From positions 34,252,689-34,316,688 of the forward strand of contig NC_091198.1 of assembly GCF_040958095.1 (NCBI RefSeq): 64,000 nt of DNA, given 5' to 3'. The position numbers and the translations under genes are program-made. The DNA comes from Procambarus clarkii (Eukaryota; Arthropoda; Malacostraca; Decapoda; Cambaridae). Of the stretch, positions 1 through 64,000 are shown piece by piece. Each line of letters starts with the position of its first letter. Position 1 is the first letter of the stretch. The notes below the pieces were generated by a model. That model searched no databases. It was given only the letters and a program-made list of their open reading frames with translations, and had not been told where the DNA came from.

Positions 1-140
1 CCCCCTGTTACCTAGCAGTAAAATAGGTACCTGGGTGTTAGTCAGCCAACACGGGCTGCTTCCTGGGGGTGGAGGCCTGGTCGAGGACCGGGTTGCGGGG
101 ACACTAAAGCCCCGAAATCATCTCAAGATAACTCAAGATA
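1..140 (+). repeat. SINE-1 copy a (3' part, cut by window start)
   Basis: This is the 3' two thirds of a tRNA-derived SINE. It matches the full copies at 10789-11050 (plus) and 7985-8233 (minus): a CCTGTTACCTAGCAG core, a GGCCTGGTCGAGGACCGG stretch and a tail of CTCAAGATAA units. It sits inside LINE-A copy 1, which resumes at about 141. The tRNA-like head lies off the left edge. Confidence 0.85.
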
Positions 141-653
141 AGGCGACCCCAGGTGTTTGTCAGCACATCACCCCAAAGGGCATGACAACAATTGAAATCA
201 CCCAGCAGGAGCACAGGCTCCGGCAAGGAGTCTAGGTGGTGTTTAAGATCGGGAAGAGAAAGTGGGACTTAGGGGGTGGGGGGGAGATAAATGGAACAAA
301 CCATGTACCATTTACACACAAAGACACGGGCAGCAGAACAGTGGAGAGGCAAAGAAAAAAGTAAGGGGACGAAGGGAACATCTGAGCGAATCAAGAGAGC
401 AAAAGAGTTATGGGCCCCCAGCTGGGTGGGGGGGGGGGGGAGAGAAAAGAATAGCCACGGAAGCGACCAGGACGAGCACCAAGCATCGGCTCCTAGAGAC
501 AGACACAAAGGGGCGAAAATTGTGAAATTGGAAGTTGGAGGTCAAGGAAATTGGCGTAATATCCACGGATGTTCCATTGAAGAATATACATCGGCAAAAA
601 GAGAAAGAATAGCAACAGAGAGCAAAGAAGAAACAAAGGTGAAAAAGGAACAC
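141..653 (-). pseudogene. LINE-A endonuclease, N-terminal fragment, copy 1
   Basis: Start of LINE-A ORF2. On the minus strand the reading matches the APE-type endonuclease opening of copy 3 at 52400-51900. Frames shift repeatedly (for example ORFs 653-408 and 508-269), and a G/C homopolymer near 425-440 marks one slip. The segment upstream of the GDFN motif is preserved at DNA level at 141-240. SINE-1 copy a then cuts it. Confidence 0.72.
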
Positions 654-664
654 AGCACGTTAAA

Positions 665-2490
665 GAAGCACAGGGTCAGGATCAGGGTCAGCGAAGTCAG
701 GGTTACGGGGGACATGGGTAAACTGAGTAAAGGAGGAGCGAAAGAAGTGGGGGGACAGACCAGAGGTGGACGGACAGGATCTGTAGGAGGAGGAGGAGGA
801 GGAGGAGGAAGGGCAGAAAGAGGGGGAGCGCACCTCAGCAAGGGCAGTAACCGAGACGGAACTCGGGGCTAAAGAAACCCCCACAGTAGGAACAGGGGGC
901 TCCACCACCAAAGCGGGAAGGGAGGGAACGATAGAATCAGAGATAGGGGGCGAAGAGAAAAGTGAAGCCTTTTTACCTACCGGGGAGGAGAAAGGAGAGG
1001 AGCCAGGTTTCCGTTTCTGACTCAAAGAGACAGGTGTCCCAGCAGCAATGTACTGGGCAACAGACTCTAGTGTCTCGATAGGAGAAGAAGAGCGAGAGCG
1101 AACAACATGACCACCAGGAGAGCGAACAACATGACCACCAGGAGAGCAATGGACATCGGCCTGCACAGTCAGGTGGCGTGGAGAGCCAAGAGACGGAGAA
1201 TGACGGGAAGGAGGACAAGTGGGTGAGGAGAAAGAACACACAGGAGACATGACAGACTGGGTAGAAAGAAGGGGAACCCTAGACAGAGAACCTGGAGAGG
1301 GACCCTCCGGGACAGAACGGTGGGAAACAGGGGAGGTGGTGGTGGGCGTGTCCTGGTCTAAGGCGTGGAAATGGTTGTGAGACTGCGGAAGGCGGGAAGG
1401 ACGAGGCGAGGAAGAGCGCACCACGCTAGCATAGGAGAATCCAGCGAAAGAGGGGAGACGATGAACTTGGCGCCGAGCCTCAGGAAAAGACAAACGGTCC
1501 CGGTGTTTCAAGTTGAGGACGGTCGCCACAAGTTTGTAACGTATACACGTGCAAGAGAAGATAGGGTGGGCCTCACTGCAATTGAGGCAGTAAGCCTGGG
1601 CAGAAGTGCACTCCAACTTAGAGTGACCCTCGCCTCCACACATGGCACAGAGACAGACAGGACTAGAGCATTTGAGGACACCATACCCTAACCTCCAGCA
1701 CTTATTGCAGAGCTGAGGAGATGGAATATACTTCTGAACGCAGCATCTGGCACCAGCAAGAATGACAGAGGGCGGAAGGGTCTTACCATCAAAGATAATC
1801 TTCACCACCCAAAGGGGCAGACGGCGATGACCATGAGGGGGACAAGTAAACGTATCCACCTAGAGGACAGAATGACCCTGGGACTCGAGGATATGCTTGA
1901 TATCCTTGTGACAGTCTTAGATTCCTAACACTGGTCACAACATGGTGCGGGACGAGAACAGTGCCAACACTGGCATTTAACCGAGCGTTTTTTGAGACCC
2001 GAACAGGGGTATCGCCAAGACAGAATAAGGCGGCGAAGCGGGTGACTGCATCCTGAGAAGGAGCAGCAACGACACAGGTACCAAGACGGGTGGGGTTGAA
2101 GGTAACAGTGGCATCTACTGAATCTACAAGATGCCTATGAAGGGAAAAATCGTCAGGAGGGGTTGAATCTAAAGGATGGAGGTCAAAGTACTTAGGCCAC
2201 ATAGCAGGACCAAACAAAGCATGGTACGAATTAGCATGGGAAGGGAGCATACGAGAGCGGCTGTGGTGGGGACGGTGATGAGAACCTTTAGAGAGACGGG
2301 TCATAAGGCGCAGTAGTCACAATAAGAGATGGAGCCGTGCAAGGGGACAGGGCGGTCACCACAGCAGGCTTGGGGCTCGACCCAACCACAGAGGAGGGGA
2401 GCAGGGAGGAAGAGTCCGATCTGGGCCTAAACCGGGCCCTGTAGTGGGGGCTACATCCGTGGGGGAAGATCCCGGTCTTCCAGGACAATC
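665..2490 (-). pseudogene. LINE-A ORF1 (zinc-knuckle nucleic-acid binding protein), copy 1, broken
   Basis: ORF1 of LINE-A, the gag-like protein that coats the element RNA. Two frames carry it: an N-terminal part (2304-1789) and a C-terminal part of up to 399 codons (1859-660). They are separated by a frameshift near 1860-1930. The C-terminal part holds three zinc knuckles: CNKCWRLGYGVLKC, where the usual His is Tyr, then CAMCGGEGHSKLEC, and a third CLNCSEAHPIFSC-type knuckle. A Pro/Ser-rich low-complexity tail follows. The altered first knuckle and the frame break indicate a dead copy. Copies 2 and 3 keep the His. Confidence 0.82.
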
Positions 2491-2502
2491 CGACTCGGGG
2501 GC

Positions 2503-2765
2503 CAGGGGCCAGATTCATGAAAGCACTTACGCAAGCACTTACGAACGTGTACATCTTTCCTCAATCTTTGACAGCTTTGGTTACACTTATTAAACAGTTT
2601 ACAAGCGTGAAAACTTCCTATTCAACTGTTATTGTTATAAACAGCCTCCTGGTGCTTTGGAGCTCATTAACTGTTTAATAATTGTAAACAAAGCCGCCAA
2701 AGATTGAGAAAAGATGTACAGGTTCGTAAGTGTTTGCGTAAGTGCTTTCGTGAATCTGGCCCCTG
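2503..2765. repeat. MITE-1, 263-bp terminal-inverted-repeat element
   Basis: The two ends are inverted copies: left begins CAGGGGCCAGATTCATGAAA, and the right end reads the same on the other strand with few changes. The arms run about 100 bp each and meet in a short centre, so the element could fold almost completely. It interrupts the 5' region of LINE-A copy 1: GACTCGGGGGC on its left and GTCGCCCACCCC on its right are adjacent in copies 2 and 3. It has no coding capacity. The CAGGG terminus resembles hAT-like ends, but no clear 8-bp duplication is visible, so the superfamily is unsettled. Confidence 0.85.
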
Positions 2766-2790
2766 GTCGCCCACCCCATGAGCCTGGGTA

Positions 2791-3046
2791 AGAGAAGTCG
2801 TGTCGTCATCCATGCAGCAAACAATATCAAAAGTTTGGGACCTGGAACCAAGGGATACCACCTACCAGGGAAGCCAGGGAGGCCGAGCACGGGTCAGTGC
2901 AGGAAGGGTGCGTCGTCCCCAGCAGTGCTCCCCCTTTTCAACAGGGGAGTCCTACTACATCGTCCATTCTCCCACACTGGTGCTAAGACCCCATTCCCCC
3001 TATCTCCCCAGCCTGGACACCCAACCATTCACTCAGGGCGACCCCT
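2791..3046. other. Unassigned GC-rich stretch
   Basis: Continues after MITE-2 at 3472-3640 and was contiguous with it before that insertion. Plus-strand frames are open for about 100 codons, but no protein family is recognisable and base composition alone could explain this. It may be unrecognised 5' LINE sequence or host DNA. Confidence 0.3.
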
Positions 3047-3053
3047 CACAGGC

Positions 3054-3464
3054 CAACCCATTCTCGCACTTTCTTACAGTCAATATTGACTTATTAAATA
3101 CGTGCATATGTGTCATACTAAACATACTAGTTTACCTTGAAAAGCTTCATAAAAAACACCGACCTTACCTAACCTTCTTAGTATGTTAAGATAAGCATCT
3201 TATTGCTTATTACAATTATTACTTAACCTATACCTATAATAAGTTTATATAGGTTTAATATAGGACTTAACCTATACCTATAATAAGTTAAGTAATAATT
3301 GTAATTACGAAGCAATAAGATGCTTATCTTACCATACTAAGAAGGTTAGGTAAGGTCGGTGTTTTCTATGAAGCTTTTCAAGGTAAACTAGTATGTTTAG
3401 TATGTCACATATGCACGTATTTAATAAGTCAGTATTGACTATATGAAAGTGCGAGAACGGGTTG
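3054..3464. repeat. MITE-2, long palindromic element with 7-bp target duplication
   Basis: Element of 411 bp starting CAACCCATTCTCGCACTTTC and ending in the complement of nearly the same sequence. Arms of about 190 bp on each side make it almost a full palindrome. It is flanked by the direct repeat CACAGGC at 3047-3053 and 3465-3471, a 7-bp target-site duplication. The centre is AT-rich with repeated CCTATACCTATAATAAG. There is no coding capacity; the transposase that moved it is not identifiable here. Confidence 0.9.
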
Positions 3465-3471
3465 CACAGGC

Positions 3472-3640
3472 TACCCCTCCAGCGGGTGGTCTGATAGCTC
3501 ACAAGGCCCCTACGTGGTGACCCTCAGCACGTGCACCACCCAAGGTGGGGGCAGGAGAGGGGGCAAAGGCAACCCACACCGGCCCCAGAGAGGTGTACAC
3601 GAGCCCCTCACCACGGAGGGGCCCCTATCTGATCGGATGG
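3472..3640. other. Unassigned GC-rich stretch (right half)
   Basis: Right half of the sequence split by MITE-2, rich in GGCCCC and ACCCC runs. No coding or structural feature is recognised. Confidence 0.25.
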
Positions 3641-4240
3641 TCTCGTACTGTTATTTTCCTCTGAATATGGCTATGCAATAGCTCAGGGTGGCTCTCTGCT
3701 TCTGCTACAATGTCATTTTCAAACTGCTGCCTCTGTACTATATAGTCCCTATATTTTTTCTATGCCTTTTTGCCTTCTTTTCCTCCTTATTCTGTTGAAC
3801 ATGGATTTGCTGTGTTTCTTCGTCAACTTCTCTTGTGAGAGGTACGAATTGTTCTGTTGCTTTTTTTCATTTTTGTGCTACGAGTATCATTTAATCTGCT
3901 GATTTTCCTTCCATTCAGTCTCCCACTGACCCTCCTGCAAACAGTCCCTAACCTTCTGTATTTTTTCATGTTCCGTGTCCTATTCCCAATTTGCTCTCAG
4001 CTCTTTAATATATTCAAACACAATAATGTAGTGGTCACTGGCTTCTAGTGGCACCTCATATTTAAAGCTCTCTACACCTTCATTTTGAGTAAACACCAGG
4101 TCTAGCGTAGCTGGTAGATCACCACCTCTTTCTCATATTCACTCCTTGATATGCTGCATGGTTGAAGTGTTTGCAGTGTCCACAAATCTTGTTCACCTTG
4201 TTTCATCTTCAATAATTAAAATACCACTGTGTCAGGATCT
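3640..4240 (-). pseudogene. Decayed LINE endonuclease fragment
   Basis: Read on the minus strand near 4135-4015, a frame gives GDLPATLDLVFTQNEGV followed shortly by PLEASDHYIIVFEY. These match the LDLIFT and SDH segments that close APE-type endonucleases, as in LINE-B at 46032-46496. The remainder of the interval, rich in Glu/Lys codons on the minus strand, fits the following linker. No long frame survives. The exact LINE family is not settled; it is not identical to LINE-A, B or C here. Confidence 0.6.
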
Positions 4241-4249
4241 TTGCTCTGG

Positions 4250-4874
4250 CTCTCCTTGTTACTGTGGCAAGCCCTTGCAGGAAACAGAAGCACAACATTC
4301 ATGTTTACAAATTTAATGGTAAACTTACATTTAGTAGCGTACATGATTTAAACATCACACCAAAAGTTCCTCAGATAAAATTGCTGTTATATACATTAAA
4401 CTTATTAGTACTTTTATGTACATAATTATATATGACAGTATGGTAAATAACAGTATGGTAAATAAATGTAAATAACAAATTTTACTATGCATATAAAGCT
4501 TTGTTAGTAACCATTTATCTGTTCAGTGTTCCAATTTATTATGCAAGCTATTAGAAATTACATATGCAACACTCAAGTTTGCACTTCCTTAAATAATTTT
4601 TTGCAGAGCAGTACTGTATTCTAATTTGATACTTTAATATTGCTGCCCATTATAAACAGTCTAACTCTGCTGGACATGCCTCTTCTCTTCTGAAAAGAAA
4701 GAACATTAGTATTAGCTATGACACTTTTTCAAATTTATCCTAGTTTATGTAAGAAATATTTCATGGGCAAAATCTGAATTTTTTTTAGAGAAATGGAGAG
4801 GTTTCTGCAGAAACAGCCAAGTTGAGATGAATATGCAGCTTCCAAACTGCTGCCAGCCACTTTACCAATCAAGT
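4250..4874. other. AT-rich sequence, possible host intron/3' UTR
   Basis: About 620 bp of AT-rich sequence between the decayed endonuclease and LINE-A copy 2. No element is recognised. It holds the candidate acceptor and short exon listed at 4650-4689 and AATAAA-type motifs in both orientations (for example TTTATT at about 4535). Confidence 0.3.
4650..4689 (-). CDS. Possible terminal exon of an unidentified gene (weak)
   Basis: On the minus strand a good acceptor (TTCTTTCTTTTCAG) precedes a 40-nt stretch reading REEACPAELDCL then TAA, with an AATAAA-type signal about 110 bp downstream. No protein family is recognised. A second frame is also open, so this may be chance. Confidence 0.15.
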
Positions 4875-4955
4875 TACCATGAAGTAAGCAAGCAATTATC
4901 AAAAGAAGGCACCAAACTGGGAAGGCTATATAGCACCATCAAATGTGCGGGATAA

Positions 4956-7900
4956 TCAGAGGGCGCTAAATATCACCAAGGATGCCAATACGAGAACAGA
5001 AACGCATAAGGCGAACGATATCAAAAGTATCTGAATCACCAAGAATACTATCAAGGGACAAGCGACAGTGGGGGACGATCGGAAAACAAAACACACCCTT
5101 GTCCTGGAAGTCAGGGCATTCAAAAGGATATGCACGACCGTAAGAGGGACAATGCAATTTGGACAATAAGGCGCAGGGCGGTGCTCCATGTGACCATGAG
5201 TTAAGCGAGTATGGTCAATACGCAACCTCGCCAGAGCCGTTTCCCTTCGCCGTTTACGGTGGTAGGAAGACGGCCGCAAGGACACACAACTCTTAAGTGT
5301 ACGCAGTTTGTTTCCAGTAACCGAAGACCAACAAGCCTGCCAACGGGTATGGATGGAGGAATGGATAACCGGGTAAAAATCGGAATAAGGAATACTGTAC
5401 CTTTACGAGAGATGGGACAAGAGCGGACAGCTTCGCTGGCGGCAGCATCCGCACGCTCATTTAAAGAGACACCAACATGGCTTGGAACCGAACAAAACTC
5501 AACCGACTTAAATTTACTGTGAACAAGAAACAGCCAATGCTGGATCTCAACAACCACTGGATGAACCGGATTAAAGGACCCGAGAGCCATGAGGGCACTA
5601 CGAGAGTCAACAAAAACTACAAAGGAAGATTGACCATGAGAAAGCAGGAGAAGAAGAGCATAGAGAATAGCATAAAGTTCCACTGTGAAGATGCTAGTCT
5701 CCGGAGGTAAGCAACACATATAAGTGCAATCAGGAAAAACAACGAAGTAGCCTACACCGTCTGCAGACTTAGACCCATCGGTGAAGACGGAAACGGAGCA
5801 GGAGTGAGGAGAAAAGTGCTCAAGGAAAAGGCGTTTTAGAACCGCTGGAGGGGTAAAAGCTTTAGTGATGTGGGTTAAGGATGTACAAATCTGCGGAAGG
5901 GGGACTCTCCACGGGAGCAAAGAAGGAACAACATGAGGAAAAATATTAGAAATACGAACTGAAAGAGAATCCTGTAAGCGAGATAACCGGACAGAATGAG
6001 GGAGGTGGTGAAGAGAAACAGGAACAGCAGGAGGGGCAAAAGTTAAAGCACGACAGAGGCGAGAGGAAGGATATTGCAAGGACCGCGTAAGATAGCAAAG
6101 GCAGTAGCGATCACGGCGGTCCTAGAGATATAGGAAGCCAGTGTCAACATACAAGCTGAGGACGGGAGTTGATCGAAAGGCACCAGAACTGAGGCGCAAC
6201 CCAGTAAGGTGCAAAGCATCAAGACGGCGAAGAGTAGACGGAGAAGCAGATGAGTAAGCAGGGCAACCATAATCGAGCTTAGACAGGACGAGAGAGGAAT
6301 GAAAAACGAGTAGAGTGCACCTATCTGCTCCCCATGACGTATGGGACAATACCCAAAGGAGGGCCAAGGGCTTTAGTGCATTCAACACGGAGGTAAGAGA
6401 CATGGGGCGACCAAGACAAATGAGTGTCAAAAATCAACCCCAAAAGCTTAGCAGAATCCTTGTACACAATGGGGTGACCACAAAGCGACAAAGATGGACA
6501 AAGAACGACACGCTTACAAGTAAAAGTCATAGCACAAGTCTTAGAAGTAGAGAACCTGAAGCCATGATTGGTGGCCCAAGACGACACGGCATCAATCGCA
6601 AGTTGAAGCCGGCATTGAAGGAGAGGTGAATCATCACCCCTGACAGCAAAGGGTGAGATCGTAGACATAGAGAGCGGAGAAGACGCCTGAAGAAAGAGAG
6701 GAAAGAAGACCATCGAGGGCAACCAGAAAAAGAGTAGTGCTCAGAACACTACCATGTGCACACCTTCGTATTGCTGAAAAGAGGCAGATGACCATGCAGG
6801 CCAAAAGAATGATGTTGGGATAGAATATGATATCGCCAAGTGGTGTCGTAAGCCTTCTCCAGGTCAAAAAGGACGGTAACAACGGAGGTCTTCGCAGCAA
6901 AAGCAGTACGAATATAGACCTCCAAATTCACCAGGACATCTGTTGTGCTGTGGCACTTGCAGAAACCAAATTGAGAAGGAGAGAGGTGGTGATGGTGTTC
7001 TAAGAACTACATCAGACGAACGTTAACCATACGTTCAAAAAGTTTACAGACACAACTTGTGAGGGCAATAGGGCGAAAGTCCTTAGGGGATGTTCCCAGA
7101 GACCCTGGTTTATGAACAGGGACGACAACGGCATCGAGCCAGTCCTCAGGGACTGACGACGACTCCCAGATCCGATTATACAGACTCAGTAAATACTGAG
7201 ACGTGCACGGAGGGAGATGGCGAAGCATCTCATAATGAATGCCATCGGATCCCGCCGCCGTAAAGCCGCATAGGGCCAGGGCAGACCGAAGGTCAGAGAG
7301 AGAGAAGGGATCGTTATAGGGAAGGCGAAGAAGAGTACAGAAATCCAGAGGACAAGATTCAAGGACAGATTTACGAAGAAGGAAAGATTGGGGAAGATGA
7401 AAACCAGAGCTAACAGAAGAAAAATGGGAACCCAGTTCGGTAGCGACCTGCAACGAGTCCGCCACAAGAGTACCACGGAGGTGAAGGACCGGTGAGACAT
7501 CGGGAACGAACTTACCCGCTATCTTGTAGATACGCTTCCAGATCTGTGGCAGAGGAGTTTCAGACGTAATGGTGGGTACATAAGATGCCCAACATTCACG
7601 TTTAGCCGTATGGATGGGGCCACTGCATTTTGCCTTCCGAAATAAAAGAAAAGAATCGGCTGTCTGCCGGCGGTGGTCTCTCTTCCAGGCTGCATGCTTA
7701 CAGTGGACAGCCCGTGCACAGTCTGTATTCCACCAGGGAACACACTTCCGTGGGCCCCGATAGGAAGAGCGAGGAATAGAGCGGAGGGCAGCGTCGAAGA
7801 CAGTGTCATGAAAAAGGAGGAGAGAGCGAGTAAGAGGCAGAAGGGAGAGGTCAGAGAGAGCAGCATGGAGGGTAAATAGGTACCAGTCTGCCTTAGCAAA

Positions 7901-7984
7901 CTGCCACCTAAGGAAGGAGAGGGGGAGGGTGAAAAGAGAAAAAGGTAACAAGGATGGGGAAATGGTCACTGCCATGGAGGTCAT
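4956..7984 (-). pseudogene. LINE-A ORF2, reverse transcriptase and RNase H part, copy 2, broken
   Basis: Second half of LINE-A ORF2. From the 5' side: endonuclease-RT linker and RT fingers (7984-7007, 325 codons, with FRPIALTSCVCKLFERM), palm motif A (FDLEKAYDTTW near 6880), a YVYD sequence where copy 3 has YVDD (near 6650), thumb (6430-6122), and a type I RNase H domain (6079-5201, 292 codons). The RNase H keeps TDGSKS, a Glu in VELYAI, VDSRSAL and PSHVGVSLNERAD. At least five frame changes separate these blocks. RNase H after RT points to the I/R1/LOA side of the Jockey group rather than CR1. Confidence 0.85.
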
Positions 7985-8233
7985 CTTGAGGTTATCTTGA
8001 GATGATTTCGGAGCTTTTTAGTGTCCCGGCGACCTGGTCCTTGACCAGGCCTCCACCCCCAGGAAGCAGCCTGTGACAGCTGACTAACACCCAGGTACCT
8101 ATTTTACTGCTAGGTAACAGGGGCATAGGGTGAAAGAAACTCTGCCCATTGTTTCTCGCCGACGCCTGGGATCGAACCCAGGACCACAGGATCACATGTC
8201 CCGCGTGCTGTTCGCTCGGCCGACCGGCTCCCT
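7985..8233 (-). repeat. SINE-1 copy b, full length, inserted in LINE-A copy 2
   Basis: Complete tRNA-derived SINE on the minus strand. The head contains an A-box-like GGTCGGCCGAGCG and a B box GGGTTCGATCCC; then come the CCTGTTACCTAGCAG core, the GGCCTGGTCAAGGACC stretch and the CTCAAGATAACCTCAAG tail. In LINE-A copy 3 the flanking GTCAT and CAAGAA are adjacent (near 51763), so this is a clean insertion with at most a very short target duplication. Confidence 0.92.
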
Positions 8234-8881
8234 CAAGAAACTGCCACATGAAATCTAAGTAAAGAGAAGACGAGCAAAGAGAAAGATCAAGACAGGAAAG
8301 GGTGCGAGTCCAAGAGTCCAAATGCAGTGGGCTCACCAGATTTCAGAAGAGACAGGGAAGAAGAGAGGATGAACGGCTCAAGAAGGCGACCCTGGGTGTT
8401 CGTCAAAACATCACCCCAAAGAAAATGACAACAATTGAAATTACCTAACAGGAGCACAGGCTCCGGCAAGGAGTCCAGTGGGTATTTCAGGTCGGGAAGA
8501 GAAAGCGGAACACTCAGGAGGAGATAAATGGAACAAACGGTGTACCATTTCCTCACAAAGATACGAGCAGAACAATGGAGAGGCGAAGGAAAAAGTAAGG
8601 GGACAAAGGGAACACCAGAGCGAATCAAGAGAGCAGAAGAGTTAGGAGCCCAGCAACAGCTGACGGGGGGGGGGGGGGGGAAGAGAAAGGAATAGCCACA
8701 AAAGCGACCAGGACGAGCACCAAGCATCGGCTCTTGGAGACAGACAAAGGGGCGAAAACTGCAAAATCAGAAGTTGGAGTTCAAGAAAATTGGCGTAATA
8801 ACCACATACATTCCATTGAAGAATAGACATCGACAAGAAGAGGAAGGCCAGCAACAAAGAACAACGAAGAAACAAAGGCAA
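8234..8881 (-). pseudogene. LINE-A endonuclease, copy 2, broken
   Basis: APE-type endonuclease domain of ORF2. The opening ILQWNVCGYYANFLELQLL (8881 downward) is in one frame. The middle, from MLGARPGRFCGYSF to the GNFNC block and the Ser/Leu-rich segment, is in another (8727-8287). The catalytic GDFN motif reads GNFN here, whereas copy 3 has GDFNC. A run of G around 8665-8680 marks one frame slip. SINE-1 copy b ends the domain before its SDH motif. Confidence 0.82.
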
Positions 8882-8898
8882 AAAGGGAACACAACATG

Positions 8899-9304
8899 TT
8901 AAAGAAGCACAGGGTCAGGGTCAGTGAAGTTGGGGTTAGAGGGCATTGGTAAACTGAGTAAAGGAGGAGGGAAGGTGGCTAGAGGACCGACCAGGGGCGG
9001 ACGAGTAGGGTCCGGAGAAGGAAGGGAGGGGGGATAACCGAGGGTCAAGGACAGCAGCAGGAGGGGCAGAAACCAGGGGATGCACCTCGGCAAAGGCAAC
9101 AACCGAGAGGGAAGCGGGGGCCAAAGATACCTCCATAGCAGGAACAGGGGGCGTAACCACTGAAATGGGAGGGGATGGAGCGAGAGTCAGAAGTAGGGGG
9201 GCGAGGAAGAAAGGGAAGCCTTTTTACCCGCCGGGGAGGAGGAAGGAGAGGAGCCAGGCTTACGCTTCTGACTCAGAGACAGGTATCCCAGCAACTACAT
9301 ACTG
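8899..9304 (-). pseudogene. LINE-A ORF1, C-terminal part, copy 2
   Basis: Pro/Ser/Val-rich C-terminus of ORF1, homologous to 52424-52860 in copy 3. It ends close to the ORF2 start, as in copy 3. It is separated from the rest of ORF1 by the LINE-C insertion at about 9305. Confidence 0.78.
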
Positions 9305-9352
9305 GGCTGGTTGATACCTGGTTACCTGGTTTATGGGGTTCTGGGAGTTCTT

Positions 9353-11555
9353 CTACTCTTCAAGCCCGGCCCGAGGCCAGACTTGACTTGTGAGAGTTTG
9401 GTCCACCAGACTGTTACTTGGAGTGGCCCACAGGCCCACATACCCACCACAGCCCGGTTGGTCCGGCACTCCTTGAAGGAAACAATCTAGTTTCCTCTTG
9501 AAGATGTCCACGGTTGTTCCTGCAATATTTATGATGCTCGCTAGTAGGACGTTGAACAACCGCGGACCTCTGATGTTCATACAGTGTTCTCCGATTGTGC
9601 CCATGGCACCTCTGCTCTTCACTGGTTCTATTCTGCATTTTCTTCCATGTCGTTCACTCCAGTACGTTGTTATTTTACTGTGCAGATTTGGGACCTGTCC
9701 CTCCAGTATTTTTCATGTGTATATTATTTGGTATCTCTCTCGTCTCCTTTCAAGTGAGTACATTTGGAGAGCTTTGAGACGATCCCAATAATTTAGGTGC
9801 TTTATCTCGTCTATGCGTGCCGTATATGTTCTCTGTATTCCCTCTATTTCAGCAATCTCTCCTGCTCTGAAGGGGGAAGTGAGTACTGAGCATTACTCAA
9901 GATGGGACAACACAAGTGATTTGAAGAGTACAACCATTGTGGTGGGATCTCTGGACTTGAAGGTTCTCGTAATCCATCCTATCATTTTTCTGGCCTGACG
10001 CTATACTTGCTTGGTTATACTCCCTAAATGTTAGGTCGTCGGACATCATTATTCCCAGATCCTTGTCATGTTGTTTTCCTACTATGGGCTGATTCGATTG
10101 TGTTTTGTACCCTGTATTATGTTTAAGATCCTCATTTTTACCGTATCTGAGTACCTGAAATTTATCACCATTAAACGTCATGTTATTTTCTGCTGCCCAA
10201 TCGAAAACTTTGATAAACTACAAACAGATATTAACAATGTCTTCAGCAGAGGTAATTTTCATGCTGATTTTTGTATCATCTGCAAAGGATGACACGAAGC
10301 TGTGACTTGTGTTTTTGTCTATATTTGATATGAGAATATGGAACAGCAGTGGTGCAAAGACTGTACCTTGAGGTACAGAGCTTTTAACTGCGCTTGGACT
10401 CGATTTTACTTGATTGACTGTTACTCTTTGTGTTCTGTTCGACAGAAAATTGAGTATCCAGGGTCCTACTTTACCAGTTATACCCATTGACCTCATTTTG
10501 TGTGCAATCACTCCATGGTCACATTTGTCGAATGCCTTTGCAAAATCTGTGTATACAACATCTGCATCATGTTTTTCCTCTAATGCCTCAGTGATTTTGT
10601 CATAGTGGTCAAGTAGTTGTGAGAGGCATGATCTACCTGCTCTAAATCCATGTTGGCCTGGATTGTGGAGGTCATTGGTTTCCATGAATCTAGTGACCTG
10701 ACTCCTGATCACTCTCTCAAATACTTTTATTATGTGGGACGTTAGTGCAACTAGTCTATAATTCTTTGCCAATGCTTTGCTACCACCCGACCGGCTCCAG
10801 GGAGCCGGTCGGCTGAGCGGACAGCACGCTGGACTTGTGATCCTGTGGTCCTGGGTTCGATCCCAGGCGCCGGCAAGAAACAATGGGCAGAGTTTCTTTC
10901 ACCCTATGCCCCTGTTACCTAGCAGTAAAATAGGAACCTGGGTGTTAGTCAGGTGTCACGGGCTGCTTCCTGGGGGTGGAGGCCTGGTCGAGGACCGGAC
11001 CGCGGGGACACTAAAAAGCTCCGAAATCGTCTCAAGATAACCTCAAGATAACCCTTGTGTAGAGGGGCAATGTCTGCTGCTTTAAGCGCATCTGGTATCT
11101 CTCCTGTGTCCAAGCTCTTCCTCCACACTATACTGAAGTGCCTGTGCTATTGGCACTTTGCATTTCTTTGTAAATATTGAATTCCATGAGTCTGGACCCA
11201 GGGCTGAGTGCATGGGCATATTGTCAATTTCTCTTTCAAAATCTGCCACGCTCGTGTTGATATCAATTATATTTACAGGTGTTTGAGTATCATTCATAAA
11301 GAAATTGTCTGGATCTTCCACTTTCATGCTGAGTATCGGAGTGCTAAACATGTCCTCATACTGCTTTTTTAGGATTTCACTAATTTCTTTGTCATCCTCA
11401 GTGTATGAACCTTCACTAATACGAATAGGTCCAATACTGGCAGTGGTTTTTGCTTTTGATTTAGCATATGTGAAGAAATATTTTGGGTTTTTCTTTATTT
11501 CTTGAATTGCTTTCTGTTCTAGTTGCCTTTCTTCAGTCTGATAGGAATGCTTCAA
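9353..11555 (-). pseudogene. LINE-C reverse transcriptase, copy 1, broken
   Basis: RT of a CR1-like element that would copy its own RNA at a nicked chromosomal target. The N-terminal block contains MPMHSALGPDSWNSIF. After the SINE-1 interruption the core gives NYRLVALTSHIIKVFERVI, the palm motif YTDFAKAFDKCDHGV and the FADDTKISM catalytic motif; both Asp-bearing motifs are intact. The C-terminal thumb and tail are in other frames, with at least three frame changes. It is close to LINE-C copy 2 at 59529-62450. Confidence 0.85.
10789..11050 (+). repeat. SINE-1 copy c, full length, inserted in LINE-C
   Basis: Best complete SINE-1 copy. The tRNA-like head (10801-10875) has A box GGTCGGCTGAGCGG and B box GGGTTCGATCCC; the CCTGTTACCTAGCAG core and the CTCAAGATAACCTCAAGATA tail follow. 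A short duplication ACCC lies at both ends (10785-10788, 11051-11054). The first 22 bp (GACCGGCTCC.AGGGAGCCGGTC) form a near-perfect palindrome. Confidence 0.92.
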
Positions 11556-11682
11556 CCTCTGTTCGATTTCTTCAATCTCCCTTCTTTAAATTATTTCTTC
11601 TTTGTATGGAGAGTCGTGTCTGCTTCAGCATTTCCGTTAATTTCTTCCTTCTTTTGTAATGTCGTCTGCGTTCTCTTTCTGC

Positions 11683-13195
11683 GGGCAACGGATTCCAGCG
11701 TCTCAACAGAAGCTGAACGTGAGCATACACGACGGCCGTTGGGAGAGCGATGGACATCAGTCCGTACTGACAGGCGGCATGGAGAGCCAATAAATGGAGG
11801 AGAAGGATGGTAAGGAGGATCGGAGGGAGACGAGGAAGAAGACAAAGGAGACATGACATACCGGGCAGAAAGAAGGGGAACCCCAGACAGAGGACCAGGA
11901 GGGGGACCCTTCGGGACAGAACTCAAAGGAATAGAGGAGGGGGCAGTGGGCGTATCAGGGTCCAAGGCCTGGAAACAGTTTTGAGTCTGAGGAAGGTGGG
12001 AACGATGAGAAGAGGAAGAGCGCAACATGCGAGCACAAGAGACATTAGCATAAGGTGGGAGCCGGCGAACTTGGCGCCTCCCCTCAGGAAAAGATAAACG
12101 CTCCTGGTGCTTCAAGTTGAGGATGGCTGCCTCAAGCTTGTAATGTATACACGCACGGGAGAAGGTAGGGTGAGCCTCGCCGCAACTGAGGCAGCGAGCC
12201 TGGGGAAGAAGTCCACTCCAACTTAAGAGTGACCTTCTCCCCCACACAAAGGACAAAGAGAGTTTTCCAGAGCAGCGGAGGGCACCATGCCCAAACCTCC
12301 AGCACTTATTACAGAGCCGAGGAGAGGGAATGTACTCCTGGACGGAGCACCTGGCACCAGCAAGAATGACAGAGGGCAGAAGGGTCTTACCATCAAAGGT
12401 AATCTTCACAACCCGAAGGGGTTGACGGCGACGACCACGAGGGGGCCGAGTAAACGAGTCTACCTGGAGGGCAGAATGGCCCTGGGCATCGAGGATATGA
12501 CGAATATCTTCGTGGCAGTCCTGGAGATTCTGAACACCGGTAGCAACATGGGGTGGGAGGAGAATAGTGCCAACACTGGCATTCAACCGAGCGTTCTTGG
12601 AGACCCGAACAGGGGTCTCGCCAAGGCAGGACAAGGCGGCCAAGCGGGAGGCTGCATCCTGAGAAGGAGCAGCAACGACACGTGTATCGAGACTGGTGGG
12701 GTGGAAAGTAACAGAGGCATAGATAGAATCAACAAGGTGCTTAGGGAGGGAGAAATCGTCATGAGGCGCATAATCAAGAGGGAGGAGATCAAAGTATTTG
12801 GCCCACGAAGCGGGACCAAACAAGGCATGATACGCATCAATATGGGAAGGAATCGAGCGAGTGCGGCCGTGTCGATGACAGCGTTGAGAACCCCCCAGAA
12901 AGAGAGGGGGTTTAAAAGGCGCAGTAGTCACAACTAAAGACCGAGCCGTGGCAGGGGACGAGGTGGTCACCACAGGGGGCTTGGGACTTGACCCAACCAC
13001 AGAGGAGGGAGGGGAGCCGAGAGGAGTAGTCGGAAAGGTCAAAGGAGGAGCAAGGTCGGGGCCCAACCCAGTGGGGGCTATAGAGCCCAGGTCCTCCAAC
13101 AGGGTCCAACTCGGGGGCTTGGTCGCCCCCCCACGAGCCTGAGAAGGTAAAAGAGGAACAGAATTTGACGTAAATATGAAAAGAAAAACATTCAT
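11683..13195 (-). pseudogene. LINE-A ORF1, N-terminal and zinc-knuckle part, copy 2
   Basis: Longest ORF1 reading frame in the window. A 534-codon frame (13195-11591) runs from a Met at 13195 through a Pro/Ser-rich leader, the conserved HALFGPASWAKYFDLLPLD block, and zinc knuckles beginning CNKCWRFGHGALRC. The middle knuckle is damaged by a local frame slip. The last roughly 30 codons (RKRTQTTLQKKEE onward) are LINE-C sequence read through the insertion point. ORF1 proteins of this type bind element RNA and assemble the RNP. Confidence 0.84.
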
Positions 13196-13705
13196 TCATG
13201 AATGCGCCCCTATACCCACTATGGAGCCACAATTAGAGGCAGGACACCCAACAAGAAGCTATTGCCGATCATGTCGGGGCACCCCTACGGATGCGTCGTG
13301 AGTATATGCCCCATAAACCTCACCTTAAGAACCGTTAGTCCAGTCGAGATCGGGTTTAGTGACGAAAGGAGGATTGACAATAAAAGGTTCCTCTCGCTCT
13401 CTATGTTGGGTACTACAGATCTACGGGTGCAAGTGTATGCCTCCTCAAGCACCCGAGCGTCAAAATAGAAGTAGTCCTAAAGGAATAACCAAAACAAGCA
13501 AAAGGTCGGCAGGAAACGACAAGCAGATAGGAGAAGAGTGGGGAGAAAACCGAAACATAAGGAAAAGTGATCCGGCACAATTGGAGAAGACAGCAGCAGG
13601 AGCATAAGGCCATAAAAGGACAGAGGACTGTCCTATGGCGCATCACACTCTGGCAGCCAATCACCAAGTCCCCTCACGGCGCCAATGGGCCGGACGAGGA
13701 GGGGG
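13196..13705 (-). promoter_or_regulatory. LINE-A 5' UTR, copy 2 (presumed internal promoter)
   Basis: About 500 bp upstream of ORF1, aligned over its whole length with 54405-54883 of copy 3 and ending at the same point. LINEs of this group carry an internal promoter in this segment; no specific promoter motif is claimed here. Confidence 0.6.
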
Positions 13706-13725
13706 TACCACTAAGTAATTACAGT

Positions 13726-13975
13726 AATTATCCTCTGTTGTCTTTCGAGACCAAATTTGCATGTGCCGCCTACCTCTAAAGGCTAGCATCTTCACGGCTG
13801 TACTGTATGCAATCTTGTATACCCATCGTCGATTGTTTTCCGTCATCAGCATTCTTTCATCATTCTGGTTAACGCTCATAGTGCTCACATGGCATTGGAG
13901 TCATTTAATCCTATACATCCTGTGGTAGTCAAAATCCAATCTTGGCTGTTTTTAATCTCTAGCAAATTTAACCCT
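13726..13975 (+). pseudogene. RNase H fragment of a LINE-A relative, opposite strand
   Basis: Read on the plus strand, VFRDQICMCRLPLKASIFTA and VLYAILY match the LINE-A RNase H (VFPDRTYMCRLPPETSIF in copy 3). After a frame change, MALESFNPIHPVVVKIQSW continues the same domain. It is more diverged than copies 1 to 3 and lies in the opposite orientation, just outside the target duplication of LINE-A copy 2. It ends shortly before the TTAA at 13999. Confidence 0.75.
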
Positions 13976-14002
13976 TAGACAGCAGTTATTATCAATTGTT
14001 AA

Positions 14003-16437
14003 CCACTTAACTGCGCCAACCAAGTATTCTCAGTTGGTGGGAAACTGCGTTGAGAAAACTCTTTTAACCATTTTACCCTCTTTGTACCCATTTTAACACT
14101 TTCGCGCTTTATATTAGAGATAACTCGTCACTGGTTTTTCTTACGATTCCGCATAACTGCCTACTTTTCTCGTCAATCGAAAAAATATTTCTATAAATTC
14201 CATTTTTTAACCGAAATGGATAGGGATACTTTTGTTTTGTAGAGAATTTATTTGCGAATTTTTTGGTACCAGAATGAATATTATATCACATAAACTTCTA
14301 TGAGTAAAAAAAAAATACACAAAGTATGTTTGGGGGTGTGGCGAGCGTGTGGCAGTGGGTTCCCTTTAGCCGTTGATATATCCAACACGTGGGAAATATT
14401 TGTTTATGTATATGTCTGTGTAGGGAATTTTACTGCGATCACTGTCATACAAATTATAAAATGTTTCAACAAGTATAAACATGACAAACATCAAACGAAC
14501 GAAAACAATGCGTTCGTTTCTGCCGCGAACGCATACTGAGCGACGTGGTTCTATATTTGGCGCTTCTCTTACACATGCTTTGTACCAATGTTATACAGTT
14601 CATCTTATAGAAAATTTTATTGCAAACACATTGGTATAAAAAAGAAATACGTACATAGAAAAGTAGGGTCAGGAAACTTATAAACTTTCCAAGCATGATT
14701 TCCCCCCTGTGTTTTCGCCAGTGCGCTCGCGGCTAACTACTCTCCACTTCACACACTCTTGCGGGTGGGCAATTACCTATATTAAACATTCATATGCATA
14801 TGTCCGTGTAGAGAATTTTATTGCAATTCCAATGATACCAAAATTAGCGATGTAGGACAACTGTAGGCTTCACAACCATTAAGAAAGTGGAAACATTTTG
14901 TTGCTGTTTGGCGCTCTCGGCGAGTGATCTGCATAGTTTTTTATTTGGTGTTGATACTCCTTATGCTTGGGCGGCATTTTATAGGTATGCTCTTATAGAC
15001 AATTTCATTGCGAACACAGTGATACCAAATTTAAATACGTGCGCCTTCAATTATTGTCAGGACAGTCAAAAGAGTGTACACTTTTTCGGTCTTACCGCGT
15101 AGGCGCGCGAAGTGCCGAAAGCATCTGGGGTATTGTTTTTTTTTTGAGCGCCGAGAGCGCGAAAGTGTTAAATGTGTGCGCGGTTGGTTGTGTACGAAAT
15201 GGACTCTTAGGACCTCCAGTGAGAGGCAGTCATCTTGGAAAAATTCCCAGAATGCCCTAGGGCTGCTGGGTGGGTTAGTACTGAGTAAGCAACCATGGGT
15301 GGCACACGCGCCTCAGGCTCCAAAACACCTTTCCGAAGCGGTGTGTAAAGATCGCACTGTCGGTGAAATTCAAACCTTATTGTATGAAGAACATGATGGT
15401 CATAATATTGAAGCTAAGCGCAATAAGGACCTAACACAAAGGTCGGATGCAAGTGATACAGCACCTATGAGGACGATACAGCGAGCGTATCCAGTTGTAA
15501 CTCTGAGCGTCACCCTTGCCCACCTATGCTATCTCCAATTTATTTAAGATGACACATAGATGAATCGTTTTCTGCGTTCAGTGATGATGCATCTGATATA
15601 AGTAGCATAGATGAAGTGTTAGTGGTTTCCATGGTGGTGTTTTCCATAGATATTTTCAAGAATAGCTGAATCTCTTCTTGACTGACAGACACTCTTTGAG
15701 GCTAGCTGAATCTCTTCCTGTGTGTGACCTTACAAAGCGATCTTTTCAAGACTACCTTACAAATTTATCTTTTCCTGTAATCTTTTCAAAACTACTTTAT
15801 GTTTTACAAGCTTGGCTACATACCACCTACAGGTACTAATGCCAAGGGTGTAGGTGAGTGCGTTATTTGCAAGCACACAGAACGAAGAAACAGGAAGCAA
15901 AAATCTATCTGTACCTGGTGCAACTGAGAGCGAAGTCGCTCTGTGTACCATGGACTACTTCGTTGATTATTACTCACTTCCGAAGTACTGAGTGTGTAAT
16001 ACAGTGTATTACTGTGTAAATTAGTGTGTGAAACTGTACATAGTGTAGTTTTAGTGAATTTTTAACAAGTAATATTGCGACAATAAACATTTATTGTGGA
16101 CACATGTATCACAGTTCCACGGAACATTATGAACGTTCTACTGTATACATATTGTAAAGGACACAAATATGCATCATATACGATAAAAAAACAACAAATA
16201 AAACTGCATTGGAATTACATAAAACAAATAATTTAAAATATATTTGTGGCAACACCCAGTGTTTGAATGGCACGCGCGACCGTGTCTGGGCATGCCACGC
16301 ACGGGCTACCAGCCCCTGATGACGTCACAGCGCACCTTGTCCACGTCCCTACAGCCAAAGTAAGTGGAATTTGGTATTTATTTTTACATAGACATGTTCA
16401 GGGAAGGGAATTTATCATTTTACGAAGAAAAAAAACA
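14003..16437 (+). mobile_element. piggyBac-B copy 1, decayed, right end lost
   Basis: Starts after TTAA (13999-14002) with CCACTTAACTGCGCCAACC, the same terminus as the complete copy at 32374-33894. It aligns with that copy through about 16430, apart from the piggyBac-A derivative nested in it (14097-15167). Transposase remnants: an acidic N-terminal piece DESFSAFSDDASDISSIDEV (15563-15620) and a Cys-rich C-terminus near 15850-15925 (CVICKHTERRNRKQKSICTW, then C). The DDE core is absent. DIRS sequence replaces its right end from 16438. Confidence 0.82.
14097..15167. mobile_element. piggyBac-A internal-deletion derivative, TTAA-flanked
   Basis: Non-autonomous element of 1071 bp between TTAA at 14093-14096 and 15168-15171. 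Ends are CACTTTCGCGCT and its complement. The left 140 bp match 41404-41540, and the right 930 bp match 43610-44574 of the piggyBac-A at 41404-44574. The transposase region between them is missing. The two copies are very similar, so the family moved fairly recently. It carries four degenerate internal repeats spaced about 188 bp apart (around 14430, 14615, 14805, 14995). Confidence 0.92.
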
Positions 16438-18403
16438 AGGTTGAATGTAATGAAAAGCCATTTTCTGGGCGAGTCCCGGAGGCTCTCTGGAGCTTACCCG
16501 GCTGATATGCTAATGTCAGACTTTGGCATCAGTCATATGTATGGAGTTCTTACAGGCCTACCAGGGACCACGAGCCAGAACCTGCCCCCTCAGAGAGGCA
16601 AGGGGAGCAATGGCCTATAAAAAACCCCGTGTGGTTGGAAGCATTCTGTCTGCCATCGACCGGGTTAGGCACCCAAAGAGGTAGGCGTCCCAAAACAAAC
16701 CCCCTATTCTGGTGAAAATTGCAACCAAAAACCGAACGAGTGGATAGAACTCCCCAAACAAAAACGATCAAATTAGTATGACGTCATTCGTCGTCACGCC
16801 GCTGTCTGCGCAGCCCCCCTCCCTGGGAGGGGAAAGGGGGAGCCCCAGACTTACCGCGCCAGCGATCCACACCCCAGTTCTGAGGATGGACGTCAAAAAC
16901 ATGCGAAAAAGCGCCGACCGGAGGGGAGGGAGGGATGCCGGGTTGCCTCCGGGACTCAGCCAGAAAATGGCATTTCATTACATTCAACGCTGGTTTTCTG
17001 AGGGAAGCCCCTACGGCTCCCCGGACCTAACTACCCACAGAGGAAAAGAATAGGGATTGACCCAGGAGGCGGTCGCCACACACTACACAATTCGAAGTCG
17101 AGACAACAGGCCGCATCCGCTGTCCCAAAGCGACACAGGCCCGTCTGGGCCCAGGAACGTGTACAAGGTAATGAACAGCCATGGATCCTGTTCGACCTAC
17201 CAAAATCCATGTGCCTGAACAGTCCTCCCAGGACACAGTACCAAAGATAGCGGCAAGAGCCGCGAACTTGCGGACGTCATGCACACGGAGATAGATCGCA
17301 GGCAGGAGAGCCTGAAGGACCCTGCAGACGACCTGGGAGACCTGCGCCCTCTAACAGGGAAGAAGGGAACCGGAGCATCCCAAACCGCGTCCATGGACCC
17401 AGAAGCCATGGCATGCCAACCACGGCAGAGAGCTGCAACTGGACAAAAACAAATGCACCCCCGGCCCAATCAACCAAGCATCAACAACCCATGGACCCCT
17501 TTGGAAAGCAGCAGTCTCATCCGTCTCCAGAAAAGAAGGAGAAGGCAGCAGACGACCAAACCAAACACCTCAACCGAAGGAGCAGAAAACCTCTGCGCAG
17601 GAGGAGAGCATGAAGCTCACCTACCCGACCGCCAGAGGCCAACGCCAACCGGGAAAGGGGCCAACGAGAAACAAACAGGAACCGAAGGGGCCACAAGAAA
17701 ACGAGAAGAAAGAAAAGAGCACTATGTCCAATTACCAGGACGGCTCAGGCGGCGCAAGAACAGGCCGGAGGTGAAACAAGCACGAGACAGCTTACCAACG
17801 GCGCAGAGGAAATTCCAAAAGCACGCCGAAGCGGCTCCGCCAGCTTAAAACCTCCAGCAGAAAAGCCAAGCCCACGCCAACAAACGCAGCCACCGAAAAA
17901 GGGACAGAAGGAAAAGGAAGGACCTCCAAACCCCCCCTTACTGCTGCCAAGAAGCACACAGGTGGGACACCAACAACGAAGCCACCAGACCACCAACGGA
18001 CGCGAGATCCCTGAGGCAGAACGTAATCAGCACTGCCAAGGATCACCCGAGCCTAGGAAGAGGCGGAGCTGCAGGAAGATCTTGGGTGCGACCACCAAGG
18101 AAGCAGAGCCGGTAGCCCAAGCCGGCAAGGAGACAGAACGTCCCGCCGAACAGAAAACTCTCCAACACGAGCAAGCTTGCCAGGGGACAGAAACCATGGG
18201 TCAGACGTGACACACCAGAGAAGGGACATCGCAAGACCCTGAAAAAAAAAAACAGGCAGGGCAAGCCAGGAAAACAAACCTGGCAACAAGAAGGCCAAAA
18301 CCCACCAACAAAACACACAACAGTGTGAAGAAGGAAATGATAAAAAGACTAGCAGAAACACCCCAGCACCAGCGGCCAGGACAAGAGTGAAGCAAAAAAC
18401 CAG
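16438..18403 (-). mobile_element. DIRS-like retrotransposon fossil, short copy
   Basis: Minus-strand DIRS-type (tyrosine recombinase) element, incomplete and broken. Parts seen: a terminal repeat unit of about 560 bp (16438-17000) with TTGAATGTAATGAAA at its edge and the same motif inverted at its inner edge; a tyrosine-recombinase-related segment (about 17040-17860); and a non-coding segment to 18403. It has the same layout as 36385-38345, so both come from one shortened subfamily. Confidence 0.8.
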
Positions 18404-20440
18404 CGTTGAATGTAATGAAACGCCATTTTCTGGGTGAGACCCAGAGGCTCCCCGGAGCTTTACCGGCTGATATGCTAATGTCAGACTTTGGCATCAGTCA
18501 TGTGTATGGAGTTCTAGGGCCTACCGGGGACCATGGCCAGAACCTGGCCCCCCCTCAGAGGCAAGGGGAGCAATGGCCTATAGAAACCCCCGTGTGGTTG
18601 GAAGCATTCTATGTCTGCCATCGACCGGGTCAAGCATCCAGAAAGGTAAGCATTTCCAAAACAAACCCCTATTCTGGTGAAAATCGCTACCTAAAGCCGA
18701 ACTAGTGGACAGAACTCTTCAACAGAAAATAAGGAAACTAGTATGACGTCATACGTCACCGCGCCGCTGTCTGCACAGCTCCCCCCTCCCCGGGAGGGGG
18801 AAGGGGGAGCCCCAGACCTTCCACGCCGGCTATCCACCCATCAGTTCTGAGGCTGGATGTCAAAACACGCGAAAAACCGCCGACCGGAGGGAGGGAGGGT
18901 TGCTGGGGGAGCCTCCGGGTCTCACCCAGAAAATGGCGTTTCATTACATTCAACGCTGGTTTTCTGGGGGGAGCCCCGTCGGCTCCCCGGAGCTAACTAC
19001 CCACAGAGGAAGGTCAAAGGGACAGAACCGGGAGGCGGACACCACACACCCCCCCAAGGAGGCGAGACTAACTGGCAGCAAACGCCTAACCCAAGGCGCC
19101 ACAGCCCCGAAAAATCCCTGGAACAACACGAGAACAACGAGCAGCAAGGCCCCTGCACGAACACCAAAAATCCACGCCCGAAAGACCGCAAGGCCACGTC
19201 GCCCAGACGGCAGCGAGAGCAGCGAAGCCACGAACGCCACAGGCATGAGGGAAGAACACAGGCAGCTTAGCCGCAAGAACACGGCTGACCACCCGGGAGA
19301 CTATCACCCGCGAACCGGGAAGAACAGAACCGGATCAACGCAAAACGCGCTCCGGACCCAAACGCCGTGGCACGCAAACAACAGCGGAGGGCCGCCACTG
19401 AACACACAACACGACACACCCCCGGCCCGACCAACGAAGCACCAACAAACCATGGACCCCTCCAGAATGCAGCAGCCCCACCCCGCGCCAAAAAAGATGG
19501 AGACTGCTGCCACCGAACAACCAAAACGCTAAAACCGAAGGAGCAAGAAAACTCAGCGACTCGACCCCCAGAGGCAAAGGCCAAAAGGAAAGAGCAGACG
19601 AAAAAACACACCGGAACCGAAGGGGCACTACACACCGAGGAGAAGACAGAGCACGCTGACCAGAGACCAGGATGGTGCAAGCGGAAAACACATGAAAATG
19701 GCGTTTCATTACATTCAACGCTGGTTTTCTGGGGGGAGCCCCGTCGGCTTCCCGGAGCTAACTACCCACAGAGGTAGGTCAAAGGGACAGAACCGGGAGG
19801 CGGACACCACGCACCCCCACGGAAGTGAGACAACCGGCAGCAAACGCCAACCCAAGGCGCCACAGCCCCGAAAAATTATTTTTCTGGGCTGAGACCCGGA
19901 GGCTCCCCGGCAACCCTCCCTCCCTCCCTCCGGTCGGTGGTTTTTCGCGTGTTTTGACATCCAGCCTCAGAACTGATGGGTGGATAGTCCGGCGTGGGAG
20001 GTCTGGGGCTCCCCCTTCCCCCTCCCGGGGAGGGGGGAGCTGCGCAGACAGCTGCGCAGACAGCGGCGCAGTGACGTATGACGTCATACTAGTTTCCTTG
20101 TTTTCTGTTGAAGAGCTCTATCCACTAGTTCAGCTTTAGGTAGCAATTTTCACCAGAATAGGGGTTTGTTTTGGAATGCTTACCTTTCTGGATGCTTGAC
20201 CTGGTCGATGGCAGACATAGAATGCTTCCAACCACACGGGGGTTTCTATAGGCCATTGCTCCCCTTGCCTCTCTGAGGGGGCAAGGTTCTGGCCATGGTC
20301 CCCAGTAGGCCCTAGAACTCCATACACATGACTGATGCCAAAGTCTGACATTAGCTTATCAGCCTGGTAAAGCTCCAGGGAGCCTCTGGGTCTCACCCAG
20401 AAAATGGCGTTTCATTACATTCAACGCTTGTTTTTTGCCA
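18404..20440 (-). mobile_element. DIRS-like fossil with inverted terminal repeats at both ends
   Basis: About 2.0 kb copy bounded by terminal repeats of roughly 550 bp in opposite orientation (18404-18960 and 19876-20440). These are nearly identical, which suggests a fairly young insertion. A tyrosine-recombinase-related segment (about 18990-19680, minus) lies between. A 185-bp stretch at 19690-19875 repeats 18930-19112 directly. It is incomplete and not coding-competent. Split or inverted terminal repeats are typical of the DIRS order. Confidence 0.8.
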
Positions 20441-20619
20441 CACTTCCCTACTCTATTGCGGCTAAAATATGCCACCTACGATTTTTTTTTGTTATTTTTT
20501 CCGTGATCAGGGAACAAAAATGAACACTTCTATAAGACGAAAGAATTTTTTGTATTTTTTTTTTTTTTTTTTGCGCCTAGTGGGTGTGAATTCCATTTGG
20601 GCCCCTAGCGGTTTGAGGA
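20441..20619 (+). mobile_element. 3' end of a piggyBac-like element, ending at TTAA
   Basis: The order of blocks (AGC.GCTAAAATATG, T-run, CAGGGAAC, ACGAAAGAATTTTTT, GCGCCTAGTGGGTGTGAATT) parallels the 3' ends of piggyBac-B (33750-33894) and piggyBac-C (24860-25025). It terminates at TTAA 20620-20623. The matching left end is not seen in the window. Helitron helicase sequence starts immediately after the TTAA, so this element entered the Helitron. Confidence 0.6.
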
Positions 20620-20623
20620 TTAA

Positions 20624-22270
20624 AATTAACTACAAATTTGCGTGTCTAGCTGTAAAACGGAAGATCCATCAGCTGCGATATTCTCACATCAATTTCTGAA
20701 AATTGTGAACGGAAACGTGCCAGTTGATCTGACCTCAGGACAAATTTCATTGCCTCATAACTTCTGCAATTTAGTGACATCAAAAGAAGAATTGGTTGAA
20801 AAAGTATTTCCCAATATTCAAACCAATTATAAGAATCACGATTGGCTGAATGATCGAGCTGTTCTTGAGGCCAAGAACAAAGATGTCTACGAACTTAACA
20901 ATATTATTCAGTCTAACATTCAAAGCGAGGCTGTCACATATAAGTCCGTCGATACTGTTGAGGAAGCAGATAAAGTGGTTAATTATCCAACAGAATTGTT
21001 GTATTCACTCGATCTGCCTTGCAGTAAAAAAATTAATCAGCAACGTCGTAGAAGCAACAATCTTGACAGGACTTTTCAATGGTGAAGATGTCCTCATTCC
21101 TCGCATTACTATGAATCAAACAGATATGCCATTTCAATTTAATAGATTGTAATTTCTAATTCAATTGGCGCTTGCAATCACCATCAATAAAGCTCAGGAC
21201 CAATCTTTAGAATTGTGCACTTTATATCTAGACATGGATTGCTTCTCACATGGACAATTTTATGTTGCGTGTTCTCGAGTCGGCAATGTCGGAAAATCCG
21301 ACACCATTTAATAATATCATACAGACAGATAATATTGCTGTGTTGTATAAACAAGTTACCCATAGAAAATGTAACTTGTAGTGGAATTCCCATCTATAGA
21401 AAACGGGATATCATTACCACATACTATTATAAATTCACCACCTATTATGGTGGGAATTATTCTTAAATACATTAGTCTTTGGACTTTACCATCATAAAAA
21501 CATCTCATATAAATTAACTTAATTATCAGAATTAAAATAGAGTAAATGTGACCCTTCTATCACTTACTGTCATCTGGACAATGTAGACCAGTAGCGTCAG
21601 TTGTGAGGGAGTGGTCAGCCATTGTTATTGTACTTAGACCAGAGGCACGGGAGCAATTCGGCTCCTGTTAATTTTACTTGGACGAAGTGTTATGGAAACC
21701 AAAGGTGTACCATCATCAACACGCTGTCAACAAATACAAGTTAAGTGTTCTGCCGAAACCCATTTATCTATCATTTGTGGCCATTAATGTCATTAGATAG
21801 GGTGATCCGGTTAGATCACGAGATCGCCTCATACTAGAGGTCAAGACGAGGAAGCATGCTTTGTGTACCAGTTACTGGGTGATGGAAGCTACCTCAAAGA
21901 GGATAATTTGGTGTCTACATCCTAGTTATACCTGGTGGACTAAGGCCTGCTGTACAATAAGATAAGGAACCTCTTCAATGTATGTAGTCTAATACTGTAG
22001 TTTGATTGGCTGCATATATATAAATTTAATATAAACCCCCCTAATGTGTAGAGGATCGATTTGTGAGATTATGAGATTATTGCAGAAATACAGTCCACTT
22101 ATCATACAAATTGCTATCGAAGTATACAAATTAATGTAAATATAAATTCTATATAAATTCATATAAATTAAATAAATATAAATCTCACAGGTCGGTTCCC
22201 ACAGGCAAACCAGACAATCTCTATATCTCCACAGACAATGGAACAGCAAAAATATTGTATACCCACAAGC
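20624..22270 (+). pseudogene. Helitron Pif1-like helicase, C-terminal part, interrupted
   Basis: Remnant of the RepHel protein, whose helicase unwinds DNA in rolling-circle transposition. Recognisable blocks in order: KLTTNLRV at the left edge, SAAIFSHQFL, VDLTSGQISLPHNFCNLV, NDRAVLEAKNKDVYELNNII, NYPTELLYSLDLP, VEATILTGLFNGEDVLIPRI, LALAITINKAQDQSLEL (helicase motif near the usual TINKAQGQS), and FSHGQFYVACSRVG. After the LTR insertion GKPDNLYISTDNGTAK follows. A segment between SLDLP and VEATIL is deleted, and several frame changes occur. Inactive. Confidence 0.85.
21287..22203. mobile_element. Solo LTR (917 bp) inside the Helitron helicase
   Basis: Begins TG (TGTCGGAAAATCC) and ends CA (TTCCCACA). 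It is flanked by a perfect 5-bp direct repeat GGCAA (21282-21286 and 22204-22208), and the interrupted helicase reading continues on the far side. No internal coding region is present, so this is a solo LTR left by recombination. The 5-bp duplication fits Gypsy, BEL or retrovirus-type integrases; the family cannot be named from the LTR alone. Confidence 0.82.
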
Positions 22271-23597
22271 TTTGTGAAATTAAGCATATTAGAAATGTGC
22301 GCTTTCTCTTTTCTTTCTTTTGCATTTAAACAGACTGAGCCACAGCAACTAGTGGTGGGTACAGCTAGTGATGATTAAAATAAGTAACTGCAATTATTTT
22401 GCATTGATAGTATCATAGATGATCCTGAGTGTAATAATTATGATGTTCATAACACACTGCGGAGGTTTGTGAATCTAAGCATCATGCAACATGACATCAT
22501 GATCCTTTAGAAAATAATCTTGTGGAAAATTTAAATAAAGATTTAAAAATTTTAACCCTTAAACTGCGCAACGCGCCTGCAGGCTCACGTCTGGTTTGCG
22601 CAACGCGCCTCCGGGTATTTGTATTTTTCACGTTCCATTCAAAACTCCCGCGGCTACATGGGGTTCACATCAGCTTCCTCAGGGCTCTTGTAAACAGACG
22701 CCATCTTTAAAAAAAATCGTGGTCCACATTCCCAGGTGTGGGAGCCTCAGTAGTGTGTGAGCAACCAAGGCTGGCGCTCGCAGCATGAGCGCACAGCACT
22801 GCTGTTCAGCATGTGACCACAGCATCGCCTAATAATGTCAAAATATATATATAACTTGTATTATTTAGCTATGATAGTGTTATATTAGAGCCTGAGTGTG
22901 ATAATGACTGGGTACAATGTTCAAATATCAGTGACTCAATGCTGTTCACGATGTTCACAGCTCTAGTCACAGCACCACAGCATTATTTCGTTCATCTAGG
23001 AATCTTCAAATGATTTCTTAGGTTCCTTTTCAAAATAAACGTGTGGTCAATTATTCATTTACAGGAATTAGTGACCAGGAATGTGATAATAGCAGGATTG
23101 TGGTTATAATTAGCATTGTGCGTAGTACTGTGGAAGGAGGAATTTTGATGAGGGAGGGAGGGCGAGAATTGAGGTAGCCTCATTGTGTGTGTGGCTGCCA
23201 CTCTTGTTTTGCTCTCCATACTAGCTTAGTGGTTCGCTATGGGCAACACATATGTACATGGGAATATATAGTGTGTGTATATAGTGTAAGAACAGCAACA
23301 GGAGAATGTTGAGAGGAGCTATTTTGGCGAGGGAGGTGACGTAATCGTAGCGTCGTCTGCTGTGTGATTTTTCATGCAGTGTATGGTGGCCACTGTACTG
23401 TTTGGACACAATACCGGCTTACTTGCATAGTTCTGGTAAATAAAACATGTAGATAGGTATATAGAACATGTGTAATAAGAACTATAACAATATGGTGGGA
23501 GGAGCAATGTTGGCGAGTAAGATGTTGGAGTGAGGGAGACTGGCTGGTTGTGGCTGCTCTCACTCGAGGTGTTCTGAATGTGTTCATGACCAAATGC

Positions 23598-23690
23598 TCC
23601 TATTGGCCCATACGAGGCAGCTGCTATTGGCCCTTACGAGGCAGCTGCTATTGGCCCATACGAGGCAGCTGCTATTGGCCCATACATAAG
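23598..23690 (+). repeat. 24-bp minisatellite, left array (about 4 units)
   Basis: Direct repeats with core GGCAGCTGCTATTGGCCC plus ATACGA spacing. Separated from the main array by a LINE 3' end that contains one diverged version of the same unit. Confidence 0.9.
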
Positions 23691-23937
23691 AACATAAGAA
23701 CATAAGAACAAAGGTAACTGCAGAAGGCCTATTGGCCCATACGAGGCAGCTCCTATTCTATAACCACCCAATCCCACTCATATACTTGTCCAACCCGTGC
23801 TTGAAACAATCGAGGGACCCCACCTCCACAATGTTACGCGGCAATTGGTTCCACAAATCAACAACCCTGTTACTGAACCAGTATTTACCCAAGTCTTTCC
23901 TAAATCTAAACTTATCCAATTTATATCCAAACGGGGC
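23691..23937 (-). pseudogene. LINE-D 3' end (C-terminus of RT protein and 3' tail)
   Basis: On the minus strand the frame reads FRFRKDLGKYWFSNRVVDLW then NQLPRNIVEVGSLDCFKHG and LDKYMSGIGWL, followed by stop. This is the conserved C-terminal end of a CR1/Jockey-type LINE protein. Downstream, an octamer-like tail of TTCTTATG repeats (23691-23712) marks the 3' terminus. The 3' UTR carries CCTATTGGCCCATACGAGGC, a close match to the minisatellite unit. No other part of this element is present. Confidence 0.78.
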
Positions 23938-24282
23938 AGCTGCTATTGGCCCATACGGGGCAGCTGCTATTGGCCCATACGGGGCAGCTGCTATTGGCCC
24001 ATACGGGGCAGCTGCTATTGGCCCATACGGGGCAGCTGCTATTGGCCCATACGAGGCAGCTGCTATTGGCCCATACGAGGCAGCTGCTATTGGCCCATAC
24101 GAGGCAGCTGCTATTGGCCCATACGGGGCAGCTGCTATTGGCCCATACGAGGCAGCTGCTATTGGCCCATACGAGGCAGCTGCTATTGGCCCATACGGGG
24201 TAGCTGCTATTGGCCCATAGGAGGCAGCTGCTATTGGCCCATACAAGGCAGCTGCTATTGGCCCATACGAAGCAGCTGCTAT
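23938..24282 (+). repeat. 24-bp minisatellite, main array (about 14 units)
   Basis: About 14 contiguous units of 24 bp (core GGCAGCTGCTATTGGCCC) varying mainly at GGGG/GAGG and a few single sites. The unit length is a multiple of three, so several frames stay open on both strands. On the minus strand the frame (YGPIAAAP repeated) runs straight into the LINE-D C-terminus. There are no spacers, so this is not a CRISPR array. Confidence 0.93.
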
Positions 24283-25029
24283 GCGGTGTTCTGAATGTGT
24301 TGATGGTGAATGTATATAGTGTGTGACAGTGTATAGTGTGTAAATAGATTGTATATATACACATATTAGCATGATACATAGTAAATATGTACTGCATATG
24401 TGTACACAAGTTTCATGCACGTAACACAGTGTCTACGGACAGTACGGATGTTGTACTGCGATATTATAGTGTGCGTGTTCATTACCCGCCAAACACACAC
24501 CGAAACTACGACGTTGGTACAACGTTCGAACAAGTTTTAACACCTCCTAACCAGTTATAACAACCAATATAGCAAGTTGTAACAACGTTCTAATACGTCA
24601 TAAACACGTTAAGCCAAGATGTAACAACTTTATTACAAGTTGTAACAAGCGGAAAATAGAGACAGTTTCGGTTTGTGTTTCCAGGGTATACATTGGATTG
24701 GCACATAAAAACAATGAAAATGTATTTGGAAAGGTGCGCCAAAAATGAACGAAAATATATTCGCAGCAACTCGCTCGCCCTGCCCCGGGCGCCCCACCGC
24801 CCCCGAGAGCTTATGGCACAGGCGCACGGGGAATGATGACGTCACGCCCCAACTTCCGGACCCCATAGCAGCCAAAGTAAGTACTATTTCGACTTTTTTT
24901 TTTTACATACCCATACTGAGGGAAGGGTTTTTGACACTTTAAAAAGAAAAAAGAATTTTTTCCAGAAGAATTTATTTCCTGCGCACTGCGGGGGTGTCAC
25001 ATTTGGAGGCAACGCAGTTAAGGGGTTAA

Positions 25030-25242
25030 GGAGTACTAATAATTTAGATGTTTTATTGAGTGGATTCTAGCAGTAAATGAGCTTTGCACTCTCTCCAGGT
25101 CAGCAATTTCTGCAGCTTTGAATGAGGCTGTTAGTGTGCAACAACATTCCTGTCTAGAAAACACCAGTGTCTTCAAAAGCATCATCACTATTGTGGCATC
25201 TCTTCTTTGAAAGACAAAAGGTGAAACCTTTGAAATTTTCAT
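25030..25242 (-). pseudogene. LINE-C fragment (RT C-terminal region)
   Basis: The minus-strand frame gives DATIVMMLLKTLVFSRQECC and ADLERVQSSFTARIHSIKHL, matching MMILFKTLVLSRMEYCCTM and FTARIHSVKHLNYWDRLKNL of LINE-C copy 2 (60120-59990). The rest of the element is absent; piggyBac-C sits at the TTAA on its left. Confidence 0.8.
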
Positions 25243-25523
25243 GTTGTGTTGTCCTTCCTTATTGTGGAGCCATCTTTGTTGTTGATACTGCTTATGTATT
25301 GAAATAACTTTACCTATTAAAATTTTTTACTTACTTTTGCATATTTGTTGAATCTCAGATATTATTCAAATTACCAATACAGTGCCTTCATGTTCCCTGG
25401 GACACAGTTCATGGTCCTCAACATGTTTCACAACACAGTACTTACATAAATTAATACAGTAACTAGAAGAATGCAACAAACCTTTAAAAAAGTGAACCTC
25501 TTGAATATTTGGAACCAGAAACC
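25243..25523 (-). other. ECHS1: ECHS1 3' UTR region (extent unknown)
   Basis: Immediately downstream of the ECHS1 stop codon on the minus strand, AT-rich and free of recognised repeats. No unambiguous AATAAA signal was found before the LINE-C fragment, so the transcript end is not placed. Confidence 0.4.
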
Positions 25524-25589
25524 TTAGCTGTCAGTGAAGTTTGGTTTTCTCTTCTCAACAAATGCAGTCATACCTTCACTACGGTCATT
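25524..25589 (-). CDS. ECHS1: ECHS1 terminal coding exon (mitochondrial enoyl-CoA hydratase)
   Basis: Last coding exon of short-chain enoyl-CoA hydratase, a crotonase-fold hexamer of the mitochondrial matrix. It adds water to trans-2-enoyl-CoA in beta-oxidation and valine breakdown. The 66-nt exon follows a good acceptor (TTTTTCTTCCAG) and reads EGMTAFVEKRKPNFTDS then TAA; vertebrate ECHS1 ends EGMTAFVEKRKANFKDQ, so length and sequence agree. It joins in phase 0 to the exon at 35757-35824. The catalytic Glu residues are encoded by upstream exons outside the window. No disabling change is seen, so the gene is probably functional. Confidence 0.93.
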   Translation of the reverse strand, partial: NDRSEGMTAFVEKRKPNFTDS

Positions 25590-25699
25590 CTGGAAGAAAA
25601 ATAAAAGTAACTAATTCAAGAAATTACAATTATTTTGCAATGACATTTAAATTAGTTTATGACAGCTTACCACAATGAAGATATCAATCCTTAAACCGC

Positions 25700-28600
25700 T
25701 CAATACATATATAGACGATGGGAAGTAACTTTACAGAAACGTCGTCGCGCCGCTGTGCAGCTCCTCCCCTCCCCAGGTGAGGGGGGGTCGGGGGGGAAGC
25801 TCCAGTCCCCCGCATCGGCTATCCACCTCTCAGGTCTAAGATTGATGCTAGAGGCAGAGGTTGTGTGCTCTGGCTCCAGTGATTTTTCAGCACTGTTTAG
25901 AGTGTGGTGGCTGTCTTCTAGGGGGTACGAGAGCCAGGAATTATTCTACAGTACTCGGGCTGCATGCTCCTAGGGTTGCCTTCCCTAGGTGCCCTGTTAG
26001 TACTGCCCTTGGGACTACCTTCCACAGGTTGCTTGGGTCCTGCCTCTGCTGGGCTGTTTAACTGCATGGTTTTTCGGCCTCCCTTTTGGTGCTTGGATGA
26101 TTTGTCTCCCTTGTTTACCTTAGGGTGAGAGGCAGCTTGCACTCGTACAAGGTGCAGGGTGCTGCACAGCTTGTTTTCACCATTCATAGCGGCCGGCTCT
26201 GTTCCCTTGGGTGCGTTGTCCTCTTGCATTTTTTTTCTTTTTGTTTGTGCCTTGTGGGGGAGGTCTGCCTTGCTTGCCCCTTGGTATCTGACCTAATACG
26301 GTTTTCTTCTGGTGGTGCCCCCTGCTAGATCCCTGTGAGTGTACATGTCCCTGAGGTTCAGCTTTAGAATGTTGCTTGGTAGTTTTGGGTGCCGGTTAGC
26401 AGTACCCTGCCTGGGATTCCCTGAGCTTGAGTTCCATCTTAGGACCCTGGGAAACCCCACGGGGGCGCGTGGGTCTGATGGATGTGACCCCGGAGTTCCA
26501 CCCTCGCTTCGTGCAAGTTCGAGGGTTGCTCGGTCCCCTTGTCTCAGGGTGACTCTGTTTTTGCCTGTCATGCTGCCTGTTAGGTCGGTGACACTTTCGA
26601 CCCCGAGTCCTGCTGCTTGCTGGTGATTCAGTTTACCCAGTCTAATGATCATCTTCTACAGGTACAAGTGAGGCAGGCATTGCATGTGCACTTTGGGTTG
26701 TTGCAAAGCGCTCGGTTGGTTGCTCACCCGGATGCCCCGAGGCTGCCCCGTTTTGCTTATAGGGACCGGGACTTGGGGGTGGGGGTCATTTCGACCTTGG
26801 TTCAGCCTGCACCTTCCCTCGTCCTTTCCCCGTTGTGGTTCATCCCGGTCCCCCCACCCCCTCGCCCCTGCTTCTGGCCCCAAAGCGTCTGAGGGTTTTG
26901 GAGTTGGGGCAGGGTTTAGACGGTCTTGAGACTCGGGCAGTCATGGGGAATGTCCCTTCTGGTGTGGCGAAAGAGGCATTCGAGTCCCGATCTCCCTGCC
27001 GCAGCCTCCGAGTCTGACCAGTGGACTCCCTTCCGTCCGGCTTACGAGGCTGTGCCGGCCTTTTCTTTAGAGGCCGGTGCTCTGGTGGATGACTCGGCCC
27101 CATGCCCTGTTGAGGAGGATCCTGGGGTGGGGGAGGGGCTGACTTGGAGGCCTTGGGCCCCGCTGGACCCCGCCTGGATTTTTCTGCCCTCTGAGCTAGG
27201 TTTATTGTTACAAGGAGTGGGGTTCTCTTTTCACCCCTCTGTGTACGAGTTGGATTTGGTGTCTGCCCCTCCCCGGGATCGGTTCCGTTTCCCCCCAGGT
27301 GTGTTGGTTCTTTCTTCCCGGAGGTTTTCGGCTTACCACATCCTACTGTCTGCAGATCGGGCAGGCAGCCCTAGCGGCTTACCTCCTACGTGATCCGGAT
27401 TATGCCTCGCTTATGGATCCGTCTTCTTTCAAGTTTGGGACGTCGTTCCCTTTCTGGGTCCGTTACGAGATTCTGGAGTTGTCCTGGCTGGCAGACTGTC
27501 CTGTTTGCTTTGGAGGCTTGGCATTCCTTCTGTCGTTCCCACACGTTTGAGTGGCGCGAGGCTTCGACGGTGGTTCAGGTTTTCCTGGGGGACGACCTTG
27601 AGCATCTCAATGAGTGCTTGTTTGCCCCTGCCCTTCTCTGGGATGCTGACATCATGCAGCTCCATGTGCAGGTTCCCTCCCTTTCGGCTGCGCACCTTAC
27701 TGAGGACTTGCGCGCCTGTGGCCTCTTGGCTTCGGCCTTGCATTTCTTTTCTCTCCTGGAGCTGTCTTCGTACTGGCTTGCGGAGGATGTGGGGGCGCTT
27801 GTGGCCGTTCCTGGGTTCGGTGCCTTGGGCTCGGCAGCTCACTCGTTGGCTGCCTTGTTGAAGCTCTTTGCGCCGATCTTGCGGGATGCAGTTTCACTGT
27901 TTTATGCTTCCCGGCTTGCGTGTCATGTCGGCAGGTGGTGCTTGCCTCCTCTTTGGAATTGGCCTGGGCCCTGGCTCTTAGGATGTCTTTGCCGTTTTGT
28001 CCACTGCTTTTTGAGGATTCTGCCGTGGAGCAGTATAAACAGGCTGCTTTGGCTACTTGTCACCCTATGTCTGACATGTTGGTTGTTCCGGGGTCCTTGG
28101 GGGACGTTCCCGGAGGGGTTGTGCCAGGGCTCGGGGTTCCTCTCATCACGGAAGGCCACGAGTGCCAGTTTCGGGTCCGGCGCCATCTTCGGACTCGCCT
28201 TCGTCTGGTCGGTGCGGTGGTCGCTCTGTGCGAGGTTCTGGGTCTCGTAAGGGGCACCGGCCTTTTAGCGGTTTACTACATTGACGGAGCGATGGGGGAG
28301 AGGCTTGTGCTGCTCACTCACTCCTGGTCCCACGATTTGTGGGCATTTCATGTCGTTTCTTTCAGCCTGAGGTGGCACTGGGTGGCCCCTCCTCCTTTAA
28401 GGGGGTTCGGGGCCAGCGAGGCAGGCCTCTTCTCCTGTGCTCTGTTGGGTCATCTGAGTGGGTTCGCTTGGGCGTGGTCGAAACAACAACGTCCTTCAGA
28501 TGGGTTTCCAGTCTGTTCCCAGTACTGAAACAGGGATGTGTGGACCTGCAGTTCATTCTGGATTTGTCCCGCCTGAACCCCTGGTTTCATTGCCCCTCCT

Positions 28601-31420
28601 TTTCGGATGACTACGCTGTCCCAGGTTCGGCTTTGCCGGGCTCTTGGATGGTGTCCCTGGACCTCTGGGACGCTTATTGGCCCATCCCGATTCATCCGGG
28701 GTTCAGGGACTGGCTAGGTTTTGTTGTGGGGCGTCAGAGTTACCGCTTTCGTTGTCTCCCGTTTGGGTTGAACCTGGGACCTCGCATGTTCATACGCCTT
28801 ACCCAGGGTCGTTGTGGCCCGTCTGCATCTCTTAGGTGTTCAGGTGTTGGCCTACCTCGACAACTGGCTGGTTTGGGCTCCCAGCCAGTCCTCTTGTCTG
28901 CTAGCCAGGGACTTGGTTCTTTCCCAGCTCGCCGGGTTCGGGTCCCTGGTGAACTGGAGGAAGTCCCATCTGGTTCCCTCCCAGGCTCGAACCTGGCTGA
29001 GTCTTGTGTGGGACTCTCGGACCGCTTCCTCCTGAGTTTCTCCTACAGCTTCGGTCCCGCATGATACTGTTTCTGGGGGGGCTCCCGGGTCACCCGGTGG
29101 TTGCTCAAGGATCTGTGTGGGAGCCTGAACTTCGTGACGATGGTCTACCCACCGGGTTGGGTTTGGCTTCGTTGGCTGTTCTGGTTCCTTCAGGGACATC
29201 CCTTCCGCCTCTCTCGCGATAGCCGAGTTCGGCCCCTGGGGGCCTTGCGTCGGCTGCTGCATCGCCGGCTTCCTCTTCAGGTTTTTCGGGGTTCAATGCT
29301 TTAGCGCCTGCCTGAGCCCTCGCTCGATGTGTTCACGGACGCGTCGTCTCTTGGCTGGGGTTTTGTGACCAATGCTCACCAGGCCGGCCAGGGATGGTGG
29401 TGTCCGTCCTTCTGTCGAGCCCACAGCATACGGTGCGGGAGTTCGCGGCGGTGTAGTTTGCTCTTCGGAGGCTTCAGGTCGCCCATGGATCGACAATCTG
29501 GGTCCATTAGGACTACTCCCCAGTGGTTCATTGCCTGAACCAGGGGGATTCGATGGGGTCCTTGGCTTTTTGGCGCTAGTCGCTTCGGGTGACTTGTCTG
29601 CCGAGTTCTCGGGGTTTGGCTCTCCTGGCTGTTCATGTGCGGGGAGTGTCAAACGTCTTGGCTGACGGCCTGTCTCGTTTCGTTCCCCTGTCTACGGAAT
29701 GGACGGTCAACACCGACTCCTTCCGTTGGCTTTGCCAGACGTTCAGGGCGCCCCGAGGTGAACCTCTTCGCGTCGGCATGGTCGTGGCGCCTTCCTTCTG
29801 TATGTGGCTCCCTTCCCCAATTGCGAGGCCGTCAAGGTCGATGTCTTTCGGCAGGACTGGTTGAGGTTGTCGTTCCTGTACCTCTTTCTCCCGGTTCAGC
29901 TGTTGCTCCAGGTCCTGACTCACTTGGAGACTTACCAGGGGAGAGTAGTCCTCTTGGCCCTGTGGTGGCCGACCCAGCCGTGGTTTCGGGCGCTGCTTGT
30001 CCTAACCCGGAGGTTTTTCCATGGCTCCAGTCTTTTCCAGTAGATCGGACCAGAGCGTCACATGGCTGGTTCGATCTTCTCCTCGAGTCTTCACATATGG
30101 TATTTTATATTCAGGTTTATCATCATCTGTATGGTGATCAGGTGGCTTCCTTATTAGTGTCCCACCTGCGGGCTTCTTCTCGGCGGCAGTATGAAGTTCC
30201 CTGGCGGTCCTTCCGGTTCTTTTTGCGTCTTCGTTGTTGTGCTTTACTGTCTGTTAGGGTGGTGGTGTCCTTTCTCTCTTGGTTGTTCCATGGCGGTCAT
30301 CTAATGCCTAACACTGTCGCCTCGAATCATGCGGCGCTGGCAAAGCTGCTTCAGCTTGCTTTTGATATTGATGTTATGTCTGCACCATTACACTAGCTGT
30401 CTCGTGCATTGTTTTCACCTCCGGCCTGCTCATGCACCGCCTGAGCCGTCCTGGTCATCGGACAGAATGCTCTCTTTTTCTTTCTTCTCTGAGGTTTGTT
30501 GTCGCCCCTTTGTTTCGGGATTGTTTCTCGAAGACTCTTTTTCTGTTCGCATTGGCCTCTGGGGGTCAGGTTGGTGAGCTTCATGCTCTCCTCCAGCACA
30601 AGGGGTTTCTGCTCCTTTGGTCGTGGCTATCGATTTGTTCGTCTGCAGCCGTCTCCTCCTTTTCTGGCTAAGAATGAGACTGCTGCTTTCCGGAGTTTTG
30701 TTGATGCTTGGTTCGTCAGGCCGGGGGTGCATCATGTTCTGTGTCCAGTTGCGGCCCTCTGCCGTTATTTGCACGCCATGGCTTCTGTGTCCGGGGACGT
30801 GTTTTGGGTTGATCCCGTTTCCCTTCTTCCCTGTTCACGGGTGTGGGTCTCCCAGTCGTCTGCAGGGTTGTTAAGGCTAGCCAACCTGCGGTCTATTACC
30901 GTGCCCATGACGTTCGCAAGTTTGCTGCTCTTGCTGCCGTCTTTGGCAACATGTCCTGGGCTGACATTCGGGTGCAGGGATTTTGGCGGTTGAACAGGGT
31001 CCTGGCTGTTCGATATCTCGTGAACATTCCTGGGCCTAGTCGGGCCTGTGTCGCTTTGGGTTGACGGTTGCAGCCAGTTGTCTCGACTTTGAGTTGAGGA
31101 GTGAGCAGGGACTGCCGCCCGAGTAAGTCCCTCTACTTTTCCTCTGTGGGTAGTTAGCTCCGGGAGGCCAACGGGGCTCCCCCCAGAAAACCAGCGTTGA
31201 ATATAATGAAACACCATTTTCTGGGCGAGACCCTGAGGCTCGCCCGCATTCCGTTCCTCCCTCTGGTCGGCGTTTTTTTCGCGTGTTTTGACATCCACCT
31301 TCAGAACTGAAGGGTGGATAGCCGACGCGAGGGTCTGGGTGTCTGTTTAAGGGGTCAAGGGTCTGTTGTTGTTGTTGTAGCCGACCCGGGGGTCTGTTGA
31401 AGTAAAGCTGGCTGCGCCTC
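25700..31420 (+). mobile_element. DIRS-like retrotransposon fossil, largest copy
   Basis: Plus-strand DIRS-order element of about 5.7 kb. Parts in order: 5' non-coding and gag-like region (25740-27900), reverse transcriptase (about 28340-29060), RNase H (about 29290-29700, with a VNVLADSLSR-type match in a sister copy), tyrosine recombinase (about 30000-31065) and the 3' terminal repeat (31180-31420) with the inverted TTGAATRTAATGAAA motif. The coding region is broken in several places and the left terminal repeat is not complete. It lies in the ECHS1 last intron, antisense to the gene. Confidence 0.87.
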
Positions 31421-32145
31421 ACCCAGCCAATAACACTCCCTTACCCTGGGCAAGACTGAAAGCCCTAGACCACCGACATACCCCAAAGGGATAAGACAAC
31501 ATCATGCATGAAGTCCTAAAACGGGGAGTGATTATCTTAACACCCCAAGGAAGATATCCCTGACATGCAAGGGCAGTACTCACTAAGCACCTAAGGAAGG
31601 AAGGTCACCCTAGCCTGTACATTAAGACACCTGGCCACCACACCATACATAGCTGGTACAGCTACACAAGGCAATAATCCAGAACAGGAACTTGTAGCCA
31701 GAGGTGACTGTCTGACCATTAGCACATCAGTTCAAGAACTGGAGTGGTGGGCTGCTGGTTTACCTTCCCCTCTCAAATGGGGGAGGGGGGGATAATGCTA
31801 ACGAGCAGAAGAGCTAGTTGCCGAAGTGTTGCTTGTTGGGGTTCTTTCTAAGGGGAGTTATTTTTATCTTTTCAGATGTAGATTGCACAGGTTAACCAGA
31901 CACGTCCGTTTTGATTCGCCTACTTTTCTGGGTCCTTTCCTGGTCGATGGCAATTATGACATACTTTAAATGTAAAGTGCTCATAGGCCATTGCTCCCTG
32001 CGCCTCTCAGAGGGGGGCCAGGTTCTGGCTCGTAGTCCCCGGTAGGCATAAGGACTCCTGTGACTGATGCCCTTAAACTGATATAGCACATACCAGCTCA
32101 GATAGCTTCAGGGAGCCAATGGGGCTCCCCACATTAAAAGTATTT
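31421..32145 (-). mobile_element. DIRS-like fossil, 5' end fragment
   Basis: Matches the 5' non-coding end of DIRS copies in reverse orientation (compare 56640-57683): gag-proximal blocks, the GGCCATTGCTCCC block, and a closing GGGAGCC...GGGGCTCCCC. It abuts the larger DIRS copy head to head at about 31420. No coding part is recognised. Confidence 0.65.
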
Positions 32146-32307
32146 TTAGGTTAATGTATCTGGATGTCTGGAACAGATTAATTAAATTTACATTATTTCT
32201 TATGGGAAAATTTAATTCGGTGTACAAATTTTTGGATTACGATCCGTCTCTTGGTATGGATAAAATTTACAGACCAAGGTTCCACTATACTGTATATAGT
32301 TTTTTAG

Positions 32308-32369
32308 TGAACAAATCCACAAGAGCCGTCACGAGGGTTCGAACCTATGTCCGAGAGGATCCCAGACAA
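32308..32369 (-). repeat. SINE-3 (tRNA-like) fragment, left of piggyBac-B
   Basis: On the minus strand: GTCTGGGATCCTCTCGGACA, then B-box-like GGTTCGAACCC and CTTGTGGATTTGTTCA. The same sequence occurs in the opposite orientation at 33899. The head abuts the TTAA at 32370-32373. Confidence 0.75.
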
Positions 32370-32373
32370 TTAA

Positions 32374-33894
32374 CCACTTAACTGCGCCAACCGAGTATTC
32401 TCAGTCGACGGGAAACTGCGCCAACCGAGAAAGCTCTTTGATTTTTCGGTACCAATTCTAAATGTGTACAAGGTTGGTTGTGTACAAAATGGACTCTTAG
32501 GACCTCCAGTGAGAGGCAGCCATCTTGGAAAAAAATTCCAGAATGCCCTGGTCAAGGCCTGGTCAAGGACTGGGCTGCGGGGACACTAAAAAACCCCAAA
32601 TCATCTCAAGATAACCTCAAGATAATCAAGCCCTAGGGCTGCTGACTGGCTTAGTACTGAATGAACAACCATGGGTGGCACACGCGCCTCTGGCTCCCAA
32701 ACACCTGTCTGACGCGGTGTTGAAAGATAACGCTCTGTCGGTGAAATTCAAACCTTATTGTTTGAAGAACATAAGGGTCATAATATTGGTGAAGTTAGGT
32801 GCAATAAGGACCTAACACAAAGGTTGGATGCAAGTGATACAGCACCTATGAGGACGATACAGCGAGCGTATCCAGTTGTAGCTCTGAGCCTCACCCTTGC
32901 AATCCTATGCTATCTCCAATTTATTTACATGATACATTGATGAATCGTTTTCTGCTTTCAGTAATGATGCATCTGATACAAGTAGCATAGATGAACAGTG
33001 TTAGCGGCTTCGATGGTGGTGTTTTCCATAGATATTTTCAACAATACCTGAATCTCTTCCTAACTGACTGGACACTCTTTGAGGCAAGCCGAGTCTCTTC
33101 CTGTGTGGGACCATACAAAGTGATCTTTTCAAGACTTCCTTACAAACTGATCTTTTCCTGTAATCTTTTCAATACTACCTTATGCTTTACAAGCTTGGCT
33201 ACATACAGCCTACAAGTACTAAAGCCAAGGGTGTACGTGAGTACGTTATTTGCAAACACACAGAATGGAGAAACAGGAAGCGAAAATTTATCTGTACCTG
33301 GTGCACTGAAAGCGAAAGTCGCGCTGTGTACCATGGACTACTTCGTTGATTATTACTCACTTCCTGAAGTACTGAGTGTGTAATACAGTGTGTTACTGTG
33401 TAAATAGTGTGTGAAACTGTACATATTGTAATTTTTGTGATTTTTAACAGGTAATATTGCGACAATAAACATTTATTATGGAAACATTACAGACACATGT
33501 AATCACAGTTTCATGGAACATGAACGTTCTACTGTATACATATTGTAAAGGACACAAATATGCATCATATACAATAAAAAAATAAATAAAACTGCATTGG
33601 AAATACATAAAACAAATAATTGAAAATATATCTGTGGCAACACTCAGTGCTTGAATGGCACGCGCGACCATGTCTGGGTGATTCACGCACGGGCGACCAG
33701 GCCCTGGTGAGGTCACAGCACACCTTGTCCACGTCCCTACAGCAAAAGTAAGTGGAATTTGGTATTTATTTTTACATAGACATGTTCAGGGAAGGGAATG
33801 TATCATTTTACGAAGAAAAAAGGAATTTTTTGGGAACACTTTATTTCATGCACACCGGGGGGAATTTCACAATAAACTCAGCGCAGCATGGTGG
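32374..33894 (+). mobile_element. piggyBac-B copy 2, both ends present, core deleted
   Basis: Element of 1521 bp between TTAA at 32370-32373 and 33895-33898. Ends: CCACTTAACTGCGCC (left) and CCACCATGCTGCGC (right, complement). It matches piggyBac-B copy 1 in two blocks either side of the sequence missing there. The transposase survives only as an acidic N-terminal trace near 32940 and the Cys-rich C-terminus near 33235-33310 (CXXC pairs around KHTEWRNRKRK). It cannot encode an active enzyme. A SINE-1 3' fragment (32550-32633) is nested inside. Confidence 0.85.
32550..32633 (+). repeat. SINE-1 copy d, 3' fragment
   Basis: Contains GGCCTGGTCAAGGACTGGG, GGGGACACTAAAA and the CTCAAGATAACCTCAAGATAA tail only. 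piggyBac-B copy 1 has GAATGCCCTAGGG uninterrupted at the same place (15251-15263), which sets the insertion, with CCCT repeated at both ends. It inserted already 5'-truncated. Confidence 0.88.
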
Positions 33895-33898
33895 TTAA

Positions 33899-34040
33899 GG
33901 CAGCGTCTGGGATCCTCTCGGACATAGGTTTGAACCCTCATCACGGCCCTTGTGGATTTGTTCATTTGATGCATCACACTATTGTGATTTTCTATGTGTA
34001 TTTTTTTAGTCCCTTGTCAACATCAGTAACTTCCCTGTGT
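33899..34040 (+). repeat. SINE-3 (tRNA-like), right of piggyBac-B
   Basis: Begins at the TTAA (33895-33898) with GGCAGCGTCTGGGATCCTCT, then B box GGTTTGAACCC, CCTTGTGGATTTGTTCATTT and GATGCATCACACTATTGTGA. The head may extend a few bases into the piggyBac end (GCATGGTGGTTAAGGCAG resembles a tRNA A box). The 3' limit is approximate. Confidence 0.75.
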
Positions 34041-34155
34041 GTATGGAGAATGACGACTATCCTACCTACAAAGGAATTCTTCATAGACTTTAACCGTGCT
34101 CCACCAACTCCATACTATACTTGACCTCTATCCAATCTCTACAATATCATATTAA

Positions 34156-35045
34156 CACTTTGGCGTACCCCGCGCGCCACCCCTTAACTGTGCGATTTGG
34201 GTCCCAGGGTGTCACAGGAGCGCGCGTAAATTTTGAAAAGTGTATACTCTCTTCAACTTTGTCACCTTAATTCTCGTCCTACGAGATTAAATTTGGTATC
34301 ATTGTGTTCGCAATAAAATTTTCTACAGCACTAAATGCATATAAACTCCAAAAGCCAGGCTAATTACCCGCAGCAAACAGAGAAAGTGCGAATGAGTTAC
34401 CCAGGAGCGCGCAAACGCGATAAAATGTTTTCACTATTTTCACTCTGGTCACCTCAATTTTCGTCCTAGGTCTTTCATTTTGGTCTCAATGGGTTCGCAA
34501 TAGAATTCTCTAGAGGAACATTAGCATATAAAATAAAAAACCTGGTCACGCTCCAACCGCCGACGAGTTGAAGACGGGCCACGCGTTAGCCGCGAGTGAG
34601 CGCTCAGACGCCTTCCAGCTACATTCCCAATTCCCGCCCCTTTCAAGCCTTTCTTTCGCAATTTTCTTCCTGGAAAGGCCTTGTTCATGATCACTATCCA
34701 TCGTGGAGTAAGCGTAGATAGTTTCTAAAGCCGCAGTAAGAAATATAGCCACGGAAAATAGCAGAAATGTTCACACGTTTGAGATGCGAGGGGAGGCGAC
34801 ATTGGTCACAACAGTGGAGCGAAAACAATGGGCCCACGGCGTGTGCCAAGCCGCCTGAGGGCCACGAGGCTCAACAAAGAAAATGGGAAGACATCGGCGC
34901 CCATTTTAAAACCAGTCCCCCCAAAACTGGATAAAAACCTGATTTTTGGCGATTATTTAAAGTGGATGACACAATGCTGCGTCATCCCCGGTATTACCGC
35001 CAGTAAACGGATGACGCAATGCTGCGTCATGCCCGGGCGAAAGTG
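34156..35045. mobile_element. piggyBac-type MITE (family D), 890 bp, TTAA-flanked
   Basis: Between TTAA at 34152-34155 and 35046-35049. Ends CACTTTGGCGTACCCCGCG (left) and CACTTTCGCCCGGGC (right, complement). No transposase. Two copies of the shared internal motif lie on the minus strand (near 34290-34325 and 34475-34515). Near the right end the sequence GATGAC.CAATGCTGCGTCAT occurs twice (34964 and 35011). Lies in the ECHS1 last intron. Confidence 0.85.
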
Positions 35046-35169
35046 TTAAATTGGGTATTAATTTTCAATAAGACATTGCCACATTTTTTCTCTCCTGATT
35101 AATACAAGATTCAGTATTGCTGGGATATAAAGTTATCTTACTCATACTTTCCTTTAGAGGTAGATACAC

Positions 35170-35295
35170 AAATGCCCTCAGGCTAGGGCACTTATGCCCT
35201 AGTCTGAGGGCATTTATGAATCTGCGACTAATTTATGTATCGGCGACATTTACGTATCTGAGACTAATAAGTGCAAACAAACTGCACTTATTAGT
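35170..35295. repeat. Two adjacent hairpins in the ECHS1 intron
   Basis: Hairpin 1: arms 35170-35190 and 35195-35215 (21 bp, one mismatch, 4-nt loop). Hairpin 2: perfect 13-bp arms ACTAATAAGTGCA (35263-35275) and its complement (35283-35295), 7-nt loop. No coding sequence. Could be relics of small inverted-repeat elements. Confidence 0.75.
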
Positions 35296-35756
35296 GAGGT
35301 GTTGGAGGCACACTTCATACATAACTTCAAATTCAATTAACGAAGCCTAAAAGGCTTGGGAACTTGTACACTGTTGGTTTTAAGTTTAAAATGCAGGCCC
35401 AAAGAGTTGATGCTGAACCCCCATAAGTATAAAAATGTTAAAGCACATGCTACTTCAGGCTATTTCCTGTTCTTCCCTGTGCGTGACCGGTCAACTGGTA
35501 CTACACACATCATCTTAAATTTTCAGTCACACCAGAATAAGTGCGACAGTGGAATCCACAAAAATTTACATGGATGCTGCCTCCATTCACAACTTTAAGA
35601 GCAAATACAGCACAAAACCTAAACACGAGATTTAATAGCTTACTACAGTAGACATAAAAAAAGCTTGGAGGCAGGGCATATAGGGATAAATCACATTCAT
35701 CATTGTCACTGATAGATAAGATAGGCACACTCACAAATGGTAATAAATATACTCAC

Positions 35757-35824
35757 AGTAGCAAAGGTGCAATGGAACAATCTCTTCTCAAAGTGGAGGC
35801 CTTCACTCAGAGGTAGCTCATAAG
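35757..35824 (-). CDS. ECHS1: ECHS1 penultimate coding exon
   Basis: 68-nt exon on the minus strand with acceptor TTTTACACTTTCAG and donor GTGAGT. After two bases completing the previous codon it reads YELPLSEGLHFEKRLFHC then TFAT, matching vertebrate ECHS1 (FEMTLTEG.KLEKKLFYSTFAT). It continues in phase 0 into the terminal exon at 25524-25589, giving an unbroken C-terminus. This part forms C-terminal helices used in subunit packing of crotonase-family proteins. No upstream ECHS1 exon was found to the right in this window, so the preceding intron runs at least 28 kb. Confidence 0.93.
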
Positions 35825-36384
35825 CTGAAAGTGTAAAATAATATGTATTATATTCATCAGGTGCAAAGGAGTAAACTGATTTTGAAACCACACTACTGTA
35901 TTTTAAATATTTTCCTGAACAACAAAAATTGTTGTGAAAATAAGTACGTATGAGGGAACTGAGAATTTAGTTAGCAATGAACGAGAGGAGTTCAAAGTCA
36001 AGATTTTGTGGATCAGATATTTGCATCAAGACAACTAGAAGAAAAAGCCTATTAGGAAATTATAAGGTTTAAATGGCCATTATGGAGATTTTAGAATGTT
36101 AATAACACTTTACCCTACAGCTGCACATGTTGAACAGGAACAGTTGCGGCATATCTGACCACATTGCGCAAGTCAGAAATGATTTAGAGAGGAGTATAAT
36201 ATTCAAAAATCCTACGCAGGTACTAGTTCGGTACCGTGTGGTACTGGTACTAGAACACATGGCCGTGGTGTTGGTGGTGTCACCAACAGAACAGGTGTAC
36301 TTTCAAAGTACAAGGATACCTAAGTTTTTGTAGTTAATCCATTCCCAAAGACAGTACGAAAACCGAAATGAATTTTTCCATAAA
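35825..36384 (-). other. ECHS1 intron sequence, no element recognised
   Basis: AT-rich intronic sequence upstream of the penultimate exon. Contains a GTGGTACTGGTACTAG run and a GGTGTTGGTGGTGTCACC palindrome-like stretch, but no coding exon or known repeat. Confidence 0.4.
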
Positions 36385-38345
36385 ACCAGCGTTGAATGTA
36401 ATGAAACGCCATTTGCTGGGTTAGACCCGGAGGCTCCCTGGAGCTTATCCTGGCTGATATGTTAATGTCAGACTTTGGCATCAGTTATGTGTATGGAGTT
36501 CTATGGGCCTACCGGAAGCATGGTAGGAAGCATGGTGTGGTTGGAAGCATTCTATGTCTGCCATCGACCGGGACAGGCACCCAGAAAGGTAAGCGTCCCG
36601 AAACAAATCCCAATTCTGGTGAAAATTGCTACCACAAGCTGAACAAGTGGATAGAACTCCCCTAAAAGAAACGAGCAAAAGATCATGACGTTACAAGTCG
36701 CCGCACCACTGACTGCGCAGCTCCCCATCTCCCTGGGAGGGGGAAGGAGCCCCAGACCTACTGCACTGGCTATACACCTGTTCTGAGGCTGGATGTCAAA
36801 AAATGCAAAAAACCTCCGTCCCTCCCTCCCTCCGGTCGGGAGGGATGCCGGGGAACCTTCGGGTCTCACCCAGAAAATGGCGTTTCATTACATTCAACGC
36901 TGCTTTTCTGGGGGAGCCTCTTCGGCTCCCCAGAGCTAACTACCCACAGAGGAAATAAGAGAGACCTATCCGGGAGGAGGTCGCTGCACACTCAACTCAA
37001 AGTCGAGACAACTGGCTGCAACTGCCAACCCAAGGTAACATAAGCCAGAAATGGGCCCGGGAACGACCACGAGATATCGAGCAGCCAGGACCCTGTACGA
37101 CCGCCAAAAGCCCCGTGGCCAAGTGTCAGCCAGGACATGTCGCCAAGACGGCAGCAAGAGCAGCGAATCTACGAACGTCATGGGCACAGGGATAGAACGC
37201 AGGCTGGCTAGCTTTAATAACACGGCGGACAACCTGGGAGACCCTCACCCACAAATAGGGAAGAAGGGAACCAGATCAATCCAAAGCACGCCCCGAACAC
37301 AGAAGCTGTGGAGCGCAAATAACAGCGGAGGGCCGCAACCGGACACAAAACACGATGCACCCCCAGCCCGACCAACCAAACACCAACAAACCAAGGACCC
37401 CTCCGGAAAGCAGCAGTCTCATTCTGTGCTAGAAAAGAGGGAGACGGCCACAACCGAACAAACCTATCGCCATGACCGAAGGAGCAGAAACCCCTGCGCC
37501 GGAGGAGAGCAGGAAGCTCAACGACCCAACCCCTAGAGGCAAATGCCAACAGGAAAAGAGCCTTCGAGAAACAAACCCGAACCAAAAGGGCTGCAACAAA
37601 CCGAGGATAAGAAGAAAGAACACGCAATCCAAAGACCAGGACAGCTCAGGAGGCGCATGAGCAAGCCGGAGATGAAACAAAGCAGGAGACAGCTTACGAA
37701 ACGGCGCAGAAGTAACACCAAGACCGAAAGCAAGCTGAAGCGGCTCCGCCAACGCCGTACGAAACGAGGCGACAGTATGCGGCAAGAAGACGGCCCCAAA
37801 CTTCTACTAGAAAAAGACAAGGCAACACCAACAAATGCAGCTACCTAGGATGGGACAGAAGGAAAAGGAAGGACCGCCAAAAAAAACCATACTGCCGCCA
37901 AGAAGAAGCACGCAGGTGGGACACCAACAACGAAGCCACCTGACCACCAACCTAAGTTGAGAGACTCGAGGCAGAACCTCAACAGCCCTGTCAAGGTTCA
38001 TTCGAGCCTAGGAAGAGGCGGAGCTGCGGGAAGATCTCGGGTGTGACCACCGAGCAAGCACAGCCGGAAACCCAAGCCGGCAAAGGAGGAGATGGAACGT
38101 TTGACGAACAGAAAACTTCCCAACGTGAGCAAGCTCGCCAGAAGATCCGAGACTACGGGTCCGACGCCAGAGAAGGGACACCACGAGATCCTGAAAATGC
38201 CAACAGGCAGGGCAAGCTAGGAAAACAGGAACCCAAACCTGGCAACAGAAGGGCCAAAAGCCACAAACAAAACACACAACAGTGTGTAGGAGAAAACGAG
38301 AAAAAGAAAAAACAAGAAAAGAGAAATTCTCCAAAAAGAATTCAA
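36385..38345 (-). mobile_element. DIRS-like fossil, short copy (same layout as 16438-18403)
   Basis: Starts ACCAGCGTTGAATGTAATG with a terminal repeat unit (36388-36903), then a tyrosine-recombinase-related segment (about 36960-37830, minus) and a non-coding segment to about 38345. The coding part is broken. It shares its internal organisation with 16438-18403, so the shortened form was probably copied as such. Confidence 0.8.
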
Positions 38346-38889
38346 GCATGATCATTATTAGGCAGGAGACACTGGTAAACTGAGTGTGGTGGACCCATAC
38401 ACGTGTATGAACAAACTCCAAACACCGAGGCAAACAACGAGTACCGAATCGAATTTTTCGGAGAAATTTGAAAAACCGAGTACCAAAAAATACGAGAACA
38501 GGGGGCATACTAGAACCGAGGTTCCACTGTACATCTGCACACCAAGTAAGGCAAAGTAGGGAGATTGAGTGTGAACTTTGTGCCACAAATTCCAACATTT
38601 GATGATACAGATGTTGGGGTTATTGACCTTTTCCCTTATATGATTCATATGAACTACTGTATTTTTGGTACACTTTGACAAGCCACGCATGGCACATAAT
38701 GCTCAGAAAACAAAGAGGTATGCTCACAAGCTCAATGGAACAGAGGATATAACACCATATTCACAATTGCAGCAGTGGAGGAACACCACAGTACCAAAAT
38801 TTTGTGTGTTTTTTGCTCTCTCTATGACGAAGCATTCAGTGAAACATGTAATCCAGTAAAACATGTAAGGCCTTGGTAAGTTAGGCAGG
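38346..38889. other. Unassigned 540 bp between DIRS copies
   Basis: AT-rich. A plus-strand frame of 64 codons at 38665-38859 has ordinary amino-acid composition but no recognised family and no flanking splice signals that I trust. A poly-A/T-biased stretch with no inverted repeats. Presumably intron. Confidence 0.3.
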
Positions 38890-40819
38890 CCACCACCCTC
38901 CAGCTCTTTTACTGATGTAGTCGTGCTGAGTGGTCGCTGTCACTCTGGCTCCATGTTCTCGTTTTCTTTGGTGTTTCGCCCTTGCAGCAGTGTCATGAAA
39001 CGAATGTGCGCATGTTACCAGGAGTTTCGAGTACTGGAGCAGCATGTGCCTAAGGCTTTCTTTCCTAGGTGCTCCGTGAGTACAATACTGCCCTTGCATC
39101 TCAGGGTAATCTTCCCTGTGGCATTTGGGAAACACTCCCCATTAGAGGACCTTCTTCGCTTGTGGTTGTTCTTACCCTTGGGGTGAGTTGGGAGTCTTGG
39201 GCTTTCTGCCTTGCCCCCAGGTAGGGGCGTGTTTGTTTGCTGTTGGGGCACACTGTGGCTAGCACAACCTGTATTGCTATCATGCGGCGGCAAATGTTTC
39301 TCTCTGGCTGTTAGTTGTGAGGTTTGGGGGAGTCTTTCGTTTTCACTTTGGAATTTTAGCCTGTTGTGGCAGTGGAGGTCTGCCTAGCTCCTTATTAGGC
39401 TTAGCCTAAGTTGTGGTGGTGGTCATCTTCTGTTGCCCCCAAGGTATCACAACTGCTACTTGCAGTCAGTTTGCCTGCTTCGGACAGGGTTTATCGGCTT
39501 AACTGGCCCCAGTGCCTGGGCTTCCCATGGGGCTTATTCACTCTACGGGCCCTGCAAAACCCATGGGCTCGGTCGTACCTTCGTGGTACTTCCGAGCTCA
39601 CTCTCGCCTTGGGCGAAATTGTGGGTTGTCCATCGCCCCTGCCTCAGGGAGACGAACATCCATCATGCTGCCTGTGGGTCGGGGACACTTGTGACCCAGG
39701 GTCTGGCGGGATTTGTTCCCCGCTAGTGCACCTATTATTTATTTCCTTCTTTAGTGATCTTTGGGATCAGGCGGCAGCCGTGTTGCACGATCGGTTCTCC
39801 TTATTGCAACAGGCCAGGTTGGTTGCCTAGTTGCAAGCCCATGCAGCTGCCCCGCTTGGGTTTTTGGGCATTGGTTGTTTCGGTCTTGGTTCAGGCCTTG
39901 GTTCAGTCTTTTCCTCCTCCCCTTTTTCCAGCTCCCAAATGTCTGAGGGGTTTGGAGTTGGGGCGGGTTTTTGTTCTTCGGGGGCTGCCCCTTCCAATGT
40001 GGTGAAACCCCCTCTTTCCCACCAGGACTTCTGCGTCGATCCAGCAAACTCTTCTTCGAAGCCTATTCCCTGGACTCTGCCTTCCCTTTTGGGGCGGTCG
40101 GCATGGATAAGGGCTCTGCCTCCCGGGGCTGCTTCAGCAGGGGAGGTTTTTTTTTGTACCCTCTTTCTCTTTATGAGTGTGTTAGGTGCAGCTCCCCCTC
40201 CCCCACCCCCCAGTTCATTTTCGAGGGCCTTTGGTTTTCTCGGATTTGTTCCTTCTGAGGTTTTCTTCCTCTTGAATTACCTCTGCGGAGGTTCAGGGGG
40301 ATATTCCATGCTTACCTCCTGTGGGACCCGGCTTCCACTTCAGTGCTGGATCCGGTTTCTTTTCAGTTCAGCTCCTCTTCCCATCTTGGGGGCATTCCGT
40401 GGTGCCTATGTTTTCTGGGTGGCAGACTCTTCCTTCTTTCTCTCTGGGCTCAGCGTAGCTATTGTCATACCTGCACTCTTGAGTGGCGGGAGGTTTCCAA
40501 GGTGTTGCTGGTGTTTTTGGGGGGCTCTTTGGAGTTTATCAATGAGTAATCAATGAGTTTATCAATGAGTTTATCAATGAGTGAGGGTGAAGAGTACCTC
40601 TTCACCCTCACACTTCCTTGTGATGTTGGTCTGGTGCAGCTGCATTCTTGGGCTCCCACTCTTTCGGCTGCTTTGGTGGCTGATGACTTCGACCTTTTGG
40701 GCTTTAGGCCACTGTCTTGCATTTCTTTCTTCTTCTGTAGCTGTCTTCGGATTGACTTTTGGAGAAGGTGAGAGCGCGGGGTGGGGAGACCTCGGCTCGG
40801 GTCCTGGTCTCTGCTGCTT
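38890..40819 (+). mobile_element. DIRS-like fossil, 5' and gag-like part
   Basis: Plus-strand partner of the 5' half of the 25700-31420 copy: the same non-coding 5' blocks (TTTCCTAGGTGC, GTACTGCCCTTG) and the gag-like region with CTGAGGGGTTTGGAGTTGGGG. It is broken and ends where the 3' terminus of LINE-B begins (40820). RT, RNase H and recombinase parts are not present. Confidence 0.75.
40545..40613 (+). repeat. Short tandem repeat next to a 14-bp-arm hairpin
   Basis: Four copies of a TTTATCAATGAG-type unit (40537-40582) run directly into GTGAGGGTGAAGAG and its complement (about 40581-40611, 3-nt loop). Local structure inside the DIRS remnant. Confidence 0.7.
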
Positions 40820-40823
40820 GTAA

Positions 40824-41399
40824 TTACCTAAGTGTAGTTACAGGATGAGAGCTACGCTCGTGGTATCCCGCTTCCCAGCACTCTTTGTCATATAACGCTT
40901 TGAAATTACCGACGGTTTTGGCCTCCACCACCTTCTCACTTAACTTGTTCCAACCGTCTACCACTCTGTTTACAAAAGTGAATTTTTGTATATTTCTCCG
41001 GCAGCTTTGTTTCGTTAGTTTAAATCTATGACCTCTTGTTCTTGAAGTTCCGGGTCTCAGGAATTCTTCCCTATCAATTTTATCGATTCCTGTTATTATT
41101 TTGAACGTAGTGATCATATCGCCTCTTTTTCTTCCATCTTCTAGTTTTTGCATATTTAATGCCTCTAACCTCTCCTCGTAGCTCTTGTCCTTCAGTTCTG
41201 AAGCCACTTAGTGGCATGTCGTTGCACCTTTTCCAGTTTGTTGATGTGCTTCTTAAGATATGGGCACCATACAACAGCTGCATATTCCAGCTTTGGTCTA
41301 ATAAAAGTCATGAACAATTTCTTTAGTATTTCGCCATCCATGTATTTAAAAGCAATTCTAAGGTTAGAAAGTGTAGCATAGGCTCCTCCCACAATGTTC
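40824..41399 (-). pseudogene. LINE-B RT C-terminus and 3' UTR, left of piggyBac-A
   Basis: Reads MGGAYATLSNLRIAFKYMDG and LFMTFIRPKLEYAAVVW (41392-41192), then in shifted frame VQNNN.., KFTFVNRVVDGWNKLSEK and VVEAKTVGNFKALYDKECW (41207-40824). It aligns with 50939-51481 of the plus-strand LINE-B fragment. At least one frameshift near 41195-41210 separates the two parts. Confidence 0.88.
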
Positions 41400-41403
41400 T
41401 TAA

Positions 41404-44400
41404 CACTTTCGCGCTTTCGAGTAGAGATAACTCGTCACTGGTTTTTCTTACGATTCCGCATAACTGCCTACTTTTCTCGTCAATCGAAAAAATATTTCTA
41501 TAAATTCCATTCTTTAACCGAAATGGATGGGGATACTCTCAGATTGTTCTCCATGAAATTCCCGTTCTCCCTCACCGAACACATGGCATCTCGGCCTACC
41601 CAGTCACGTGGTCGGCCCATTGTTTTGTTGACACGCCAAGTGCCCACACTGTGCTCCCCTCTCGCGGCAAACGTGACCCGTTTTACGCATTTATTTCCGT
41701 TCCGTTTCCGTTCTCGTGTACCTAAAACCCATTCAATACCTTCAACATGGATGCTGCACCAGGAACAAGCAGTGGAACGCAAAACAAAGGTAGGAAATCT
41801 AGGAAAGTAGAAGAGATCGCCAGGATTTTCGATCTGTATCGTGGGGTCAATCTCACTCCATCCAAGATTCCCGACGTTGTTGAAGCCTTTTCAGGGTCTT
41901 CTGATGATGATTTGGAGGCTGACGAACTGGAAAATGATGTTCTTTATGAGGTTTCCTCAAGTGATGAAGATATTTCGAGTGAGAGTGAGGATGAGAGTGA
42001 TGAAGAAGCCCCAGCCCCGCCACGCGGTGACCGCACGTGTCCGGTACCAAAGAGGGCTAGGCTGGGTGATGAGTGGAATCGTAGCAATACTCCTCCCATC
42101 GTTGATAACTTTACTGCAACCCCTGGCCTAACAGTTCCACTACCTGCTACTCCATTGCAGTTTTTACAATTATTTTTCACTAGAGCAGTGGTTGAATACT
42201 TAGAGTATGAAACAAATTTGCATGCCACACACGTCATACATCTCATGGCTGAGTCAGCAAGAAAAACGTGGAAACCAGTGTCGGTGAAAGAAATGGCCCG
42301 ATATTTGGCCCTGTGCATACTGATGGGCATAGTGAAGATGCCTACAATGAGGATGTACTGGCAGACGAATCAGATGTGGCATTGTCGATTCTTCAACTTG
42401 TTTATGTCGTCTGCTCGGTTCCAACACATTTCTAAGTTCTTCCACATGTTTACACATGTGGCACACTTAGACTACAACGTGGCGCCCCCAAGGATCTGCA
42501 ACAAGTTGTAAAGGGTAAAATGGCAACCGACACGACCGTATACATGCGTAAGGATAACACCTTTGTTATAGTTTGGAAGGACAAGCGCCCCGTCTCTGTC
42601 ATCACCAATATCCACAATGCCGACACTACTCAAGCACAGCGCAGGAAACGCGTTCGTAAAGGTGACGGGAGAACTGGAGTAGAAACTGTGAAAATGAACA
42701 AACCCAAGGCCATAGTGGATTACAATAAGTTCATGAAAGGTGTTGATCATTTTGATCAAATGGTCAAATATTATGAGTTTGCAAGAAAAACCCACAAATG
42801 GACCAAGAAGATCACTTTCTATTTTCTGCAAATGGCCATGCACAATGCATACGCATTGTATAACCACTACTCAACAGATACAAAAAAACTAACACTATTA
42901 GAGTTTCACGCAGTAGGAATAAAAGCCTTATTGGCGTGGAACAGCAAGGAATGGCCAACAACAACAAGTATACCACATGTTCCCGACATAGATGCCAGCG
43001 CAACTCCTCCTGCTGACGCGGCAGTTTCAACACCCGGGCCATCTGGTGCTAGGCGTCCTCTGTTCACCTCAACACCTCAAGCCCACTCATCAACCACAAA
43101 TTCTGAAATGGACATTGAGGACATAGAACCACTTGATGTTTCTGATTTCATAGAAGATTCTACTACAAGTTTGGTGGTTCCTGTAGAAGACAATATTCTT
43201 CCAGTGAATCCAAAAAATACAAGAATTATAGATTCAGAACAACGTCTCAACTACAAGTTGACGCATGAACTCGTGCACTTGGCTAAAAAAAAAAGATGCC
43301 GTGTTTGTTACAAGTCTGGCAAAAGGAGGGACGTGATATATGGATGTAAAACTTGTGATGTGGCACTGTGCGCTGCGCCTTGCTACACAAGGTACCACCG
43401 AAGAAAGATATTTTGGGTGGAGAAAAAATAACCACCGGCAACAGCTTCACTCCACCTAAGAAACATCAGATGAGCAACTTCAGGATCAGAAGCCTGAAGA
43501 TGGTGGAGTGAAGAAAAAATGCTCAACTGTTGATCTTCAATCAACATAGACAGGGTAAGTACACCTATTTGGAATTTTTTATCATCTATAAGAAGTTGTA
43601 TTATATACGTTTTGTAGAGAATTTATTTGTGAATTTTTTGGTACCAGAATGAATATTATATCACATAAACTTCTATGAGTAAAAAAAAAAAACACAAAGT
43701 ATGTTTGGGGGTGTGGAGGGTGTGGCTCTGGGTGTGGCGGTCGTGTGGCAGTGGGTTCCCTTTAGCCGTTGATATATCCAACACGTGGGAAATATTTGTA
43801 TGTGTTATGTATATGTCTGTGTAGGGAATTTTGCTGCGATCACTGTCATACAAATTATAAAATGTTTCAACAAGTATAAACATGAGAAACATCAAACGAA
43901 CGAAAACAATGCGTTCGTTTCTGCCGTGAACGCATACTGAGCGACGTGGTTCTATATTTGGCGCTTCTCTTACACATGCTTTGTACAAATGTTATACATT
44001 TCATCTTATAGAAAATTTTATTGCGAACACATTGGTATAAAAAAGAAATACGTACATAGAAAAGTAGGGTCAGGAAACGTATAAATGTATAAACTTTCCA
44101 AGCATGATTTCCCCCCTGTGTTTTCGCCAGTGCGCTCGCGGCTAACTACTCTCCACTTCCCACACTCTTGCGGGTGGGCAATTACCTATATTAAACATTC
44201 ATATGCATATGTCCGTGTAGAGAATTTTATTGCGATTCCAATGATACCAAAATTAGCGATGTAGGACAACTGTAGGCTTCGCAACCATTAAGAGAGTGGA
44301 AACATTTTGTTGCTGTTTGGCGCTCTCGGCGAGTGATCTGCATAGTTTTTTATTTGGTGTTGATACTCCTTATGCTTGGGCGGCATTTTATAGGTATGCT

Positions 44401-44574
44401 CTTATAGACAATTTCATTGTGAACACAGCGATACCAAATTTAAATACGTGCACCTTCAATTATTGTCAGGACAGTCAAAAGAGTGTACACTTTTTCGGTC
44501 TTACGCGTAGGGGCGCGAAGTGCCGAAAGCATCTAGGGTATTGATTTTTTTTGAGCGCCGAGAGCGCGAAAGTG
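41404..44574 (+). mobile_element. piggyBac-A, 3.2 kb, TTAA-flanked, inserted in LINE-B
   Basis: Between TTAA at 41400-41403 and 44575-44578, with ends CACTTTCGCGCTTTCG and (complement) CACTTTCGCGCTCTCG. Removing it and one TTAA restores the LINE-B sequence seen at 50920-50945, apart from point differences. It encodes a transposase on the plus strand (41747-43431) with an internal deletion. It also has an unusually long 3' subterminal region (43600-44574) carrying four degenerate repeats about 188 bp apart. The derivative at 14097-15167 is made of this element's two ends. Confidence 0.94.
41747..43431 (+). pseudogene. piggyBac-family transposase (DDE_Tnp_1_7), core deleted
   Basis: N-terminal half (41747-42511, 254 codons): acidic DDDLEADELENDVLYEVSSS region, then SARKTWKPVSVKEMARYLAL and CILMGIVKMPTMRMYW, the usual fold start. 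C-terminal half (42523-43431): VIWKDKRPVSVITNIHNAD, VDYNKFMKGVDHFDQMVKYY with the third acidic residue, and a Cys-rich C-terminus CRVCYKSGKRRDV..CKTCDVALC. The central segment bearing the first two catalytic Asp residues is missing at about 42490-42520, and a stop ends the first half. Intact family members are about 550-600 residues; this one cannot cut DNA. Confidence 0.9.
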
Positions 44575-44578
44575 TTAA

Positions 44579-46463
44579 TGTGGTCCTCAGGGCGACAGTT
44601 TTCTATCTACAACCACCCCTAGATCCCTTTCTTTGTCAGAATTCTTTAAAGATTTCTCACATAATTTATTGGTTGTGTGGGGTCTATGTTCTCCAATTCC
44701 ACATTAAATAACATAGCATTTATTCACATTAAATTCCATTTGCCAAGTATTGCTCCATATACTTATTTTGTCCGGGTCTTCTTGAAGGGCATGAAAATCA
44801 TCTTATCTTACCTATTATCTTAGCATCATCAGCAAACACATTCATGTAATTCTGTATTCCCACTGGCATATCGTTTATGTAGACAATGAACATTACCAGT
44901 GCAAAACTGAACCCTGTGGTACTCCACTCGTGACATTCCTCCAATCCGATACCTTGCCTCTGAATACAGCCCTCATTTTTCTGTCAGTTAGGAAATTTTT
45001 CATCCATGTTAGTAGCTTACCTGTCATCCCTCCAATATGTTCCAGTTTCCAGAACAACCTCTTATGGGGAACTCTGTCGAAAGCCTTTTTTAGGTCCAGA
45101 TAGATGCAGTCAACCCAACCATCTCTTTCCTGTAAAATCTCTGTGGCTCGATCATAAAAACTGAGTAAGTTCGTTACACAGGATCTTCCAGTTCGAAAAC
45201 CATACTGTCTGTCTGATATTACATCGTTTTCCTCCAGGTGTTCTACCCATTTAGTTTTAATTATTTTTTCCAATATTTTCACTATTACACTTGTCAATGA
45301 TACAGGTCTATAATTAAGGGGGTCTTCCCTGCTTCCACTTTTGTAGATTGGAACTATGTTAGCCTTTTTCCACACATCAGCTACAACTCCTGTACACAGG
45401 GATGCGTGAAAAATCAGTTGAAGTGGAATGCTGAGCTCAGTTGCACATTCTCTCAGAACCCATGGTGAAACTGCATCTGGACCAACTGCTTTGTTCTTAC
45501 TTAGCTCCTTGAGCATTTTTTCCACTTCGTCTCTAGACACCTCTATGTGCTCTATGTTATTCTCTGGAATTCTTATTGTGTCTGGTTCCCTACAGATTTC
45601 ATTTTGTACAAACACACTTTGGAACTTTTCGTTTAGTGTTTCACACATTTCCTTTTCATTTTCCATGAATCTATTTTCCATTTTCAACCTCTGAATATTA
45701 TCCTTTACCTGTAATTTGTTGTTTATGAATTTATAGAATAGACCTGGTTCTGTTTTACATTTGTCTGCAATCCCTTTTTCAAAATTTCTTTCTGCCTCTC
45801 TCCTCACTGCAGTGTAGTTGTTTCTCGCATCTTTGTATCGTTGGTATGTTTGGGGGTTTGGCCTCTTCCTGTATTGATTCCATTTTTGTGTCTTTTGGTC
45901 TCTGGCCCTCTCGCAATTTCTATTGAACCAATCCTGTTTCCTACTTCTGCATCTCTGTTTTGGTATAAATTTTTTTGTGCCTTTATCATATATTTCCCAA
46001 AACTTAACATACATCTCATTCACTTCCTTGCCTAGTAACAAGTCTGTCCAATTATACTCGCTAAAAAAATTTCTAAGGTTGCCATAATGTCCTTTCCTGA
46101 AGTCAGGTTTTCAACTGCTTCAACCTCCTTATTTTCTTCCAGATTATAACACATTGCATACTTTATTCCCAAAAAGACATGGTCACTTTTACCCAAGGGA
46201 GGAAGGTACTGAATGTCAAATCTCTCTTCCTCCTTCCTGGTAAATATCAAATCTAGCATGGAGGGAACGTCCCCTTTCCTCATCCTCGTAGCTTGCTTAA
46301 CATGTTGATACAAGAATGTTTCCAGGATGAGGTCTACAAATCTACAGGTCCAAAAATCTTCTGTTTTAGCTTCATATGCTTCCCAGTCTATGGATTTCAA
46401 GTTGAAGTCACCGACTATCAACAGTCGTGATCTATCATTATCCACTCTCGCTATAATCTCTCT
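44579..46463 (-). pseudogene. LINE-B endonuclease C-half and reverse transcriptase
   Basis: From 46463 downward: endonuclease motifs VGDFNLKSIDWEAYE, SMLDLIFTRKEEERF and LGKSDHVFLGIKY. The RT frame (46041-44893, 382 codons) follows with NYRPVSLTSVIVKILEKII, YGFRTGRSCVTNLLSFYDRA, palm motif A YLDLKKAFDRVPHKRL (Asp intact) and GVPQGSVL. After GVPQGSVL one base is missing relative to the plus-strand copy, and the FADDAKII motif continues in another frame. The reading stops at the TTAA of piggyBac-A. Confidence 0.9.
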
Positions 46464-46478
46464 CATTATTGTTATAAG
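46464..46478. repeat. Target-site duplication of LINE-A copy 3 (left)
   Basis: CATTATTGTTATAAG, identical to 54884-54898. It lies in the LINE-B endonuclease reading frame; before insertion the frame read GLITIMREII. Confidence 0.93.
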
Positions 46479-46559
46479 TAAGTAAGTAATTATCAAAAGA
46501 AGGCACCAAACCGGGAAGGCTATGTAGCACCATCAAAGACGCAAAATAATCAGAGGGCG

Positions 46560-49392
46560 CTAAATATCACCAAGGATGCCAATACGAGAACAAAAACGCA
46601 TAAGGCGAACGATATCAAAAGTATCCGAGTCACCAAGAATTCTATCGAGGGACAGGTGACCGCGAGGGGCGGTCGGAAAGCAAGACATACGCTCGTCCTG
46701 GAAGTCAGGACATTCAAGAAGGACATGCACAACCGTAAGAGGGACAATGCAACTAGGACAATAAGGAGCAGGGCGGCGCTCCATCAAGTGACCATGGGTT
46801 AAGCGAGTATAGCCAATACGCAACCTCGCCAGAGCTGTTTCCCACCGCCGGTTACGGTGGATGGAGGACTGCCACGAGGAAACACAACATTTAAGAGTAC
46901 GTAGCTTGTTACCAGTAACAGACAACCAAGAAGCCTGCCAACGGGTAAGGACTGAGGAATGGATAACCGGGTAAAAGTCGGAATACGGAATGCCCTTACG
47001 AGAGATGGGACAAGAGCGGACAGCTTCCTTGGCGGCAGCATTCGCACGCTCATTTAAAGACACACCAATATGGCTGGGAACCCAACAAAACTCAACCGAC
47101 TTAAATTTACTATGAACGAGAAACAGCCAATGCTGGATCTCGACAACCACTGGATGAACTGGATTAAAGGACCCGAGAGCCATGAGGGCACTACGAGAGT
47201 CAACAACAACTACAAAGGAAGACTGACAACGAGAAAGTAGGAGACGAAGAGCATAGAGAATAGCATAAAGTTCCGCTGTAAAGATGCTAGTCTCCGGAGG
47301 CAAGCGACACATATAAGTGCGATCAGGAAAAACAACAGAGTAGCCAACACAGTCCGCTGACTTAGACCCATCGGTGAAGACAGAAACGGAGTGGGAGTGA
47401 GAAGAAAAGTGCTCGAGGAAAAGGCGTTTTAGAACCGTAGGAGGGGTAAAAGCTTTAGTGATACGGGTCAAGGAAGTACAAAACCGCGGAAGAGGGACCC
47501 TCCACGGGGGCAAAGAAGGAACAACACGAGGAGAAACATCAGAAATACGAACGGAAAGAGAATCCTGCAGGCGAGATAACCGGACAGAAAGAGGGAGGTG
47601 GTGAAGAGGAACAGGAACCGCAGGAGGGGTAAAAGTTAAAGCACGACAGAGGCGAGAGGAAGGATGTTGCAAGGACCGCGCAAGATAGCGAAGACAGTAG
47701 CGATCACGGCGGTCCTGGAGAGACAGGAAGCCAGTGTCAACATATAAGCTATGGACGGGAGTCGAACGAAAGGCACCAGAACTGAGGCGCAACCCAGTAT
47801 GGTGCAAAGCATCAAGACGGCAAAGAGTAGAAGGAGAAGCAGACGAGTAAGCAGGGCAACCATAATCGAGCTTAGACAGGACGAGAGAGGAATGTAAAGC
47901 AAGGAGAGTGCGCCTATCTGGCCCCCAAGAAGTATGGGACAAGACCCGAAGGAGGGTAAGGGCCTTAGAGCACTCAACACGGAGGTAAGAGATATGGGGA
48001 GACCAAGACAAACGAGTGTCAAGAATAACCCCAAAAGCTTCGCGGAATCTTTGTATTCAAGGGGATGACCATAAAGTGACAAAGAGGGACGAAGAACAAC
48101 CCGTTTCCGCGTAAATGTCATGGCACAAGTCTTAGAAGTAGAGAACTTGAAGCCATGATCAGTGGCCCAAGACGACACGGCATCAATTGCAAGTTGAAGC
48201 CGGCGTTGAAGGAGAGGCGAATCATCACCCTGACAACAAAGGGTAAGATCATCGACATAGAGAGCGGAGAAGACACCAGAAGGAAGAGAGGAAAGAAGAC
48301 CATTGAAGGCAACCAGAAAAAGAGTAGTGCTCAGAACACTACCCTGGGGCACACCTTCGTATTGCTGAAAAGAGGGAGAGAGAGCGGTACCAAGGCGCAC
48401 CCGAAAGGAACGACGAGAGAGGAAGCTGCGGAGAAAGAGAGGGAGATGACCACGAAGGCCAAAAGAATGAAGTTGAGATAGGATATGATAACGCCAAGTG
48501 GTGTCGTAAGCCTTTTCCAGGTCAAAAAGGACGGCAACAACGGAGGTCTTCGCAGCAAAAGCAGTACGAATATAGGCCTCCAAGTTCACCAGGACATCTG
48601 TCGTGCTGCGGCACTTGCGGAAACCAAATTGAGAAGGGGAGAGGAGGTGATGGTGTTCCAGGAACCACATCAGACGAACGTTAACCATACGTTCAAAGAG
48701 TTTGCAGACACAACTTGTGAGAGCAATAGGGCGAAAGTCCTTAGGGGAAGTACCCAGAGACCCCGGTTTGCGAACAGGGAGGACAACGGCATCGAGCCAG
48801 TCCTCAGGGACTGACGACGACTCCCAGATCCGATTATACAGACTCAGTAAATACTGAGACGTGCTTGGAGAGAGATGGCGAAGCATCTCATAATGAATAC
48901 CATCGGAGCCCGCCGCCGTAGAACCGCAGAGGGCCAGGGCAGAACGAAGTTCAGAGAGAGAGAAGGGATCATTATAGGGAAGCTGAAGATGAGTGCAGAA
49001 ATCTAAAGGACGAGACTCAAGGACAGGTTTACGAAGAAGGAAAGATTGGGGAAGATGAAGACCAGAGCTAACAGAAGAAAAGTGGCAACCCAGTTCGGAA
49101 GCGACCTGCAACGGGTCCGCCACAAGAGTATCATGGAGGTGAAGGACCGGTGAAACATCGGGAATGAACTTACCCGCTATCTTGCGGATACGCTACCAGA
49201 TCTGGGCCAGAGGGATTTCGGACGTAATTGTTGGGACATAAGATGCCCAACATTCACGTTTAGCCGTACGGATGGCCCTACGGGCCACCGCACTCGCTTT
49301 CCGAAAGAAAAGAAAAGAATCGGTCGTCTGCCTACGGCGGTGCCTCTTCCAGGCTGCACGCTTACAGCGGACAGCCCGAGCACAGTCCGCAT
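46560..49392 (-). pseudogene. LINE-A ORF2, RT and RNase H part, copy 3
   Basis: RT frame 49123-47636 (495 codons): PLDFCTHLQLPYNDPFSL, FRPIALTSCVCKLFERMV, FGFRKCRSTTDVLVNLEAY, palm motif A LFDLEKAYDTTW, GVPQGSVLSTTLFLVAFN and YVDDLTLCCQ, so both catalytic Asp motifs are intact. Thumb and RNase H continue in an overlapping frame (48011-46560, 483 codons) after a shift near 48010: VFTDGSKSADCVGYSVVF, FTAELYAILYAL, VVDSRSALMAL, WVPSHIGVSLNERAN. The last Asp of the RNase H set reads Asn here (copy 2 has Asp). A Cys-rich CPSCIVPLTVVHVLLECPDF close at the end is the usual post-RNase H tail. Confidence 0.9.
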
Positions 49393-49398
49393 TCCACC

Positions 49399-51512
49399 AT
49401 TATGGTGACCCTAGAAATTTTTTCAGTGAGTATAATTGGACAGACTTGATGCTAGGCAAGGAAGTGAATGAGATGTATGGCAAGTTTTGTGAAATATATG
49501 ATAAAGGCACAACAAAATTTATACCAAAACAGAGATGCAGAACTAGGAAACAGGATTGGTTCAATAGAAATTGCGAGAGGGCTAGAGACCGAAAGACACA
49601 AAAATGGAATCAATACAGGAAGAGGCCGAACCCCCAAACATACCAGCGATACAAAGATGCGAGAAACAACTACACGGCAGTGAGGAGAGAGGCAGAAAGA
49701 AATTTTGAAAAAGGGATTGCGGACAAATGTAAAACAGAACCAGGTCTATTCTATAAATTCATAAACAACAAATTGCAGGTAAAGGATAATATTCAGAGGT
49801 TGAAAATGGGAAATAGATTCACGGAAGATGAAAAGGAAATGTGTGAAACACTAAACGAAAAGTTCCAAAGTGTGTTTGTACAAAATGAAATCTTTAGGGA
49901 ACCAGATACAATAAGAATTCCAGAGAACAACATAGAACACATAGAGGTGTCTAGAGACGAAGTGGAAAAAATGCTCAAGGAGCTCGGTAAGAACAAAGCA
50001 GCTGGCCCAGATGGCGTTTCACCATGGGTTCTGAGAGAATGTGCATCTGAGCTCAGCATTCCACTTCACCTGATCTTTCAGGCATCCCTGTGTACAGGAA
50101 TCGTAGCAGACGGGTGGAAACAGGCTAACATAGTTCCAATCTACAAAAGTGGCAGCAGGGAAGACCCCCTCAATTATAGACCTGTATCATTGACAAGTGT
50201 AATAGTGAAAGTATTGGAAAAACTAATCAAAACTAAATGGGTAGAACACCTAGAGAGAAATGATATAATATCAGACAGACAGTATGGTTTTCGATCTGGA
50301 AGATCCTGTGTATCGAATTTACTCAGTTTCTATGATCGAGCCACAGAGATATTACAGGAAAGAGATGGTTGGGTTGACTGCATCTATCTGTACCTAAAAA
50401 AGGCTTTCGACAGAGTTCCACATAAGAGGTTGTTCTGGAAACTGGAAAATATTGGAGGGGTGACAGGTAAGCTTCTATCATGGATGAAAAATTTTCTGAC
50501 TGATAGAAAAATGAGGGCAGTAATCAGAGGCAATGTATCAGAATGGAGAAATGTCACAAGTGGAGTACCACAGGGTTCAGTTCTTGCACCAGTGATGTTT
50601 ATTGTGTACATAAATGATCTACCAGTTGGTATACAGAATTATATGAACATGTTTGCTGATGATGCTAAGATAATAGGAAGGATAAGAAATTTAGATGACT
50701 GTCATGCCCTTCAAGAAGACCTGGACAAAATAAGTATATGGAGCACCACTTGGCAAATGGAATTTAATGTTAATAAATGTCATGTTATGGAATGTGGAAT
50801 AGGAGAACATAGACCCCACACAACCTATATATTATGTGAGAAATCTTTAAAGAATTCTGATGAAGAAAGAGATCTAGGAGTGGTTCTAGATAGAAAACTA
50901 ATAGAAAACTATCACCTGAGGACCACATAAAGAATATTGTGCAAGGAGCCTATGCTATGCTTTCTAACTTCAGAATTGCATTTAAATACATGGATGGCGA
51001 TATACTAAAGAAATTGTTCATGACTTTTGTTAGGCCAAAGCTAGAATATGCAGCTGTTGTGTGGTGCCCATATCTTAAGAAGCACATCAACAAACTGGAA
51101 AAGGTGCAAAGACATGCTACTAAGTGGCTCCCAGAACTGAAGGGCAAGAGCTACGAGGAGAGGTTAGAAGCATTAAATATGCCAAAACTAGAAGACAGAA
51201 GAAAAAGAGGTGATATGATCACTACATACAAAATAGTTACAGGAATTGATAAAATCGACAGGGAAGACTTCCTGAGACCTGGAATTTCAAGAACAAGAGG
51301 TCATAGATTTAAACTAGCTAAACACAGATGCCGAAGAAATATAAGAAAATTCACCTTCGCAAATAGAGTGGTAGACGGTTGGAACAAGTTAAGTGAGAAG
51401 GTGGTGGAGGCCAAGACCGTCAGTAGTTTCAAAGCGTTATATGACAAAGAGTGCTGGGAAGACGGGACACCACGAGCGTAGCTCTCATCCTGTAACTACA
51501 CTTAGGTAATTA
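49399..51512 (+). mobile_element. LINE-B fragment, plus strand, 5'-truncated, nested in LINE-A copy 3
   Basis: The flanks ATTCCACCA and ACCAGGGAACGCACTTCC are contiguous in LINE-A copy 2 (7728-7750), giving clean limits and a 3-4 bp duplication. It begins just after the endonuclease and ends at the LINE-B 3' terminus (CTTAGGTAATTA), as expected of incomplete reverse transcription. Very similar to the minus-strand LINE-B it lies within. Confidence 0.93.
49405..51481 (+). pseudogene. LINE-B reverse transcriptase, plus-strand copy
   Basis: Two frames: 49272-50930 (552 codons, the first 44 or so being antisense LINE-A) and 50939-51481 (180 codons). RT motifs: GPDGVSPWVLRECASELS, NYRPVSLTSVIVKVLEKLI, YGFRSGRSCVSNLLSFYDRA, GVPQGSVLAPVMFIVYINDL and FADDAKIIGRI. 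Palm motif A reads YLYLKKAFDRVPH where the minus-strand copy has YLDL; the catalytic Asp is replaced by Tyr. The C-terminal frame includes FVRPKLEYAAVVWCPYLKKH and FANRVVDGWNKLSEK. One frameshift lies near 50930. Confidence 0.92.
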
Positions 51513-52400
51513 CCAGGGAACGCACTTCCGTGGACCCCGAGAGGAAGAGCGAGGAATAGAGCGGAGGGCAGCGTTGAAGACAGTGTCATGAAAAAGGAGG
51601 AGAGCGCGAGAGAGAGGCAGAAGGGAGAGGTCAGAGAGAGCAGCACTGAGGGTAAATAGGGTCCAGTCTGCCTTAGCAAACTGCCACCTAGGGAAAGAGA
51701 GGGAAGGGCGAAAAGAGAAAAAGGAAACAAGGATGGGGAAATGATCACTTCCATGGAGGTCATCAAGAACCTGCCACGTGAAATCTAAGTAAAGAGAAGA
51801 AGAGCAGAGAGAAAGATCAAGACAAGAAAGGGTGCGAGTCCGAGAGTCCAAATGAGTGGGCTCACCAGAATTCAGAAGAGACAGGGAAGAAGATAGGAGA
51901 AACGGCTCAAGGAGGCGACCCCGGGTATTCGTCAGAACGTCACCCCAAAGAGAATGACGACAATTGAAGTCACCCAGCAGGAGCACAGGCTCCGGCAAGG
52001 AGTCTAGAAGGTGTTTCAAATCAGGAAGAGAGAGCGGGACACTCGGGGGGAGATAAATGGAACAAACTGTGTACCATTTCCCCACAAAGATACGAGCAGC
52101 AGAACAATGGAGATGCGAAGGAAAAAGTAAAGGAACAAAGGGAACATCTGCACGAATCAAGAGAGCAGAAGAATTAGAAGCCCCAGCAATGGCTGGGGGG
52201 GGGGGGAGAAAGGAATAGCCACGAAAACGACCAGGACGAGCACCAAGCATTGGCTCCTGGAGACAGACACAAAGGGGCGAAAACCGCGAAATCAGAAGTT
52301 GGAGTTCGAGGAAATTGGCGTAATAACCTCGAACGTTCCATTGAAGAATGGACAACGACGAGAAGAGAAAGGACAAAAACAGAAAACAAGGAAGAAACAA
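51513..52400 (-). pseudogene. LINE-A endonuclease, copy 3 (domain intact)
   Basis: APE-type endonuclease opening ORF2, open from 52400 to the LINE-B insertion point. Active-site motifs are all present: ILQWNVRGYYANFLELQLL (Asn), CLQEPMLGARPGR (Glu), LLGDFNCRHSLWGD, TLSCLDLSLCSSSLYLDF and HGSDHFPILVSF. This is the only copy in the window with the complete motif set. ORF2 is then cut by the nested LINE-B fragment, so the protein could not be finished. The G run at 52196-52206 borders the PPPP stretch. Confidence 0.9.
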
Positions 52401-52423
52401 AGGCGAAAGAGCAACAGAGCACG

Positions 52424-54395
52424 TTAAAGAGTATCAGGGTCGGGATCAGGGTCAGCAAAGTCAGGGTTAGGGGGCATGGGCAAACTGAGCAAAGACGGAG
52501 GGAAGGAAACGGGAGAACAGATCAGAGGTGGGCGGGCGGGGTCCGGAGGAGGAGGAGGAAGAGGAGGAGACAACGGAGAGGAGCAGTCAAGGACAGCAGT
52601 AGGAAGAGGGGGAGTAGAAAGAGGGGAGCGCACCCCAGCAAGAGCAGCAACCGAAAGGGAAGCAGGGGCCAAAGAAACCTCCATAGCAGGAACAGGGGGC
52701 GCAACCACTGAAACGGGAGGGGAAGGAGCAACAGAGCCAAAAGTAGGAGCTAAGGAAGAAAGCGAAGCCTTCTTACCCGCCGGGGAAGAGGAAGGAGAGG
52801 AGCCAGGCTTACGCTTCTGACTTAAAGAGACAGGTGTCCCAGCAACTACGTACCGGGCAACGGATTCCAGTGTCTCAACAGGAGAAGCCGAACGAGAGCA
52901 CACACGACGGCCGTTAGGAGAGCGATGGACATCCGCCTGCACCGACAGGCGGCGGGGAGAGCCGATAGATGGAGGAAGAGGATGGGAAGGAGGATCGGAG
53001 GGGGACGAGGAAGAAGACACAGGAGACATGACAGACCGGGTTGAAAGAAGGGGAACCCCAGACAGAGGACCAGGAGGGGGACCTCTCAGGAAAGAACTCA
53101 AAGGAACAGAGGAGGGGGCAGTGGGCGTATCAGGGTCCAAGGCCCAGAAACGGTTGAGAGTCTGAGGAAGGGGGGAAGGACGAGGAGAGGAAGAGCGCAA
53201 CACGCGAGCATAAGAGATGTTAGTATAAGGCGGGAGCCGGCGAACCTGGCGCCTCGCCTCAGGAAAAGACAAACGCTCCCGGTGCTTCAGGTTAAGGACG
53301 GCCGCCTCAAGCTTGTAATGGACACAGGCACGGGAGAACGTAGGATGGGCCTCACCGCAGTTCTGGCAGCGAGCTTGGGGAGAAGTGCACTCCGACTTAG
53401 AGTGACCTTCACTCCCACACAAAGGACAGAGAGAGACAGTCCCAGAGCAGCGGAGGGCACCATGCCCAAACCTCCAGCACTTATTACAAAGTCGAGGAGA
53501 AGGAATATACTCCTGGACAGAGCACCTAGCACCAGCAAGAATGACAGAGGATGGAAGGGTCCTACCATCAAAGGTGATCTTCACAACGCGAAGGGGTTGA
53601 CGGCGACGACCACGAGGGGGGACGAGTAAACGAGTCAACCTGGAGGACAGAATGGCCTTGGGCATCAAGGATATGCCGAATATCATCGTGGCAATCCTGC
53701 AGATTCCGAACACCGGTTGCAACATGGGGTGGGAGGAGAATAGTGCCAACACTGGAATTCATCTGAACGTTCTTGGAGACCCGAACAGGGATCTCGCCAA
53801 GGCAAGATAAGGCAGCCAAGCGGGAAGCCGCATCCTGAGAAGGAGCAGCAACAACACGTGTACCGAGACGAGTGGGGTTGAAAGTAACACACGCATCCAC
53901 GGAATCTACAAGATGCCGATGGAGGGAGAAATCGTCAGGAGGCGCAGAATCAAGAGGGAGGAGATCAAAGTATTTGGCCCATGAAGCAGGACCAAACAAG
54001 GCCTGATACGCATCAGCACGGGAAGGAATCGAGCGAGTGCGGTTGGGGCGCGAACGGCGTTGAGAACCCCTAGAGAGAGAGGGGTCAAAAGGCGCAGTAG
54101 TCACAACGAAAGACTTAGCCACACCAGGGGACGAAGTGGTCACCACCGGGGGCTGGAGGCTCGACCCAACCTCAGAGGAGGGAGGGGAGCTGGGGGAAGA
54201 AGTCAGGATGGTCAAAGGAGGAGCAAGGTCGGGGCCCAACGCAGCGGGAGCTACAGTGCCTGGTCTTCCAATACAGGCCGACTCGGGGGCTTGGTTGCCC
54301 ACCCCACGAGCCTGAGAGGGTACAACGGAAACATTCAACGACATAGAGACGAAAAGTGACAAATTCATCCACGAATGTGCCCCCATACCCACCAT
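52424..54395 (-). pseudogene. LINE-A ORF1, copy 3, one frame change
   Basis: N-terminal part 54395-53568 (275 codons: leader, then QALFGPASWAKYFDLLPLD and PVRVSKNVQMNSSVGTILL) and C-terminal part 53752-52424 (442 codons). They overlap across a frameshift near 53600-53640. Zinc knuckles in the second part are CNKCWRFGHGALRC, CPLCGSEGHSKSEC and CQNCGEAHPTFSRAC, two canonical CX2CX4HX4C and one variant. A long Pro/Ser region follows. It ends 24 bp before the ORF2 Met at 52400, so ORF2 translation probably relies on reinitiation. Confidence 0.9.
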
Positions 54396-54883
54396 GGAGC
54401 CACAATTAGAGGCAGGACCCCCAACAGGAAGCTATCGCCGATCATGCCGGGGGCCCCCTAGGGGTGCGTCGTGAGTATACGCCCCACAAACGCCACCTTA
54501 AGAACCGTCAGTCCGTCGAGATCGGGTTCAGCGACGAAAGGGGGATTGACAATAAAAGGTTCCCCTCGCTCGAGACGTCGGGTACTACAGTTCTACGGGT
54601 GCAAGAGTATGCCTCCTCAAGCACCCGGGCGTCAAAATAGAAGAAGTCCAAAGAAATAATCCAAAACAAGCAAAAGGTCGGCAGGAAACGACAAGCAGAT
54701 AGGAGAAGAGGGGGGAGAAAAACGAAACATAAGGAAAAGGAAAAGCGATCCGGCACAATTGGAGAAGACAGCAGCAGGAGTGCAAGGCCAGAAAAGGACA
54801 GAGGACTGCCCAACGGAGCATCACACTCCGGCAGCCGTCCACCAAGCCCCCTCACGACGCCAACGGGCCGGAAGGGGAGGGGG
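54396..54883 (-). promoter_or_regulatory. LINE-A 5' UTR, copy 3 (presumed internal promoter)
   Basis: Aligned with 13196-13705 of copy 2. The 5' terminus lies at the target duplication. CCCCCTCCCCTTCCGGCC opens the element on the minus strand. Confidence 0.65.
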
Positions 54884-54898
54884 CATTATTGTTATAAG
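54884..54898. repeat. Target-site duplication of LINE-A copy 3 (right)
   Basis: CATTATTGTTATAAG, a perfect copy of 46464-46478. Confidence 0.93.
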
Positions 54899-55348
54899 AC
54901 CTTGTTTACTATCTAGCTCCTCCTTTGACCATGTGCTGCTTGGCGGTGGACTATATGCATTTATGATCATTAGTTTATCATCCTCATGGCAGAGCTCTAG
55001 TGCTATTATGTCAACTTCTTGTGGATTGGCAGTCATTATTTCCTTCACCTTTAGGTGTTCTTTCACCAGCACAGCAACGCCACCGCCTTTCCTATTTTTT
55101 CTGACCCGTCTCTAAATTGAGTAGCCCTTTGGGAATATGACCTCATTTAAAATAACATCTTCAAGTTTTGTCTCCGTGAGTGCAACAATGTTTGATGTCT
55201 GCAGCTGTATTACATCACTTAACTCCAGAATCTTCGATCTCACTCCATCTACGTTGGTGTATGCAATCTTCAGGAACTTCTCCCCCCTCTCCTTATTCTT
55301 CACTCCCCCTCTCTCTATTGATTTTGTTGGTTTGCCTTTATGTACCAC
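54899..55348 (-). pseudogene. LINE-B endonuclease, N-terminal half
   Basis: Frames 55348-55112 and 55072-54821 read FLKIAYTNVDGVRSKILELS, SNIVALTETKLEDVI (catalytic Glu) and, after a short gap with a frame change near 55090, AVLVKEHLKVKEIMTANPQ, DIIALELCHEDDKLMIINAY and the linker up to the LINE-A target duplication. The C-half of the same domain continues at 46463 on the other side of LINE-A copy 3. Confidence 0.88.
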
Positions 55349-55523
55349 TTTACTGGTCTGCCTACCCCTAACACTTTGTAGAAAAAAGAATTGATTTCTT
55401 CTTCATTCCTGCTCTCATTTAAACGTTTTGCCTCGGCGAGGTTCAGTTTCAGCTTCTCTGTCTTCTTTTGAAAGATCTCGTCTTAACGACCACACTTTCC
55501 CATCCTTACCACTTTGTAATTTT

Positions 55524-56363
55524 CTAGCATTCCTTAGTACTTCTTCCATCTGTTTGGCACCTGTTTAGGGTGATCCTCAAAGGTTGATCTTTCCCTTTTA
55601 CGTACCTGCCTATTCTCCTGTAGTTGCACACATTCTCTATGGTTGTAAGACCTTCTACGAAGCCAACAATTTTATCTACTACTTTTTCTTCTTCTACAGT
55701 TCTTTCTGACCTAGATGTTATCTCCTTTTCTTTGCAACCAAAAATTATCAGGGACTTACTCCGATCAACTGAGTTTTGCACCAACTTCGGATTAGATGCC
55801 AATTCCTTTCTCACTTCCAGCCTAATGTTTGTTTTATCCTGGTTGCTGCAGTGTTTGGCTTCCTTTCCTGCTTCTTCAATTTTTTCCTTCTCCTTGGCCA
55901 CTTGTGCATAGGTGAGTTGCCTATCTTTCTTGCACTGTTCTATTCCCTGTGTAACTTCCTCCATCTGTGCTAACAAAAACTGTTTCTCTTGTTGAATTTC
56001 CTTACCTAACCTATTGTAGTCATTTATGTTTAAATTTACTTTAACTTCTTCCAAAGCTATTTTTAAGAGTTTATTTTCTTCTACCATGGCTTTGCAATTT
56101 GTTTAAAATTGATTTTTATCCATGCGCAAGTCTTTCACTAAACCCTCAAGACATAAAACTTTGCTATTCAAATGGTCATTACTCTCTTTCAATTTACTAA
56201 TTATTTCTACATGAGAGTTCACTATAGTATCTAAGTTTACCAACTTGTTGTGTAGACTGCTAATATCAACGCTTTCTTCATTGAATCCTGCAAAATCAAG
56301 CTCTGTTTTGTTTTTCCTCTTGCCGGCGACCATCTTAAATGTTCTTCTCTGCACTGGAAACAC
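55524..56363 (-). pseudogene. LINE-B ORF1 (coiled coil plus C-terminal nucleic-acid-binding domain)
   Basis: Two frames: 56363-56103 (Met then KMVAGKRKNKTELDFAGF, predicted coiled coil with heptad Leu/Ile) and 56087-55524 (187 codons: more coiled coil, QLTYAQVAKEKEKIEEAGKE, then SKSLIIFGCKEKE, FVEGLTTIENVCNYRRIGRY, DQPLRITL). A stop in the short gap at 56088-56102 divides them. A coiled coil followed by this RRIGRY..PLRITL segment is typical of ORF1 proteins in CR1/L2-type LINEs. It would bind element RNA as a multimer. Confidence 0.82.
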
Positions 56364-56390
56364 TAGGGCAACTTTTTTTCATCCGATTTT

Positions 56391-56639
56391 TCACTGCCCT
56401 TAGCACATTCCTGTTATCTCACCTATTTTTCAAAAGCACTATAACTTTATGTTCTCTGGGACACCACTCACTATCATCAACCTGTACTACAATACTTATA
56501 ATTGTTGAAATATGCTGGAGCTCCTCTGATGCAAGTGTTGACTCTAGGGGTGTCACCTTTTGAATCTCAAAAGTCGTTGAGCGTCGTTTGCCTTGCTGAA
56601 GCAGGGGGTGCCACCACACAAACGACCCTAATATAAAGG
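56391..56639 (-). other. Probable LINE-B 5' UTR
   Basis: Lies directly upstream of LINE-B ORF1 on the minus strand and ends at a 13-bp G run (56638-56650). No second copy is present to confirm the boundary and no target duplication was found. Confidence 0.4.
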
Positions 56640-57683
56640 GGGGGGGGGGGAACACAAGGCAAACCACCCCACCAGGCAAAAACAAATATAAAAGAAAAAC
56701 CACAAAAGTGAACAACATACCCAGAGGGAACAGAGCCGGACGCTGTTATAGGTGAAAACTAGCTACGCAGTCCCCTGCGCCCCACCAGTGCTATAACTAC
56801 CACTTACCCCAAGGTAAACAAGGGAGGAAAACCCCCAAACACTCGGAGCGGCCAACCAACAGAGGTAGACCCAAGGTGACTTGTGGAAGGCAACCCCAAG
56901 CCCCAAGGGCGGTACTTACAGGGCACTCAGGGAAGGTGACCCTAAGCACATGCAGCCCGAGTACCTGAGACTACTACTACCAGCTCACACGACCACCGTA
57001 AGAGCAGCACTGAAAACAAGCCACAGCACTGAGACAAAACCGAAGCTGGAGCCACACGATCATGCACTATCCCATCAGCCGAGGAACTGAGGCGGGGATC
57101 GCCGGCGCGGGGGTCTGGGGCTCCCCCTTCTCCCTCCTGGGGAGGGGGGAGCTGTGCAGACATGTGGTGCGGCTCGTGTGACGTCGTGCTTGTTTGTTCG
57201 TTTTTCTTGATGAGTTCTGTCCACTCGTTTGTCGATTTTCGTTGTTAACCAGAATAGGAATTTGTTTTGTGGCGCTTACCTTTCTGGGTGCCTGTCCCGG
57301 TCGATGGCAGATATAGAATGCTCCAAATCACATGTGCATTTCTATGGGCCATTGCTCCCCGTGCCTCTGTGAGGGGGGCTAGGTTCTGGCTCGTGGCCCC
57401 CAGTAGGCCTAGAACTCCACCTTGTCAGCAGTTCTTCGTGTTGACAAGGGTGGACTTTCTTTCTAATGGGCAACTGACCAATCCTATGCAAACATTTCGG
57501 TGCCAGTATGTTAAAAATACAAGGATGGACTTTGTATTTGCACTTATTTGGACTTATTTGTCCAAATAATTTTGGATTTATTGCATTTGCACTTATTTGC
57601 ATCAGTATAGACTGATGCAAAATAGTTAGGGTATCCATATCAGCCATGGATAGCTCCGGGGAGCTGTATGGGCTCCCCTCAGA
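56640..57683 (-). mobile_element. DIRS-like fossil, 5' end fragment with small insertion
   Basis: Reverse-oriented 5' region of a DIRS copy: gag-proximal blocks matching 25740-26290, the GGTCGATGGCAGATATAGAA block, GGCCATTGCTCCCCGTGCCT, and, after foreign sequence at about 57420-57600, the closing block AGCTCCGGGGAGC at 57649. No coding part is recognised. The layout is like 31421-32145. Confidence 0.65.
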
Positions 57684-58095
57684 AAAAGCATGTTTTTTCT
57701 GTTACAGGTGAAGCATGTATATAGTAGGCATATAAAAGAACTCGCCTATTCGAATGCAATGTTGTGTCAAAATTTCAAAGCAATCGGTAAAGAGGTTTCG
57801 AAGATTTCCCACAAATGAAAAACACACGAAAAACATAGCTTTTCAAAACAGCATGTTTTTTCCCGTCACCGACGTGACATCTATAAAGTATGTATATATA
57901 AACCCACTCGGATGCGCATGGAACGTTGTGTGAAAATTTCAAGGCAATTGGTTCAGAACTTTCGGAGATTAGCGATTCTGAACAAACGAACATTTCCATT
58001 TTTACATATATCGATGTGTAGCGAATAATTGTATTTTTAACATACTAGCACCGAAATGTTTGCATAGTATTGGTCAATTGCCCATTAGAAAGAAA
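57456..58095. repeat. Inverted-repeat pair with 66-bp arms
   Basis: Arms 57456-57521 and 58030-58095 are inverted copies with 3 mismatches in 66 bp, starting TTTCTTTCTAATGGGCAA. Between them lie a DIRS end piece (57605-57683) and two direct imperfect repeats of about 150 bp, each with GCATGTTTTTTC, then TTGTGTCAAAATTTCAA or its variant (57686-57810 and 57852-57970). This could be a non-autonomous DNA transposon into which DIRS sequence came. A separate 11-bp-arm hairpin (CCACCTTGTCA) is at 57418-57454. Confidence 0.65.
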
Positions 58096-58182
58096 TCAAA
58101 GATTGCATAATACTGTATAAGTATTTTCTGTTAATTTAGAAACCACTTTAAAATCACTTTCAATGCATGCCTAGAAGAAAAA
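58096..58182. other. Short unassigned AT-rich spacer
   Basis: No element or coding signal recognised. Confidence 0.3.
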
Positions 58183-59485
58183 ACCAACATTGAATGTAAT
58201 GAAACACCATTTTCTGGGAGAGATCCGGAGGATCCCGGAGCTATCCGGGTTGATATGAATGTATTAGACCCTGACATCAATATGCATGGAGTTCTAGGCC
58301 TACCGGACACCACGAGTCAGAACCTGGCCCCCCTCAGAGAGACATGAGGAGCAATAGCCTACAGAAACCCCCGAGTGGTTGGAAGCATTTTATATCTGCC
58401 ATCAACCGGGTCAGGCACCCAGTAAAGTAAGCGCCCCGAAAAAAAACCTCTATTCCGGTTAAAATATTGCTACTGAAAGCCGAACGAGTGGACAGAACTC
58501 CCCAAATGAAAATAAGCAAATGAGTATGACGTCACCTTGCCGCCGTCTTCACAACCCCTCCTCCCCAGGAGGGAGAAGGGGAAGGCCCAAAACCCCCCCC
58601 CCCCCCCTGGCTATCCACCTTGCAGTTCTGATGCTGGATGTCAAAACACATGAAGAACTGCTGACCGGAGGGAGGGTTGTCAGGGAGCCTCCAGGTCTCA
58701 CCCAGATAATGGTGTTTCATTTAATTCAACGCTGATATTTTGGAGGGAGCCCTGTTAGCTCCCGAGACCTACTTACTCAAAAATAACACAAGAGAGAGAA
58801 ACCCGGGAGGCGATCGTTAACGCAGCAAACTGGCCGCGATGAGGTCCACTTCCGGCAGAGCCAACTGAACAAGTTGGTGTCGACTATCCATTCAGCAGGT
58901 TTATTGGGCAGGGAAATGAACCTTGACAGGCTGTCCGCCAAGACGTTGGACACCCCAGAACGTGAACGACCAGGAAAGCCAAACCCTGAGAACTCAGCAA
59001 ATAAGTCACACGAGGCGACCAGCCCCAAGGAGCCAAGGACCGCATCGAACCGCCACGGTTCAGATAATGAACCACAGTGGAGCAGTCCGAATAGAGCCGA
59101 ATCGTCAATCCGCAAACGACCCGAACCCACTGAAGAACGATGGGTTCAGGTAACGCCGCCCACACCACCACAAACTCCCGTACCGTGCTGTCCGCCCGAC
59201 GAAAAAACGGACCTCACCATTCCTAGCCGACCTGGTGAGCACTGGGCATAAAGCCCCAGGCAAGAAATGACACATTCGTGAACACATTTGAGCAAGGGCT
59301 CGGGTAGGCGCCAAGACGCTGAATCCCCCAAAAACGAAAAGGAAGCTGGTGACGCAGCAGCCGAAATTAGTCACCCGGAGGCCGAACCCAGAAATCGTGA
59401 GAGAGGCAGAAGGGACGTCCCCGAAGGAACCAGAACAACCGAAGAAACCAAACCCAACCCGGCAGGTAGACCATCATCACCTCAC
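58183..59485 (-). mobile_element. DIRS-like fossil with terminal repeat and RNase H part
   Basis: Starts with the terminal repeat unit (58183-58735; TTGAATGTAATGAAACACC) and continues into an RNase H-related segment (about 58830-59480, minus; VSNVLADSLSRF and a TDS-type start). The layout differs from the other copies. Broken, not coding-competent. LINE-C inserts at its right edge. Confidence 0.78.
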
Positions 59486-59488
59486 GGG

Positions 59489-59528
59489 TTGAGGTTACCG
59501 TGATGGTAGACCATCACGGTAACCTCAA
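59489..59528. repeat. Perfect 19-bp-arm hairpin at the LINE-C 3' tail
   Basis: Left arm TTGAGGTTACCGTGATGGT (59489-59507), 2-nt loop, right arm its exact complement (59510-59528). GGTAGACCATCA occurs at 59465 and 59506, possibly the target duplication of LINE-C. Confidence 0.85.
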
Positions 59529-59565
59529 GCATATCCTTGAGGTTACCTTGAGGTGATTCCGGGGC

Positions 59566-62444
59566 TCAGCGACCCCGCGGCCCAGTCGTCGACCAGGCCT
59601 CCTCGTTGCTGGACTGGTCAACCAAGCTGTTGGACGTGGCTGCTCGCAGCCTGATGTATGAGTCACAGCCTGGTTGATCAGGTATTCTTTGGAGATGTTT
59701 GTCAAGTTCTCCCTTGAACACAGCGAGGGGTCGGCCAGTTATGCCCCTTATGTGTAGTGGAAGTGTGTTGAACAGTCTCGGGCCTCTGATGTTGATAGAG
59801 TTCTCTCTCAAGAGTACCTGTTGCACCTCTGCTCTTCAACGGGGGGTATTCTGCACATCCTGCCATGCCTTCTGGTCTCATGTGCTGTTGTTTCTGTGTG
59901 CAGGTTTGGGACCAGCCCCTCTACTATTTTCCATGTGTAAATTATTATGTATCTCTCCCGCCTGCATTCAAGAGAATACAGGTTTAGGTTCTTTAGTCGG
60001 TCCCAATAGTTAAGATGTTTTACTGAGTGGATTCTAGCAGTAAAGGATCTCTGCATGCTCACCAGGTCAGCAATTTCTCCAGCTTTGAAAGGGGCTGTCA
60101 TTGTGCAGCAGTATTCCATTCTAGAGAGCACTAGCGTCTTGAAAAGTATCATCATCGGTATAGCATCTCTAGTGTGAAACGTTCTTGTTATCCAACCTGT
60201 CATTTTTCTTGCCGTTGTGACGGCTACTTTATTGTGTCCTTTAATTTTTTTTTTTTGAGATATACACAAGAGTTGTTACATTCTTGTACAGCCACTAGTA
60301 CGCATAGCGTTTCGGGCAGGTCCCTGGAATACGATCCCCACCGCGAAGAATCGTTGTTACAACCAAGAACACATTTTACTGTTGTGTTAAACAGAGGCTA
60401 CAGTTAAGGATTTGCGCCCAGTAAATCCTCCCCGGCCAGGATACGAACCCATGACAAAGCGCTCGCGGAACGCCAGGCGAGTGTCTTACCACTACACCAC
60501 GGAGACTGGTAAATGACTGGTAAATGGTAAATGTAAGTTCTTCCGACATCAGTACACCCAAATCCTTTACATTGCCTTTCCGTTCTATGTTACGATTTGA
60601 CCGAGTTTTGTACGTGGTTTCCGTTTTTATATTTTCATTTTTTTCCATAGCGCAGAGCTAAAACTTATCTTCATAAAATACCATGTTATTTCTGTAGCCC
60701 ATAGAAAGACCTGATTTACATCTGATTAGAGGTTTGCCGTGTCCTCTATGTTGTCTACTCTCTTAAAAATCATAGTGTCATCTGCAAAGGATGATACAGT
60801 GCTATAGGTTGTGTTCTTGTCTATGTCCGATATGAGGATGAGAAAAAGTACTGGAGCAAGCACAGTACCCTGGGGGACTGAGCTCTTCACGGTTGATGGG
60901 CTGGATTTTATTTTGTTGACTATTATTCATTGGGTTCTATTAGTCAGGAAATTGTAGATCCATCTGCCTATTTTTCCAGTAATTCCTTTTGAACGTATTT
61001 TATGTGCAATAACACCATGGTCACATTTGTCAAAGGCTTTTGCGAAATCTGTGTAAATTACATCAGCGTTTTGTTTGTCTTCCATGTCATAGTGGTCCAG
61101 CAACTGTGATAGGCAAGAGCGCCCTGTTCTGAAACCATATTGTCCAGGGTTATGGAGATGCTGTGATTCCATGTATTTTGTGATCTCATTTCTTAGCACT
61201 CTCTCAAAGATTTTTATGATGTGCGATGTTAGTGCTATCAGTCTGTAATTTCTTGCCTCTGCCTTATTTCCTCCTTTATGGAGCGGTGCTATCTCTGCTG
61301 TTTTTAATATGTCAGGGATAATGCCAGTATCTAGGCTTTGTCTCCAAAGAATGTGAAGGGCCTGCGATAGCATTTTTTTACAGTTCTTGATGAATATAGA
61401 GTTCCAAGAGTCAGGGCCTGGTGCAGAGTGCATAGGCATACTGTCTATGGCTTCTTTAAAATCCAGTGGGGATAGGGTGACATCTGATATATGATTTGAT
61501 GTTGGAATCATATCCATGAAAAATTTATTTGGGTTATCAATCTTCAGCGTGTTCAGTGGCTCGCTGAAAACAGAGTCGTACTGATTCCTCAATATTTCGC
61601 TCATTTCTTTGTTGTCATCAGCGAAAGTTCCATCTCCCTTTCGCAGGGGGCCCGATACTAGATGTGGATTTTGATCTTGATTTTGCATAGGAGAAGAAAT
61701 ATTTCGGATTTCTCTCTATTTCACTGATGGCCTTTTGCTCTCTTTGCCTCTCCTGGGTTTTGTATGATTCTTGTAGCTTTAGTTCAATTGTTTCTATTTC
61801 TCTACCTAGCCTTCTTCGCTCTTCTTGAGATAGGGTGCGACTCAAGTTGTTACATGATTTGTTTTCTTTGCCTATAGAGAGAATGACGTTCCCATTCCAA
61901 TCTGCATCTCTTCCTCTTTTTACTTAGGGGTATACGGTTTGAACATATTTCTAGTGCTACTGAGCTTATTTTTTCCAGGCACTGGCTCAGGTTTGCATTT
62001 TCTAGCTGTTCTTCCCAGCTTATTTCTGTGAAGTCTTGGTTTATTTGTTCCCAGTTTACCTGTTTATTATTGAAGTTGAATTTGCTGAAATCTCCTCCAT
62101 CGGGACTGTTTTGAAGATTTATTCCCCATGCTAGTCAGAACTTCAATTAAGTTGTGATCTGAGTAACAGGTATTTGTAATCATTATGTTCCGGATCAATT
62201 CATCATTATTAGTGAAAATGAGGTCCAGCGTGTTCTCCTTCCTAGTTGGTTCTACTATTTGCTGGTTTAAGGCAAACCTGTAGCACATCCGTAGCAGGTC
62301 ATTTGCATGTGACTGTTCATTTAGGTTACTTCCTGGAATTCTCTCTGATACAACCGTATCAGCTATGGTCTTCCATTTCAGGTGCCGTAGGTTAAAGTCC
62401 CCAAGCAGGATTCTGTTTGGGGCTGGATTTGTAAGGTTTTCCAA
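59566..62444 (-). pseudogene. LINE-C ORF2 (endonuclease C-half and RT), copy 2, broken
   Basis: Endonuclease: RILLGDFNLRHLKWK, NTLDLIFTNNDELIRNI, YSDHNLIEVL. RT: MPMHSAPGPDSWNSIFIKNC, NYRLIALTSHIIKIFERVL, YGFRTGRSCLSQLLDHYD, palm motif A YTDFAKAFDKCDHGV (intact), and near 60790 SSFADDTMIFK (both Asp intact). C-terminal: FTARIHSVKHLNYWDRLKNL, then NIRGPRLFNTLPLHIRG and DKHLQRIPDQPGCDSY. No single frame carries the whole protein; at least five frame changes or stops occur between 62067 and 59566. The endonuclease N-half is missing through 5' truncation. Confidence 0.87.
60250..60510 (-). repeat. SINE-2, tRNA-derived with poly(A) tail
   Basis: Minus strand: A box GTGGTGTAGTGGTAAGAC, B box GGGTTCGTATCC, a unique body of about 170 bp, then an A run (T run at 60247-60260 on the plus strand). 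The flanking LINE-C sequence is continuous in LINE-C copy 1 near 10020-10035. A poly(A) tail indicates a different LINE partner from SINE-1. TGGTAAATG is repeated at the 5' junction. Confidence 0.87.
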
Positions 62445-62450
62445 GCAGTG

Positions 62451-63201
62451 CTTGTTACGACCCTGGGTTCTTCAGTGGAAACCAGAGGTCAAAATTTAAC
62501 TAAATAAGCTACTTTAGAGTAGGAAATCGCAACTCGATGCATCATTGTTTGTATCTTCCCTGCCAGACATAAGACTATTCTTGTTTCTCAAAGAGCATTT
62601 AAAGACTGAGCTGGGGGTTGATTATTAAATAATAACATAGGCACCAACTATGTTTACTAATACTTTAATCATTTGTAAAGTAACAATATGTTGCATAGGG
62701 GAAGATTTTTAATGTGCTTAGCTGCACGATCAATTAGGCTCCTTCCGGCACCACCACATGCGGGAGGCCTAAGCTGGTCACTGGGAGCGTTCTTCTTCTG
62801 GCTGGCGTTCGTGGGGACGAGACCTACTCTGTGGCTGCACCCCTACTCTCCTCCCTTCTCCTCTTACTTATTTCCCTTACCTGAAGTTCCTGTACCATTA
62901 AGTTAAGTACGGGGCATTTTTAAGTGTACCTACTCTGGTAGTAAATATTGGCGAGACCTGGGGGTAGTACTTGCCAGTGTTTTGGGTACCCCCTAAGTGT
63001 TGTGTTTTGTATTAGGGTCCCACGTGGTTTCATTACCCTAAGCTGCATCCAGCTTCAGTGCTTATCCAGTAGTACTTTACCCTAGCTTGTTCTCTGTGTA
63101 AACCTTGTATCCTGCCTACGTGGACAAAGGCTTTAATGTAAGATAGGGTGGTAAAGTAATTATTATTATTGTTATTGGTGTGAGTGTGTATGGGGGGGTT
63201 G
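62451..63201. other. Unassigned 750 bp
   Basis: Between LINE-C copy 2 and a piggyBac-like end. Mixed composition with a (TTA)n/(GTGT) microsatellite-like stretch at 63160-63195. Several TACTTTACCCTA-like pieces suggest an unclassified repeat. No coding exon or known family recognised; presumed ECHS1 intron. Confidence 0.3.
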
Positions 63202-63205
63202 TTAA

Positions 63206-64000
63206 CACTTTCGCGTTCCACAGACTGACTATCTCGTCACTCATTTTTCTACTGAATGGGTTCCAACGACGCAATACTGAGTCACTCATTAAAATATTTT
63301 TTAAAAATTTAAATTTTATCAGATCAATCTGGTAGTGGTTTTAAAATAAGCGCCTTTAGATTGCACACAATTTGATACCAAAATCAAAGATATAACATGA
63401 AACTTGATGTCCAAACACTTGAAATATTATAAATAGGCCTATGGTCCGAATATTAAAATATTTGTTAAAATTCTATTTATTGTCCTATTATCTTGGGACT
63501 TGTTTTAAAATGTGCGCCTTTTTATTGCGAACAATTTGATACCAAAATGAAAGATGTAACACAAATATTTATGTCAGAACACTGGAAAGATATAAATAAA
63601 TTTGTGATGATGAGCGTCCAGAACTAAAATATTTGTTAAAAATCCAGTTATTGCTCTATTATTCTGGGACTAGTTTTAAAATAATCGCCTTTTTATTGCG
63701 AACAATTTGATACCAAAATGAGCGACGTAGCACGAAATTTGATGTTATCAAATTGAACGAGTTGAACATTAGGTTGCAATGTACAAAATGGTGCTCGTTC
63801 ACGGGTAACTTTAGGCTTTTCTGCGGGGTGGCACTCCAGCCTTTTGTACATTTTATTCATACACATCTGTAGGGAATTTAATTGCGAACACAATGATACC
63901 AAAACGAGCAACGTAGCACGAGAATTAGGGTAAAAAAATGGAACGAGAATGCACATGTTACTGATTTTGTGGGTTTTTGCCGACTTTACGCTTTGCTGTT
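63206..64000. mobile_element. Left end of a piggyBac-like element (family E), continues off window
   Basis: Follows TTAA at 63202-63205 with CACTTTCGCGTTCCACAG, close to the piggyBac-A terminus CACTTTCGCGCTTTCG. Four degenerate internal repeats about 170 bp apart (around 63350, 63525, 63690, 63880) each contain ATTGCGAACAATTTGATACC or a close variant. No transposase is seen within 800 bp; the right end lies outside. Confidence 0.72.

Follow-up and report, generated by a model that had tools for sequence, protein, structure and literature searches.

Two minus-strand exons assigned to ECHS1, separated by a repeat-bearing 10.2 kb intron, in a 64 kb window of the Procambarus clarkii genome

Proteins of the ECH_1/ECHS1 family share a crotonase core with catalytic glutamates and an oxyanion hole, and the bacterial crotonases are encoded without spliceosomal introns. 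Human ECHS1 is described as a gene of eight exons (PMC6025059), for which the available parts of two sources give different locus sizes, 11 kb (PMC6025059) and about 41.3 kb (PMC12351961). Exon border positions of the human gene were not found stated in the literature searched, as far as the texts were available, including PMC6025059, PMC12351961 and PMC7193542. In crayfish, the accessible part of a study on a growth QTL names an enoyl-CoA hydratase just as a candidate gene (PMC8886229). Here, we describe two coding exons that lie within a stretch of 64,000 nt from P. clarkii, called the window in the following, and that delimit one intron:

35824..35757, minus strand: ECHS1 penultimate coding exon (exon A), 68 nt, encoding (A)YELPLSEGLHFEKRLFHCTFAT
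25589..25524, minus strand: ECHS1 last coding exon (exon B), 66 nt with the TAA stop, encoding NDRSEGMTAFVEKRKPNFTDS and the stop
25590..35756, minus strand: intron between exons A and B, 10,167 nt, GTGAGT...CAG

Exon A starts in phase 1 and finishes in phase 0, with CATATTATTTTACACTTTCAG just before it and a GTGAGT donor just after it. A pyrimidine-rich tract ending in CAG lies just 5′ of exon B. The GTGAGT donor, the CAG acceptors and the compatible exon phases correspond to the GT...AG borders of spliceosomal introns. Joined at the phase 0 junction, the exons yield an in-frame C-terminus of 44 residues, AYELPLSEGLHFEKRLFHCTFAT followed by NDRSEGMTAFVEKRKPNFTDS and the stop, with the initial G coming from the unseen upstream exon. 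All 44 codons are intact, and the stop occupies the same position as in human ECHS1. If the frame of exon A is instead continued beyond the donor site, a stop follows after 39 residues. In strand and order, both exons are collinear with the ECHS1 protein. The initial annotation had proposed exons at these coordinates with good splice sites and matching phase, had assigned them to ECHS1 and had placed a transposon-filled intron of 10.2 kb between them. We recovered both exons at the same positions, with canonical borders and an in-phase junction, and the intron holds degraded repeats.

The joined peptide shares 29 of its 44 residues with human ECHS1, 13 of 23 in exon A and 16 of 21 in exon B. 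Its best match among solved structures, searched with phmmer, was human ECHS1 (2hw5_A, residues 243-285; E 1.6e-13), followed by 8zru. The animal paralogues that this search listed were far behind, with E-values of 0.0032 for AUH (1hzd) and 0.76 for ECHDC3 (2vx2). The peptide also matched Pfam ECH_1 with 35.4 bits (cut-off 27), as expected for the C-terminal sequence of a crotonase. In the mitochondrial enzymes of human and rat (2hw5, 8zru, 1dub, 1mj3, 1ey3) the C-terminal 44 residues are homologous and share the end point, whereas the copy in the window is known here from its C-terminus alone. The homologous C-termini of bacterial crotonases such as EchA8 (3pzk, 3h81) are nearly as similar: the phmmer scores were 52.5 bits for human ECHS1, 50.8 bits for EchA8 (E about 6e-13) and 49.5 bits for the rat protein. 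Judged by the peptide alone, mitochondrial ECHS1 and bacterial EchA8 are not separable. The coding sequence in the window is, however, split by an intron, unlike those of the bacterial crotonases, and it is this split rather than the peptide itself that marks a nuclear gene of a eukaryote. Together with the whole-window searches described below, the phmmer and Pfam matches confirmed, at the level of sequence, that the two minus-strand exons are a real gene fragment and that the assignment to ECHS1 is correct.

We searched the whole window in two ways. In a tblastn search with full-length human ECHS1 (of which residues 28-290 are identical to 8zru_A), the two exons ranked first and second with 37.7 and 33.1 bits, and the third match reached only 22.7 bits (E 0.78). 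A crotonase profile, combining residues 29-290 of human ECHS1 with 80 bacterial relatives, was run against the 2762 stop-free six-frame pieces of the window with at least 12 residues. The exons again ranked first and second (26.4 and 15.3 bits), ahead of a piece with 5.7 bits (E 1.3). Neither search found exons for the crotonase core with its catalytic glutamates and oxyanion hole in the window, nor the 5′ end of the gene, where an N-terminal mitochondrial targeting peptide would lie. As a side observation, the genome entered as Bacillus subtilis SK6B4 carries an enoyl-CoA hydratase that ranked with alphaproteobacterial ones (57% to human), and this genome is possibly mislabelled.

Upstream of exon A, the window contains 28,176 nt in which neither tblastn with human ECHS1 nor the crotonase profile found a further ECHS1 exon. 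To estimate the power of this search, pieces of human ECHS1 (residues 31-246) were altered at random and planted into stretches of window DNA, and a trial counted as passed if any piece reached at least 7.6 bits, the 5% level of randomised windows. At 66% identity, planted exons of 15, 20, 25, 30, 40 and 60 residues passed in 16, 65, 99, 160, 190 and 199 of 200 trials; at 55% identity, the respective numbers were 9, 26, 61, 100, 154 and 200. These counts are somewhat generous, as a trial could also pass on a piece other than the planted one and the profile includes human ECHS1. The searches would probably have picked up an upstream exon of ordinary size, and a very short one could escape. The preceding intron is therefore likely to be at least 28 kb long, as the initial annotation had put it, although that length falls short of proof: it would fail if a short exon had escaped or if the locus were only a 3′-end fragment of a gene.

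That a short exon between 35825 and 64000 was missed, which would make the preceding intron shorter than 28 kb, appears unlikely. The modest recovery of planted exons of 20 and 25 residues leaves room for it, but both real exons, with 23 and 21 residues, were detected, planted exons of 40 residues were recovered almost always, and the third matches in both searches had E-values close to 1. Such an exon would be compatible with the reading preferred below and would alter only the length of the intron. Far less room is left for chance similarity or a processed pseudogene, in favour of which we found nothing and which we consider practically negligible and rejected as explanations. When the window was randomised 100 times with a first-order Markov model, the top score was 9.8 bits and no randomisation reached 15.3 bits, hence neither exon's score; the best score in the reversed window was 7.7 bits. 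A processed copy would have no intron, whereas one is present here between the exons.

The reading we consider highly probable is that exons A and B would be spliced together across the 10.2 kb intron, that the remainder of ECHS1 would lie beyond position 64000, and that the insertions between the exons would be intron passengers, taken out by splicing. The coding match, splice sites and phase were observed in the window, where no other exon was detectable; that this copy is transcribed, spliced and functional would be expected from these features. Against it stand the fact that the complete gene is not seen and the 28 kb upstream without a detected exon. The same gap, in a repeat-dense window of which 63% is similar to another place within it, could speak for a partial duplicate, in which the 3′ end of ECHS1 and its intron alone were copied here and are unexpressed. 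We regard this as very unlikely, as exons, splice sites and stop are all intact, and exons this similar to their human counterpart need no special event as explanation. Nevertheless, 44 intact codons would also be compatible with a young non-functional copy.

Of the intron between exons A and B, 41% is similar to other parts of the window, counting matches of at least 100 nt. The same measure gave 63% upstream of exon A, 71% downstream of exon B and, as above, 63% for the whole window. Within the intron, three features were delineated:

28285..29061, plus strand, antisense to the gene: weak reverse-transcriptase fragment (Pfam RVT_1, 24.1 bits, below the cut-off of 29.6)
29593..30393, plus strand: possible N-terminal fragment of a tyrosine recombinase (Pfam Phage_int_SAM_4, E 0.07, 14 bits, cut-off 27)
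32308..33964, no strand assigned: unit of about 1.66 kb with 60-nt inverted repeats (93%) at its bounds

The reverse-transcriptase fragment and the next frame have what we take to be a DIRS-like look, and of the combination of reverse transcriptase and tyrosine recombinase that defines this type, both parts would be represented by weak matches below the cut-offs. None of ten frames compared with Pfam, nine from the intron (seven on the plus and two on the minus strand) and one at 37 kb, scored above a cut-off. The unit at 32308..33964 is either a transposon whose ends are terminal inverted repeats or a short repeat present twice in opposite orientation; inside it, 32630-33821 is 89.6% identical to 15254-16433.

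Ten further frames outside the intron comprised five with reverse transcriptase (above cut-off), two with DDE_Tnp_1_7, one with RNase H and two with no Pfam match. The DDE_Tnp_1_7 transposase is presumably of the piggyBac type. We take the element at 41400-44578 to be piggyBac-like; each of its ends carries TTAA and CACTTTCGCG, and its DDE_Tnp_1_7 transposase is split over two frames (profile positions 1-91 and 229-349). A copy of 1.08 kb at 14093-15171 shares its ends and appears to be a non-autonomous derivative. The LINE-like copies at 44597-46089 and 49398-50899 are oppositely oriented, 92% identical across 1.5 kb and possibly recent insertions; the latter lies within a frame that stays free of stops over 562 residues and has a reverse transcriptase. 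A repeat of about 255 nt occurs at 7979-8233 and 10799-11053 and partially at 2-141, and is probably a tRNA-derived SINE because one copy contains a tRNA-Thr call (10804-10875, ARAGORN). At 7979-8233, it splits a LINE-like copy whose counterpart at 51512-52858 has no such interruption. A 24-nt tandem repeat extends over 23596-24282, in blocks at 23596-23685 (3.8 copies) and 23927-24282 (14.8 copies, 96% matches), and is open in two frames per strand. Rfam yielded no matches at gathering scores, and viral contigs scanned with one LINE protein from the window gave no match.

On the 3′ side of the stop, a scan for the two motifs AATAAA and ATTAAA placed the first base of the closest minus-strand AATAAA at 25057, 466 nt away. 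This motif falls within a repeat fragment, and the relative at 60 kb has AGTAAA at that site:

25038..25212, no strand assigned: LINE-like repeat fragment just downstream of the stop, 80.6% identical to 60005-60179

The fragment would be LINE-like because the surroundings of its 60 kb copy match another reverse-transcriptase element block by block. The blocks 9551-9995 and 10273-10778 correspond, in matching order, to 59767-60213 and 60775-61265, and reverse-transcriptase frames lie beside them (10221-10898 beside 9551-9995, and 60930-61715 beside 59767-60213). With rather low probability, ECHS1 may use the motif at 25057 as a transposon-derived poly(A) signal, besides having over 38 kb of intron filled with repeats around its 68-nt exon.

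For comparison, the available parts of two decapod genome reports give mean intron lengths of 6,992 nt for Cherax quadricarinatus (PMC10106460) and 6,251 nt for Panulirus homarus (PMC12120130), with repeat shares of the genome of 78.7% and 69.7% (the latter from PMC12120130), respectively; the accessible text of PMC7821229 gives no mean intron length. These are means without distributions and serve as a yardstick only. Measured against published means of 6-7 kb, introns of 10 kb or even of more than 28 kb would be long yet ordinary in such genomes. As in the human gene, the coding sequence is divided among several exons, but here a single intron alone takes up 10.2 kb.

The fragment belongs to an ordinary animal housekeeping gene of metabolism. 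Introns full of mobile elements would spread its exons apart, the usual situation in large genomes rich in repeats, and our general view of ECHS1 or of genome architecture is unchanged. The fragment is useful for annotation: the two ECHS1 exons anchor a window dominated by repeats to a known nuclear gene, and most of the right-hand half of this window is probably intron.
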